DNA of 64,000 bases from Mytilus galloprovincialis. Taxonomy: Eukaryota > Mollusca > Bivalvia > Mytilida > Mytilidae. The position numbers and the translations under genes were made by a program. The notes under the pieces are model-generated. The model was given only the letters and a program-made list of their open reading frames with translations, searched no databases and was not told where the DNA came from. Location of the stretch: the NCBI RefSeq assembly GCF_965363235.1, contig NC_134846.1, positions 63,973,121-64,037,120 on the forward strand, in the 5' to 3' direction. Shown in pieces: positions 1-64,000 of the stretch. Positions within the stretch are counted from its first letter, which is position 1. Each line of letters begins with the position of its first letter.

Positions 1-1203
1 TTTTTTTTTATATAAACTTTATATGCATTGTAGAAAAATATTAAATAGGTATGTAGAAATCTACATTAAATTACAGGTCACATACATAAACTTAGGACTC
101 TAATTTATATAATTAAAGTCTTTAAACTTCCTCTCTCATATAAATTTTCATTCATGCACCAAACAGCCAATAATTTCGTTATCACACTAGAATATAAATT
201 TCTCTATCCTCTAAAATGAAAGAAAAAGAATATCTTTTTGATTTTGTTATATAATACATACAATATCAAAAGAAATAGTCATATATGTATCAACATCTTC
301 AAAACCAACATTCAACATAAAATTAACACAATTTGTTAATTTCATGACCTTGTTTTACATCTATAAAAAAAGCTATGCATGCATAATAAAATTTTCATAA
401 CTATCAAAAAGGAAGAATTAAATCTAGTTATGTTTCATGTCTGCCATATTTTCAGGAAAATTTCTTCTGTAAATTAATGCAAAAGCCTATTTGAAAACCC
501 TATTAAATAAACACTGCTATAAAGTTATTCTGCAACTAGTTATTTATATCTTATATTATTGGGGGTACATAAGCTAAATATTTTGTTATTAACCATTATT
601 ATCATCCCATAAATATATATAACCTGAATAAACGAAAAATTAAGCTAGTAATTTTTAGCAGAACTTGGATGAAGCAAAACATAATTAACCAATACCAAAT
701 GGCTACGATGTTAGTTGTAAATGTATACATGTGTACCATGTAATATGCAAAGCTGATATATCATAAAGATATAAAGATTGACCAATTATATGAAAATATA
801 CACATCACACGAGAAACAGGAGGTTACTATCTTAGTACTCTATTAAACACATTACAAAAAAATCTTACTCTAAAGATATAGTTTTTAATTTAAATAGATA
901 TATTCACAAATATTGTTTTGGGTGAAGAAAAAAATCTGTTCTTTTTTTTTGAAAAAAAAACAAACAAGTAAACAGGAACCTGCTTTCCATACTGTTAACA
1001 GTTTAAGATCTCAATAAAGGCAGAACACTGATTATGCAATTTCTCCAAATTGTCCTCCTTTCTTATATAAAATCTACAATGTTCCTTCACTCTCCTTGCA
1101 TCTCCCCTCCTGTCACAATCAGTCAAGCCACAGTTTAACACATACATACATCAGGATGTACAATGATACAATATCTCACATTTTAACACAAATAAACTGG
1201 ATG
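1..1203 (-). other. 3' UTR and downstream flank of the TOM1-like gene
   Basis: This stretch follows the stop codon of the minus-strand TOM1-like gene. It is AT-rich, with many short A and T runs and no credible coding frame. A long 3' UTR is likely here, but I see no clear AATAAA signal on the minus strand, only AT-rich variants such as ATTAAA near 880, so the transcript end is not placed. Confidence 0.4.
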
Positions 1204-4200
1204 TTACAATGCAAATAATGGATTTTCTTCCTCATCCTTCTGTAGTTGACGATTTCGACTTCCCGACCTTTGACCTGCAGCTGCAGCAATGGTAGGTACT
1301 GAATTAGCTCCTGTTGACCTTTCTGCCAAGAACTGGTCAAATTCTGAAATATTTAAAAAGATATTTACTATTGGGTTATAGAGTAGGAATATCTATAGAG
1401 TATTCTTACCATATGTTACAATCAGCAAATTGCAGTGAAATTCAAAATATAATGTAAAACAGACTAAATTTTCATGACAGTTATAGGAGACCCCCCTGTA
1501 TTGGCATCAATATTATTATAATATTAATGCCATTACAAGGGGTCTCATTTGATTGTCATGAAAATTTAGTCTTTTTTACTTTATATTTAGATTTTTACTG
1601 CAATTTCAGGAAATCCTGCATCACTGATAATGTCATAAAAATACACAAGAGTGCACACACTGAAATGTCTCGCCTTCTTTACTAATCCTTGATATTATGT
1701 TGATACTTCTAAATATAAAGCTTTATTACGACTGTCACATAAAACTTAACATGAACCATGAAAATGAGGTCAAGGTCAGTTGAACCATATGCCAGGCAGA
1801 CATGTACAGCTAGCAATGCTTCATTACAACAAATATAGTTGACCTATTGCTTATAGTTTAAGAAAATAGACCAAAACACAAAAACTTAACACTGAGCAAT
1901 AAAACGTGAAAACCAGGTCAAGGTCAAATAAAACCTGCACGACTGACATATAGATCATAAAATATTTCCATACACCAAATATAGCCGACCTAGGACATTG
2001 AGTATTAGATAAAAAGACCAAAACTCAAAAACTTAACTTTGACCACTGAACCATGAAAATGAGGTCAAGGTCAGATCACATCTGCCCGCTAGACATGTAC
2101 ACCTTACAATCATTCCATACAACAAATATAGTAAACCTATTGCATAAAGTATGAAAAAAACAGACCAAAACACAAAAACTTAACTATAACCACTGAACCA
2201 TGAAAATGAGGTCAAGGTCAGATGACACCTGCCAGTTGGATATGTACACCTTACAGTCCTTCCATACACCGAATATACTAGACCTACTGCTTATAGTATC
2301 TGAGATATGGACTTGACCACCAAAACTTAACCTTGTTCACTAATCCATGAAATGAGGTCGAGGTCAAGTGAAAACTGTCTGACGGGCATGAGGACCTTGC
2401 AAGGTAAGCACATACTAAATATAGTTATCCTATTACTTACAGTAAGAGAGAATTTAACATTACAAAAAAACTGAACTTTTTTTTAAAGTGGTCACTGAAC
2501 CATGAAAATGAGGTCAAGGACAATGGACATGTGACTGACGGAAACTTCGTAACATGAGGCATCTATATACAAAATATGAAGCATCCAGGTCTTCCACCTT
2601 CTAAAATACATAGCTTTTATAAGAAGTGAGCTAACACTGCGCCGCTGGATCACTATCCCTATGTCGAGCTTTCTGCAACACAAGTTGCAGGCTCGACAAA
2701 AATGAGAGTTTTCATTTTTTGCTGAACTTCTACTGTCACAATTTTTGCAATAATAAAACATCGAAAATTTTCTGAATTTATAGTTAACAAATCCAAGGCA
2801 ATACTAAATAAATGTTTGTATCCTTATCTTTCCCTTCAGAAACAAATTCTCAAAGTATATTATCCAGTTATCCAGTAAATGTGTAAATAATTATCTTATA
2901 ATAGAAAAGGAGTGTAGAATAATTGTAAATATTGATGCCTATATCTGATACTATATCAAAATATCTGTTCACTAATATGCTAAATCAGCTTTTTATTAAA
3001 TGTTTCATTATATTCTTTACAAACCTGAGCTTGATAGCTGGTCTTGTGGATTCTTATACTTTTCAAGCTGGAAATAGAAGGTTCATATCAACTTTAAATT
3101 ATGTTAGGGCATGCCAAAATTATTATATTTCATATCATCTACCCCTGATAACTTATATTGGATGATTTTATAAACATTTTTTTACATAATATTACCACAG
3201 ACCGACTGACCATATCAAATATATGGGTATCAATGTAAAAATATGTAGATGTGCTATGGAGCCAATGACAAAACTATTCATAAAAGACCAAAGTACAAAG
3301 ATTTGAAATATTACAGGTCACTTTATAAGATACTGGAGGTTGATTTAAGCCCATATAATTAGTGGCAATACTAAGTCCACTTATCTGAACCATGTGTTAA
3401 TCTATGTCGTACATATTTTTTTGGGGGAGGATTCAGGTGATGTAGATTGATGTTGTCTGTTGTAATGTCTAATATTTTTGATGATTCTCCATTATTCTTT
3501 TAACATAATATAAATAGAAGGGATATGATGTATTTATCAAAGACACAATATCTTATAAGAAGTGGAGCAATTCCCTCAGCTAAGAAACATGGAGTTTATT
3601 GTAGTTACTCATTTTGAAAATCACAGAGCAGCATTAAAGACGGAGAAAATGTGCACACCGCACTCCTATCTCAAGGTCGTCCACTAGCTCTTATTTACTG
3701 GTGGAGCAAACAGGTTTTCATTTTTTCTTCTATTTGTATAACTGAAAATTAAGAACAGTGAATTGAGAAACCTACATCTTTTTTCTGATCAGATGTTAAC
3801 CACTGTTCCATTTCATCATAATCTGTATCTTTACTCTGTAACTGTAAACAGATTAGAAAATAATACTAGTTAATTCCGTAGACAATTTACATCATATAAA
3901 GTCACATGTTTGATGTCAATTTAAAGTTCTCAAAACTAGAATAACATTGTTTATCAGACAATTTGAGATGAATTGTTTGAAAAGGAATCTATATTAGATA
4001 TATAAATTAGATTTTTATTATTCTCTGATAATATGCTCTTCTGGAGTGACCCTTTACTTCAATATGATCACAAAGCTTTTCATTTGTCCCATATAAATTA
4101 ACATTGTCAATAATAAAAGTAGGATATAAAAGACAAAGCTGGATTATTTTTTTTTTTCAAAGAAATTTCTATAGTTAGCATAAAAAAATTGGTAAAATAG

Positions 4201-7200
4201 AAAATCTGCTTCTTCAGCAAAAATAGATATAAACTTTTTAAAAATCAGTGTACCAGAATTGCAATAAAAGTTGTCTAGACTTCAGGTCTTTAAAAGAATT
4301 TGTATTCTTATCAAAACACCTTCTTTACAATATTGTCTATAAAACTAGATGTGTGCATTAATATGCAGCATGTCTGTCATATTTCCTATTGATTCAGCTT
4401 TTTGTATTGGAAGACATAAGCCTGATATAGGTAAAATAAATTGCTTTGCTGAGTGCAGCTGGATACGACCACAGAGGTCTCACCCTGAACTGTTGGGGCG
4501 AAAATGGGCACAATATTAGGTCTGAATTTGGATTGTAATTAAATATTTGACAAATAATAGGTTTCTGACACAGAATAACTGTAGTCAAAGAACTTGGAAT
4601 TGGTTTAAATGATTTGAGTTTATATTCGATTTTTTGCTTTTGTGCAATACACTATGCTGTTGCGAATTGCAAGTATAAAAATATTTGATTTCTTTTTAAT
4701 TTCTGAAATCTGAAATGAGAAAAAATTGTCCCATCCCATAATTTCTTATTTCTCCCCCCCATTCCCTTTTTCCAAAAAAATAATTCTTACCCTCAAAATA
4801 TGGTCAGAATGGCAATTCAAATTTCTAATGGAGTTTGCAACCATTATTAATCATTTAAGTACATTCTACTTTAAATGTAATTGGATTACCTCCCTTACAC
4901 TGCTCAAAAATTGTCTTAATTGTCCATTAACCAGGAAACCCTTGTTTTCCCCCCTTTTTTCACCCCTAAATGGTTTGAGCCTAAACCCTCCAAAGTCAAT
5001 CCTAACCATCCCTTTGAGGTATGGAAACTTGTGGTATAATTTCAGAGAGATTCATACACTTAAACAAATTATTATTGTCTGGAAACTACTAATGATAATT
5101 TGGGCCATTTTTTAGGCCCCCTAATTCCTAAACTGTTGGTTCCATAATCCCCCAAATCAATCCCAATCTTCCTTTTGAGGTTATAAACCTGATGTATAAA
5201 TTTCATGGATTTCTTTATACTTATACTGAAGTTATTGTCCGAAACCAATTGTCTTCTAACACGCCAAAGACATATTCCACATATCAGAAAACATTTGACA
5301 GAAATCACACGAAAAAACTTGGTATTTACAATTAAATATATCAATGAAAAGGATAAAAAAATAATTGTAATCTCTAGTTATCAATAATGTATATAATGGT
5401 GTTCTTTACCCATGCTAGCGTACATGCAATGCTATCAAAGCCTGGGTGATCTCATATTGGTTTCTGACTGAAGATTTCTAGGATATTGATAGATAAACCA
5501 ATTTACCCATTAATAAAGAGGAAAATCTATGAACAAATTTATATCTGTAAAAAGACTGCTAGAACAAAAATAACATTTGAGGTTAACTGCAATACAGTGG
5601 GTCTGTGAGAGAGATTCTCTTTAAAAACTGGTTTCCATAGCTTCAAAACAAGATGGTATTTTAATTTCATCCTGTCAGAAACAAATATTTCAGTGTCTTC
5701 CAACTTTGCATTAAACGTAGTGTTTGCTTTGTCACTAAATATATCATTCCTTCAAAGTTTGATTATGACCAGACAGACAGACCAACAGACAGACAAAAGA
5801 TTCCTGCAAAATAATCAATAGATTACTAATACATGATTTATACCAAGAAATATAACACCTGAATAAAAAGTAACTTTAAATGGATCAAACCCGATTATCA
5901 ATAGATAATATTACTACACTTTTATCCTGAAAATCAAACAGTCAAAGAAAGAATGCAAACATTCAGATATCTAATATTACAACACTAACCTTATTAACAT
6001 TACCAAATTCTTTGTCTAATTCCTACATAACAAAAGAAAACAGATTAACACATGCATCTAATCTTCTAAATATACTATCTGTGTATCATGCCATGTAAAA
6101 ACTTGCTGAAAAATAGTGATAGCTGTATGTTTCAGTCATTGTCACAAATACAGTAAAAACCAGCATAAACGTGGCAAAAACAAATGAAAATAAACTTGAA
6201 ACATGTGCTTTAAAATGTTTAACAGAAATAAGCTATCATCATTACTTTCTAATATGTAAAACACCATCAATAAATTACAACTTAAAATAAGTGTAAGTAT
6301 ACATACAGTTTTAAAACTGAAGTTTGTCATGTGCTTAAGATGAACACTGAATGCAGATTAAAATTGTATTGCATTTAACAGTGAATAGTAAACTAATACA
6401 CAGTTAAATATAATTGTCATAGCTAAGTATATATACATGTATATATATATTTAAAGTCCATTACAGTGTATACATGTTACTCAATGCATATATAAAGGGT
6501 ACAATTAGTCTAAGTGTATTGAAATGACTGAACAGTCTAAAAGTATTATAATATTATCAATGAAGTATGAGAAAAGCCAAAAGTATAGTAATGAGTAACA
6601 CAGAAGTTTAAAAGTGTAATAATGGAGTAACACAGAAGTTTAAAAGTGTAATAATGGAGTAACACAGAAGTTTAAAAGTATAATAATGGAGTAACACAGA
6701 AGTTTAAAAGTGTAATAATGGAGTAACACAGAAGTTTAAAAGTATAGTAATGAGAAACACAGAAGTTTAAAAGTGTAATAATGGAGTAACTCAGAAGTTT
6801 TAAAGTGTAATAATGGAGTAACACTGAAATTTAAAAGTGTAATAGTGATGTCACAGAAGTTTAAAAGTATAATAATGGAGTAACACAGAAGTTTAAAAGT
6901 ATAATAATGGAGTAACACAGAAGTTTAAAAGTGTAATAATGGTAACACTGAAGTTTAAAAGTGTAATAGTGATGTCACAGAAGTTTAAAAGTATAATAAT
7001 GGAGTAACACAGAAGTTTAAAAGTGTAATAATGGTAACACTGAAGTTTAAAAGTGTAATAGTGATGTCACAGAAGTTTAAAAGTATAATAAGGGAGTAAC
7101 ACAGAAGTTTAAAAGTGTAATAATGGAGTAACACTGAAGTTTAAAAGTGTAATAGTGATGTCACAGAAAATATTGAAAATTATGGCAGCTTTGACAGCAA

Positions 7201-10200
7201 AAAGTGGTGTTTGTAAGTTAGGATTTATAGACAAAGACTATCTTATGAATTTGTAAGCTCTTCTATATTTATATCCCACCAGCATCAAGCGTTGTAACAA
7301 GCAGTGTGGTTCTATAACCATTCCAACAATCTCAGATAACTTCTAAATGACTGAATATGATATATAGCTCAAACTTTGTCAGATTTTGTGACAAAAATCA
7401 ATTTGTTTCCTGGCATATAATTCTTCTTTCACAGTTTGAATCCACTAAGTAGCTGGTAACAGTGTGACATTTTCAAAATTATTAGCTATATCTAGTTTAT
7501 TTCTGATAAAAGGCAAAACTGAAAATCTTCACCAATGATTCAGACCTCAACTTTTTCGTCAGTAACAATATACTAAAATTTGAAAATCATTGGTTTAAAA
7601 GATCATTAGTTAAGACATAGATATGGCTTGAAACTGCTATCCCAGCCTCCCGTACTTTTCTTTATATACTTGTATATGTAATTACTTTACAGATCTAAAA
7701 GTTGTAGTGGAAACAATATCTATATTCAGCCATCATTTATCTAGTTTATAAATTATCTGAGAGTTGTGATTGTATCCCTACATGCAAACTTAAAGATAAT
7801 CTAACTGATTAAGTGATTGACAGATAAGAGAGAGAAAACTCTGAATGTTACCTGTAACGTCTCCTCCTCTGAGACCTGTTATAATCAAGATCATATGATA
7901 ATCACATGATAAGAAAATGGCACCATCTGCCAATAAACTATCAGTTTGATACACTTATACCAGTGATAGTTAAATGGGTTTTATAATTCTTCTTCTGTGG
8001 ATTTGTTATTATTGTTTGGATCTCAATTTTTGTAGAGGTCATGGGTAAAGGTAAACCATGAATTTAAACGTTCAACGAAGCAGAAATTTTCTATAGCTTT
8101 AATTTAAAGCAAAACCAAATTACCCACAAAATGACAAGTTTTTCTCCATTTTTGTAAATTAATACCCATGGAATTAATAAATCCACAGTATGTTAAATGG
8201 ACAGTGTAGTTTATTTGGTAAACAGTATTCATAAAGCATTTTATTAAGTCAATATAAATATAAACAAGTTTTTAAAAAAAAATACTGGATAGATCGATTA
8301 ATTGTTTGTCTGTTGCTTGCTTTAACTTCCTAAAAATTAGGACTGATTAACTAAAATGCACTATTTCATTAAACATGAGTAAAAGGAGATACTTAGTTTG
8401 GTATCCAAAACTTAGGTGAGTTCTAATTGTAATTCTTTTATTTGAGAATGTGTTGTAAACTGCATTTTCAATTTTTTTTTTTTTATATAAACTAACAAAA
8501 CTGTATGGAACTGATTATTTTTCTTTCATATATTCAAATGGGTGATTCTGGGAAAATCTGATTTGGCTGAAGAATAAAAAATGTTACAGGGATAGTCCTC
8601 TTCTTGAATTTCATTAGAGGATGATCTATAGATGGTGAGATTGTGATAGATATAATTTGATACATATGATTTTTATTTTTTTTAAATAACTACGATAATG
8701 TGAACTTTTTACAATATTTATCAAATAGTTACCCCTGATTTGGCATTGACAGCCTGGCCTAACCCACCACCAGTAAACTGATCCTCTTGTTGGTTTGCAT
8801 ATGCACTGAAACAAACATATAACATTTATAATACATTTAGAGGCATGGACTGTTTTCAGTGAAACATGGTGTTCTTTACAACATTAAAGGTTTGTTTCAT
8901 ATGTTTTTCTTAACGAAAGTTAACTCAGTATACAAGGACTATTTTCAATCACTAAGTTCATGTAATTTATTTGAAAATACTATTATAGAAAACAAAGGAT
9001 ATGGGGTATCCATACATTGATTTTAATTTATCTTAAATTGCAGAATATATCTGAATATCATTGACATATATTAAAGTTATTTGCCTACCCCTGTGTTTTT
9101 ACTTTATTCTGTTCAAAAGACTGTCGTGATTGAGCAAACATGTCAAAATCATCACTTTGTTTGGCTGCAGGATTGGAACCAATGTCTGAAGTAAATTTAT
9201 AAGTGATAAATTTCAAAGAATACAAAATCTCTTTTAAATAATCAATAAAATAGAGAATGGAAATGGGGAATATGTAAAAGAGACACCAACCTCAATTCAT
9301 ACAAGGTACCAAGAAAAATCACTTTGAAAATAAAATAACCACCTAGAGGGTCAATCTACATCATTCACAATCTACAAACATGTATGCAAAAAAAGTTTCA
9401 ATAAAACAAACTTAAAGTCTATTTTTTCATTTAGGGAAAATTTCATCATTTATCCAGGAATATCAGATAGCACCTGATCTCATTATGTGACAATGAAATT
9501 TTCATGTTACATGTATTAAAATAATAATAACAAATCATACTAATAAATAAACTTGATTTAAAGTCAGCATGGTTTCCAAACAAAGAGACACAACACCGTT
9601 CTACTGAACTTTTAACCGCAACAATTTAAAAAAACATTTCAAAATACCATCACTTAGACTTAGTTAGTTAATAAACCAATACATGACTTATGGTCTAAAG
9701 ACAGTATACTTACTCATATTCTGCATCTGTGTATTTATTGGTGGTAAGTGACCAGGTGCCTGTACCATTCCATCGTCTCCCAGATCTATCAGATTAGCAA
9801 TAGGTGGATTTGATGTATCTTCTACCTACAAAATAAAGTGCTGGTTATTTACAAGGAGTCTGCTACATACTTTGTCTCCAAAATCATATTTATTTCAGTT
9901 TCTATTTAATCATCTAATCATCAAATAATCTCTCTGAACTATCATACTTTCATGCACTTCCTGTCTACTACATTTTTAAATGAAATTCTGATAAAAAATG
10001 CAATTGATTAAGCATCTGTAGAAAGACTCACAGTATTTTTAAACAAAGAATGCACTGGTTGCCATAATAAACATAACCTGACTCACTTATTCAAAATATC
10101 TGCACAGGAAGTAAGTCAATGACAGATCTGACCAGATGCTCTGCAGGGCGCAGCTTTATACGACCGCAGAGGTTGAACCCTGAACGGTTGGGGCAAGTAT

Positions 10201-13200
10201 GGACACAACATTCAAGCTGGATTCAGCTCTAAATTTGGATTGTGATTAAATAGTTGACACAGCATAGGTTTCTGACACAGAATGAATGTGGTCTAATGAA
10301 CTTAAAATACTTTTTTTTCCTTTGAGCAATTCACTATGCTGTTGAATATTAATCCTCTCAAAAAAATGTTTGAAGAAATTTTCTTTTTATTTATGAAATC
10401 TGAAATGAGAAAAATTTAACCCCCCCCCCCATTTTTTTTTTCACATCTCCCTTTCCCTTTTTCCAAAACTGATCTCAATTCAAATTTCTAATGGAGTTTG
10501 CAACAATAACTACTCATTTAAATACATCATAAAATATTAAAATGTAACAAAAGGTGCTTGTTATCACTGAATGGTAAAGATTGTTTTAATTTATCAGTTG
10601 GTAGTAAAAGTGATTCTAATATGACGTGCTTCTTTCGCTTTGTAAACAACACCGTGATAAAATTCTCCATATATCTATACTTAGCGCAGACTCCGAGATA
10701 TACATAATAATGGCTGTTACAATATACTTCCCACGTAAATCCACATGTATTGGAACCTATTTGTAAACCATTTGCCGATTTTATTTTTTTTTTAAATTGC
10801 AGTTAAAAAAGACAAAATAACTTATTCTAATTCGGATGCAAAATAAAAAGAAGTAATGCACAAGAGCTCGGAGAAATCAACAAAATAAAAATAAAATAAA
10901 ATTCCGCAAAAGTCTTTTAATGTTTTTGACGCATTTAAGTCATTTCAAAACATGACGTCATACAAATGAAAACGCTACAGTTGAACGTTTTCTGAAAAGT
11001 GAACCATCGAAATTCGTATAATATTGTATTAAAATTGATTTGTAAGGTAGGTTTTGTTTTATTTTCTATTCTATTGCATTTTTCGCATATTTACTGATTT
11101 CAGCAAGTCAACATGGCGGCTCCTTAGTTACAAAATGTCAACTTTGGATTTGACGGTAGCTTACGAGAAAAACATGTAAATTAAAAATGGCAAATGTTGG
11201 GTTTGTGAATTTAAAGAATTAAACAGATTTTTTTTTCTAGCGGTTATTCACTAAACAATCCATGCAAGCTACAGATTTTATGAATATTTGAGCTTTACCG
11301 AACCGGGAGTAAAAAAAGAACAGCCACACACACAGCATACATACCATCGCTTCAGTTTTTTAATGACCGTATTTGTCCTATTAGAATCGAAATAATTCAT
11401 GGAAGCCATAGATTGTTGGAAATTTACACATGGCCTGGGCCGTGATATTCGTTAATTTTATCCCTCGCTAACACTCAGGATAAAATTCGAATATCACGGC
11501 CCAGGCCATGTGTAAATTTCCAACAATCTATGGCTTCCATGAATTATTTCTTAAATATACATTGTATATTGTATAAAACAATGATTTAAGTTGATTCAAC
11601 TACTATTCTGGACAAAGAAAGATAACTCCAATCAATTGAAAATTTCTTGCTATTGCACAATATTGTGCAATTAGATATTTCTTGCTATTGTGCAATACTG
11701 TGCAATTGAAAATATTTGCTATTGCACAATACTGTGCAATTGAAAATTTCTTGCTATTGCACAATACTGTGCAATTGAAGATTTCTTGCTATTGCTGAAT
11801 ACTGTTCAATTGAAAATTTCTTGCTATTGCACAATACTTAATATAACAAGAAGTAATTGTAACAGGATGCTGTTACGAAGTCTCCCAAACAAAGCTCCCA
11901 TAACTCGCCATTCATGTGGTCCCATGTTCATTTGATTTGATTTTTTGTCCCATACAAGAATATATATGGCTTACGAGTAGGGATCTCCACCATTTACAAG
12001 TATGCAAACAGGAGGGGGTGGTGGTGACCACAAGGGAATTTACCTACATTTCATTTCATTTGTTTTATTGTCCCCTACAAGAATGTATATGGTTTAAGGG
12101 TGGGGATCTGGACCGTTTACAAGATAATAGCACATTCTCCAATTGAACAGGGTGGGGCAACCCCCAGGAACTTCCCTTTAATTTCCTTTGGTTACCTTTA
12201 TTGTCCCATACAAGAATATATATGGTTTAGGGATGGGGATCTGGACCGTTTACAAGTTTTCAAACAAGAGGGGGTGGGGTGACCCCCTAGGGACTTCCCT
12301 CTTATTTCATTTCATTTGTTTTATTGTCCCCTACAAGAATATATATGGTTTAGGGGTGGGGATGTTGACCGTTTACAAGTTTTCAAACAAGGGGGGGTGG
12401 GGTGACCCCCTACAGAATTTCCTTTTATTTCATTACATTTGTTTTATTGTCCCCTACAAGAAAATATATGGTTTAGGGGTGGGGATGTTGACCGTTTACA
12501 AGTTTTCAAATAAGAGGGGGTGGGGTGACCCCCTAGCAACTTCCCTTTAATTTCATTTCATTTGTTTTATTGTCCCCTACAAGAATATATATGGTTTAGG
12601 GGTGGGGATGTTGACCGTTTACAAGTTTTCAAACAAGAGGGGGTGGGGATGACCCCCTAGGGACTTCCCTTTAATTTCATTTCATTTGTTTTATTGTCCC
12701 CTACAAGAATATATGTAGTTTAGGGGTGGGGATCTGGACCGTTTACAAGATAATAGCACATTCTCAAATTGACTGGGGTGGGGATGGCCCCCTGGGACCT
12801 CCCATTAATTTCATTTGATTTGTTTTATCGTCCCATTCAACAATATATATGGTTTAGGGGTGGGGATCTGGACCGTTTACAAAATATAAGCATATTCTCA
12901 AATTGAAGGGGGTGGGGATGAACTCCCAGGGACTCCCCCTATATTTCATGTGATTTGTTTTATTGTCCTATAATCAATTCTGAAGACTGCATGTATCTAT
13001 CACTTACAGTTTTCAAGTTATATTCATTTGAAAATTTTATAAAATAAAATCCCATAGGGTTCTATAGTAAACCCCTTCCTCCTTTCTACCCCCCAAAATA
13101 CCCCTTAATAGACCCCAATGCACAAACGAAAAATTGATGGTTCACCTAGACATATTAGTCTACCATTTTATGAAATTCTAAGTCAATCTGACAAGCGGTT

Positions 13201-16200
13201 TTGGAGAAACGCTGCGGACAAGTTCATTTTTTAAAGTGGCGGAAGAAAAAGAAGAAAAAGAAGAAGAACTAGAATTGCCATTGCAAGCAATAGCGGATGT
13301 CACCCTTCCCCTCATTGCCACTAAGCGGCAGCCATTTCAAAACAACTTAACAGTGAATGCAGATCTATGAATTGCGATATATCTTTCTGTAAATTTTCAA
13401 TACAATAACAGCATTTGCCAAAAGTTTCACATTTCTGCTGTTTCCATGGCAACGGCAGCCATTTTGAAAATTCCAAAGTCAAAAGTCTCATCCATACATG
13501 CCAGTTGACAATAATATTAAGTTTGATTAAGGCGAAGTGTACGTAATTAAACTACACAATGGATTTTTTTTAAATTTTACATGTAGATTCTGCTTGTAAA
13601 AATAAATCGGAAAATAAAATAAAAAAAGGGGGTAACCGTTTTCGTTTTTGAGATACGAGCTGTTGAAGTTAACAGCATCATACAGCAAAATTACAAAGGA
13701 TATATAGAGAAAATCGTGAAATTCGGCAGGAATTGCTACATTTCCAAGATTTTCTATTATATTAGACAATCGATTTTTTTTTAAATCTATGAAACGATTC
13801 TAAAATGTCTGAGGAATCGATTGGTGCAAAGAAAGTCCTTAGCAACCGTGCTACTTTTCAAGCTATACCCTGTTAAAGTTGAATCTTGAGTGTAAAAAAA
13901 ACCAAAAAACAACGACAACGTTATTGACGTCGCCGCAACAGTTACGACGCTTCATATAGTTCTACTTGTATGAAATATATACCGTTTTGTTGGAGTTCGT
14001 GTTGCTCGGTCTTTAGTTCTTTATGTTACGTTTTGTGTACTATTGTATTGTATTTGTTTATTATATTCGGGTGCATGCGGAGATCGCCAAGCTAGAAAAC
14101 GGTTGACATTTTCTTCATTATGAACTAGAACTATTTTCGACCTTGGTGCCTTATTTTTTGTTAAAATCTAAACACTGCGACGTGTTTTCAAAATCTTTGT
14201 TCCCATAAAACTTCATTTCATCAAGGTCTCTTCTCAGAATATCAGCCATCTGTCTGGCACAGGATAACAAATCAATATTTAAGTAAATTTAAGTTGTGTG
14301 GTAATTCTTAGTACATTTGGGTAAATTAATCTTATCTTTGTGCCGAATAAGCATTTCTATAATTCAACACATCCCTGAGCCACGACATTATATATTTCAT
14401 GCATTGCATGCGCTTCTTTTTATCACAATCCAGACCGGCTATTAATCGTTGTATAACTTTACACGTCTGAAGACGAATATTTGCGTGAAACATTTTTGTA
14501 TGATTTTTATTTCTGGAAATCAATCTGAAATCTACAACAGTCTATTTCCGAAAGTCGGGCTGGACCTTTACTTTTATGTGCATTCGGGATTTACACAAAT
14601 TGTAACCCGAATAATTCAGTATATTATTCAGCTGATGTACGAATGCTACATTTCTCGTGTGGGAGAAAATCGGGCATGGAAAGGGCTTGAATTATTCGAG
14701 TTACTCAAATTGAAACTCGGGAATATATTTCTAGCTGTTCGGAATTCGCGGAAACAAATGATTGTTTTTCGGCATTACGGTATTGAATCAATAGAGATAC
14801 CAATTATTTCTTTTTAACAAATTCGAATACCAGTCAGTTTTAGGACTTCAGTTTGAAATAGGGGCGGTAATCCATTCATGTTATCCAATCAATTGGAAAA
14901 AAGGTGGGGGTCAACATTGATAGTCAAAAAGCCTTGAAATATTCGATAAAAAACGTTGAATGTAAATTATATGAACTCCAAAGTCTCATATTATAGGACT
15001 AGTAAACCACAGGCTTCTCAGTTCTTGTATGATCATGAACTAGGTGAAAACCTAGAGCTTACCGAGTGCGAGATCTTCATGGATTATTATCGAGGTCGTT
15101 AAACACCCCTTGCAGTAAACTTTGGTTAATTTAAAAAAAAAATCGAAATGTAATAGTCTGAACACATTTCACCTCTCATTCCACTAAATATTAAATTGCA
15201 GTTACAAGTATCACAAAACTTCCTTGACCTCTTTTCTTTAACCATAGTAGAGGGAGGATGGAAGGAGGGATCCAGATCTCGAAATCCCGGGCTAAAAACA
15301 CGAAATCCGGCGAGGTCCCGAATTAAAAAAATTTAAATCCCGGCTACCCGAAATTCGGAAATAGAATTCCCGGATCCCGAAAGGATCAATCCCGAAATCC
15401 CGAACTTAAAAACACCCGATCCCGGAGTTCCGATAAAGGTCCTACCCTCCTCCTCATAATCTTGAGACTTGATACTTCAAAATTACATTCTCTAATTTTG
15501 AATGATGCACACAGGCACAATAAAAGAAAACAAATTTCGCTATATATCTCTTAGAAATTGGAATTTGTGAAAGAAGTAATGACATGTTATACTTTATTTT
15601 ATATGTGTACTTCCAATTTCAATATGGTTCTAAATTTAGATTTAGTTTTCCCATAAATTGCGGACGGAATAGAAGACACCTGTTTATTTTCTGCACATGT
15701 AGAAAAAGTTGAAAACTGGGAGTTAAATGACATAATTTTTACTTATTTTAAGATAAATGTTAGAGACAACTTTTAAGTTACTGAGTAATTTTTGGGGCAT
15801 AATTTGTTTACTTTTTGTTTGTTTTCCGTCTTTGTTCTTCCGACTGGTAAGTTTTGCACTAGTGGTCAAATTATTCTCTTGATATCGTCTGATTTCTTAT
15901 ATGAATATAAATCATGTCCTTAAATTTTCAATTGCACAAAATACGAACATTTCAACGTCTTTTTAATTAAACAATTAAATTCACACGTCTTTCATTTATT
16001 ATTTGTAACCTATTATAAAACTTTACGTTAAGTACTGTGTTTTTCGTTCAAGACTACGGCTTTTTAAAACGATATTGTTGGGTCAATTCAGGTTTCATTT
16101 TAATTAATTTGATATCAATAGAAGAAAAATTGTTACATGTTTATTTATTTATAATTTTGTTGTGGCGTTTTCTTTTCTGTTGATATCATAAACACGAAAT

Positions 16201-19200
16201 GCCTTCTCCTACGCGTCTAAAACAAAACAAAAACAACAGTATTTTTAAGTCAGGCTGCACACAGAACAACGTACAGAATGCTGTGATTTCTAATTGGAGT
16301 TATTTAGATAATTTCTATGAGGTTTAAGACAGCACAGGCGTGCTTGTTGGATTCATTATAGACCGCAGAAAGTAGTTTCTCTTTCGTGTGTCCTTTCTTG
16401 GAGTAAGGGAGATAACTTGCGTAACTAACGACGAACGTTTTTAATCCCGTATTCCGCTAGAGGCGTGCAATTACGTACACTTCGCCTTAAGTTTGGAGCA
16501 TTTTGAAAATATTTAACATTTCTGCAGTTTCCATGGCAACCGCCGCCATTTTGGAAATTCCAACTCTAAAAGTCTTATGCAGACTTGACAGTCAACAATC
16601 ATACTAAGTTTCAATATTTTTTGAGCATTTTGAAATTTTAGAAATTTTTGACATTTTGGCTGGTTTCTATGGTAACACAGACCATTCCAAATTTCTAATG
16701 GCAGATTCCACATTGGTACATGGGAGGGAACATACCATAAGAGTTTCAATGGATTTGACCTACCATTTTAAGGAAGTAAATGCCCCTTTTTAAGGTTTTT
16801 AAAGCGTTTTTACCATTTTTGCCTTGTTTCCATGGTAACACAAGACATTTTCGAAATTCCAACGCCAAATTCCACATCTACCAAAGTTGCTCATCGTTAT
16901 GCTTAAGTTTCAAAAAATTTGGAGCAATTTGATATTTTGGAAATTTTTGGTGTAGTTTCCATGACAACATAGTAGTTCCAATGATTGCCAAAATCATCCA
17001 AAACCAGTATATGCCCAACACCTACATTGTATCAAAATATAATGATTCTGAGTTTAAGCATCTCCAAATTATTCACCAAAACCCAAAAATTTAATTTTTC
17101 ACATTTGTTCCGTTTCCATGGTAACGGCAGCCATTTTTAATGGTCTTATGACCTACTGCAACCCGGAATTTTGTGTTCCTCATTATAGTCAACTATCATT
17201 AAGATTGGTTCCATTGTCTCCAAGAAAACTGCCGGACAAAATCATTGGAAGAATAATAATAACTAGATTTGCCATTGCAAGCAATAGCGGATGTCACCCT
17301 TCCCCCCATTGCCACTAAGCGGCAGCCATTTCAAAAACTTTTAACAATGAATGCACATATTTGCATGGCTATACATTTTTCTGTAAATTTTCAGTACATT
17401 TAGATCATTTTTAAAAACATGACGTTTTTGCTGTTTCCATGGCAACGGCAGCCATTTTGAAATTTTCCAAGTCAAAAGTCTCATCTATACATGCCAGTTT
17501 ACAATAATATTAAGTTTCATTAAGTTTGGAGCATTTTGAAAATATTTGACATTTTTTCAGTTTCCATGGCAACGGTAGCCATTTTGGAAATTCCAACTTC
17601 AAAAGTCTCATGCAGACTTGACAGTCAACAATCATAGTAAGTTTCATTACTTTTTGAGCATTTTGAAATTTTTGAAATTTTTGACATTTTGGCTGGTTTC
17701 TATGGTTACACAGACCATTCCAAATTTCTAATGGTAGATACCACATTGGTACATGGGAGGGAACATACCATCAGAGTTTCAATGGATTTGACCTACCCTT
17801 TTAAGAAAGTAAATGCCACTTTTAGGTGTTTTTTGGACCATTTTGCCTTTTTTGTATTGTTTCCATGGTAACAGCAGACATTTTCAAAATTCCAACGCCA
17901 AATTCCACATCTTACAATGTTGCTCATCGTTTCTGTGAAGTTTTATTAAATTTGGAGCATTTCCATATTTTTGAAATTTTTGGTGTAGTATCCATGGCAA
18001 CATAGCAGTTCCAATGATTGCCAAAATCATCCCAAAGCAGTATATAGTGGGCACCTACATTGTATTAAAATCTAAAGATTTTAAGCCTAAGCATTCTCAA
18101 ACAATTCCCTTAACTCTAAAATTATATTTTTTCACCATTTTTTCGTTTCCATGGTGATGGCAGCCATTTTTTTAGTTCCAATACCGGAAAGAAACAGGCA
18201 AGTCAGGGTTCCTTGTTATAGTGCACTATCATTCAGATTGGTTCCGTTGGCTCTGAGAAAACTGCCGGACAAAATTAGGTGGAAGAAAAATAATAATAAT
18301 AATAATAATAATAATAACTAGAATTGCCATTGCAAGCAATAGCAGATGTCACCCTTCCCCCCATTGCCACTAAGCGGCAGCCATTTCAAAATTGTTTAAC
18401 AGTGAATGCACATTTTGCATGGCAATACATCTTTCTATAAATTTTCAGTACAATGAGAGTATTTTAAAAAATTTCACATTTCTGCTGTTTCCATGGCAAC
18501 GGCAGCCATTTTGAAAATTTCAAAGTCAAAAGCCTCATCATTACTTGTCAGTTAACAATACTATCTAGTTTCATTAAGTTTAAAGCATTTTGAAAATTTT
18601 TGACTTTTTTGCAGTTTCCATGGCAACGGTGGCCATTTTGGAAATTCCAAAGTCAAAAGTCTCATCCAGACTTGGCAGTCAACAATAATATTAAGTTTCA
18701 TCAATTTTGGAGCATTTTGAAATTTTTGAAATATTTGATCCTGTATCCATGGTAACAGAGTAGTTCCAATGATTGTCATAATCATTCAAAACCTGTATAT
18801 AGTGGACAACTATATTGTATGAAAATTTGATGATTTTAAGTTCAAGCATACCAAAGTTATTCACCAAACCCTCAAGTTTTTGGAGCATTTTGACCTTTTA
18901 GCATTGTTTCCATGGAAACGGCAGACATTTTGGAAATTCCAACGCCAAATTCCACATCTACCAAAGTTGCTCATCGTTATGCAAGAATTTCAAAAAATTT
19001 GGAGCATTTTCATTTTTTTGAAATTTTTGGTGTAGTATCCATGGCAACATAGCAGTTCCAATGATTGCCAAAATCATCCCAAAGCAGTATATAGTGGGCA
19101 CCTACATTGTATTAAAATCTAAAGATTTTAAGGTTAAGCATTCTCAAACAATTCACCTAACTCCAAAATTATATTTTTTCACCATTTTTCCGTTTCCATG

Positions 19201-22200
19201 GTGATGGCAGCCATTTTTTTAGTGCCAATATTGAAAAGCAACAGGAAAGTCAGGGTTCCTTGTTATAGTGCACCATCATTCAGATTGATTCCTTTGGCTC
19301 TTAGAAAGCGAGCGGACAAAATTAGGTGGAAGAAAAATAATAATAACTAGATTTGCCATTGCAAGCAAAAGCGGATGGCACCCTTTCCCCATTGCCAGGC
19401 CAGCGGCAGCCATTCAGAAAATTTTTGCTGTTTCCATGGCAATGGCTGCCATTTTGAAAATTCGAAACTCAAAAGTTAAGTCTACATAAGCTAGGCAAAA
19501 TTTGTTATAAGTTTCATTAAATTTAAAGCATTTTAAAGTTTTTCATAATTTTGCTGTTCCCATGGTAACGGCGGCCATTTTGAATATTCCAAAGTCAAAC
19601 CCCCGCTGCCATTTTTGCCCTCCATAATCATATACCATTTAATGTCTCTAGAATAAATTTAACATTGATGTTCTGGAATGTTCTGTGAAAATTCAAAGTT
19701 TTGACCTTTTTGCATTGTTTCCATGGTAACAACAGATATTTTGGAAATTCCAACGCCAAATTCCACATCTTCCAATGTTGCTCATCGTTACTGTGAAGTT
19801 TCATGAAGTTTGGAGCATTTTGATATTTTTGAAATATTTGGTGTAGTTTCCATGGCAACATAGTAGTTCCAATGAGTGCCAAAATCACCCAACACCTGTA
19901 TATGGCCGGCACCTACATTGTATTAAAATATAATGTTTCTGAGTTCAAGCATATCCAAACAGTTCACCAAAACAAAACACTGGATTTTTTCACATTTGTT
20001 TCGTTTCCATGGTAACGGCGGACATCTTGAAAGTGCCAACCCCAAAAAGCAAATCTTCACATGGTGGTTAACATTATGGTATAGTTCCATCTTATTTGGT
20101 CCATTTATATTAGAGTTCCAGACTGGACAAAAAAGTGTGGAAGAAAAATAATAAAGATAAAAAAAACAAAAAGAAACGTAGAATAACAATATGTCACCCA
20201 AACTCCGTTTAGGGTGCCATAATAATAGGGAAAAAGAAACAGAGGAAAAGCAATATGTCACCTGACTTTGTCGATCGGGTGACATAATAATAGTAAAGAA
20301 ACAGAGGAAAAGCAATATGTCACCCGACATTGTCGATCGGGTGAGATTATAATAAAAATAATAAGAACTGAGCAAAAACAATAAGTCTCCAAACTTTGTT
20401 TGGGAGACTTAACTAGAATTGCCATTGCAAGCAATAGCGGATGTCACCCTTCCCCCTATTGCCACTAAGCGGCAGCCATTTCAAACTTGTTTAACAGTAA
20501 ATGCACAAAAATGCATGGGTATTCATGTTTTTGTAAATTTTCAGTATATTCAGGGCATTTTAAAGTATTTCACATTTATACCATTTCCATGGCAACGGCA
20601 GCCATTTTGAAAATTTCAAAGTCAAAAGTCTCATCTCTACTTGTCAGTTACCAATAATATCAAATTTCATTAAGTTTAAACCATTTTTAGAATTTTTGAC
20701 ATTTTTGCAGTTTCCATGGCAACCGTAGCCATTTTGGAAATTCCAACTTCAAAAGTCATATGTAGACTTGATAGTCAACAATCATATCAAGTTTCATCTA
20801 TTTTAAAGCATTTTGAAATTTTTGCTCCTGTATCCATGGTAACATAGTAGTTCCAATGATTGTCAAAATCATTCAAAACCTGTATATAGTGGACAACTAT
20901 ATTGCATTAAAATTTGATGATTTTAAGTTCAAGCATACCAAAGTTAATCACCAAACCCGGAAGTTTTTGGAGAATTTTGACCTTTTTGCATTGTTTCCAT
21001 GGAAACGGCAGACATTTTGGAAATTCCAACGCCAAATTCCGCCTCTACCAAAGTTGCTCATCGTTATGCTAAAGTTTCCAAAAAATTGGATCATTTTCAT
21101 ATTTTTGAAATTTTTGGTGTAGTTTCCATGGCAACATAGTAGTTCCAATGATTGCCAAAATCATCCCAAAGCAGTATAAAGTCGGCACCTACATTGTATT
21201 AAAATCTAAAGATTTTAAGCTTAAGCATTCTCAAACAATTCATCTAACTCCAAAATTATATTTTTTCACCATTTTTCCGTTTCCATGGTGATGGCAGCCA
21301 TTTTTTAGTTCCAAAGTTGCACTGCAACTGGAAAGTCAGGGTTCCTTGTTATAGTGCACCATCATTCAGATTGGTTCCTTTGGCTTTGAGAAAACTGCCG
21401 GACAAAATTAGGTGGAAGAAAAATAATAATAACTAGAATTGCCATTGCAAGCAATAGCGGATGTCACCCTTCCCCTATTGCCACTAACCGGCAGCCATTT
21501 CAAAATGGTTTAACAGTGAATGCACATATGTTAATGACAATACATCTTTCTGTAAATTTTCAGTACATTCAGAGCATTTTAAAAAAAATCACATTTCTGC
21601 CGTTTCCATGGCAACGGCAGCCATTTTGAAAATTTCAAAGTCAAAAGTCTCATCTGTACTTGCCAGTTAACAATAATGTCAAGTTTCATTAAGTTCAAAG
21701 CATTTTGAGAAATTTTGACTTTTTTGCAGTTTCCATGGCAACGGTGGCCATTTTGGAAATTTCAAAGTCAAAAGTCTCATCCAGACTTGCCAGTCAACTA
21801 TCATATTAAGTTTCATCAACTTTGGAGCATTTTGAAATTTTTGAGATATTTGATCCTGTATCCATGGTAACAGAGTAGTTCCAATGATTGTCAAAATCAA
21901 ACAAAACCTGTATATAGTGGATAACTATATTGTGTAAAAATTTTATGATTTTAAGTTCAACCATACCAAAGTTATTGACCAAACCCGGAAGTTTTTGGAG
22001 CATTTTGACCTTTTTGCATTGTTTCCATGGAAACGGCAGACATTTTGGAAATTCCAATGCCAAATTCCATATCTACCAAAGTTGCTCATCGTTATGGTAA
22101 AGTTTCAAAAAATTTGGAGCATTTTCATATTTTTGAAATTTTTGGTGTAGTTTCCATGGCAACATAGTAGTTCCAATGATTGCCAAAATCATCCAAAACT

Positions 22201-25200
22201 AGTATATGGGTGGCACCTTCATTGTATTAAAATATGATGATTCTGAGTTTAAGCATCTCCAAATTATTCCAAAAAAACAAAAAGTGGAATTTTTCACAAT
22301 TGTTCCGTTTCCATGGAAACGGCAGCCATTTTTTATGGTCTTAGACCCTACTGCAACCCGCAATTTTGTGTTCCCTATTATACTTAACTATCAATAAGAT
22401 TGGTTCCATTGGCTCCGAGAAAAGTGGCGGACAAAATAGTTGGAAGAATAATAATAATAACAAAGAAACAGAGGAAAAGCAATATGTCACCCGACATTGT
22501 CGATCGGGTGACATAATAATACGGAAAAAGAAACAGAGGAAAAGCAATATGTCACCCGACATTGTCGATCGGGTGACATAATAATTTTGGATCCTGATTT
22601 GAACCAACTTGAAAACTGGGCCCATAATCAAAAATCTAAGTACATGTTTAGATTCAGCATATCAAAAAAGCTCAAGAATTCAATTTTTGTTAAAATCAAA
22701 CTTAGTTTAACTTTGGACCCTTTGGACTTTAATGTAGACCAATTTAAACGGGACTAAAAATTAAAAATCTACATACACAGTAAGATTAGGCATATCAAAG
22801 AACCCCAATTATTCAATTTTTGATGAAATCAAACAAGTTTAATTTGGACCCGATCTGGACCAACTTGAAAACTGGGCCAATAATCAAAAATCTAAGTACA
22901 TTTTTAGATTCAGCATATCAAAGAACCCCAAGGATTCAATTTTTGTCAAAATCAAACTAAGTTTAATTTTGGACCCTTTGGACCTTAATGTAGACCAATT
23001 TGAAAATGGGACCAAAAATTAAGAATCTACATACACAGTTAGATTCGGCATATCAAAGAACCCCAATTATTCAATTTTTGATGAAATCAAACTAAGTTCA
23101 ATTTTGGACCCTTTGGGCCCCTTATTCCTAAACTGTTAGGACCAAAATCGAACCCAACCTTCCTTTAGTGGTCATAAACCTTGTGTTTAAATTTCATAGA
23201 TTTCTATTAACTTAAACAAAAGTTATGGTGCGAAAACCAAGAATAATGCTTACTTGGGCCCCTTTTTGGCCCCTAATTCCTAACTGTTCATACCTCAACT
23301 CCCAAAATCAATACCAACCTTCCTTTTGTGGTCATAAACCTTGTGTTTAAATTTCATTGATTTCTATTTACTTAAACTAAAGTTATTGTGCGAAAACCAA
23401 GAAAATGCTTATTTGGGCCCTTTTTGGCCCCTAATTCCTAAAATGTTGGGATCAAAACTCCCAAAATCAATCCCAACCTTGTGTTAAAATTTCATAGATT
23501 TCTATTCACTTTTACTAAAGTTAGAGTGCGAAAACTAAAAGTATTCGGACGACGACGACGACGACAACGACGCAGACGACGACGCCAACGTGATAGCAAT
23601 ATACGACGAAAAATTAAAATTTTTGCGGTCGTATAAAAAGGCCAAACACCTTTCAACGTATCACTGTTTTTAAACTGTTGACCATATTTGCAGTCATTCT
23701 GTTCAACATATTGAAAATTCAAAGAATGGGCAAGCAAGAAGTAGGTATCTGACAAACTAAATAGTGCTTACATGTTACAACTTATCACTGTCCCGCTGCT
23801 GACTAAATATGACAGTATAGTTTCTGTGATTGCAAAAATAAATAACATTTGTTGGACCAACAGATGAGCACAGTGATTGCATATCCCACACATATTACGA
23901 GAATGTATAATAAGTTGAAATACTAAGTAATTCCTACCTGATTATAAGAAGGTGGAGACATCACTGGTTCTGTAGTTGGTGTATCTAATTTTTTCAGGTC
24001 TGTTTGTGACTGGCCAGTTCTATAACGTTCAAATCTTTCATACCGTAAAAATACATTATTTATATCATCATTCACTCTCAGAAGTTCATCTGCAATAGAA
24101 AGGAAACGTCTTAGTACTAAAAAAATGTTTTTCTCTAAGTCTTTACATTAAATCCATGGGAAGTGTATTGATGAATATATTTTAGTCTGACAAACCATGG
24201 TTCATTTATTAGTGAACTAGCTGTTAGTAACTGTGAGAAGTATAGATGTGTACTTTGAGTGTTTTTTTGTCCCTTTGATAATTGTTTTTGTAGTCAGTAC
24301 TGATCTGATGAGTCAAGTCCTTTCTAACAGATTTTTAGTTTGTTCGTTAGTTTTGCTGTGTCATCACAGTCCAAGGTTTATCTTGCAGTCACAGGTTAGG
24401 TTAACAGAAAAATATTATCAAGGAAAATAAGATTGTTAACAGAAACTTACTAGTAACTTCTTCATTTGCTATTTTATCTAATAAATCTACTAATCTTTGC
24501 TGCATTTGTCTGTTTGTACGATTTAATTCCTGGAAGGAAACAATAAAATATACTATTTTGTTAGTCATATACTGATAATAATGATATCATTCATGGTCAT
24601 ATTAAGATAGTGATGTTCTGATGTCTAAAATGAGCTATACTAGCATTATTTCCCATAAAAAAATTACTATGACTTCGATATTGATGTCTACAATGCCAAT
24701 GACATAGCATTCAATCAGTTCTGGTATCATCTAGACTCTCTGAAGTCAGATTGAGATATTTATATGCTGAACTTCATTGATAAAAATAATTTTGTAACAA
24801 CTTTGGTGGTGAATATTTTCTTCTTACAAATACTGAATGTTAAAAAAAAATCATAAAATATAATTGTAGTAAACACTTTTTAAAATTATTTTAATGATTC
24901 TATTCAGAATATTTCTTCAAAATGGATGTATGGACAGACTAAGATGCAGATGCACAAACCAGAAAGCATTATTGATTTCTTCTTTTGACAGGGCATGACA
25001 ATAAAATGCACATGTCTACTGAAATCAAATCCCCCTATACTGAATGGATAAAGTCTTTATACAAGGTCTATGTGTAACATGTAGTTACCTGTAGTAATTC
25101 TAAATCTGATGGATCTACACTTGATGGATCGAGTTCTGTTAACATGTCTCCCATTACTTTAATATTTGCGTTGACGACAGTGAGTTCACTTTTTAACTTT

Positions 25201-28200
25201 GCCATTTGTTCAGTTGTTGGATTAATGGGACCTGCTGGCACGACTGGTATTTGTGGAGGTTGGTCCTAAGAGTTAAAAAGCATGATGTAAGTTTTGATGT
25301 AAATATTATCAGCTATAAAATCCTCATACAACTTAGTTTCTTCTAAAACTTCTCATAATGACTGTGTTTTTTTATTTCTGTTTAGTTTTTTCTTTAAATA
25401 TATTTGCTCCTGTACTTTGTATGATTTGACATAAACATTTCATGGAAAGAAAGGATAAAAATAATTAGACAACTGAGCTTAAATGACATAAATGTATTTT
25501 GAAATTAAAACATTACGAGTTCATAAAATTCTTTGAAGTTAATATTACTTCTAAAAATAAAATTTGTGGATTAAGCTCAATATGACCAGAACATATAATT
25601 CAATCAACAATTTTGAATTCCTGAATTTCTTCAATAATAACCCTTTCTATGTTTGATGAAGTTTACAAGTTCACAAGGTTAAAATACATCATTGACTCCT
25701 CATGCATAAAGCTACAAATGTAAATTTCCCTCACATATAACATCATAATAATCGAATGAAAAAAAAAAAGAGAAAAAGTTTTAACCTGCACATGCTTTTT
25801 TCACTCACTAATAACATCCATAAAAATTTGTTGTTGTACAAAAACTTGAAATGTATGAAGCTGTACATGCAACTTTCACTAACAAAAAACAATATTCAAT
25901 AAATCGTATCACAAATCTGCGGGACATTTTGGCGTTCTTTTGACTTTATAAATATTCTCTCAATTACATATTTATCATCAGCTTTAAACCTCAGTATATA
26001 CTATCCTATAAATGAATGTCATAATGATGGATTGTTATGTAACATTATTCATCAATAAAACAAGTTCCCTTTATGGGTGCATATCTAATGTGATCAAGTG
26101 TTTACAGAAATATCAGACAGATGTAGAAAGTCAAACTGTCAAAAGTGAGCAGCACATATATACTCGGCCAAAATTTAAAATTGCATTGTCAAAATTTAGA
26201 CTGAGAAGACAGCTAATTGTAGTCCCTAGCTAATTTTGAAAACTCTGGCTGAGTCATTTAATGCTACCAACCCTACATTTTTGGTTTTGTTTTTTTAAAA
26301 TACAATAAAAATTCCATAAATACTACCTACTTAGAAATGTAATTAATCAATAGAATTCAACTTTCCCTATTTTCAATTATTTCATGCATTATTTCAACAC
26401 TTAACACTTCCATTGTATACATTAAAATTTACCATTTTAACATGACCTGTATAGTAGACCTATGTTAGAGATTGACATCAAACAAGAAAAATAGATATGA
26501 ACTACCTCCAATCTTTGTTTTGGGGATAAAAGACACTAACAGAGTTTACTAATAAGATACATGCATCAACAACAATTCAAACAAACCAAACCTGAATTTC
26601 TTCTCTTACAACATATTTCATCTGCATGAAAAAATTATCATTTGTATGCTTAATGTCTCATTAAGATGCTATCAAGTGAATAATAGATGTGGAGACACAT
26701 TTACAACATCTTCTAAACAGTATTTAGAAAATTTAACTAATGTCGATTGTCACATCAACAACTATGACAAAATACAAATATTCGCTGCACTGTTATTTAA
26801 AAACAAATCATTTGTACAGCTTATTTGAAGGTTTTTTTTTATGTTTAAGATATTTATCCCTTTGATTAGATTATATGATAACACATCAAAATAAAGAAAA
26901 GTTATAGATGGATTTCAAACATTCATTTTGGTGTAAACAGTTATGTCCCCTGATTTTGTATCAATAATTCATAATTTTAAAATTTTTACCAGCAAATTGA
27001 CCTGTAAATAATTGTTACTGTTTCCTTATAATTGAGAATGGAAATGGGGAATATGTCAAAGAGACAACAATCTGATCAATACGCAGATAACAGTTTCTTC
27101 TCCAAGATTATATCCCTATGTTTCAAGTCAGCAAATCCATGTAAAATTAAATTAACCAAACGTTTGAGAAAAAATTATCATGAAAATTTGACAGTTGATT
27201 AAGTAATCCATAAGTCAATCTACAACATTCATTCACACTTTACAAATACGAATGAAAAATATGGATATGGTATAAGTAGATATGACTACAAGTTTGTGGG
27301 AAACATTTAATTGAAGGGAGATAACTCACTGCTCGTAAACTTGGTTGTCTTTGTTGTCTGATAACAGGTTCAGGTTCTGGTTGACTCTGAAAAATATTAT
27401 AAAATGTCAAGGTAGATCAAGATTGTTTTTCTAATCTTTCTTTTTTAGCTGTTGTTTTGTATATGTACAGAAAAATAACATTTCTCAACTATCCTATATA
27501 ATCACTTTCCCCCAGAATCAATCACTCATCTGATAAAACTGCCCTTCAAAGATGAAGAAAGTATCAACTTTAGAGGTCACAAAATGATACTCCCTGGATT
27601 CATATAAAATTTGAGTGTCTCCTTTTGTCCAAATATCTGACTGGACCATTTGGCCTTCATGAAAATCTCAAAAGTGTGTAACATTTTTTTCTTTCAATTT
27701 TCTTTGAAATACATTTGTTTGTTTTATTACCTAGAGCAGTTGTCCTACTTGACAGCAAGTTCATTATCAATGTTACAAAATTATGAATTGTTTTATGAAA
27801 ATATTTCATAAAAGAATGGTGACTAAATAATTTTTAAATTTTCTTTCTATACCTAAACATACCCTTTTTGGTGTGTGAATTGGTGCCATATGATCTAGAT
27901 CAGTCATTGGGAATTCTATTCCTTTTCCCTTCAAATCATTATAACATTTTTCTACTTCCTTCAAGTCTGGTTGTCCTTTAAAAGCATCTGACCAGGACTA
28001 TAACACAATAAAAAAGAAACTATTTACTGTTATCAATTTTTTTTCAAGAATTCTTATATTCTATATATTAAGATGAAATGTAAGAGAAGATTTAATATCA
28101 GTAAAATGAAATTAAAGTATTCATAAACAAAATAAAGGACATTTGAGATGCATACATGGCATACATTGACTAACACAAAACTGAACCAAAGTTGCTCGAA

Positions 28201-31200
28201 CATTAAACATAGGAGGGGTAAAACATGTTACAAATGAAATAAGGTAGCAGGACTTCGGGTTTCAACTTAAAACCTTTATTTCTATCTTTTTAAATATACC
28301 ATCAAATGATATTTTGATATGAATTCTAAAAGACAAAATAATTTTTTTTTACTAAATTATATAGATGCAATTCAATGAATGTCCTGTCCAGGCTAGGCAC
28401 AAGTCCAGGATTTGATTTGTCATGCTTGACCAGACAATATAACAGATTTGGAAATCCTGTTTTGGAATTAAATCCCTTCACTCATTATGACAGGATGATT
28501 TGCACATGTAGATGTTGACTCAATCATTCTAACCCCTCCAAAAACCATATAGTAAGCTGCAGGTATATAGCATGTATTAATTTACTGTAGATTATATAAC
28601 TTTTTACCTGTATAGAACTTAACACTTTTTCTTGAAGAACTGTTGGTGGGTCATATTTAGGACCAATTATTTTTACTAAGTCACCCATAAAATCTTTTGT
28701 GGCTACTTGCTGATGGAATTTTTTCCCACAATTTTTCACACATGTCTCCAAACACTAAATATACAAAGAAATAATATACAATTGGTAAAAATATAACAAA
28801 TAATAACTTTTGCATAACAAGTAAAAATAATTTAAAATGTGCCAAAACCATGAAAACATAAATATTTAGGTCTTGTAATACCATCAATTAATTTTTCATG
28901 ATTGGGACTTGAAATATTGTTGCCATTGGTGGTTGACAATGATCAGAGAAAATTTTAAAGTAGTACTTTGCTAGAATGATATGGATACTCCTAGAAAATT
29001 TAACAATGATACTAGGCTATATTTTGTAAGCTAGAAGCGTGTTTTGTCTACAAAAGATTCATCTGTGAAGATCAAACCAAAATAGGTAAAAAGTTTTTGA
29101 AAAATTTAACCAAGGTTATCTATTCCTCACCAAAGAGAGTCCTTAGCATTCAAATCACTTTAAAGTTTTGTAAACATTTAATTCATACAAGAGTGCACAC
29201 GCTGAAATGTCTCGCCTTCTATACTAATCATTGATATTATGTTGATAATCCTAAGTATAAAGCTAAGCTTTATTACAACTGTCACTTAAACTTAACATTA
29301 ACCAAGATAACTAAACAAAGACCAATGAACCTTGAAAATGAGGTCAAGGTCAGATGAACTATGCCAGGCAGACATGTACAGCTAACAATGCTTCTATACA
29401 ACATATATAGTTGACCCATTATTTATAATTTAAGAAAAATAGACCAAACACAAAAACTTAACACTGTGCAATGAACCGTGAAAATGAGGTCACGGTCAAA
29501 TAAAACCTGCGCAACTGACATAAAGATCATAAAATATTTCCATACACCATATATAGTTGAGCTATGGCATATAGTATTAGATAAAAAGACCAAAACTCAA
29601 AAACTTAAATTTGACCACTGAACCTAAAAATGAGGTCAAGGTCACATGACATCTGCCCGCTAGACATGTACAACTTACAATCATTCCATACAACAAATAT
29701 AGTAGACCTATTGCATATAGTATGAGAAAAACAGACCAAAACACAAAAATTTAACTATAACCACTGAACCATGAAAATGAGGTCAATGTCAGATGACACC
29801 TACCAGTTGGACATGTACACCTTACAGTCCTTCCATACACCGAATATACTAGCCCTATTGGTTATAGTATCTGAGATATGGACTTGACCACCAAAACTTA
29901 ACCTTGTTCACTGATCCATGAAATGAGGTCGAGGTCAAGTGAAAACTGTCTGACAGACATGAGGACCTTGCAAGGTACGCACATATCAAATATAGTTATC
30001 CTTTTACTTATAATAAGAGAGAATTCAACATTACAAAAAATTTGAACTTTTTTTCAAGTGGTCACTGAACCATAAAAAATGAGGTCACATTGAACATGTG
30101 ACTGACTGAAACTTCGTAACATGAAGCATCTATATACAAAGTATGAAGCATCCAGGTCTTCCACCTTCTAAAATATAAAGCTTTTAAGAAGTGAGCTAAC
30201 GCCGCTGCTGGATCACTATCGCTCTGTCGAGCTTTCTGCAACAAAAGTTGCAGGCTCGTCAAAAATTACCATATCAATGATATACCAATGTCACTACTGT
30301 TTTAAAAATCCTTTGTTGGGTCTGACTGGTCGCAATATTGACTGAGATCATGATCAGTTATTACAAACTTTTCCTTTGTTTTTAGTGTGTGTTTGCTATA
30401 CATGTACTGATTGTGCGTCACTGATGGATACACCATATCCTTTCTTTTTAGTGTGTGTTTGCTATGCATATACTGATTGTGTGTCACTGATGGATTCACC
30501 ATATCCTTTGTTTTTAGTGTGTGTTTGCTATACATGTACTGATTGTGTGTCACTGATGGATACACCATATCCTTTGTTTTTATATTAAGATATTTTCATG
30601 ATGAAGTTTGAATATTTTTAGATATTTCCAAGTTTTTTTTTACTTTTATAGGAAATTTCATGTTGTTTTGGTAATGCATCAAAAGGCTTGTACATTTTAT
30701 GTCAATACAAATTCATACAAGAGTGCACACGCTGAAATGTCTCGACTTCTATACTAATCATTGATATTATGTTGATAGTCCTAAGTACAAATGAAGTATA
30801 AAGCTAAGCTTTATTACAACTGTCACATAAACTTAACATTAACCAAGATAACTAAACAAAGACCAATGAACTTTGAAAATGAGGTCAAGGTCAGATGAAC
30901 TATGCCAGGCAGACATGTACAGCTAACAATGCTTCTATACAACATATATAGTTGACCCATTACTTATAATTTAAGAAAAATAGACCAAACACAACAACTT
31001 AACACTGTGCAATAAACCGTGAAAATGAGGTCACGGTCAAATAAAACCTGTGCAACTGACATAAAGATCATAAAATATTTCCATACACCAAATATAGTTG
31101 AGCTATGGCATATAGTATTAGATAAAAAGACCAAAACTCAAAAACCTAACTTTGACCACTGAACCATGAAAATGAGGTCAAGGTTACATGACATCTTCCC

Positions 31201-34200
31201 GCTAGACATGTACACCTTACAATCATTCCATACAACAAATATAGTAGACCTATTGCATATAGTATGAGAAAAACAGACCAAAACTCAAAAACTTAACTAC
31301 AAAATGTATAACCACTGAACCATGAAAAAGAGGTCAAGGTCAGATGACACCTGCCAGTTGGACATGTACACCTTACAGTCCTTCCATACACCGAATATAC
31401 TAGCCCTATTGCTGATAGTATCTGAGATATGGACTTGACCACCAAAACTTAACCTTGGTCACTGATCCATGAAATGAGGTCGAGGTCAAGTGAAAACTGT
31501 CTGACAGACATGAGGACCTTTCAAGGTACGCACATATCAAATATAGTTATCCTATCACTTATAATAAGAGAGAATTCAACATAAAAAAAATCTGAACCTT
31601 TTTTTCAAGTGGTCACTAAACCATGAAAATAAGGTCAAGGATATTGGACATGTGACTGATGGAAACTTCGTAACATGAGGCATCTATATAAAAAGTATGA
31701 AGCATCCAGGTCTTCTACCTTCTAAAATATAAAGCTTTTAAGAAGTTAGCTAACGCCGCCGCCGGATCACTAACCCTATGTTGAGCTTTCTGCAAGAAAA
31801 GTTGCAGGCTCGACAATAATATATCTGAATCATCTTTAAATGTCATCTAAGTAAAATAATAGATGAAATAAGCCAAGTTTTTCTATGTCACATGTTTTAC
31901 CTTTTCACTTGTACGTTGTACAATACTTTAAGAAAGCGGTAGTCTAGAAACTTACTGTCAAAGTGTACATAACTGCAGTGTGATTCTTTCCCATATTTTG
32001 TGACAGTCTTTTCTTAATTGCTTTAATAGCATCTTTTGGTCTGTGAAATATAAAAAAAAAAACTTTTATAATTTATATGAATCTAAATTCTTCATTCTTC
32101 ATGCAAAAAGTTACATGAGATAAAATCTAGAATGACCACTAAAGGTTTGTTGTTCTTCAGTGGCAAGAGATAAGACCTACAGACTGTTACATTTACCATC
32201 TTAAAACAGGAATCTTCACCAATCACACTCTTCAAATCATATTTAACATTACCTGTTAAATCCTGCATTCTATATGTGCCGGTCTCAAGTAAAGAGCAAG
32301 TTATTCATTGATTTTTGTTTGTTGCTGTGTTACATATTGTTTTTCATTCATTATTTTGTATATACATTAGGCCATAAGTTTTCTTGTTTGAATTGTTTTA
32401 CATTTGTCATTTTTAGGGCCTTTAAAAGCTGACTAAACAGTATTAGATTTGCTCATGAATGAAGGCTAAGGGGTAATCTCAAGTTGTTCATTTCTGGGTC
32501 ATTTGGTCTCTCGTGAAGAGTTGTCTCATTGGCAATCATACCACATATCTTTTTTTTATATTTACTGCAGATTTACTTCTGTGACAGCACTATTGTGAAG
32601 GGATGGTACAGTATAAGACAAAAAAAAAAGTTTTTATACATTACAATTTGTAAGTTTTCCAACCAGAACATATCATTGTCATTATATGCACATTGTACCA
32701 TAGTGAAATACTTTAATATAGCAAATGTTAATACATCAGACAACTACTATCACAAACATCATGCACCTAATACATTAGACATCCACTCATTCTACTGGCT
32801 GACCGTCCTTATCACGACAGCCAGTTCTATTTCCAGACTTGATTTGACATCAAAACACATAAATACAGAGGCCATAAACAAACTTTTAAATGACTTTAAA
32901 GTTGATTTAAACGAGTGTGAAGGCAATAGTTTTGGTCAGCTAGCTTGAACCGTGAAATCATTGTTAGGTTAGGTAAACTACCCACCACTAAGAGTAGACT
33001 AATCTGACAGATAACCAATCTATCTGTCTGTAGGACTAGACTACTGCGAAAGGAGGGTAGTATACCTTACCTAACAATGACTTAACGGTTCAACTAACAA
33101 GCAATCTAACCAAAGATATTACAATTACCTACACACTCATTGAAATTGGCTGTAATTGATATAGCTAATATAAGTATCTTACCCTTCATCTGTATCATTA
33201 ATTACATCACAGATTTCCATAAACAATCCCCAGTTTTCTGAAGCTTGTGAACCATCAGTGCTTTTTTCTGAAAAAAGAAAATCACACTTGAAAACATTTA
33301 TTTTCCCAGCCTAATTCATTTTAGTTCTTTCGTTTCTCATGTTTAAAATTCCATGTGATTGCATCATAATTGTTGTGCAAAGAGGTTCATAGTGTACAAG
33401 CTGACAATTTTCTTGGTTTATTATTTAAATAGACAGAAAACATATTTCAACTCCAAAGAAGTTTATTGTTATTCATGTTATTAGTAATTAGTGTAGCCAC
33501 AAAAGTTTGGTCAACACAAAAGGAAAATGAGCAAGTTCTAGTCTAGGATTGATAACTTGTAAAATTATTTCACAAATTGATTCAGTACAATGTAGGAAGT
33601 CAAATCTGGAAACAACTCTGACAACCCAATCCAAACATGAATTAGACTCAGAGTAGAACTATTTTTATTTGTATTTGTTTGTACCTCAGTCAATTAAAAT
33701 TAAATAGATCACTGTGTGCTACTCTGTGCTCTCCCATTAGGATGAGAAAATAGATCCACCCCTTACTCCTAAAAGTTTGCTTAGGAATAAATGCATTTAA
33801 GTTTACAATAGTAAATTTGGTGAGGGCTATTCCAGAAAAAAATGTATGGGGGGTTGGAAGGTAGTTTTTGTCAGCACCTGCCACCCAGACAATTGTAATT
33901 GAGAATTATAGTGCATTATAGTGTGAAAAGTTGTTCTGATACCCATCACCCATGTATACAATGTGCCTTCCAGCCCCCCCCCCCCCCCCCCCACCTTACA
34001 TTTTTTTCTGCCCTGATTGAATAATTGTTCTACGTTGGTAATTTTGTAAAAGGTTAAATTAATTATTGGTGTTTGACACATCTTAAAGCATTATCAGCTT
34101 GGCAGTCAATTTTTAATGGTGAAGAAAGCTGGAGAGTGGAGTCAGGACAAACTTCAGCGTACCTGCCACATGCAGGGTTTTTACTTACATACTCAGTGTT

Positions 34201-35817
34201 GAAAGGCTAGTGATTGCTGTAGATAAACTACTAAAACTATCCAGGCCCTGGTTTATCAAGGGAAACACCAGAATTCAAGAAACTGCCAATTTATTTTGCA
34301 TTATCTATGTCAAGTATGTCATTATGTGGATGAAGTTAAAAATTGAAATTGTAGAGACAAGTACTGGTGTTAAATTTATATTATGCATTTAATTTCTTTA
34401 TATTCATGTACAAGATAAAGTTACAACTACTTGGCACTAAATTATATTCATGAAAATTGTTGAGTCTGTTGCAAGATAACGACAATTTACTTAAGTTCTT
34501 TTCTATTGTTGACATTTGCAACTTCATTGAAGTCACCTTGAGTGCTGATAAAGTTCTAATCAAATTTATTAGCGTATCTTGACACAGTTTAAACCTCTTC
34601 AAAACATAACCAATGCAACATTATTATGTTCAAACAAAATTAACTTTTTGCTCAATGGTAATATTGATGGAACAAGCATTTGTGTGATTACATGTACATA
34701 AATACATCTGCAATCATTAATCACATTAAAGATATGTGTACATCTTTATTGGATAGCACAGACCACAGGCACTAGACAGTCTATTGACAATTGGATTATT
34801 GAATGTCTAGTGTATGTGCACAGACACACTTTAATTCCAATAAGAGAAAATTTCTGACGTCACAATGCAAATGATTTTTCTTGACATCAAAAGTTAAAGT
34901 GTTTTGATATATTGGATCATACTATGCTGATTTTCAAATAGTGTAGGTTCATGGTCTAGTGGTTAAGACCAATGGCTACAGTGCTAACATCCAGGGTTTG
35001 ATTCTGACTAGGGCGCTTGAAATTTCAGTACATCTCAAGGAGGATTTTCACCCTCCCACATATTTCTCTGTTAACCAGACCAGAGTTTAACTAGAATGGA
35101 TACTTTGAGGCCCTACTTTGACCTGAAGATCAATCTTCTGATATCTCTCCTGTTTGTCTGGTTTCTTCTTTTTTCCAAGTAAGGTATTTCGGCTTCCTTC
35201 ACCATAACAGACTTCCCTGTGTTCTAGCACTCCCTTGTGTTTGATGGGGATTGATTGTCCTTGTGAAAAATTGTTGTAGTTATACGTTATTAACACATCT
35301 CCATTAAGCCTGATAAGGAGTGTACATGGATGCCAGTGTACCCTCACAGCTTTTGTTCTTCGGATAACAGAGGGATTTACCTTTACATACATACATAGTG
35401 ATACATATATAGTCATAGAGAAAGCCAAACAGTTAGAGTACCCCTCCCCAGCTTTACAAACATGGAAGGAAGTTAGGTTTGGAAATGAAGTCAGGAATGA
35501 AAGTGCATTAATGACAGTATTTCCAAACATGTTCACTTATTTGAGAAAAAATGTTTAGAGCAAAATGGTGGTCAAGGACTTAGGTATTAACTAATGTCTC
35601 AAATATATTTATGGTCTCTTTTTTATTCAGACTTTTTCATTTTATTTTCTACCTATCTCTCTATAATTAGATTGACATTGTGTTTCGTTGTTATGTAAGG
35701 GAGTGTATATAATGTCTCATCTTTAATATGAGCTGTTTCTTCTCACTATTAGCTCTTACCAATCATCTGGCCTACAGGTGTAGCCAGAGGATTCCCATGT
35801 CCAAAGAGGGCAGCCAT
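1204..35817 (-). CDS. TOM1L2: TOM1/TOM1L2-family endosomal sorting adaptor (VHS-GAT protein), complete
   Basis: Ubiquitin- and clathrin-binding adaptor of endosomes. Fifteen coding exons, in transcript order: 35817-35760, 33267-33183, 32040-31956, 28754-28608, 27997-27863, 27386-27330, 25265-25089, 24529-24451, 24089-23938, 9825-9714, 9185-9089, 8805-8733, 6022-5990, 3841-3772, 1343-1204. Phases agree at every junction and give about 499 aa, close to human TOM1 and TOM1L2. The start exon reads [18 protein letters not shown]. The VHS domain covers about residues 12-150 ([34 protein letters not shown]). The GAT domain is about 205-300 ([30 protein letters not shown]). A clathrin-box-like NLIDLGDD lies near 336, [10 protein letters not shown] near 374, and the end is [10 protein letters not shown]...PLFAL. 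All introns read GT-AG on the coding strand; exon 14 has a weak donor (GTTTCT). Invertebrates usually have one gene for both vertebrate paralogues; I used the TOM1L2 symbol because of synteny. Confidence 0.95.
1427..1606. repeat. About 180-bp foldback (imperfect hairpin) in the last TOM1-like intron
   Basis: The left arm starting AAATTGCAGTGAAATT and the right arm ending CTGCAATTT are inverted copies that share ACTAAATTTTCATGACA and the GAGACCCC segment. They meet at an AT-rich centre around 1512-1527. The arms differ at several places. The form is that of a MITE or old foldback element; I see no clear target duplication. Confidence 0.6.
1645..2698 (+). mobile_element. Family A non-autonomous element, copy 1
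   Basis: An element of about 1.05 kb that starts ACAAGAGTGCACACACTGAA and ends in a hairpin at 2663-2697 (GTCGAGC ... TGCAAC, loop, GTTGCA ... CTCGAC). The body is about seven degenerate units of 130-150 bp, each carrying a 'CCATGAAAATGAGGTCAAGG' core. It has no coding capacity. Core-tandem architecture of this kind is known for bivalve pearl/HINE-type elements, but membership is not shown. Exact AGGTCAAGGTCA occurs at 1767, 1915, 2062 and 2209. Confidence 0.8.
2766..3771. other. Intron sequence without recognisable elements
   Basis: AT-rich intron of the TOM1-like gene between a family A copy and exon 14. The 77-codon plus-strand frame at 2932-3165 has no features of a gene. Nothing else is seen. 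Confidence 0.5.
4437..5395. mobile_element. Family B dispersed repeat, copy 1
   Basis: The first part (GAGTGCAGCTGGATACGACC, then ACCCTGAACTGTTGGGGC and TTTGGATTGTAATTAAATA) matches 10140-10320. The second part (CCCCTAATTCCTAAACTGTT, TCAATCCCAATCTTCC) matches 23100-23420. The copies are diverged and none is coding. The frames at 4726-5115 and 5072-5344 are shadows of this repeat. Confidence 0.65.
6568..7168. repeat. Minisatellite with a ~32-bp unit, about 19 copies
   Basis: Tandem copies of a unit such as GTAACACAGAAGTTTAAAAG followed by TGTAATAATGGA. Variant units have 'TGATGTCACAGAAGTT' in place of 'GAGTAACACAGAAGTT' and recur in a regular higher-order pattern from about 6840 onward. It lies in the TOM1-like intron between exons 12 and 13. 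The minus-strand frame at 6736-6918 is only this repeat translated. Confidence 0.9.
7852..7875 (-). CDS. TOM1L2: Candidate 24-nt cassette exon of the TOM1-like gene
   Basis: Between the exons at 8805-8733 and 6022-5990, both of which meet at phase 0, the minus strand holds AG, then eight codons reading VSEEETLQ, then GTAAC. It would insert in frame just before [11 protein letters not shown]. The acceptor side is poor in pyrimidines. The acidic, glutamine-ending peptide resembles its neighbours, but no homology supports it and it may be a chance match. Confidence 0.35.
7993..8190. mobile_element. Family G MITE, copy 1 (about 200 bp, imperfect TIRs)
   Basis: The left end TTCTGTGGATTTGTTATTAT and the right end ATTAATAAATCCACAGTA are inverted versions of each other, and the centre holds GGTAAACCATGAATTTAAA. 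A second copy with the same ends is at 53121-53329 and an end-less fragment at about 49047-49115. No coding capacity. Confidence 0.6.
10140..10560. mobile_element. Family B dispersed repeat, copy 2 (5' part)
   Basis: Begins with GCAGGGCGCAGCTTTATACG and contains GAACGGTTGGGGCAAGTATG and CAGCATAGGTTTCTGACAC. It aligns with 4437-4620. It carries a run of C at 10420-10430. No open frame of note. Confidence 0.65.
10561..11388. other. Intron stretch, no recognisable gene or repeat
   Basis: Part of the 14-kb intron of the TOM1-like gene. It contains a CRE-like ATGACGTCAT at about 10953 and a short ACATGGCGGCTCC at about 11112 that resembles a YY1 site. I see no exon here on either strand and nothing repeated elsewhere in the window. 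Confidence 0.4.
11389..11550. repeat. Near-perfect hairpin, 73-bp arms and 14-nt loop
   Basis: The left arm 11389-11463 and right arm 11478-11550 are reverse complements except for a 2-nt bulge (TT near 11452). The loop is CTCGCTAACACTCA. The arms include GGCCTGGGCCGTGATATTCG and its complement. This could be a very young long-TIR MITE or a transcribed hairpin. The flanks show no clear target duplication. Confidence 0.9.
11641..11838. repeat. Minisatellite with a 35-bp unit carrying a dyad
   Basis: About five copies of a unit containing TTCTTGCTATTGCACAATAC then TGTGCAATTGAAAAT. Within each unit TTGCACA-ATAC-TGTGCAA forms a dyad, so each copy could form a short cruciform. It lies in the 14-kb TOM1-like intron. 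Confidence 0.8.
11916..12970. repeat. G-rich minisatellite, ~120-bp unit, about 8-9 copies
   Basis: Each unit contains TTGTTTTATTGTCCCCTACA, AATATATATGGTTTAGGGG, GACCGTTTACAAG and GGGGGTGGGGTGACCCCCTA. Units near both edges are more diverged than those in the middle. The open frames at 11916-12146, 12100-12282 and 12188-12550 are translations of this repeat and are not genes. Confidence 0.9.
13531..16486. mobile_element. TTAA-flanked DNA element (piggyBac- or Kolobok-like), 2,956 bp, nested in the array
   Basis: TTAA at 13527-13530 and 16487-16490 flanks 18-bp perfect terminal inverted repeats, GGCGAAGTGTACGTAATT at 13531-13548 and its complement at 16469-16486. Removing the element plus one TTAA restores the array text (AAGTTTGATTAAGTTTGGAG) and the usual unit length. 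TTAA duplications are typical of piggyBac and Kolobok superfamilies. I see no transposase. The largest frames inside, 14449-14817 on plus (122 aa) and 14332-14523 on minus (63 aa), match nothing I know. It is probably non-autonomous or decayed. Confidence 0.85.
15270..15440. repeat. Degenerate 'ATCCCGAA' short repeat
   Basis: Inside the TTAA element, a stretch of about 170 bp repeats ATCCCG(A/G) with AAACACGAAATCC variants. It is an irregular simple repeat, much richer in CG than its surroundings. Confidence 0.55.
20189..20412. repeat. Cluster of short hairpins at the end of array unit 4
   Basis: Four stem-loops follow each other in ~61-bp spacing: 20189-20220 (ATGTCACCC ... GGGTGCCAT), 20254-20286, 20316-20346 (TATGTCACCCGA, loop, TCGGGTGA), and about 20380-20411 (AAGTCTCC-AAAC ... 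GTTTGGGAGACTT) ending directly in AACTAG. The stem bases covary between copies, for example ACCCGA/TCGGGT against TCTCC/GGGAGA. Confidence 0.7.
22483..22580. repeat. Two further TCACCCGA/TCGGGTGA hairpins at the array end
   Basis: 33-nt perfect stem-loops at 22483-22515 and 22548-22580, each TATGTCACCCGA, loop CATTGTCGA, TCGGGTGACATA, separated by the purine-rich GAAACAGAGGAAAAGC spacer. Same family as the hairpins near 20.2-20.4 kb. Confidence 0.75.
22581..23640. mobile_element. Family B dispersed repeat, copy 3 (3' part)
   Basis: Tandemly arranged degenerate blocks: GGACCCTTTGGAC ... AATGTAGACCAATTT repeats twice, and CCTAATTCCTAA ... CTTCCTTTTGTGGTCATAAAC repeats three times. It ends in a GAC-rich tract (23548-23586) and TTTTTGCGGTCGTATAAAAAG, the complement of the TATACGACCGCA start seen in copy 2. 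These may be the two ends of one full element type. The arginine-rich minus frame at 23492-23755 is only the GAC tract translated. Confidence 0.65.
25266..27329. other. Large TOM1-like intron, mostly featureless
   Basis: AT-rich intron between the exon starting DQPPQ and the upstream exon ending SLRA. Apart from the candidate 30-nt exon at 26592-26621 and a short repeat piece at about 27033-27095 (GAATGGAAATGGGGAATATG, also at about 9257), I see nothing. The frames at 26012 and 26646 have no support. Confidence 0.5.
26592..26621 (-). CDS. TOM1L2: Candidate 30-nt cassette exon of the TOM1-like gene
   Basis: The minus strand shows a T-rich tract ending in CATGCAG, then ten codons reading [10 protein letters not shown], then a GTTTGG donor. 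It lies in the linker-coding intron between the exons ending in SLRA and starting with DQPPQ, which join at phase 0, so inclusion would keep the frame. The donor is weak. Alternative exons in the VHS-GAT linker are known for vertebrate TOM1L2, but this one is only a prediction. Confidence 0.3.
29187..30262 (+). mobile_element. Family A element, copy 2
   Basis: Complete copy from ACAAGAGTGCACACGCTGAA to the terminal hairpin GCTTTCTGCAACAAAAGTTG CAGGCTCG. Shares the left flank AATTCAT and several private variants (TAAAGCTAAGCTTTATTACA, AACCAAGATAACTAAACAAA) with copy 3, so these two are each other's closest relatives in the window. Confidence 0.8.
30376..30588. repeat. Minisatellite with a ~65-bp unit, three copies
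   Basis: Three units of TTTTAGTGTGTGTTTGCTAT then ACATGTACTGATTGTG, TCACTGATGGATACACCATA and TCCTTTG. It sits between two family A copies in a TOM1-like intron. The open frames on both strands over it are repeat translations. Confidence 0.85.
30717..31816 (+). mobile_element. Family A element, copy 3
   Basis: Complete copy in direct orientation about 455 bp after copy 2, in the same TOM1-like intron. It ends in the same hairpin (GCAAGAAAAGTTGC). Shared flank and private variants suggest that copies 2 and 3 arose by a local duplication, not by two insertions. Confidence 0.8.
32261..32561 (+). mobile_element. Family C short repeat, copy 1
   Basis: A repeat of about 300 bp ending in TTGTCTCATTGGCAATCATA CCACAT and a T-rich TTTTTATA tail. 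Other copies: 43859-44185 (opposite strand), 47645-47919, 49139-49423 and 58712-58945. The common 3' end and variable 5' end suggest a retroposed element (SINE or LINE tail), but no A/B boxes were identified. Confidence 0.6.
32937..33096. repeat. Imperfect palindrome with ~70-bp arms
   Basis: The left arm (GCTTGAACCGTGAAATCATT, GTTAGGTTAGGTAAACTACCC) and right arm (GGGTAGTATACCTTACCTAAC, AATGACTTAACGGTTCAA) pair imperfectly around a centre near 33020. It may be the decayed remnant of a foldback MITE. The plus-strand frame at 32529-32948 runs into it and is not supported as a gene. Confidence 0.6.
33268..34740. other. TOM1-like intron 1, distal part
   Basis: No exon seen on either strand. It contains an uninterrupted C run at about 33974-33992, and a piece at about 34120-34220 (CCTGCCACATGCAGGGTTTT, GGCTAGTG) that resembles a segment at about 60620-60670, so probably a diverged short repeat. 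Confidence 0.4.
34941..35100 (+). mobile_element. tRNA-derived SINE-like piece
   Basis: Contains an A-box-like TGGTCTAGTGGTTAAGAC at 34952-34969 and a B-box-like GGGTTTGATTCTGA near 34994, spaced as in a tRNA. The sequence does not fold into an intact tRNA and continues into a non-tRNA body, so a SINE or tRNA pseudogene is more likely than a functional tRNA gene. Confidence 0.5.
35087..35536 (-). CDS. Unassigned 149-codon open frame in TOM1-like intron 1
   Basis: A continuous minus-strand frame with an N-terminal hydrophobic half ([16 protein letters not shown]) and a basic C-terminal half containing [13 protein letters not shown]. It is long for this AT-rich sequence but matches no family I recognise, lies inside an intron on the same strand as the host gene, and starts beside a SINE-like piece. 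It could be a decayed repeat-derived frame, a retained-intron product, or chance. Confidence 0.2.
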   Translation of the reverse strand: MNMFGNTVINALSFLTSFPNLTSFHVCKAGEGYSNCLAFSMTIYVSLCMYVKVNPSVIRRTKAVRVHWHPCTLLIRLNGDVLITYNYNNFSQGQSIPIKHKGVLEHREVCYGEGSRNTLLGKKKKPDKQERYQKIDLQVKVGPQSIHSS

Positions 35818-37560
35818 TTTTTTTGTAAATATTGCGTGACGTCATTTGTTTGATCTATTTATAGAATAGTCTTGTGACTGGCATTAAGTTTGTATCAATA
35901 TTTAAAATAATAATTTATTTTTTCATATTACAAAATGTTTGTTTTTCCCTCATATTCAAAAATCATATGAAAATACATATTTTAATGGAACGGAAGTACT
36001 TTCTTAACCGGAAATAACAGTCGACATAGAAACAGGACGCCATTTCCCACAAAATTTGAAGCTTTCAAATCGACAAATGTGAGAAATTATTGAAGTTACA
36101 GTTGTTTCTACTCAAAAGGTTAATGTCATCTTCAATAAAACACAATTAATGATTTGGTTTTAATAATTAACAACTGCCACACGCATTTACTAACATTTAA
36201 TTTTAAAACAAATAAACAAGCACTCAACACAACCAAATCAATTTATATTTACAATTTCTATCTCGTACAACCACAATTTGCACTTAACTGTAGTTTTCTG
36301 TTTTAAAATCTATAGAGAGAAGAAATCTTTTTATCATCTATCCATCTATTTTTGTCGGAGATAACTATGATGTCCAAGGGCTGTTTTTGTTTGGTCAAAC
36401 AAGCTCGTTCCGATATCTAAATGTGGCTATTTGATGTACAAAACGTATGCGCTGCTTCATTGCTTCTAGAGCTAGTGTTTTATATAAAGCAATTTATCAT
36501 AGCATGACACCATGCCTTTTTTTCAGTCGCCATACCCTTTTTCTCTGAAAAATTTGATGCCATGTATGCCCTTTAACATTATATGGATCAAGATAGGGTG
36601 ACAGTATACACCTTATCACTTATCCTGGCTGACCCGGCTGCTTCAACTTTTGACACATACAACAATAACTTTTCCATTGTGGTGTCAGAAATTTTGTTTT
36701 ATGACGTCAATATTTTACGGGAATCTGTGCGATATCCAGTAATGGCAGACAAATAGCGATAAGGTGTATTGTGTTAATGTCAATGGATGCAAATTTTGGC
36801 CAAAACAGTATGCATGAGTTAATTCAGATTAATAATCAATGTACATGTACATGTAGTTTGTCATAAATCGTAATATTTGAATCAGTTGGTGTTTTTTTTA
36901 TACAATATTACCATTTTGATAACAAAACAAGAACTTAGACCAATGTAATTTGTTTTAAATTTTCATAGCTTTAAGACTTAATAACACAAATAATATGAGG
37001 CAGGCATTACCTGTAAATGGGGACAAAGTCTGTATGAATTATTTTTTTGTAACTTAAATATTTGTTAAAAAAAAGAAACGGAAATACTGTAACGTTTTTG
37101 ATTTTGGTTCTGTTGTTACTGATTTTAGTTGTGACATTATTTAAGTTATGACGTCATATGCAATGTAAACAAAGAAACGCTATCATCAGGTAACGTTTTT
37201 TCATATCAAGGAATTATTAAAAATGAAATTGGTATTGCGTTCCTTCCTATTTTATACTAGACTGATAAATATATATTTTACCCAAAGTTTCATACAAATG
37301 AGACCAGAAAAAAAAATACATTGTAGATTTATGCGCAGATATGGGAATTCAAAACATGACATAAAAAAAAAAAAAAAACGATTTTGAGTTCATTAGTATA
37401 ATGAAAATTTCTGGAAAATTTTCCCGATTGTTTTTTTTTTTTTCATTTTTTTTATTGATTTTTCTACTGTTATTGGGGACTTCATCCCTATATAATTAAT
37501 TGAAAATAAGGCAATCATCCTCTTTAAGTTTCTTTCCATTTATATTAAAATATGTGGTCT
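35818..37560. promoter_or_regulatory. Head-to-head promoter region of the TOM1-like gene and DRC3
   Basis: The two start codons diverge across about 1.78 kb. On the TOM1-like side lie CCGGAAAT (ETS-like, about 36008) and GACGCCATTTCC (YY1-like, about 36036), and the start codon itself sits in AAAATGGCTGCC. On the DRC3 side are TGACGTCA (37149-37156), a forkhead-like TGTAAACAAAG (37164-37174) and a possible 5' UTR donor CAG/GTAACG at 37189/37190. DRC3 exon 2 opens with a clear acceptor (TTTCAG) 23 nt before the ATG, so an upstream non-coding exon must exist. No TATA box was identified. Confidence 0.55.
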
Positions 37561-37594
37561 TTATAATTTCAGATCCATCAATAAAGCAGCAAAA

Positions 37595-40500
37595 ATGAGT
37601 GCTGTAAATTCTATGTCTCGTATGTACGATAACTTAGAACCAACAGTTATCGATGAAGATTTACTCAGATCTGCTGTTGAAGAACAAGGTCCCAAAGAAG
37701 AAGCTGGTAAAATAGCCAAAGCTGAAGGGATAGACTTTGGTGATGTTACATCCTTGAGATTAGACTTCAAAAGTAAGTAAACAAATTATTAAGCTGTGTT
37801 TGATCAAGATGATACATGTAAATAGTCCTATCTGAATTATAAGAGAATATATGAAAATGTGGGATATTAGATTTTCATATACATGTATATTTTTATTTGT
37901 AAAAAAATATACATAGAATAAATTCCAATGTTCCTTTGCTACATTGTATCTTGTGGGTGTACATTTTAATATTGTTATCTCTTGTTGGTTGTTTTGGTAT
38001 TTTATGGTAGGAATTTCAGAGTATTTTTTCCATTTAGAAAAAAATATTTTTTAAAGTTGTACATTTCTGACAAAAACAGAACTTTTCTGATCAAAATTCA
38101 TTTGTTGAAGTGAATTCTTTCACTTTTCTCAATAATTGTATAATTATTTAGAATAGTAATTATCTTTGAGAGATTTACCCTTTTATTTTGTTGCATATAC
38201 ATTGTACAGGCGTTTAATATATGCATTTTGTATATGTCTAATCTGTTGTTTTGCTTTTGTTCTTTCATATTATGTGACAAGAAATAGTTATCTAATGATG
38301 TCCTTTTTTTATGTTTCCAGATGTTTTAACAATTGATAACTTATGGGAATTTACAGCATTAACAAAATTACAGTTGGACAACAATATCATAGAAAAAATA
38401 GAAGGACTAGATTCACTTGTAAATCTTATTTGGTTGGGTAAGTGTATAAATTTGTAAATTAAATGAGGATGTTGTCAATACAGAATTATCATGATTAGAA
38501 AAATACAAAGTAACATATGTGGGTACAGAGAACTGAGACCGGAACCAGAAGCATTGATAAACCAGAAATTATAATGGCCTGTTGCAGATTGCACAATTGA
38601 ATTGTCATGTGTCTGTACCATATGAAAAAATACAGCATTTGAGAGATCAGCTCATTAACACAAACTCTTTAAAGAACAAAGTAAGTAATTTACCTAAAAA
38701 TTATTTGATCAAAAGAGACATTTAAGTCAATCATTATCATGCATCATTCTTCCCAATCTAAAAACAAAATATGACTTAATTTCAATAGAAATAAAACCAT
38801 TGTTCATATATATTTATAATCTTGTTATATATTAGGGGAGATAACTATTAACATTAAATGTTTTTTCAGATTTGTCCTTTAACAACATAGAAGTAATAGA
38901 AGGATTGGGTCATCTGACTAAATTAGAAGACCTTACTTTATACAGTAACAGAATATCAAAGATTGAAAATATGGATAATTTAGTAAATTTACAGGTGTTC
39001 TCTATTGGAAACAATATCCTGAAAGATTTAGAAAATGTAAGTATCAGCATTGTATTTGGTTTAAGAAATTTTGTAGCTTTTTTCCTTTAAATAATCTTTC
39101 AATTTTGAGTAAATAGTTATATGACTTTGATTGTAAGTTAAAATGAAATTAACCTTTATTCCTCGGTACATGGATGAAAAGTGTCTATAGCTACAGTGTC
39201 TTAGTTTGACAGCCAAATAACCTTTTTAGCTCACCTTTCCAAAAGAAAATGTGAGCTTTTGCCATCACTTGGCGTCCGTCGTCGTCCGTCCGTCGTCGTC
39301 CGTCCATCGTCGTCATCGTAAACTATTTCAAAGATCTTTTCAGAAGTTTTCCTCTGAAACTACTGAACCAATTCAAACCAAACTTCATCTGATTGATTCC
39401 TAGGGTATCTAGAATAAAGTTTGTGTTTTAATTCCCATTTCATCAAAAAACATGGCAGCCATGTCTAAAAATAGAACATAGGGGTAAAATGCAGTTTTTA
39501 GCTTATAACTCAAAAACCAAAGCATTTAGAGCAAATCTGACGGGGTAAAATTGTTTATCAGGTCAAGATCTATCTGCCCTGAAATTTTCAGATGAATTGG
39601 ACAACCCGTTGTTAGGTTATTGGTTATTATCATGAATATTATTATAGATAGAGATAAACTGTAAACAGCAAAAATGTTCAGCAAAGTAAGACTTACAAAT
39701 AAGTCAACATGACCGAAATGGTCAGTTGACCCCTTTAGGAGTTATGGCCCTTTATAGTCAATTTTTAACCATTTTCCGTAAATCTTAGTGATCTTTTACA
39801 AAAATCTTCTCCTTTGAAACTACTGGGCCAAATTGAACCAAACTTGGCAACAATCATCATTGGGGTATCTAGTTTAAAAATTGTGTCTGGTGACCCGGCC
39901 AACCAACCAAGATGGCCACCATGGCTAAAATCAGTTTTTGGCTTATAACTCAAAAACCGAAGCATTTACAGCAAATCTGACACGAGGTTAAATGGTTTAT
40001 CAGGTCAAGATCTATCTGCCCTGAAATTTTCAGATGAATCAGACAACCGATTGTTAGGTTGCTGCCTCTGAATTGGTTATTTTAAGGAAATTTTGCTGTT
40101 TTTGGTTATTATCATGAATATTATTATAGATAGAGATAAACTGTAAACAGCAAAAATGTTCAGCAAAGTAAGATTTACAAATAAGTCAACATGACCGAAA
40201 TGGTCAGGTGACCCCTTTAGGAGTTATGGCCCTTTATAGTCAATTTTTAACCATTTTCCGTAAATCTTAGTTATCTTTTACAAAAATCTGCTTCTCTGAA
40301 ACTACTGGGCCAAATTTAACCAAACATGGCCAAAATCATTATTAGGGTATCTAGTTAAAAAATTGTGTCCGGTGACCTGGCTTACCAACCAAGAAGGCCG
40401 CCATGGCTAAAAATAGAACATAGGGGTAAAATGCAGTTTTTAGCTTATAACTCACAAACCAAAGCATTTAGAGCAAATCTGACATGGATTAAATTGTTTA

Positions 40501-43500
40501 TCAGGTCAAGATCTATCTGCCCTGAAATTTTCAGATGAATCGGACAACCCGTTGTTGGGTTGCCGCCCCTGAATTGGTAATTTAAGGAAATTTTGCTGTT
40601 TTTGGTTATTATCTTGAATATTATTATAGATGTAGATAAACTTTAAACAGCAATAATGTAATGCTTGGGGTATACAATGTTTTTTTATACTTTCATCATA
40701 AATTATATTATGAACACGAGACAAACGAGACATTTCAGTGTGTCTACTCTTGTTTTTGCTTTTGAAGAAGATGACAGAATCGAAGAACCATTTATATAAA
40801 TTGAAAACCCAAAATAATCATTCATGGAAGATTTAAGCAAAAAATTTAAGGTGAGCGATTCAGTCTCTTGAGAGCCTCTTGTTTCAAATAACTATTAAAG
40901 AAATGGAAAGCCATATGTAGTTATGTCCCTTCATTACTTTTCACTAATATTAACACATGCGCTCAATTGTTATGTTCAAACAAAAGTATGTGGAAAAATT
41001 GGTAGCAATGTAACTCAGCATTTTGCTTTGCCACTCTGTTTTGGTGATTTTTTTCTGTATATTGTAAGTTTACTACAAGTTTGATAGTTATTAGTCAATA
41101 CTGCTGTGTTGATAATGACATAAATTTTGACTTACAATACTATAATTTATTTAGGTGGTTTTTTTTTTGTTTTTTTTGTGGAGCAGGGACCTGACCATAT
41201 GATATCATACAATGTATTATTCTAGCACTGTCAAAAGTCGTAGCTCTGACTCTTACTTTTACTTTGAAACTAATCTAAATCGTAACCGTAAACCAAATAA
41301 TTGCCTTTTTTCCAAACTGAAAGGAAATGCAAAACCCAGAATCTGTAAGTATTGGATAATCTTTAAAACTTAAAACATTATAGTAGGGGCAATCAGTTAA
41401 TATTTTGAAAGCTTGGCTTCTCTTTATACATTAACATGTGACTTTCTGACAATGAAATTTCCATGGTTTTCAATGATCTAATGTTTGCTTGAACAAATTT
41501 TATTTTATTTTCAGGTTATATATTTAAGGAAATTTAAGAAACTTAAAACATTAACACTGAAAGGGAATCCATTTTGTGAAGAGGACACTTATAAACAATA
41601 TGTGATAGCATTTCTTTCAGACATAGGATTTCTGGATTATAAATTGGTTCATCAACAAGCGGTAAGTTTAATCCTTTGATAAAAAAGAATCAACCTATTA
41701 GACTGAAGTAAAAAGGGAATTTTTCAACTCGTTTTTTTTTTCATGTGCTTTTTATAATTGTATTTTTTATCATTAGAAATGAAACATTAAACAAAATTTA
41801 TCTCAGAGTATGCTGAATGTATGAAGACTTGGTTAATCTTATAGGCAGGGTTGCACACAATTACAAAACTGGCTAAAAGTATGGTAAAGTGTGGTAGTGG
41901 ATTGGGGAAAAGTGGTATCTACTCTGTATAATTGACTACTCCTACAGATCTCAATAAAGATCCTTACAAAATTATACAAAGATGACACATGTTTAGAAGT
42001 TGTTAATCTTATTTAATGGATTTTCTCAATTTTAATGTTCTTTATAGACCTTTTTCCATAATTTTACATTCATTCTGTTCAAGACTGCGATTTGAGTCTT
42101 TGAACCCGTTTAACAATTAAACTTGAACAAAGATGAAATGTACCAAGTAATTAATTGTTCATTTTCTTTTAATGATTTTGATTATTGAATTAACTTTCTG
42201 TTTTTTTGTAATCAAGATTTACTATTGTAAAAGAAAGTGTATTCAATGCATGATATTAACTATTAACTTTTTTGTATGTTCAGAGAGAGGCTGCCATTGA
42301 GAAATATATGATTCCAAGAGAAGAAATGTTACACAACGAGAAACAGGCTAATGCTATAGTAGAAGAAGATAACAAGAGAAAGATAGAGGTTGAATTACAT
42401 AAGGTAACATACAAAAAATATTTCTCCTTTATTCAGATAATATTTTGTCTTCTTTTTTCTTTCTTTTTATACCCCACCTAGGAACAATATGTTTTCAGTC
42501 TTTGTCCATCTGTCAAGGTAGTTTTAATGAAGTTCAATCAACTTATTCAGCTAAAGAAGGATCACAATCACTAACTTTGATAATATAATCAGAGGTATGG
42601 GTAAAGCATAATATTTGTTTATTTCAGATTGCTTATGTAGAGAACATGGATAGTGACAGCTTGTTTGAGAGTTTGTACACAGAAGACGCAGAAGGGAAGA
42701 AATTGGCAGAATTTCCTGCTATTTCTGAACTCATTGAAAGATATCCTTTTTTAATCAAAACTTAATTTTCAAGAGAGGAAATATTTTATAGTTGAGCATT
42801 TGGTTTCAATCTTTTTTGCTGTTATCACAATTATTTGAATACAAAACTGAAGTATAGTAATCAGAACAAATTAGTTTGAAATTAATCATGCATAACAATT
42901 TAAACAACATATAGTGTATTAAAATTTATCAAAAATTTGTTTAAATTAAATCAGAATTGAAGAAATTTAAATAATTTATCTTTTTAAAGTATTCAAAGCT
43001 ATGTATAAATCTGGATTTATTTCCCATAAATAGGACTTTCCTTGAAAAAGGAGATTTTTTACATTCTTTTTCCTTAACTGTGTTCACCTTCAGAGAAAAG
43101 TTTGTGGCTGTTTGTTACCAGATTTTTGAATATGGTATAAAAGAACATGACAAACGTCAAGCAGAAGTAAACCAGTTCTGGGAATGTATTGAAGAAGCAA
43201 AGAATGAAAACAAACTTCTAGGAATGAAGGCAATTGATGAATTCATGGTCATGAAGAAGAAAGTAAGCACCTTTGATATAAAATAAACTCATTTACCTTT
43301 GTATTTTAAATATGGCATGGGATCATCCAAAAGGGGGAAACATAGTCTTCAACACTTAGTCAGAATCTATCTTTGAAGCTCAAGTTTGCCATAAGTGATT
43401 AATAAGTAACAGTTCTATGAGATAGATTTGCATGTCTATAACATGTATGAAAATATTTGAAATTGATGGAATATTCTTGAAGTGTATAATAATTTTTCAA

Positions 43501-46174
43501 AAGGTCTGATCTCAAATTCCACTACTGTAGATTATTTCGAAGCAAAGTGATAGCTTGAAAATATATATGATGATGAGTCACAATAATAGTCTAGAGTAAA
43601 ATTGGTATTTAATTTATATATACTTACAGGTATTACAAGAACTTACCCAGATAAGTGACCAAAGACTTTTAGAACAACAAGTATCAGACTATAACAAAGT
43701 AATAGCAGAACTATGGGACAAACTTATGGGATATGAGCTACAACTTGTAGATCAGTTAGAGGTAAGATGATATTAAAACTAAGTGAGACTATTAGAACCT
43801 TGATTTTTTTAACTCTCCTACCACAGGGACAGCTTGTAAGCACAACTACCGTACTCAGATATAAAAAAGATGATGTGGTATGATTGCCAATGAGACAACT
43901 CTCTACAAGAGACCAAATGACACAGAAACTATAGGTCACCATACAGCCTTCAACCATGAGCAAAGCGCACACAGCATAGGCAGCTATAAAAGGCTTTGAA
44001 ATGACAAATTCAAACAATTCAAACGAGAAAACTAACGGCCTAATTTATGTACAAAAAATGTACGAATACAAATATGTAACACATCAATAAATGACAACCA
44101 CTAAGTTACAGGCTCCTGACTTGGGACAGACCGTGGTTAAACATGTTAGCGAGATCCCAACCCTCATCCTAACCTGGGACAGTGAATCCATTTTACATAA
44201 AGCTATCATACTTGATATGAATGTTTGCTGTCATGAGTTATTGACCACATTATACCATCATTTTAATTCCCCGTCTTTTATTCTAGTAGGTATTGTAGCA
44301 CAGTGACATCATGTTTAGTCCTATTGAATAACAGCAATAAAGACAAAAGCTAGAAATACACATTATAAAGTGATTTATATTCCTAGTTTAGAGCTCTATA
44401 CTGTACATGCAATTGTATTCCTAATTTATAAAGCAGCTCATTAGACAATTGGCAATTTCTCAAAAATCTTACCATGCTGCTTAGGGTCAAGGATACAGTG
44501 CTTCTTTTCAAAAATAAAACCTTGGAGTATGATTCTGCTAGAAATGACACCCTTGTACATAATTTAAGGTGGTAACTAATACTACAGGGAGATAACTTTG
44601 TAAAATCAGCTAAGAGTTTTAATCACATTGTATTGTTAAGGAAATATTAAGCTTTCCAATGATCAAAATTAGTGTTTGTCAAACTGCTAAATAACCAATG
44701 AAATGATTCAAAATTTTTCAAATTTTTATATTTTTGTCAAAGGATCAAAGTAAATATTTTGTTAAAAATTTATGAAAATTAAACGAGCCAAATTAAGATG
44801 TTGGGTACCACCTTAAATGCAAACATTTTCAAAATAATGTACTTTTACTTATTTAATGACAATCTTTTACAGGAAGTTGTTAAGGATTTTGAGAGAAACC
44901 TACAGGACATGGTATCTATGTTTATTGAGAGTATAATGGCTTTCATGTCAACAGCCAGAGATCTGGAGAACTCACATCATGAAAAACTCAGTGAAATAGC
45001 CTTACCTATTGTAGACAAACTGGCTAAGAATGAAATGGATGATGAAATCTCAGAGGATGTCCGAATGGTAATGTTTGTTTTATTTTTCATTTTCGGATGA
45101 CTTTATAATGTACAGAATTCATATCAAACAAATCAATCACATTCAACCAGTTTATGACAACTGCCTTTCAAATAAAATTAGTCAAAAACTTCACACATTT
45201 TGGTCTGTCTGTGACCAGTTATTTTATCCAAAAAAAATCTTTAGAACTGGTAATGAATATTGTTGAAAAGTTCTTTGCTCTTTGTTTAAATGATAAACTA
45301 ATTAATAGCTCTTGATTTTTAGTAATGGAAGTTAAAAAAAAAAGAATAGAAGTTGGAATTCAAGTCTTGTTTCATTTGAAATGTTTGAATAAAATGAGAT
45401 ATTAGGTACATTTCAATGAAACAGCAACCCAACAACACCTATTTCTAAAACACCAAGTGATTTTTTTTTAGATATAAGAAGCTATGGTGATCTTGACCTA
45501 TTCATTAAACTATTCCAACCATTACAATGTCAAGTTTGTCACTTCAGTTTTAAATTTTTTCACATAATTATATTCATTTTCTTCAAACAATATTTTGTTG
45601 TAGATTTGTATCTTTATAACAGAAAAGATGCAAGTGATAATCTGTTTTCTTGCAATTTTACCGTCAAATTTAACTACCATTCAAACAAGATCTATATTGC
45701 TCAGGTGAAACAGATAATTTGACATTTCGATCACCTTGTTTCACTGGAGCATCCAATATCAGATATAAACTTAAATGAGGTTGACAATTTTAAAATTAGA
45801 ATTGACTGCTTACAAAAAAACTAGTTAAAGGGTGACAAATGTAAATATACCTGCCTATCAAATTTATATGAAAATAGATTATTATTTATACCAAACTTTA
45901 CACGTTTATTTTTTCATTTCAGTTGTTTGTTGACAAAGACACAATCATCAATGCTATTTCTACGTCACATGACTATCATTTACTAAAAATAGACAATAAA
46001 GAGGAAGATATGATGACCAGACTGAATAATTGGATGAAAGGACTTTTAGAAAAAATACATGACGAAGAAGAAATTCAGAGAAACAGATTACGTGTGGTGG
46101 AAATTAATCATCTGATTGACCACTTAAGGGATGAAATAGACAATCTGGAAGTGGGAAATGCTGGAGGATACTAA
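37595..46174 (+). CDS. DRC3: Dynein regulatory complex subunit 3 (DRC3/LRRC48), complete
   Basis: Subunit of the nexin-dynein regulatory complex that links doublet microtubules in motile cilia and flagella. Ten coding exons: 37595-37772, 38321-38437, 38870-39036, 41515-41661, 42284-42403, 42628-42740, 43088-43262, 43630-43761, 44873-45067, 45923-46174. Phases agree and give 531 aa (human about 523). The N-terminus reads EEQGPKEEAGKIAKAEGIDF. Leucine-rich repeats follow at about residues 60-190 (LTKLQLDNNIIEKIEGLDSL, LSFNNIEVIEGLGHLTKLE, LTLYSNRISKIENMDNLVNL), then an LRR cap (GNPFCEEDTYKQYVIAFL), then a charged coiled-coil region to the end, with ARDLENSHHEKLSEIA and LFVDKDTIINAISTSHDYHL as strong human matches. 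Introns are GT-AG except one AT-AC intron at 42741-43087. Confidence 0.96.
39228..40870 (+). mobile_element. Dispersed element with 'AGCTCACC...GGTGAGC' ends in DRC3 intron 3
   Basis: Starts TTTTAGCTCACCTTTCC with a local hairpin (GCTCACC ... GTGAGC), followed by a GTCCGTCGTCG tract, and ends AAGGTGAGCGA. The body is about three direct units of roughly 480-530 bp sharing CTTATAACTCAAAAACC, GGTCAAGATCTATCTGCCCT and GAAATTTTCAGATGAAT. A short family A end fragment (about 40715-40757) is nested near the right side. A 'gctcacct' hairpin-started repeat of this sort is, to my memory, very common in molluscs. No coding capacity. Confidence 0.7.
40871..41514. other. Rest of DRC3 intron 3
   Basis: AT-rich sequence with T runs near 41160. 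No repeats or exons seen before the acceptor at 41514. Confidence 0.45.
42741..43087 (+). other. DRC3: U12-type AT-AC intron of DRC3 (347 bp)
   Basis: The exon ends GAACTCATTGAAAG and the intron starts ATATCCTTTT, the U12 AT-AC donor. Near the 3' end is TTCCTTAAC (branch-site consensus, about 43070-43078), then TGTGTTCAC; the intron ends in AC at 43086-43087. Joining gives ELIESFREKFVAVC, which aligns without gap with human ELLETYKDKFVIIC. No GT donor lies near the exon end. Recognition would need the minor spliceosome. Confidence 0.88.
43859..44185 (-). mobile_element. Family C short repeat, copy 2 (inverted) in DRC3
   Basis: Starts ATAAAAAAGATGATGTGGTA and continues TTGCCAATGAGACAACTCTC, the complement of the common 3' end of copies at 32.5, 47.9, 49.4 and 58.9 kb. 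It ends near CAGGCTCCTGACTTGGGACA. The open frames on both strands here (43724-44017, 44091-44306) come from the repeat. Confidence 0.6.
44568..44812. mobile_element. TTAA-flanked MITE (245 bp) in DRC3, next to an exon
   Basis: TTAA at 44564-44567 and 44813-44816. Termini GGTGGTAAC and its near complement GGTACCACC. The inside is non-coding and AT-rich with GGGAGATAAC near the left end. Its right end lies 56 bp from the DRC3 exon at 44873, so the branch site and pyrimidine tract are in the remaining gap. Confidence 0.65.
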
Positions 46175-46481
46175 ACTGAAATTTTAAAACTGCATTGCTA
46201 TGAAATTATTTCTCTGAAGAGGTCTACACATCCTCTTTTTTATCTCTTTTCATTGAAAGTTAGTTCATCATTTATCATATTTCAAATTATTGTTTTTGCT
46301 GAAAAGCAAAAAAAATGTTTTCTTAGTAACATTCTGCCTGCGGAAACTTAAACTGATGTTTTTTATACAGGTTTACTGGAAAACTGGAATATTTTGTTCA
46401 CAGAATATAAACAGAGAACAAAATTAAGAGCTAACTGTGATAAAATAATTATTTGTAAATTGTATATTTTTAATTTCTGTA

Positions 46482-46487
46482 AATAAA
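46482..46487 (+). terminator. DRC3: DRC3 polyadenylation signal
   Basis: AATAAA about 308 nt after the stop codon, in an AT-rich 3' UTR and followed by ACAATACAATATTTATTTAAGG. It is the best poly(A) signal before the family A copy that starts at 46534, and would give a 3' UTR of about 330 nt. Confidence 0.6.
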
Positions 46488-46533
46488 TTACAATACAATA
46501 TTTATTTAAGGCTATTCTTTTTGCTGATTTTTA

Positions 46534-47618
46534 TTGTCGAGCCTGCAACTTTTGTTGCAGAAAGCTCGACAAAGGGATAGTGGTCTGGCGTCGGCGGCGG
46601 CGTTAGCTAACTTTTTAAAAGCTTTATATTTTAGAGGGTGGAAGACCTGGATGCTTCATACTTTGTATATAGATGCCTCATGTTACGAAGTTTCCGTCAG
46701 TCACATGTCAAATGTCCTTGACCTCATTTTCATGGTTCAGTGACCACTTGAAAAAAAAGTTCAGATTTTTTGTAATGTTGAAATCTCTCTTATTTTAAGT
46801 AATAGGATAATTATTTTTGGTATGTGCGTACCATGCAAGGTCCTCATGCCCATCAGACAGTTTTCACTTGACCTCGACCTCATTTCATGGATCAGTGAAC
46901 AAGGTTAAGTTTTGGTGGTCAAGTCCATATCTCAGATACTATAAGCAATAGGTCTAGTATATTCGGTGTATGGAAGGACTGTAAGGTGTACATGTCCAAC
47001 TGGCAGGTGTCATCTGACCTTGACCTCATTTTCATGGTTCAGTGGTTATAGTTAAGTTTTTGTGTTTTGGTCTGTTTTTCTCATACTTTATGCAATAGAT
47101 CTACTATATTTGTTGTATGGAATGATTGTAAGATGTACATGTCTAGCGGGCAGATGTCATCTGACCTTGACCTCATTTTCATGGTTGAGTGGTCAAAGTT
47201 AAGTTTTTGAGTTTTGGTCTTTTTATCTAATACTATATGCCATAGGTCAACTATATTTGGTGTATGGAAATGTTTTATGATCTATATGTCAGTCCCGCAG
47301 GTTTTATTTGACCTCGACCTCATTTTCACGGTTCATTGCTCAGTGTTAAGTTTTTGTGTTTTGGTCTATTTTTCTTAAACTATAAGTAATAGGTCAACTA
47401 TATTTGTTGTATGGAAGCATTGTTAGCTGTACATGTCTGCCTGGCATGGTTCATCTGACCGTGACCTCATTTTCATGGTTCATTGGTCTTTGTTTAGTTA
47501 TCTTGGTTAATGCCAAGTTTATGTGACAGTTTTTAATAAAGCTTTATACTTAGGACTATCAACATAATATCAATAATTAGTAAAGAAGGCGAGACATTTC
47601 AGCGTGTGCACTCTTGTT
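46534..47618 (-). mobile_element. Family A element, copy 4 (inverted), just after DRC3
   Basis: Complete copy in reverse orientation. It begins with the hairpin (TTGTCGAGCCTGCAACTTTT, GTTGCAGAAAGCTCGACA) and ends GAAATGTCTCG complement and CTCTTGTT. It starts about 50 bp past the DRC3 poly(A) signal. The 69-codon frame at 46534-46743 and similar frames in other copies are repeat translations. Confidence 0.8.
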
Positions 47619-47644
47619 AATATTTCAGAAAAAAATTGTCTGTG

Positions 47645-47919
47645 TCACTTGTGCCTGTCCCTAGTCAGGATCCTGTAATTGGTTGTATTTTGTTGATGTG
47701 TATCATATCTGTTTTTTTTGCTCATTTTTTTAAAACATTTTCAGGTGTGCAGTTTTCTTGTTTGAATTGTATTTCCTGTCATTTCAGAGCCTTTTATAGC
47801 CAAATATGAAGTAAGGGTTTGCTCATTGTTGAAGGTTGTACAGAGACCTACAGTTGTTAACTTCTATATCATTTGGTCTCTAGTTGTTTCCTTGGCAATT
47901 ATACCACATCTTTTTTATA
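47645..47919 (+). mobile_element. Family C short repeat, copy 3
   Basis: Contains TGCCTGTCCCTAGTCAGGAT, CTTGTTTGAATTGTATTTCC and the common end TTGGCAATTATACCACATC with TTTTTTATA. Lies between the convergent DRC3 and ATPAF2 genes. Confidence 0.6.
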
Positions 47920-49046
47920 GGCTTGGGACAGGCACATACAGAATGTGGTGGGGTTATTTGCAAAATGTAAATGCCCTTGACCTCAGTTCAATCTGTCTTT
48001 AAGAATGTAACTCAGACATTTTTCATGATAAGTTGAAAATGTTTTGTTTATGAATCAATTACATTTTATGAAAACAAGCCAAAGAGGTTTCTTGGACCCC
48101 AAAACAACACTTTAAGTCAAAATTTTCCTTAATTTGTATGTTAGAGGCAGTGCTATATATATAGCTAGTGCTTTTGAAATATCTTGGATAGAAAAAAAGA
48201 TAGATGTATTAATTCATTACATTAAATCCATACATTCATTACACAAAACCAAAAGCAAAAAAACAGCTGTTATTTCTGGTTCTCATCCCAAAGACACATT
48301 GAAGACTTTAACATGGAGCAAAAGCAGAAATGTAATGTCAACAAATTATAAAAGAGGGGCAAAAGATACCAGAGGAATAGTATAAACTATATCTTGCATG
48401 CTTTGACGTGCTATGCATACCCCAGTCAGGACAGATTGCAAAAAAACACTCACACATTACTCTTCAATGTCAATATCTTGACAAAATATGAAGTCATTTT
48501 GGTCATCAGTAATTGAGGAAACTGTAACAAAATAGATTTTCATTCATTATATTGAAAAACTCAGTGTCTGCAAAGAAGATGGAGTCTGAGAGATACAAAA
48601 TGCATCTATATGTTACAAATCACTATTGACAAAATATGAAATGATTTTGTTCAGTAGCTTTTGAAATATTTGTTGGAAGAATGCAAAATAATTCCTACTC
48701 CTACATTGAAGGTATAATTTAAAAGCGTACCCTCAAGCACAGAGAAACCTATGGCCTCTGCAAACCCATGTTTATTTTGGAAAGGTGTCATTTGTTGACA
48801 TCCACAGCCATAGCTATCTTAAATTCTGTTTAAAGTATTATAAAATGATTGAACAACTAATTTTGTTTTGTATGCACATGTATGTAATTTATGAAGTAAC
48901 CAGATCAGTATACAAAACAGGTCTGCCTTACATAGCTCGTTGCACTTGAATGATGCTATTTACTTTGTGAAATATTTTATTCGCTTGGTTTAACAGCTTA
49001 TTCAATAGAGGAAACAACAAAGCAAATTGTGTAATTGTTATTGTTA
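47920..49046. other. Intergenic stretch between DRC3 and ATPAF2
   Basis: No supported gene or repeat. The 83-codon plus frame at 48134-48385 has no recognisable domain and no obvious start context. Confidence 0.45.
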
Positions 49047-49138
49047 GTTGGATACCAATTTTCATTGATTTCATTGGTTATGGTGAACCATGAATTCAAA
49101 TGTTAAACTAAATTTTAACCCTGCCACATTATATATGT

Positions 49139-49423
49139 ATGTGCCTGTTCCAAGTCAGTAGCCTGTAATTCAGTGGTTGTCATTTGTTTACGTGTTACAT
49201 ATTTGTTTTTGTTCATTTTTTTTACATAAATGAGGCGTTATTTTTCTCGTTTGAATTGTTTTACATTGTCTTATCGGGGCCTATTATAGCTGACTATGCG
49301 GTATGGGCTTTGCTCGTTGTTGAAGGCCGTACGGTGACCTATAATTGTTTTAAAATGTCTGTGTCATTTTGGTCTTTTGTGGATAGTTGTCTCATTGGCA
49401 ATTATACCACATCTCTTTTTATA
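49139..49423 (+). mobile_element. Family C short repeat, copy 4
   Basis: The best preserved copy: TGTGCCTGTTCCAAGTCAGT, TTTCTCGTTTGAATTGTTTT, GCTTTGCTCGTTGTTGAAGG and TTGTCTCATTGGCAATTATA. It is preceded at about 49047-49115 by a fragment of family G (GTTGGATACCAATTTTCATT). Confidence 0.6.
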
Positions 49424-49690
49424 AATACAAGTTCTTTATAGGCTTGAAAGCAGACTTAGAACAAAATCAAGTATCCATCAAAACACAATTTTTCCTCAAT
49501 CCATGAAAATTTGGTCTCCATAAAAAATATAAATTAATCCTCAGTATGACACACATGAATCAACTACTTAAATACAGGCGTCTGACTTAGGACAGTCACA
49601 TAAAAAATGTGGCCGGGCGAAACTAGATTGCTGACACCAAACTGTCCCCTAACCTAGGACTGGTTTAACAGTACACATAAAAACAAATAA

Positions 49691-50882
49691 CGAGAGTGCA
49701 CAAGCTGAAATGTCTCGCATTCTGTACTAACCATTGATATTATGATGATAGTCCTAAGTATAAAGCTTTACTACAACTATCACAAACAAAACATGATCCA
49801 AGAAAATGAGATCAAGGTCATATAAACCAAACGAAAAATACATGTTCTCTTCTACAATCATGCAATACACTAAATATATCTGACCTATTGCTTACAGTTC
49901 CTAAGAAACAGAGTTAACCAAGAAAATATTGACCAATGAACCATGAAAATATGATCACAGGTAGTTGAACCATGCCAGGCAGACATGCACACCTTACAAT
50001 CCTTCCATACAGCAAATATAGTTGACCTATTGCTTATAGTTTAGGAAAAGCAGACCAAAACCTAAACATTTAACACAGTAAGAAACTATGAAAATGAGGT
50101 CAAGGTAAAATAAAACCTGTAAGACTGACATGTACATCATTAAATATTTCCATACACCAAATATAGTAGACCTATTGCATATAGTAATAGAAAACATAGA
50201 CCAAAAACTCAAAAACCTAACTTTGACCACTGAACCATGAAAATGAGATCAAAGTCAGATGACTACTGCCAGTTAGACATGTACACCTTACAATCATTCC
50301 ATACACCAAATATAGTAGACCTATTGCATACAGTATAAGAAAAACAGACCAAAACACAAAAAACTTTTCTATAACCACAGAACCATGAAAAGGGGTCAAG
50401 GTCAGATGAAACCTGCCAGTTGGACATGTACACCTGGCAATCCTTCCTTACACCAAATATACGAGACCTATTCCTTATAGTATCTGAGATATGGACTTAA
50501 AACCAAAACTTAACCTTGTTCACTGATCAATGAAATGAGGTCCAGGTCAAGTGAAAACTGTCTGACGGGCATGAGGATCTTTCAAGGTATGCACATACCA
50601 AATATAGTTATTCTATTACTCATAATAAGAGGGAAATTAATTTTACAAAAACTTTTTCTCCAAGTAGTCACTGAATCATGAAAATGAGGTCAAGGATAAT
50701 GGCCATGTGACAGACAAAAGATGGGATCTTCATAACATAAGGCATCTATATACTAAGTATGAAGCATCCAGGCCTTCTACATTATAAAATATAAAGCTTT
50801 TAAGGAGTAAGCTAAAGGCCACTGACAAATCACTATCCCTATATATGTCGAGCTATCTGCGACTTAAGTTGGAATCTGTTGA
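49691..50882 (+). mobile_element. Family A element, copy 5 (diverged)
   Basis: Full-length but more decayed copy, with an extra body unit near 49800-49990 and a damaged terminal hairpin (GTCGAGCTATCTGCGACTTA). Its age appears greater than that of copies 2 and 3. Confidence 0.75.
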
Positions 50883-51154
50883 AAAGGGCTTAACTCATCA
50901 GATTGATTCAAAGCAGAAAACATCTAACGAAAAACACAGACCTAATGTGGCAGTTTAGCCATACATCCCACAAAAAAAGACACTTAAGTAAATTTCTGAG
51001 AGTACCAACAGTTACTAACAGCTAGTTTAAATTTGAAGAACCTTAAAATTAAAAAAATTAAATGAACTTTATAAGAACTATTGATTGAAACAGTTTTTTG
51101 ACAACTTTTGCAATAACAAGATTGTTTTATTATTTTGATTTTGATTTTAATGAT

Positions 51155-54100
51155 TCAAAATTCTATAGCTGCTTTCTCTATAATTGATGATGATTCACTA
51201 GACCAATATATAAACAATGCAGCTGCTGCTACTCTGGTGTGTAACTCTTCAATGTCAAGGTCGTGATACCACTCTACATTACCCCATTTTGTTGTCTGAA
51301 AATAGAAGAAAATTTTATTCAGGCAATCAGATTTATAGATTTTTGTAACATGACAGTTTGAGTAGATGTTTATAGCATTTTCATCAACACAAACGTACTG
51401 AAATTGTACAGATGCATAACAAAAAATATAAAAAGGAAACATTAAGCCTTTTCTATTCAAATTCCCACAGATTTATTTTCGTAATTATCTACCGTAATTT
51501 CATTGAAGTATTGATATAAGTTTAACATATTCAAGATGATTTATATTCGCATTATTTTTCTATTTTTTGTTGGTTTACTGTACTCTGGTAGAAAATAAGC
51601 CATGAACAACCATGCTAGTTTTTAATCTTAAACAAAATTGAACTTATCATCCAGGGGTGTTGATTATGCAGTAATACAAACAAGAAATGAGACAAATATC
51701 AATTCCTTGATTTTGTTTACTGGATTTCCTACCCACTACCAACTATTGTGATTCTGGTCAACACCAAAAGTTACTTTTCTCATTGTTTTCTCTGATTTAT
51801 ATCATTCTTTCAAGTTAAGACAGAAAATGCTACTGGGAGATAAATAAACACAAAAGTTGCATGTAATATATAGTAGACAAGATCAGAATTAAAACCCTGT
51901 GTTTTGCCATCAAGTAATACTAACCTGATAATTTTGTTCCAACCTAGATAAAGTTACAGCTGTTTTGACATCTATGTGTTTATCTACCACAGCTAACATT
52001 AAAATCAATGATTTTAAGTTTTCTGTACCATATAAAAAACCTACAAGAAAGAAAATCTTTAGTCCTTTTGCCCTGTTTATATACATATTCTTTAATTCAG
52101 TAACAGGGGCCTCAGTGAATGAGTGGTTTTAGTAGTTGAACTACTGTATCACTAGCCTGTCACTGCTTAAAAGTTTTGAGTTTGAATCCGGTATGTGTTA
52201 AAAGGTGATGTTCATTCTCATGTCACTGATTAAAGTTAGAATAATTTTAGCCATCCAGCGAATAAATTAATGGTCATTACAGAGATGTATAAAACATACA
52301 CACAAACAAAGTAAATTTACAACTTACATAGACCATTTCACTTATTATTTTATAGACAGTTGTCTTTTGTTCAATTCCCTATGTTGACCTCTACAAGTTT
52401 TGTATTGTAACTTTTGTTGGGTTGATGTCTCATTGTACCTACATCACTTTTTATTCATATGAATATACATTATAATAAGCATGATTGGGAAATAATCATT
52501 TTAGCCTTTAGGTTTCTATTTTAAGATAAAAAAAAATCTAATTGGTGACCTTAAAACCAAAGGTGAAGGAACTCTAGATTAATAAATTAGCATATATTCA
52601 TAATAACTAATAACTTTTTCAGTTTCAATATATGCAAATCAATGGTTTTCAGACCACTGAGACAAATAACTTACCAAACAATGCCCAGTCACCATAAGAT
52701 AATAAATGTCTCCTTAATTTGTTGTATGTACTGGATGGCACTTCAGGTGGTAACAGACCTGTTGTAGATTCTATTTCAATATCATATCTACAAATTATTA
52801 ACAAAAACATATAATTTTCTCATCCTACTATCTATCATTAAAACACTACATCCTTTTTTTAAACTTGGTTTAACTTTAGACCCTTTGGACTTTTATTTGA
52901 ACCAATTTAAAAACAGAGCCCAGAATCCATAGGTTAGATTCAACATATTAAAGAAGTCCAAGAATTTAAAACTTTAATTAAACCCCATTGAAATTGGTCA
53001 AGAAATAAGCAATCTATACAAAGTATTAGAAAAGTTTTGTTTTCCCAAAATTAATCCCAACTTTCCCTTCTTGGTATGGAAACTTTATGGTACAATTTCA
53101 TACAGATCGATAGACCTAAAACTGTGGATTCCTTATTATTCGTTGGATACCAATTTTCATGGGTTTCGTGGATACAGGTGAACCACAAATTTCAATGTTA
53201 AACTAAATACAAATTTCTATAAAGTTGTATCCAGGCTTTAAAAAAACAGGAAATCGTATATCCACAAAAATGCAAGGATTCCAAAATCAACAAAAATTGG
53301 TACCCACGAAAATAAATGAATCTGCAGTATTCAAGTTAATGTTTGGAAAAAAGAAAATTCTTGCTTTTTGGCCCTGATCCCTTAATGATTTGGCCCCTGA
53401 TCCCTTAATGATTTGGCCATAACTCTCGATATTCACCACAACTTTCCATTTGGAATATAGAACCTTGTGGTATGATGTCATGGAGATCCATACACTTGTA
53501 CTCAAGTTACTGCCAGGAACCCAAATGACATTGGACAATGATGATGAACATGACAAAAACCATTAGGACATCATCTGTGGCAACTTTTTAGAGGATGTAT
53601 TAGGAACATCTTGATTTATATAGGTATAAACAAGAATGTGTCCACAGTACACGGATGCCCCACTCACACTATCATTTTCTATGTTTAAAGGACTGTGAAA
53701 TTGGAATAAATTCTCTAATTTGGCATTAAAATTAGAATGATCTTATCAAAGGGAACATGTATACTAAGTTTCAAGTTGATTGGACTTCTACTTTATCAAA
53801 AACTACCTTGACCAAAAACTTTAACCTGAAATTTGCACTATCATTTTCTATGTTCAGTGAACCGTAAAATTGGGGTCAAAACTCTAATTTGGCATTTAAA
53901 TTAGAAAGATCATATCATAGGGCACATGTATACTAAGTTTCAAGTTGATTGGACTTCAACTTCATCAAAAACTACCTTGACCAAAAACTTTAACCTGAAG
54001 CCAAAAACTTTAACCTGAAATTTGCACTATCATTTTCTATGTTCAGTGAACCGTAAAATTGGGGTCAAAACTCTAATTTGGCATTTAAATTAGAAAGATC

Positions 54101-57100
54101 ATATCATAGGGCACATGTATACTAAGTTTCAAGTTGATTGGACTTCAACTTCATCAAAAACTACCTTGACCAAAAACTTTAACCTGAAGCCAAAAACTTT
54201 AACCTGAAATTTGCACTATCATTTTCTATCAGTGAACCGTAAAATTGGGGTCAAAACTCTAATTTGGCATTTAAATTAGAAAGATCATATCATAAGGAAC
54301 ATGTGTACTAAGTTTCAAGTTGATTGGACTTCAACTTCATCAAAAACTACCTTGACCAAAAACTTTAACCTGAAGCGGGACAGACGGACGAACGAACGAA
54401 CGAACGAACGAACGAACGAACAGACGGACGAACGGACGCACAGACCAGAAAACATAATGCCCCTCTACTATCGTAGGTGGGGCATAAAAAAGAAGTACCA
54501 TAGAACAGAGAATTTTGTTAGTATTCTTGTAGATTATTTTAACATCTTTTACTAGAAAACAGCTAACCTTTTTCTTGCCCATTCAAGAATAGGATCCCAA
54601 CATACTTTCTCAAGTTTGGCAAGGTCTTCTGGTTCTTCCAATCTGTAACTAAAATATATGTGTTCACATTACATTAATGAAAATATCAATATATAATCTG
54701 ATGTATCAACATTCAGTAGATAAATGCTGGCAAATTTAGGAGCATATACTTACACAATTATTACTACCTAACTAAGATTATATTGTGTTTTAAAATTTTA
54801 GCTTATTGTCAGTTGTTTTTTTAAATCCATTAGAATAAACTATTTTATTGGATATGAAATTGTTTAAGTCATCTTATTTTGTTTAGATATCGTAGAAATG
54901 TACCCAAATTATAGTCTTGAGTTCATAATTGGCTCAAGACTCAAGGGAGATAACCTGTACAAAAAAATGAAATTGGCTGTGTAACTACAGCAAGATGAAA
55001 CTCAACTCAACACAGGAACATTAAACCTATTGGAAGAGACAGTTGACACAGTATTGTTCTTTACCCAGAAACTAAAAGTTTCCATTAAAAGCTGTTTTAA
55101 ACATTAAGTGTCATTCTGCCCTATAGGAAACAGGCAGTGGTGAAAATATGACAAACAAAAACCCACTCAAGTTCACATTAATTTATATTCAAAATGTATA
55201 ATGGTGCAATATAACATTCCTTCCCTTTTCCTGTTCTGTTAAGGATGTACTTCGGTGAGGTAAGGTAAAAATTATAAAATCAAGAATTTAAGATTGATAG
55301 TATAAGCTGGTAAAGCATTCGTTAAGGATAAAAATAAGCTAAAAATATTGATAGGTCATGGACCTCTTTTTCGAGATATTTGAGATTTAAAATATAGCGG
55401 GAAAAGGCTGACTCGGACTTATACCTTATATTTGCATTGGTATTATTTGGGTCTCAAAACAAAAGAAAGAAAATCAAGAATCTTCTAAAACTTTGGTAAA
55501 TGACTACTTAGTCTTATATGAAAAAATAAATGGGTGTTATGGGGCAAAATATTTTACCTTGTGTTGTATGGAAAAGCACCAAGGAGTCCGAACATTTGAC
55601 ACAAATTCCAAAACCTCACCTAAGTACATCCTTAATTCAAGTTATAATTTGGTTAAAATACACTAGAAATTAACTATTAAGGGGAGCTTACTCCATTATT
55701 TGCTATCATTCTAACTAAAATTTATCAAGAGATTTCTCGAATTACCAGACACCCAGAGAAGAAAGACCTACCATTTCTAACTGAGAAGGAGAGTAAATTC
55801 AAAATAGATGGTTAGGCTGATGTGTTTTTTTTCAAAATTGCCTGATTCTTACAAAGACGTGCACTTTAAATAAATATGCCATAAAATAGAATTATGAAAT
55901 TGAATAGCCCTTGCTGAAAGGTTATTCCTCAATAAAGTAAATCATCTATACAACAGAGCTCCAGATAAGCTGCGTATTTGCGTGATCACGCAATACAAAT
56001 GATAAAAAACCCAATGCAATTGCCCATTGCAGGGTTCAAGAACCGTATTAGTTCAAAGGAAAACCCAATTATATGCCAAAACCATGAGTGCTCAACCCTT
56101 TTATTGGCTACCATTTTCGTAATTTACCCTTATCTGTTTAGTCGTCGCGTAAATCTATTTGTCTAATATTTATAATTGGAAATGTCCTTTTGTTCTAAAA
56201 ATAGATCCCTGCATCAAGTAGCTGAAATGGGTCCCTGCTGTAATTTTCCGTTTGCCCAAAGGTACACATGTTTTTGAAAACATTTCGATCTTCTCGGCGT
56301 TTATCCAATTAGCGTGTGTCATTTTGACATATTTTTTTCGAATTGCTCGGGATTTATCATAACATACATTGAATTAAAACGATAGTGAATGTCCAGTAAA
56401 AATATTGAATAGAAGCATGTTTTCAGCTTCTTTTGAATAGCTGAGGGAAAGTTATGATGATAACAAGACTCAGCCAGTGATTTTAGGAAGCGTCCATCTA
56501 ACGCACGGGCGTGTTTGCGTAACTTAACGAGAACATTGCTAATTAACACCGGGTTTCGTCAAAAACAAACTCAGTTGGAAAAAGTGAAAGGCCAAATCAT
56601 GATATGTAGTTGGAAAGCATCGGAAACCAAAAGTTCTAATAAGGGATCACTTAACCCAGATTTATGTTAATTGAATAAAACAAAAACATTCAAGTATAGT
56701 TAGAGTTTATATACTATTTTTTTTCATTTTATGGTTAATGAGTGATAAAAAATTCTGAGATGAGTGCCTGTGAAAACACATATCCATTTTTTACAGTTTA
56801 TATAAAGTTGTGAGAAAATACAAAACTAGCAGAAGGTTTGAAACTGGACACAAATTAAACCTACAATTGCTCTTCAGTGAATAAACCAAATAAAATAGCT
56901 AGCACGTATACAAAGAAAGAAACATATTTAAGATGGAAAAAACATCTGGGGTTGATATTGCCTAAATATTCAATATTGTGTTGATGTAAAAACCCAATAC
57001 ATTAAGGAGCTTGGTGGTGAAAAACCCAATTTGATATTAACTTAAGGGGTAAATTTGAATTGATAATGCAATAAAAAACTTAATCACCCAATTACATAAG

Positions 57101-60100
57101 AAAATGGTGGGTAAAAACCCCAATTTGTGAATTGTTATCTGGAGCTCTGATACAAGGTCAATATTTTCAGCAGTCTTCAACACAGGTAATATAATAACTG
57201 TGCATTAACCTGATATTTCAGGGGTATGTAACAGAAACTTGTAGGGCCCTGTGGATCATCATACAATACCAAGACAAGTGGCAGTTTTTTTTACAGGAAG
57301 AGAATTGCAATACGGACTTAGTAAACAGTAACAAAATAATGCAATTGCTTACAGATGGCCTTTAATTATGCTAGTTCTTTCAACCTAAATCCAAAAATAA
57401 TTTCAGTCATGAGCCTTTAAGAATCAGACATGACTGGATTTCGAAAATTTAACATATCATACAGGATTAACTATCAATTAAAAAATCCATACAGATTACC
57501 CCGAAAGTATGCAACAACTCATTCAGTACAGACAGTAGGTACACATACATATCCAAGACAAACATTTTTTTTATTTATATACATGTATTTAGAGAATTAC
57601 ATTGAGATTTATTCTTAAGATTTTCATAATGGTCTTTATAATTAAACATATAACATACCACAGCGTGTCTGTCTCTGCATAATGTAATGCACTCCGTACT
57701 AAATCTTCTCTTGATTTATATGTAGGGTTATCTAATGCTGTATTGCACAGTGATGTCTGAAATAAACAGAACAAAGTTTCAAATGTGGATTGGTATTGAA
57801 ATATACTGCCCAATCTGAAGTGAGCCTTATCTAAAAATGAAAAAAAAATCAGATAATCTGGAGTTACTCCACTATTTTTATATCACATCCATAAAAAAAT
57901 AGTGATCAACACTGAAAAATTTGTACAAATATATTATCACAATTTTGTTTTGGACATTATCTCTTAAACATAAAAAAAATTGCTAAAGTTTAATAAAATT
58001 CTATAAAGGATTGACAACAAAATTGATACATTTTTGTATGTAACAAACTTTAACAACAGTCAGTATTTACATGTTAATTGTGAAAAAATGATCTATGGCA
58101 TTAATACTTATTTATGTGGTCTTACTAAATGCATATAATGTCTCTTGATTATTTTGTCTTGCATATTCCATTCTGTAGCTACAGCTAAAGCCAGTGCCTC
58201 ATTTGGAACTTTGAAAACCTTTCCATTTGGTGTCTTCAATTTTTTCTTGTCTAAATTTATTTCAAACCAGCCTAGAAAACAAGCAACCAAAAGTTATCAT
58301 TAGTATGAAGGCAAAACTTAATAAATTTAGTACAGTGAAATGACCATAAAGGGAGTACATTGTAATAGTTTTTACAAAAGAATCACAAAATCATTATTTC
58401 CCATTTGCTAAGTTGTTTTATTTAGGTTTGGCAAACTCATTTAGCTGTTAAGTTCAAAATAAACAGACTTCGATTGATATAAAATGATGTAGAGCAGTAA
58501 CATTTAAATCCAGTAAATAGTCAACAACAATTTGTCTACAGTCATATATCTGCTAAGTATTTCTAAATTGCTGTAGAAATTCAAAAATTATATACCAAGA
58601 TTTGTCAAATAATTATCACTGTAATACATAAAGATCATAAACATTTAATGTGTTGATGCATCTGATCTTGTGATATGTAAGCCTTCATATATTTTAAAAA
58701 TACTTACATATTCACCCTGTCCCAAGTCAAGAACTTGTAATGTAGTGGTTATCTTTTGATGCTGTATATCATATTTGTTTTTCATTCATTGTTTTGTACA
58801 TATATTTATTGCTGACTATGTATATAGGTTTTGATCATTGCTGAATGCCATACTGTGACCTATTGTTGTAAACTTTTATGTCATTTAAATTTGGTCTCTT
58901 GTGGAGAAGTGTCTGATTAATAATCATACCACATCTTCTTATTTTTATTTATGTATAAGATTTTGACAATTTAATTTTACCCTTTATACAAGACATATTT
59001 AGTTTACACTAGGTAAGCACTGTAATGGAAAAATCTATTTATTCAAATTGTTTTTGAACAATAACGCAAAACTATTTCCACTTTCAATTATTATTCATAC
59101 CATTTGTCTGAGTTATAGTTGCATTCTTGTAAAATTTCTTTAACTCTAAAAAGAAAAAAAGAAAACTGTTGTTAATGCTGCACATACTGTATCTATCGTA
59201 CATACACATTTTTGTGGATGTTGAATGTTAAAGTTTTTAACGAAGTGTAAATTTTCTAGTGCCATGAATACAGACTGTGGCAAATCTTTCAAATGAAACA
59301 TCCATCAATGGACATGTTTTTCTCAATCCAAAATATTTTATTTTTAATATGATATTTTATTACTTTTGAAATTTTGGAAAAAAATTAGAAAAAAAAAAGA
59401 AAATATATTTTAAAATACAATTTTCCTGTCACATTCATGACCTGACCACCTGTTGATCAAGATTTTTGTTTGTTTTGTAAATACTATTATTATAAAAACA
59501 AGGATAATCAGCCAATTCCATGTCATTTAGCTTACTACATGTAGTCTATCCTATGGCTCACCCCGCTGTATACAGTATAGTCATCTTAACAATTTATGGT
59601 TCATTGGATTTTTCAAAAACCTTATTCTCATGCAAACATTACATTTTTTACTTGCATCTCTTTATTAACAAGTGTGCTGAAATGCCTTCTTAAAGTTCTT
59701 TACTAATCATTGATACTATGTTGCTAGTCCTAAATATAAAGCTTTACTACAATCATTGAATACACTAAATATAGTTGACCTACATTTGACCTATCGCTTA
59801 TAGTTTCTAAGAAACAGACTTAACCATGTAAACTAAACATTGACTATTATTATACATTTGTACTTCACGTTAAAATGCCATATTTTGATTGGCTAATACG
59901 AGGGTGTTAATTTACTCTATCACATGCTTCACCACGGTTGACAATGTTTTCATGGGGTAACAATCTGCTCTATCACCCTCTCAGCTATCATGGCTATGTG
60001 TTATTTATATAATAAACCATGAAAATGAGGTCAAGGTCAGATGAACCATGCCAGGCAGACATGTACAGCTCACAATTCTTCCATACAACAAATATATCTG

Positions 60101-62206
60101 ACCTATTGCTTATAGTTTAAGAAAAAACAGACCAAAACACAAAACTTAACTCTTAGCTATGAACCGTGGTCAAGGTAAAATATAACCAGTTGAGACTGAC
60201 ATACACAATGTATACAACATAAAATATTTCTATGCACCAAATATAGTTGACCTATAGCTATTGCATATAGTATAAGAAAAAAAACATTACTTAAAAACTT
60301 AACTTTGACCACTGAACCATGTGACAAAAGTCACAGGCTTGACAAAAACTATGAATGATAACCATGTTTACTGCTCAATTAAACAATACAAATTTTCATG
60401 ATTTACTGATGCATACAGGTTTTGCCTAGACTTCATCCATTTTGTCATCTCAAAGTCGTCTATAATGGATTCATTGATTGTTTGGTGTTTAACAACACTT
60501 TCAACACTAATGTTTTACTTCATGGGGGTCAGTCTTTATTGGTAGAGGTAGCCAGAGTGCCTGGAGAAAAAACCATGACCTTGGATTAGAAATCCTAGTT
60601 AATTTAGATTGGAGTCGAGTTCACCTGCCACATTCCAGATTTTAACTCACACAATTGACAGGCTAGTGGTACAGTAAGACTGCCATGAGCCCTAAAATGT
60701 TTTCTTAGTAACTTAGTATTAATAACATGTATGAATAAATTAAATGTTAAAAATTTCCGATGACCTTCAATTAAACATTTACAAAGGATTTTTTCTTTAA
60801 GCTTGTTAACCCTATTTTATTTGTAGAAATAGGCCATATCAACCTGGTTTGGTATGGGCCAGAGATTGATTTGAAACAAGGGGGAGGCTCAGGAGCTCAT
60901 TTGGTTCCCATTGGAATGCTAATCATATGTAAAAAAACATGTTCTCAATGTAACATAATTCAAACTACTGATGCCCTAAGCCTCTAAAAACAAAGGTAAT
61001 TATAATGCATAAAAAGAAAACAGAGTCAAATCGGCACCTGGTCAAATCGGCACCCATAGAAAAAGTCAAATCGGCACCTGGTTAAATCGGCACCTGGTCA
61101 AATCGGCACTCAGTATAGTCAAATCAGCATCCAAAAATATGTCTAAGCCTGACGTGGGATTGTTGATTTTTTGTAAGCGTGACACGTGAAAGTCAAATTA
61201 TCGTGTCGTGAAAACGGGAAATGAGGTCTAGCAGGACCCAGGAAATGACAAAAAAAAATGAGAATTGCTTACGTTCATATGTACATAGTGTAAGCGGGAT
61301 ACGGGAATCTGACGAAACAGTAAGCGGGATACGGGAATCTGATGAAACAGTAAGCGGGATCCGGGATCGGAACCCCCCCCCCAATGAGACCCACTTCATA
61401 AGAAACAAAGAAGCCCTTACACAAGCTAATGTTTAACAATGAGACAATTAGAAGCAATAAAATGGAAAACTATGAGTCCCTTTCAATAATTCAAACTTTC
61501 ATGCAAAATAATTAGCAATTCAAGGTTTTTTCAGGAGAGTTTAAACAGCAACAATCCTGCAAAATGTTCAACTGTTAAAAAGTGCATAAAAAATATCCAG
61601 TACCGTATCTTATATATCATTGCAAGGATTTGTATAGTGAGAACTATACAAATCCTTGATCATTGTATATATAATTAAAATACGCATTTAGCATGTTTAG
61701 TTAAGAGAAAAATATATATACATGTCAACCATCATCAACTCCCAAAAATGTGAATAAAATTAAGTGAATATTTCTGGACAACCCCTTCTTTATTTTTACT
61801 TTTTTTGCTTAAATTACTGTTAAAATATGTATATTAAACAAATCTAACATGGGTGCCGAATTGACTATACAAAGTGCCGATTTAACCAGGTGCCAATTTG
61901 ACTAGGTGCCGATTTGACTATACTGAGTGCCGATTTGACTAGGTGCCGATTTAACCAGGTGCCGATTTGACTAGAATTGTATATTACTAACAATATCAGA
62001 TTTTAACACTGATAAAAGTGATATTCTAAAAAGGGGGTAGCTAATTTTGTTATTTGGATTGTGATTTCATATGGTCAGTGTTTGTTTGACATTGAAATGT
62101 ACATGCCTCTTGGGTTGAATCTTCTCACAGAACAAGTGCAATGTGAATTTGATACATTTAAGAAACTTTTGACAGCTGAATGATAAATTCTCATGGGCGC
62201 AGCCAT
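51155..62206 (-). CDS. ATPAF2: ATP synthase F1 complex assembly factor 2 (ATP12 family), complete if exon 1 is right
   Basis: Mitochondrial matrix chaperone that binds free F1 alpha subunit during ATP synthase assembly. Exons in transcript order: 62206-62129 (predicted), 59143-59101, 58271-58126, 57756-57659, 54648-54568, 52787-52675, 52040-51925, 51295-51155. Phases agree and give about 271 aa (human 289). Residues match the ATP12 domain throughout: FEINLDKKKLKTPNGKVFKV, PNEALALAVATEW, SLCNTALDNPTYKSREDLV, AETDTLCYRLEEPEDLAKLE, WDPILEWARKRYDIEIEST, LLSYGDWALFGF, KWGNVEWYHDLDIEELHTR. The first exon reads MAAPMRIYHSAVKSFLNVSN, a plausible presequence rich in basic and hydroxyl residues, but it rests only on phase, start context and position. 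The exon 2 acceptor could also be 2 nt upstream (AG/AG). A minus-strand AATAAA lies about 24 nt after the stop. Confidence 0.93.
52111..52260 (+). mobile_element. tRNA-derived SINE-like piece in an ATPAF2 intron
   Basis: An A-box-like GAATGAGTGGTTTTAGTAG near 52118 and a B-box-like GAGTTTGAATCCGG at 52178-52191. It does not form an intact tRNA. It is followed by TGATGTTCATTCTCATGTCA. Best read as a SINE head or tRNA pseudogene. Confidence 0.45.
53121..53329. mobile_element. Family G MITE, copy 2 (209 bp)
   Basis: Left end ACTGTGGATTCCTTATTATT and GGATACCAATTTTC; right end GAAAATAAATGAATCTGCAGT preceded by a CCAA...TTGGTACCCACG complement. The inverted ends cover about 40 bp imperfectly. Same family as 7993-8190. 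Confidence 0.65.
53632..54487. mobile_element. Family E element with 189-bp tandem units
   Basis: Starts ACAAGAATGTGTCCACAGTA and CGGATGCCCCACTC and ends CTATCGTAGGTGGGGCATAA. The body repeats a 189-bp unit (AACCTGAAATTTGCACTATC at 53823, 54012 and 54201), preceded by a more diverged unit near 53660. It ends in an (GAAC)n-type tract. No coding capacity; both frames over 54301-54582 are repeat translations. Confidence 0.75.
54385..54440. repeat. GAAC/GGAC microsatellite
   Basis: Tandem ACGA ACGA units flanked by CAGACGGACG on both sides, inside the 3' part of the family E element. Likely a variable locus. Confidence 0.85.
55243..55631. mobile_element. TTAA-flanked MITE, 389 bp, 19-bp TIRs
   Basis: TTAA at 55239-55242 and 55632-55635. 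Terminal inverted repeats GGATGTACTTCGGTGAGGT and GGATGTACTTAGGTGAGGT (one mismatch). Internal sequence non-coding. Same target preference and GG start as the 2,956-bp element at 13531. Lies in an ATPAF2 intron. Confidence 0.85.
55954..57149. mobile_element. hAT-like non-autonomous DNA transposon, 1,196 bp
   Basis: Perfect 15-bp terminal inverted repeats CAGAGCTCCAGATAA at 55954-55968 and 57135-57149, flanked by perfect 6-bp direct repeats ATACAA at 55948-55953 and 57150-57155. CAG...CTG ends recall hAT elements, some of which make 5-6-bp duplications, though 8 is usual. The minus frame at 56319-56549 (76 aa, NVLVKLRKHARALDGRFLKS) is the only frame of note and is not a recognisable transposase. 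Repeated AACCCAAT motifs lie near both ends. In an ATPAF2 intron. Confidence 0.85.
58712..58945 (+). mobile_element. Family C short repeat, copy 5
   Basis: Contains CACCCTGTCCCAAGTCAAGA, TTGCTGACTATGTATATAGG and ends ATAATCATACCACATCTTC. It is shorter inside than the other copies. In the ATPAF2 intron between exons 2 and 3. Confidence 0.55.
59668..60347 (+). mobile_element. Family A element, copy 6 (truncated, interrupted)
   Basis: Begins with a decayed AACAAGTGTGCTGAAATGCC, is broken by unrelated sequence at about 59830-60010 (contains GGCTAATACGAGGGTG), and resumes with ACCATGAAAATGAGGTCAAG to end near ACAGGCTTGACAAAAACT. ATPAF2 intron 1. Confidence 0.65.
60348..61023. other. ATPAF2 intron 1, unassigned part
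   Basis: No exon seen. The stretch at about 60540-60690 (GAGTGCCTGGAGAAAAAACC, CACCTGCCACATTCCAGATT, GACAGGCTAGTGG) resembles a piece at 34120-34220 and is probably a diverged short repeat. Confidence 0.35.
61290..61372. repeat. Triplicated ~30-bp unit inside the foldback element
   Basis: Three direct copies of GTAAGCGGGATACGGGAATC followed by TGAYGAAACA; the third is shortened and continues GGGATCCGGGATCGG into a C run. The frames on both strands across it are repeat translations. Confidence 0.8.
61623..61658. repeat. Perfect 16-bp stem hairpin with GAGA loop
   Basis: CAAGGATTTGTATAGT, loop GAGA, ACTATACAAATCCTTG. It lies between the arms of the foldback element, flanked by TATATCATTG and ATCATTGTATAT. 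Confidence 0.85.
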
Positions 62207-62327
62207 TTTTTAAACAAATAAGTTAAACTTTCTGTGATTGGTTAAAGAAATCCGGAAACAATAATCCGACCAATCACCAGTATCAAAAGAAATGTCCATT
62301 TTGACAATTTACAGGAATGCCAAAACA
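62207..62327. promoter_or_regulatory. Compact bidirectional promoter of ATPAF2 and GID4
   Basis: The predicted ATPAF2 start (62206, minus) and the GID4 start (62328, plus) are only about 120 bp apart. Between them are a minus-strand CCAAT box (ATTGG at 62237-62241), a CCGGAA ETS-like site (62252-62257) and a plus-strand CCAAT box (62270-62274), so each gene has a CCAAT box facing it. The ATPAF2 ATG lies in AAAATGGCTGCGCC, a YY1-like context. No TATA box. These two genes are also head to head in human. Confidence 0.6.
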
Positions 62328-62468
62328 ATGCCGGTAAAGCTTGACCCACCACCTCCTGCGAATAGCAACCTCCCCGGAATAACCACCAGTCTATTGTACA
62401 ATGGATCAAGGTTTCAGGGACACCAAAAAAGCAAAGGCAATTGCTATGATGTAGAAGTTATTTTACAG
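62328..62468 (+). CDS. GID4: GID4, first coding exon (gene continues beyond the window)
   Basis: Substrate receptor of the CTLH (GID) E3 ubiquitin ligase; the family binds Pro/N-degron substrates through a lipocalin-like barrel. The exon encodes [38 protein letters not shown] and CYDVEVILQ, matching the human start region (MPVR..., [32 protein letters not shown]) with a shorter proline/alanine linker. It ends at a CAG/GTATTG donor. An upstream in-frame ATG at 62292 would add 12 residues; the later ATG matches the human start and is preferred. The rest of the barrel is not in the window, and the following 1.5 kb is intron with LINE pieces. Confidence 0.92.
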
Positions 62469-62639
62469 GTATTGAAAATAAAAGTACATAATTTCTACTG
62501 TAAAATCCATTCTCAGTTTCTAGATATGTAAGAACTTATAAGATGTTTCTGCTTCTGTCTGATAATGGCCACAATCAACGAGCTGATTATTATACCATGA
62601 CTAAGGTGCGCATACAGACCCCAATTTGATAATTTAGTT

Positions 62640-62870
62640 CAGCTTTGTCAGTGAGGCTTTAAGGTTCATCATAACAAATGGACAGATATGGCCGTATTTT
62701 CACCTCAAAAACTACTCTGTGTACAGACTTACCTGTGCTGTTTGAAAAGTTTTAATGCCTAGCATCCACTAGATATATAAAAGTTAAATGCATTTTGTGT
62801 TAAAGAAAGATAAAATCTTTTTTGGTTTTTGCTGGGCATTTTTTTTCCTTTCTGCAGAAGGTGTAAAAAT
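62640..62870 (+). mobile_element. LINE 3' end fragment, plus strand
   Basis: Starts AGCTTTGTCAGTGAGGCTTT and continues AAGGTTCATCATAACAAATG, GTTTTAATGCCTAGCATCCA and AAATGCATTTTGTG. This is an inverted copy of 63050-63275, which codes for the last ORF residues (FKVHHNK...) and 3' UTR of the minus-strand LINE. The copy is severely 5'-truncated. It is in GID4 intron 1. Confidence 0.65.
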
Positions 62871-63049
62871 AAACAAACACCTGAATTACTTTGATACTGT
62901 CCACTCACTGACTCAGACGAACTCTTTATCTCACCTGTAGTTGTGAAGATACCTCTTGTCCATGTCAATTCAGGACAATCAAAACAATACAAACCGGTTT
63001 TTTACCTGGGGGAGCATCTCATAGTTGTACCACAACTTAGTCAATTTTC

Positions 63050-64000
63050 AGACCTTTTGCATGAAGGAAAAAAAAATGCCCATCAAAATCCAAAAGAGAT
63101 TTTATCTTTCTGAAACACAAAATGCATTTAACTTTATTATATCTAGTGGATGCCAGGCATTAAAACTTTTCCAACTACACAGGTAAGTCTGTACTCAGAG
63201 TAATTTTTGGCATGTAAATACAGCCATATTTGTCCGTTTGTTATGATGAACCTTAAAGGCCTCGACTGACTGTGCTGATGCTACCCCAGGAGGGAGAGCA
63301 TTCCAATCCCTGATTGTTCTCGGGGAAAAATGAGTATTTTCTGTAATCACTTCTGGTTGCTGGAATTTGGAAACTTTTGTCATGCATGTTCCTTGACAGT
63401 CGTGTTGGTTGCATAAGACGACCTTCCTTAGTTACAGCCACTTTGTTGTGTTCTATTTTTTAGAGCATAGTTAGCCTAGCGTCTTTTCGTCTTTTTTTTT
63501 CCAGATATGGCCATTCCAGGTGCTCAATCATTTTGCTGACACTTAAGTGATTATGGTGTTTGTTGGAAACATATCTTGCTGCTCTTCTCTGGACCATTTC
63601 TAGACGATCTATTTCAGTTTTAAAGTATGGGTCCCATACTGGACTTGCATACTCTATTATTGGAAGGCTTTTGTATGCATTTTCTTTGACTGAAGTTGCT
63701 CCTATGTTTAGATTTCTCTTACATGTCTTAAGGAAGCCTATTGTCTTATTGACTTTATTGCATATGCTATTGATATGATCATTCCACTTCAGTTCGGATG
63801 TGAAGGTGCAACAAAGGTATTTAGCACTTTTGACAGGTTCAAGTTTGTGGCCATGCAATGTGTACGATGTTGGAATGGTGTTGTTTTTGCGGCTGATAGT
63901 AAGAACCTTGAATTTGTCCGCATGGAAGGACATTTTCCATTTGACTTCCCATGTTCCCAGTTTGTCGAGGTCATTTGAATGTCATTTGAATCTTTGTCAG
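63050..64000 (-). mobile_element. Non-LTR retrotransposon (Jockey/CR1-like LINE), 3' part, decayed
   Basis: Minus-strand coding remnant of a reverse transcriptase C-terminal region, running off the window edge. The main frame (63933-63460) reads FHADKFKVLTISRKN, YTLHGHKLEPVKSAKYL, ELKWNDHINSICNKVNKTIG, IEYASPVWDPYFKTEIDRLE, MVQRRAARYVSN, then LEKKRRKDARLTML. A stop replaces the expected tyrosine after TML, and reading continues as KIEHNKVAVTKEGRLMQPTR. A one-base insertion near 63318 then shifts the frame before RTIRDWNALPPGVASAQSVE. A 10-bp duplication near 63975 disrupts the upstream frame. So it is a dead copy, lying in GID4 intron 1. Confidence 0.85.

What the first reader, a model, noticed from the sequence alone, without database searches (positions are those of the whole stretch)
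13269..22440. Array with about 29 RFX X-box matches and adjacent YY1-like motifs inside a TOM1-like intron
Each ~1.03-kb unit contains several subrepeats centred on GTTTCCATGGCAAC or variants fitting GTHNYYATRRNAAC, often followed at once by GGCAGCCATTTT. X-boxes bind RFX factors that drive ciliary genes, and the next gene, DRC3, is ciliary. The array could act as an RFX sink, an enhancer cluster, or a repeat that exploits RFX/YY1 binding. The motif core stays intact while the spacers diverge.
Basis: partly seen in the sequence, partly recalled or inferred. Interest (0 to 1): 0.75.

Follow-up and report, generated by a model that had tools for sequence, protein, structure and literature searches.

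The report
Transposon repeats carrying conserved RFX sites
A stretch in a gene intron is a mobile rolling-circle DNA element, present in many copies in this genome, whose internal repeats keep the binding site of a cilia and sperm regulator (RFX) much more constant than the DNA around it, which suggests that the element depends on that regulator.

Summary
In detail: the strict X-box pattern occurs at 30 positions between 13440 and 22320 (29 on the + strand); both strands give 54 hits against 0.9 expected. The array sits in a TOM1 intron with DRC3 next door. It is not a local DRC3 element: exact unit heads occur 1,998 times in the genome. Read on the minus strand, the units have the anatomy of HINEs (non-autonomous Helentrons): subterminal inverted repeats, 5' hairpin, microsatellite, central repeats, and a 3' palindrome 8 nt from a CTAG end. 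The new point is constraint: in 47 aligned units X-box columns diverge 1.9% against 5.5% elsewhere, and 0 of 1,015 shifts are as low. With 40 units and trinucleotide matching, motif variation is 0.35-0.45 of background. The genome holds 14,510 strict X-boxes against 27 for a reversed control; in a sample of the first 61 on C1, 49 lie in this family. Best reading: a HINE family using RFX (with a YY1-like partner at about half the boxes) as its own regulatory or transposition input, perhaps in the sperm lineage. RFX binding itself is inferred, not shown.

The parts
13269..13530 (-). unit 1, left piece: 3' (right-flank) terminus CTAG + palindrome + subterminal repeat ATGTCACCC (13297) and X-box 13440
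13531..16486 (.). 2,956-bp foreign insert in unit 1: terminal inverted repeats GGCGAAGTGTACGTAATT, TTAA target duplication (piggyBac-like; label recalled, no transposase found)
   Evidence: its 123-aa ORF has no Pfam match
16487..17262 (-). unit 1, right piece, X-boxes 16527, 16663, 16826, 16955, 17112
17263..18317 (-). unit 2, boxes 17433, 17560, 17696, 17859, 17988, 18145 (last one off-consensus)
18318..19346 (-). unit 3, boxes 18487, 18614, 18743, 18906, 19035, 19192 (last one off-consensus)
19347..20180 (-). unit 4 (mosaic, five boxes 19430-20003)
20181..20345 (-). 5' left-flank modules of unit 4: hairpins built on GTCACCC...GGGTGAC/GGGTGCCAT
20346..20412 (-). 5' left flank of an outer HINE-like element: hairpin GTCTCCAAAC...GTTTGGGAGAC (20398-20408)
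20413..21432 (-). unit 5, six boxes 20583-21279 (20583 and 21279 off-consensus)
21433..22448 (-). unit 6, six boxes 21602-22307; reference for the genome comparison
22449..22585 (-). two 65-bp left-flank modules: microsatellite + hairpin GTCACCCGACATTGTCGATCGGGTGAC, 5' terminus of the array
11846..11905 (-). probable 3' end of the outer element: GTTTGGGAGACTT + palindrome GTAACAGCATCCTGTTAC
11927..13268 (.). 123-bp tandem repeats and module that also precede other X-box arrays (seen in L014, L044, L046)
23923..28751 (-). TOM1 exons (GAT 23923-24144, VHS 28524-28751) right of the array
37499..39087 (+). first DRC3 exons

Best explanation
The array is a head-to-tail cluster of a non-autonomous rolling-circle transposon of the HINE (Helentron-associated) type, read on the minus strand. 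Its ~130-bp central satellite-like repeats each carry an RFX X-box, about half of them followed by a YY1-like site. Shown: the anatomy, the dispersal, and slower change at the X-boxes, with much of the residual variation at positions that RFX is known (recalled) to tolerate. Inferred: RFX proteins bind these boxes, and element lineages that keep them spread better, because RFX (with YY1) supplies transcription, open chromatin or a replication or transposition input in a cell type that reaches the next generation, most simply the flagellated-sperm lineage. The position beside DRC3 is then coincidence.
For: HINE anatomy from the array ends matched to passages of PMC7492417 and PMC4067079. Dispersal: 782 exact 27-mers, reversed control 0; 1,998 exact heads, control 0. 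Constraint: 47 units, 84 motif columns 1.87% divergent, YY-like 48 columns 1.29%, other columns 5.48%; 0 of 1,015 circular shifts as low. After dropping the 7 units from loci fetched with the box-1 27-mer: distinct variants 0.35, private variants 0.39, divergence 0.40 of trinucleotide-matched background; without box 1: 0.37, 0.41, 0.45. Flank-anchored scan with the motif ignored in the search: 610 contexts, 482 fit GTHNYYATRRNAAC; where flanks differ by 33-43% the 12 core positions differ by 8-19%. Form of variation: position 11 is free (C 246, T 241, A 96, G 27 of 610); positions 4 and 11 are complementary in only 4 of 31 window boxes while the other 12 positions are dyad-symmetric, as for an RFX dyad and not for a cruciform. 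Genome: 14,510 strict X-boxes, reversed control 27; 49 of the first 61 lie in this family. RFX DNA-binding domains are encoded in this genome (7 matches).
Against: No binding, accessibility or expression data. Taken singly the six boxes rank 50, 51, 310, 203, 154 and 326 of 1,003 14-bp windows, so boxes 3 and 6 are not outliers alone. In near-identical contexts (flank identity 0.90 and above) motif mismatch to a fixed consensus is not lower than flank mismatch, partly because box types 3b and 6b carry fixed departures. Some boxes have lost the consensus (17696, 18145, 19192, 21279 in the window). Of 143 extracted units or fragments only the 47 full-length main-type ones were used; 96 mosaic or partial ones were left out. 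Duplicated regions (L024 and L045 share flanks) leave some pseudo-replication. YY-like private variants are not depleted (0.81, p 0.24). Other blocks are also conserved, such as the first 50 bp (0.2-1.2%, though units were found by their head) and the string after box 5.
Confidence: 0.6

Rival explanations
1. The boxes are cis-signals of the transposition machinery itself (a Rep/helicase or replication-fork site that merely resembles an X-box); RFX is irrelevant.
For: The element ends are constrained in the same way (first 50 bp 0.2-1.2%), and the 3' terminus contains TTGCCAT, an X-box-like half-site (10 of 14 matches).
Against: The degeneracy at positions 4 and 11 with exact dyad symmetry elsewhere is that of the RFX site (consensus recalled), and one search shows no pressure to keep those two positions paired. 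The HINE passages read describe central repeats as variable cargo, not as transposition signals.
Confidence: 0.2
2. Host-level domestication: many copies serve as RFX-responsive enhancers and are kept by selection on the host.
For: Private variants are depleted in the motif too: 14 in 84 sites against 307 in 834; 8 in 84 against 210 in 834 among 31 recent units. The fly DINE-1-like ISX precedent (abstract).
Against: The private/shared ratio does not differ from background (Fisher p 0.20); with 47 units of a family of about 2,000 heads, 'private' variants may lie on older branches. Long arrays in varied contexts are hard to see as single enhancers. No X-box near the DRC3 start.
Confidence: 0.08
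3. Ordinary HINE satellite repeats; low motif divergence comes from gene conversion or sampling of recent copies and has no function.
For: 31 of the 47 aligned units are over 95% identical to the query unit, and tandem repeats homogenise.
Against: Homogenisation would lower divergence in spacers too; the shift test and context-matched test compare sites inside the same units. Old, diverged contexts show the same pattern.
Confidence: 0.1
4. A local ciliary enhancer or RFX sink for DRC3.
For: Proximity (array end about 15 kb from the first DRC3 exon).
Against: The same units occur across the genome; the array lies inside another gene.
Confidence: 0.02

Closest known systems
Cg_HINE elements of the Pacific oyster (PMC7492417, passages read)
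   Same: 5' subterminal repeat + complementary inverted repeat + microsatellite, central satellite-like repeats, 3' subterminal repeat + palindrome
   Different: No transcription-factor motif was described in the passages seen (the term 'transcription factor' occurs 0 times in that paper); here the repeats carry constrained X-boxes, whole units form head-to-tail arrays, and the shared subterminal core is 9 bp, not 11-12
DINE-1 / Helentron HINEs of flies and mites (PMC4067079, passages read)
   Same: Subterminal repeat about 2 nt from the 5' end, palindrome about 8 nt from the 3' end, T-rich target
   Different: 3' terminus CTAG as in canonical Helitrons; subterminal repeat 28 nt from the 3' end against about 38-60; no autonomous partner linked here
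ISX element of Drosophila miranda (PMC4384637, abstract and outline; DINE-1-like status from a passage of PMC4067079)
   Same: A DINE-1-like transposon that disperses binding sites for a host regulator
   Different: ISX spread 77 sites for dosage compensation under host selection; here thousands of sites, many per element, for a different regulator, with selection level unknown
Pearl and MgE elements of bivalves (named in a passage of PMC7492417)
   Same: Bivalve HINE-like elements with ~160-bp central repeats; MgE is from Mytilus
AAV inverted terminal repeat bound by RFX1/RFX3 (PMC5760533, search listing only)
   Same: Selfish, rolling-type replicating DNA that binds RFX
   Different: A virus terminus, not internal repeats

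Membership tests
HINE (non-autonomous Helentron) | 5' subterminal repeat close to the 5' end with a complementary inverted repeat | tested here: met
   Minus strand TTATGTCACCC...GGGTGACAT; hairpin of 13 pairs
HINE (non-autonomous Helentron) | 3' subterminal repeat matching the 5' one in inverted orientation | tested here: met
   GGGTGACAT in the unit head, ATGTCACCC in the left flank; 9 bp, shorter than the 11-15 bp in the papers
HINE (non-autonomous Helentron) | Palindrome 8-35 bp from the 3' end | tested here: met
   GCTATTGCTTGCAATGGC (one mismatch pair), 8 nt before the end
HINE (non-autonomous Helentron) | Microsatellite and central tandem repeats between the flanks | tested here: met
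   (ATT)n and repeats of 120-163 bp
HINE (non-autonomous Helentron) | Insertion in T-rich sequence (within TT), checked by empty sites | tested here: inconclusive
   Ends abut T-rich flanks on the minus strand in L004, L015, L018, L024, L042, L044; no empty site was examined
HINE (non-autonomous Helentron) | Autonomous Rep/helicase partner with the same ends | tested here: inconclusive
   138 Helitron_like_N matches in the genome; none of 12 fetched neighbourhoods nor one 4-kb stretch upstream of a Rep gene shows these ends, but most of each element was not read
Canonical Helitron | 5' TC and 3' CTRR, insertion between A and T | tested here: not met
   3' CTAG followed by T is met; the 5' end is TTATGTCACCC, not TC
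RFX X-box | Fits GTHNYYATRRNAAC / GTTNCCATGGNAAC (consensus from the finding and recalled) | tested here: met
   30 strict positions in the window; 482 of 610 contexts
RFX X-box | Bound by RFX protein | not testable with these tools
   No chromatin or binding data; RFX DNA-binding domains exist in the genome
YY1 site | AAAATGGC core beside the X-box and constrained | tested here: inconclusive
   Core follows 17 of 35 boxes; divergence 0.25 and variants 0.50 of background but private variants 0.81, p 0.24

The most novel reading that the evidence does not exclude
The element has made a host ciliary and sperm regulator part of its life cycle: RFX (with YY1) binding to its central repeats drives its expression or transposition in the flagellated-sperm lineage, and its success has turned it into the main carrier of perfect X-boxes in the genome (about four fifths in the sample), enough to titrate RFX and to seed new RFX-responsive sites near genes.
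Probability: 0.3. Interest if true: 0.82.

Novelty: new variant of a known kind. Interest (0 to 1): 0.6.

Why it matters
Satellite-like repeats inside HINEs are usually treated as passive cargo. A family whose repeats hold a transcription-factor site under measurable constraint gives those repeats a testable job and an explanation for why they are kept. It would also be a large natural case of a transposon spreading binding sites for the ciliary and spermatogenic regulator RFX, of use for asking how regulatory networks are rewired and whether binding-site load can titrate a factor.

Tried and rejected
Rfam scan of the window: no match. Coding explanation: stop-to-stop frames in the array are short (the longest touching it, 161 aa, runs into the hairpin modules), and none of the array frames was searched against protein families; the 123-aa ORF in the insert has no Pfam match. 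Joint movement of the window array and the L042 array, suggested by the same insert in both, was dropped: the two inserts sit at different TTAA sites about 12 bp apart. Cruciform or perfect-palindrome requirement for the box: not supported, positions 4 and 11 are complementary in 4 of 31 boxes. A stem ATGGC...GCCAT spanning box and YY-like site was considered by eye and set aside, because box types 4 and 5 cannot form it (sequences). A dedicated X-box at the DRC3 start: none with two or fewer mismatches; outside the array the window has only two such sites, at 47886 and 60904. Autonomous partner: not found in the parts read. Separation of element-level from host-level selection by private versus shared variants: not resolved. 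NCBIfam on four window ORFs: nothing.

Literature: no paper in the held library joined these topics by the searches made: RFX + X-box + transposable element + YY1: 0 papers; RFX + X-box + transposable elements + cilia: 0; Mytilus + RFX + X-box: 0; RFX + satellite repeat + binding motif + tandem repeat: 0; RFX + X-box motif + retrotransposon + binding sites: 3 papers, 2 listed, neither on this by title and abstract start; RFX + transposon + motif enrichment + testis + spermatogenesis: 2, of which one was looked into by passages and has no transposon link. Two of Helitron, RFX, X-box: 191 papers, 15 listed, all with 0 mentions of Helitron; the other 176 were not seen. Subscription papers and preprints are outside this library.
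Full report
Check of the observation. The strict X-box pattern GTHNYYATRRNAAC gives 54 matches on both strands of the window (0.91 expected, 0 of 100 shuffles reach it). These are 30 positions, 29 on the + strand, all between 13440 and 22320. Allowing near misses there are 35 boxes (hand count): six per unit at about +170, +297, +426, +589, +718 and +875, and five in the unit at 19347. Units start at 13269, 17263, 18318, 19347, 20413 and 21433 with CTAGAATTGCC or CTAGATTTGCC. Unit 1 is interrupted by a 2,956-bp insert with terminal inverted repeats and TTAA duplications. The YY1-like string GGCAGCCATTTT occurs 10 times in the array; its core follows 17 boxes within 14 nt.

Surroundings. Minus-strand exons right of the array match the VHS and GAT domains of TOM1, and + strand exons from 37.5 kb match DRC3. 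Exons left of the array were assigned to TOM1 only by recalled resemblance, so the intron placement rests partly on recall. No site with two or fewer mismatches to GTTNCCATGGNAAC lies near the DRC3 start; outside the array the window has two such sites, at 47886 and 60904.

Genome context. The window lies on contig C9 of an unnamed 1.385-Gb genome. The 27-mer GTTTCCATGGCAACGGCAGCCATTTTG occurs 782 times exactly (369 forward, 413 reverse; reversed control 0). The unit head occurs 1,998 times exactly (913 + 1,085; control 0). A search with unit 6 gave 2,058 first-look candidates, of which 40 were scored, yielding 164 matches. Many heads lie in head-to-tail arrays, for example about 40 kb at C1:11.83-11.87 Mb.

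Anatomy. Across 132 distinct head contexts the unit start is fixed, while what precedes it varies: an (AAT)n tail of another unit, one of several ~60-bp hairpin modules, or unrelated A-rich sequence (L004, L015, L018, L024). Array right ends carry the hairpin GTCACCCGACATTGTCGATCGGGTGAC followed by ATAAT and unrelated sequence (L018, L042, L044). Read on the minus strand this is: TTATGTCACCC (5' subterminal repeat) with its complement GGGTGACAT forming a hairpin, a microsatellite (ATT)n, a variable tail, central repeats of 120-163 bp, then GGGTGACAT (3' subterminal repeat), the palindrome GCTATTGCTTGCAATGGC, and AATTCTAG. That is the HINE plan given in passages of PMC7492417 and PMC4067079. 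Departures: the shared subterminal core is 9 bp, and it lies 28 nt from the 3' end. The CTAG end is Helitron-like but the 5' TC of canonical Helitrons is absent. No autonomous partner was linked: 138 Helitron_like_N matches exist, but none of the 12 neighbourhoods fetched, nor one further 4-kb stretch, shows these ends, and these cover only parts of those elements.

A second, outer element. An 11-bp repeat GTCTCCCAAAC at 11880 is matched by GTTTGGGAGAC at 20398, the former next to a palindrome GTAACAGCATCCTGTTAC and the latter in a hairpin. The same hairpin forms the right end of the L014 and L046 arrays, and the 123-bp-repeat module left of the window array also precedes L014, L044 and L046. 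So part of the window array (units 1-4) appears to sit inside another HINE-like element. This is an inference from ends, without an empty site.

Is the motif constrained? From 143 extracted units or fragments, the 47 distinct full-length units of the main type were aligned; 96 mosaic or partial ones were not used. The 84 motif columns diverge 1.87%, the 48 YY-like columns 1.29%, the remaining columns 5.48%; none of 1,015 circular shifts of the motif mask is as low. Taken singly, boxes rank 50, 51, 310, 203, 154 and 326 of 1,003 windows, so boxes 3 and 6 are not outliers by themselves. Variation within the boxes is concentrated: position 11 of box 4 (13 of 47) and box 6 (8), position 3 of box 5 (11) and box 3 (6), with a few others. 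Distinct variants number 23 in the motif against a shift mean of 60, minimum 27.

Controls. Seven units came from loci fetched by an exact match to box 1; without them (40 units), and with background sites drawn from the same trinucleotide contexts, the motif has 0.35 of the expected distinct variants, 0.39 of private variants and 0.40 of divergence; leaving out box 1 gives 0.37, 0.41 and 0.45 (p at most 0.0002 in 5,000 draws). For the YY-like sites the figures are 0.50, 0.81 (p 0.24) and 0.25, so that part is less secure. A scan anchored only on 40-bp flanks, blind to the box, found 610 distinct contexts in loci L001-L046 and the window; 482 fit the consensus. Where flanks differ by about 33-43%, the 12 core positions differ by 8-19%; but in contexts with flank identity of 0.90 or more the motif mismatch to a fixed consensus is no lower than that of the flanks, partly because types 3b and 6b have fixed departures. 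Near-duplicate regions (L024 and L045) add some pseudo-replication.

Form of the constraint. Positions 4 and 11, the two free positions of GTTNCCATGGNAAC (consensus recalled), are complementary in only 4 of 31 window boxes, while the other 12 positions are dyad-symmetric. This fits a protein dyad of the RFX kind and not a cruciform.

How much of the X-box pool does the family hold? The genome has 14,510 strict GTTNCCATGGNAAC sites; the pattern read backwards has 27. The 100 listed rows are 61 positions on C1 from 0 to 9.47 Mb (hand count). Nineteen neighbourhoods holding 27 of them were compared with a motif-masked library of array sequence: 8 neighbourhoods (15 sites) belong to the family and 11 (12 sites) do not. 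The other 34 sites lie among family heads (three of these arrays are in L001-L003). So 49 of 61 are in the family. The sample is clumped, and old copies may have been missed.

Mechanism. Shown: a dispersed HINE-type element with several constrained X-box-like sites per unit. Inferred: RFX binds them. The simplest gain for the element is expression, accessibility or a replication input in a germ-line cell with active RFX; RFX2 is described as a major regulator of spermiogenesis in mouse (PMC4498915 and PMC4745085, search listing only), and RFX1/RFX3 are reported to bind the terminal repeat of a rolling-type replicating virus (PMC5760533, listing only). A closest precedent for a DINE-1-like element spreading regulator sites is ISX in Drosophila miranda (PMC4384637, abstract and outline; DINE-1-like status from a passage of PMC4067079). 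The genome encodes RFX DNA-binding domains (7 matches).

Selection level. Private variants are depleted in the motif (14 in 84 sites against 307 in 834; in 31 recent units 8 against 210), but the private/shared ratio does not differ from background (Fisher p 0.20). With about 2,000 heads in the genome and 47 units sampled, this cannot tell element-level from host-level selection.

Verdict. The finding is real and its most useful part, constraint on the box, survives the controls available. The DRC3 link is not supported. It is a new variant of a known kind: a HINE whose satellite-like repeats carry constrained RFX-type sites.

Noticed in passing
genome C1:0-9.47 Mb, loci L065-L068, L070, L072, L074, L076-L078, L080: 12 of 61 sampled strict X-boxes are outside this family and, apart from L076/L077, show no similarity to one another. 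Scaled up this would be on the order of 1,700 sites genome-wide against 27 for the reversed control: either genuine RFX sites or other repeats.
   Followed up: partly
window 11846-20412: A second HINE-like element (GTCTCCCAAAC subterminal repeats, own palindrome, 123-bp repeats) seems to enclose units 1-4.
   Followed up: partly
window 13531-16486; L042 2500-2957: A TTAA-flanked insert of about 2.95 kb interrupts unit 1; a copy of the same sequence sits about 12 bp away at the corresponding place in the L042 array, so two independent insertions.
   Followed up: partly
window 20181-20345, 22449-22585; L042 6840-7022; L044 7650-7830: The 60-65-bp hairpin modules at the 5' end occur in tandem (two or three per end), as if the terminus itself had been duplicated.
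   Followed up: no
loci L024 and L045: Identical left flanks at C3:15.13 and C3:15.26 Mb in opposite orientation: a local inverted duplication or an assembly haplotype artefact.
   Followed up: no
window 1752-2366, 29309-29944, 30861-31421, 46869-47488, 49938-50483: A separate ~147-bp tandem repeat family occurs at five places in the window; no strict X-box lies in it.
   Followed up: no
window 53668-54438: 189-bp tandem repeats followed by an (ACGA)n microsatellite, the same general layout as a HINE.
   Followed up: no
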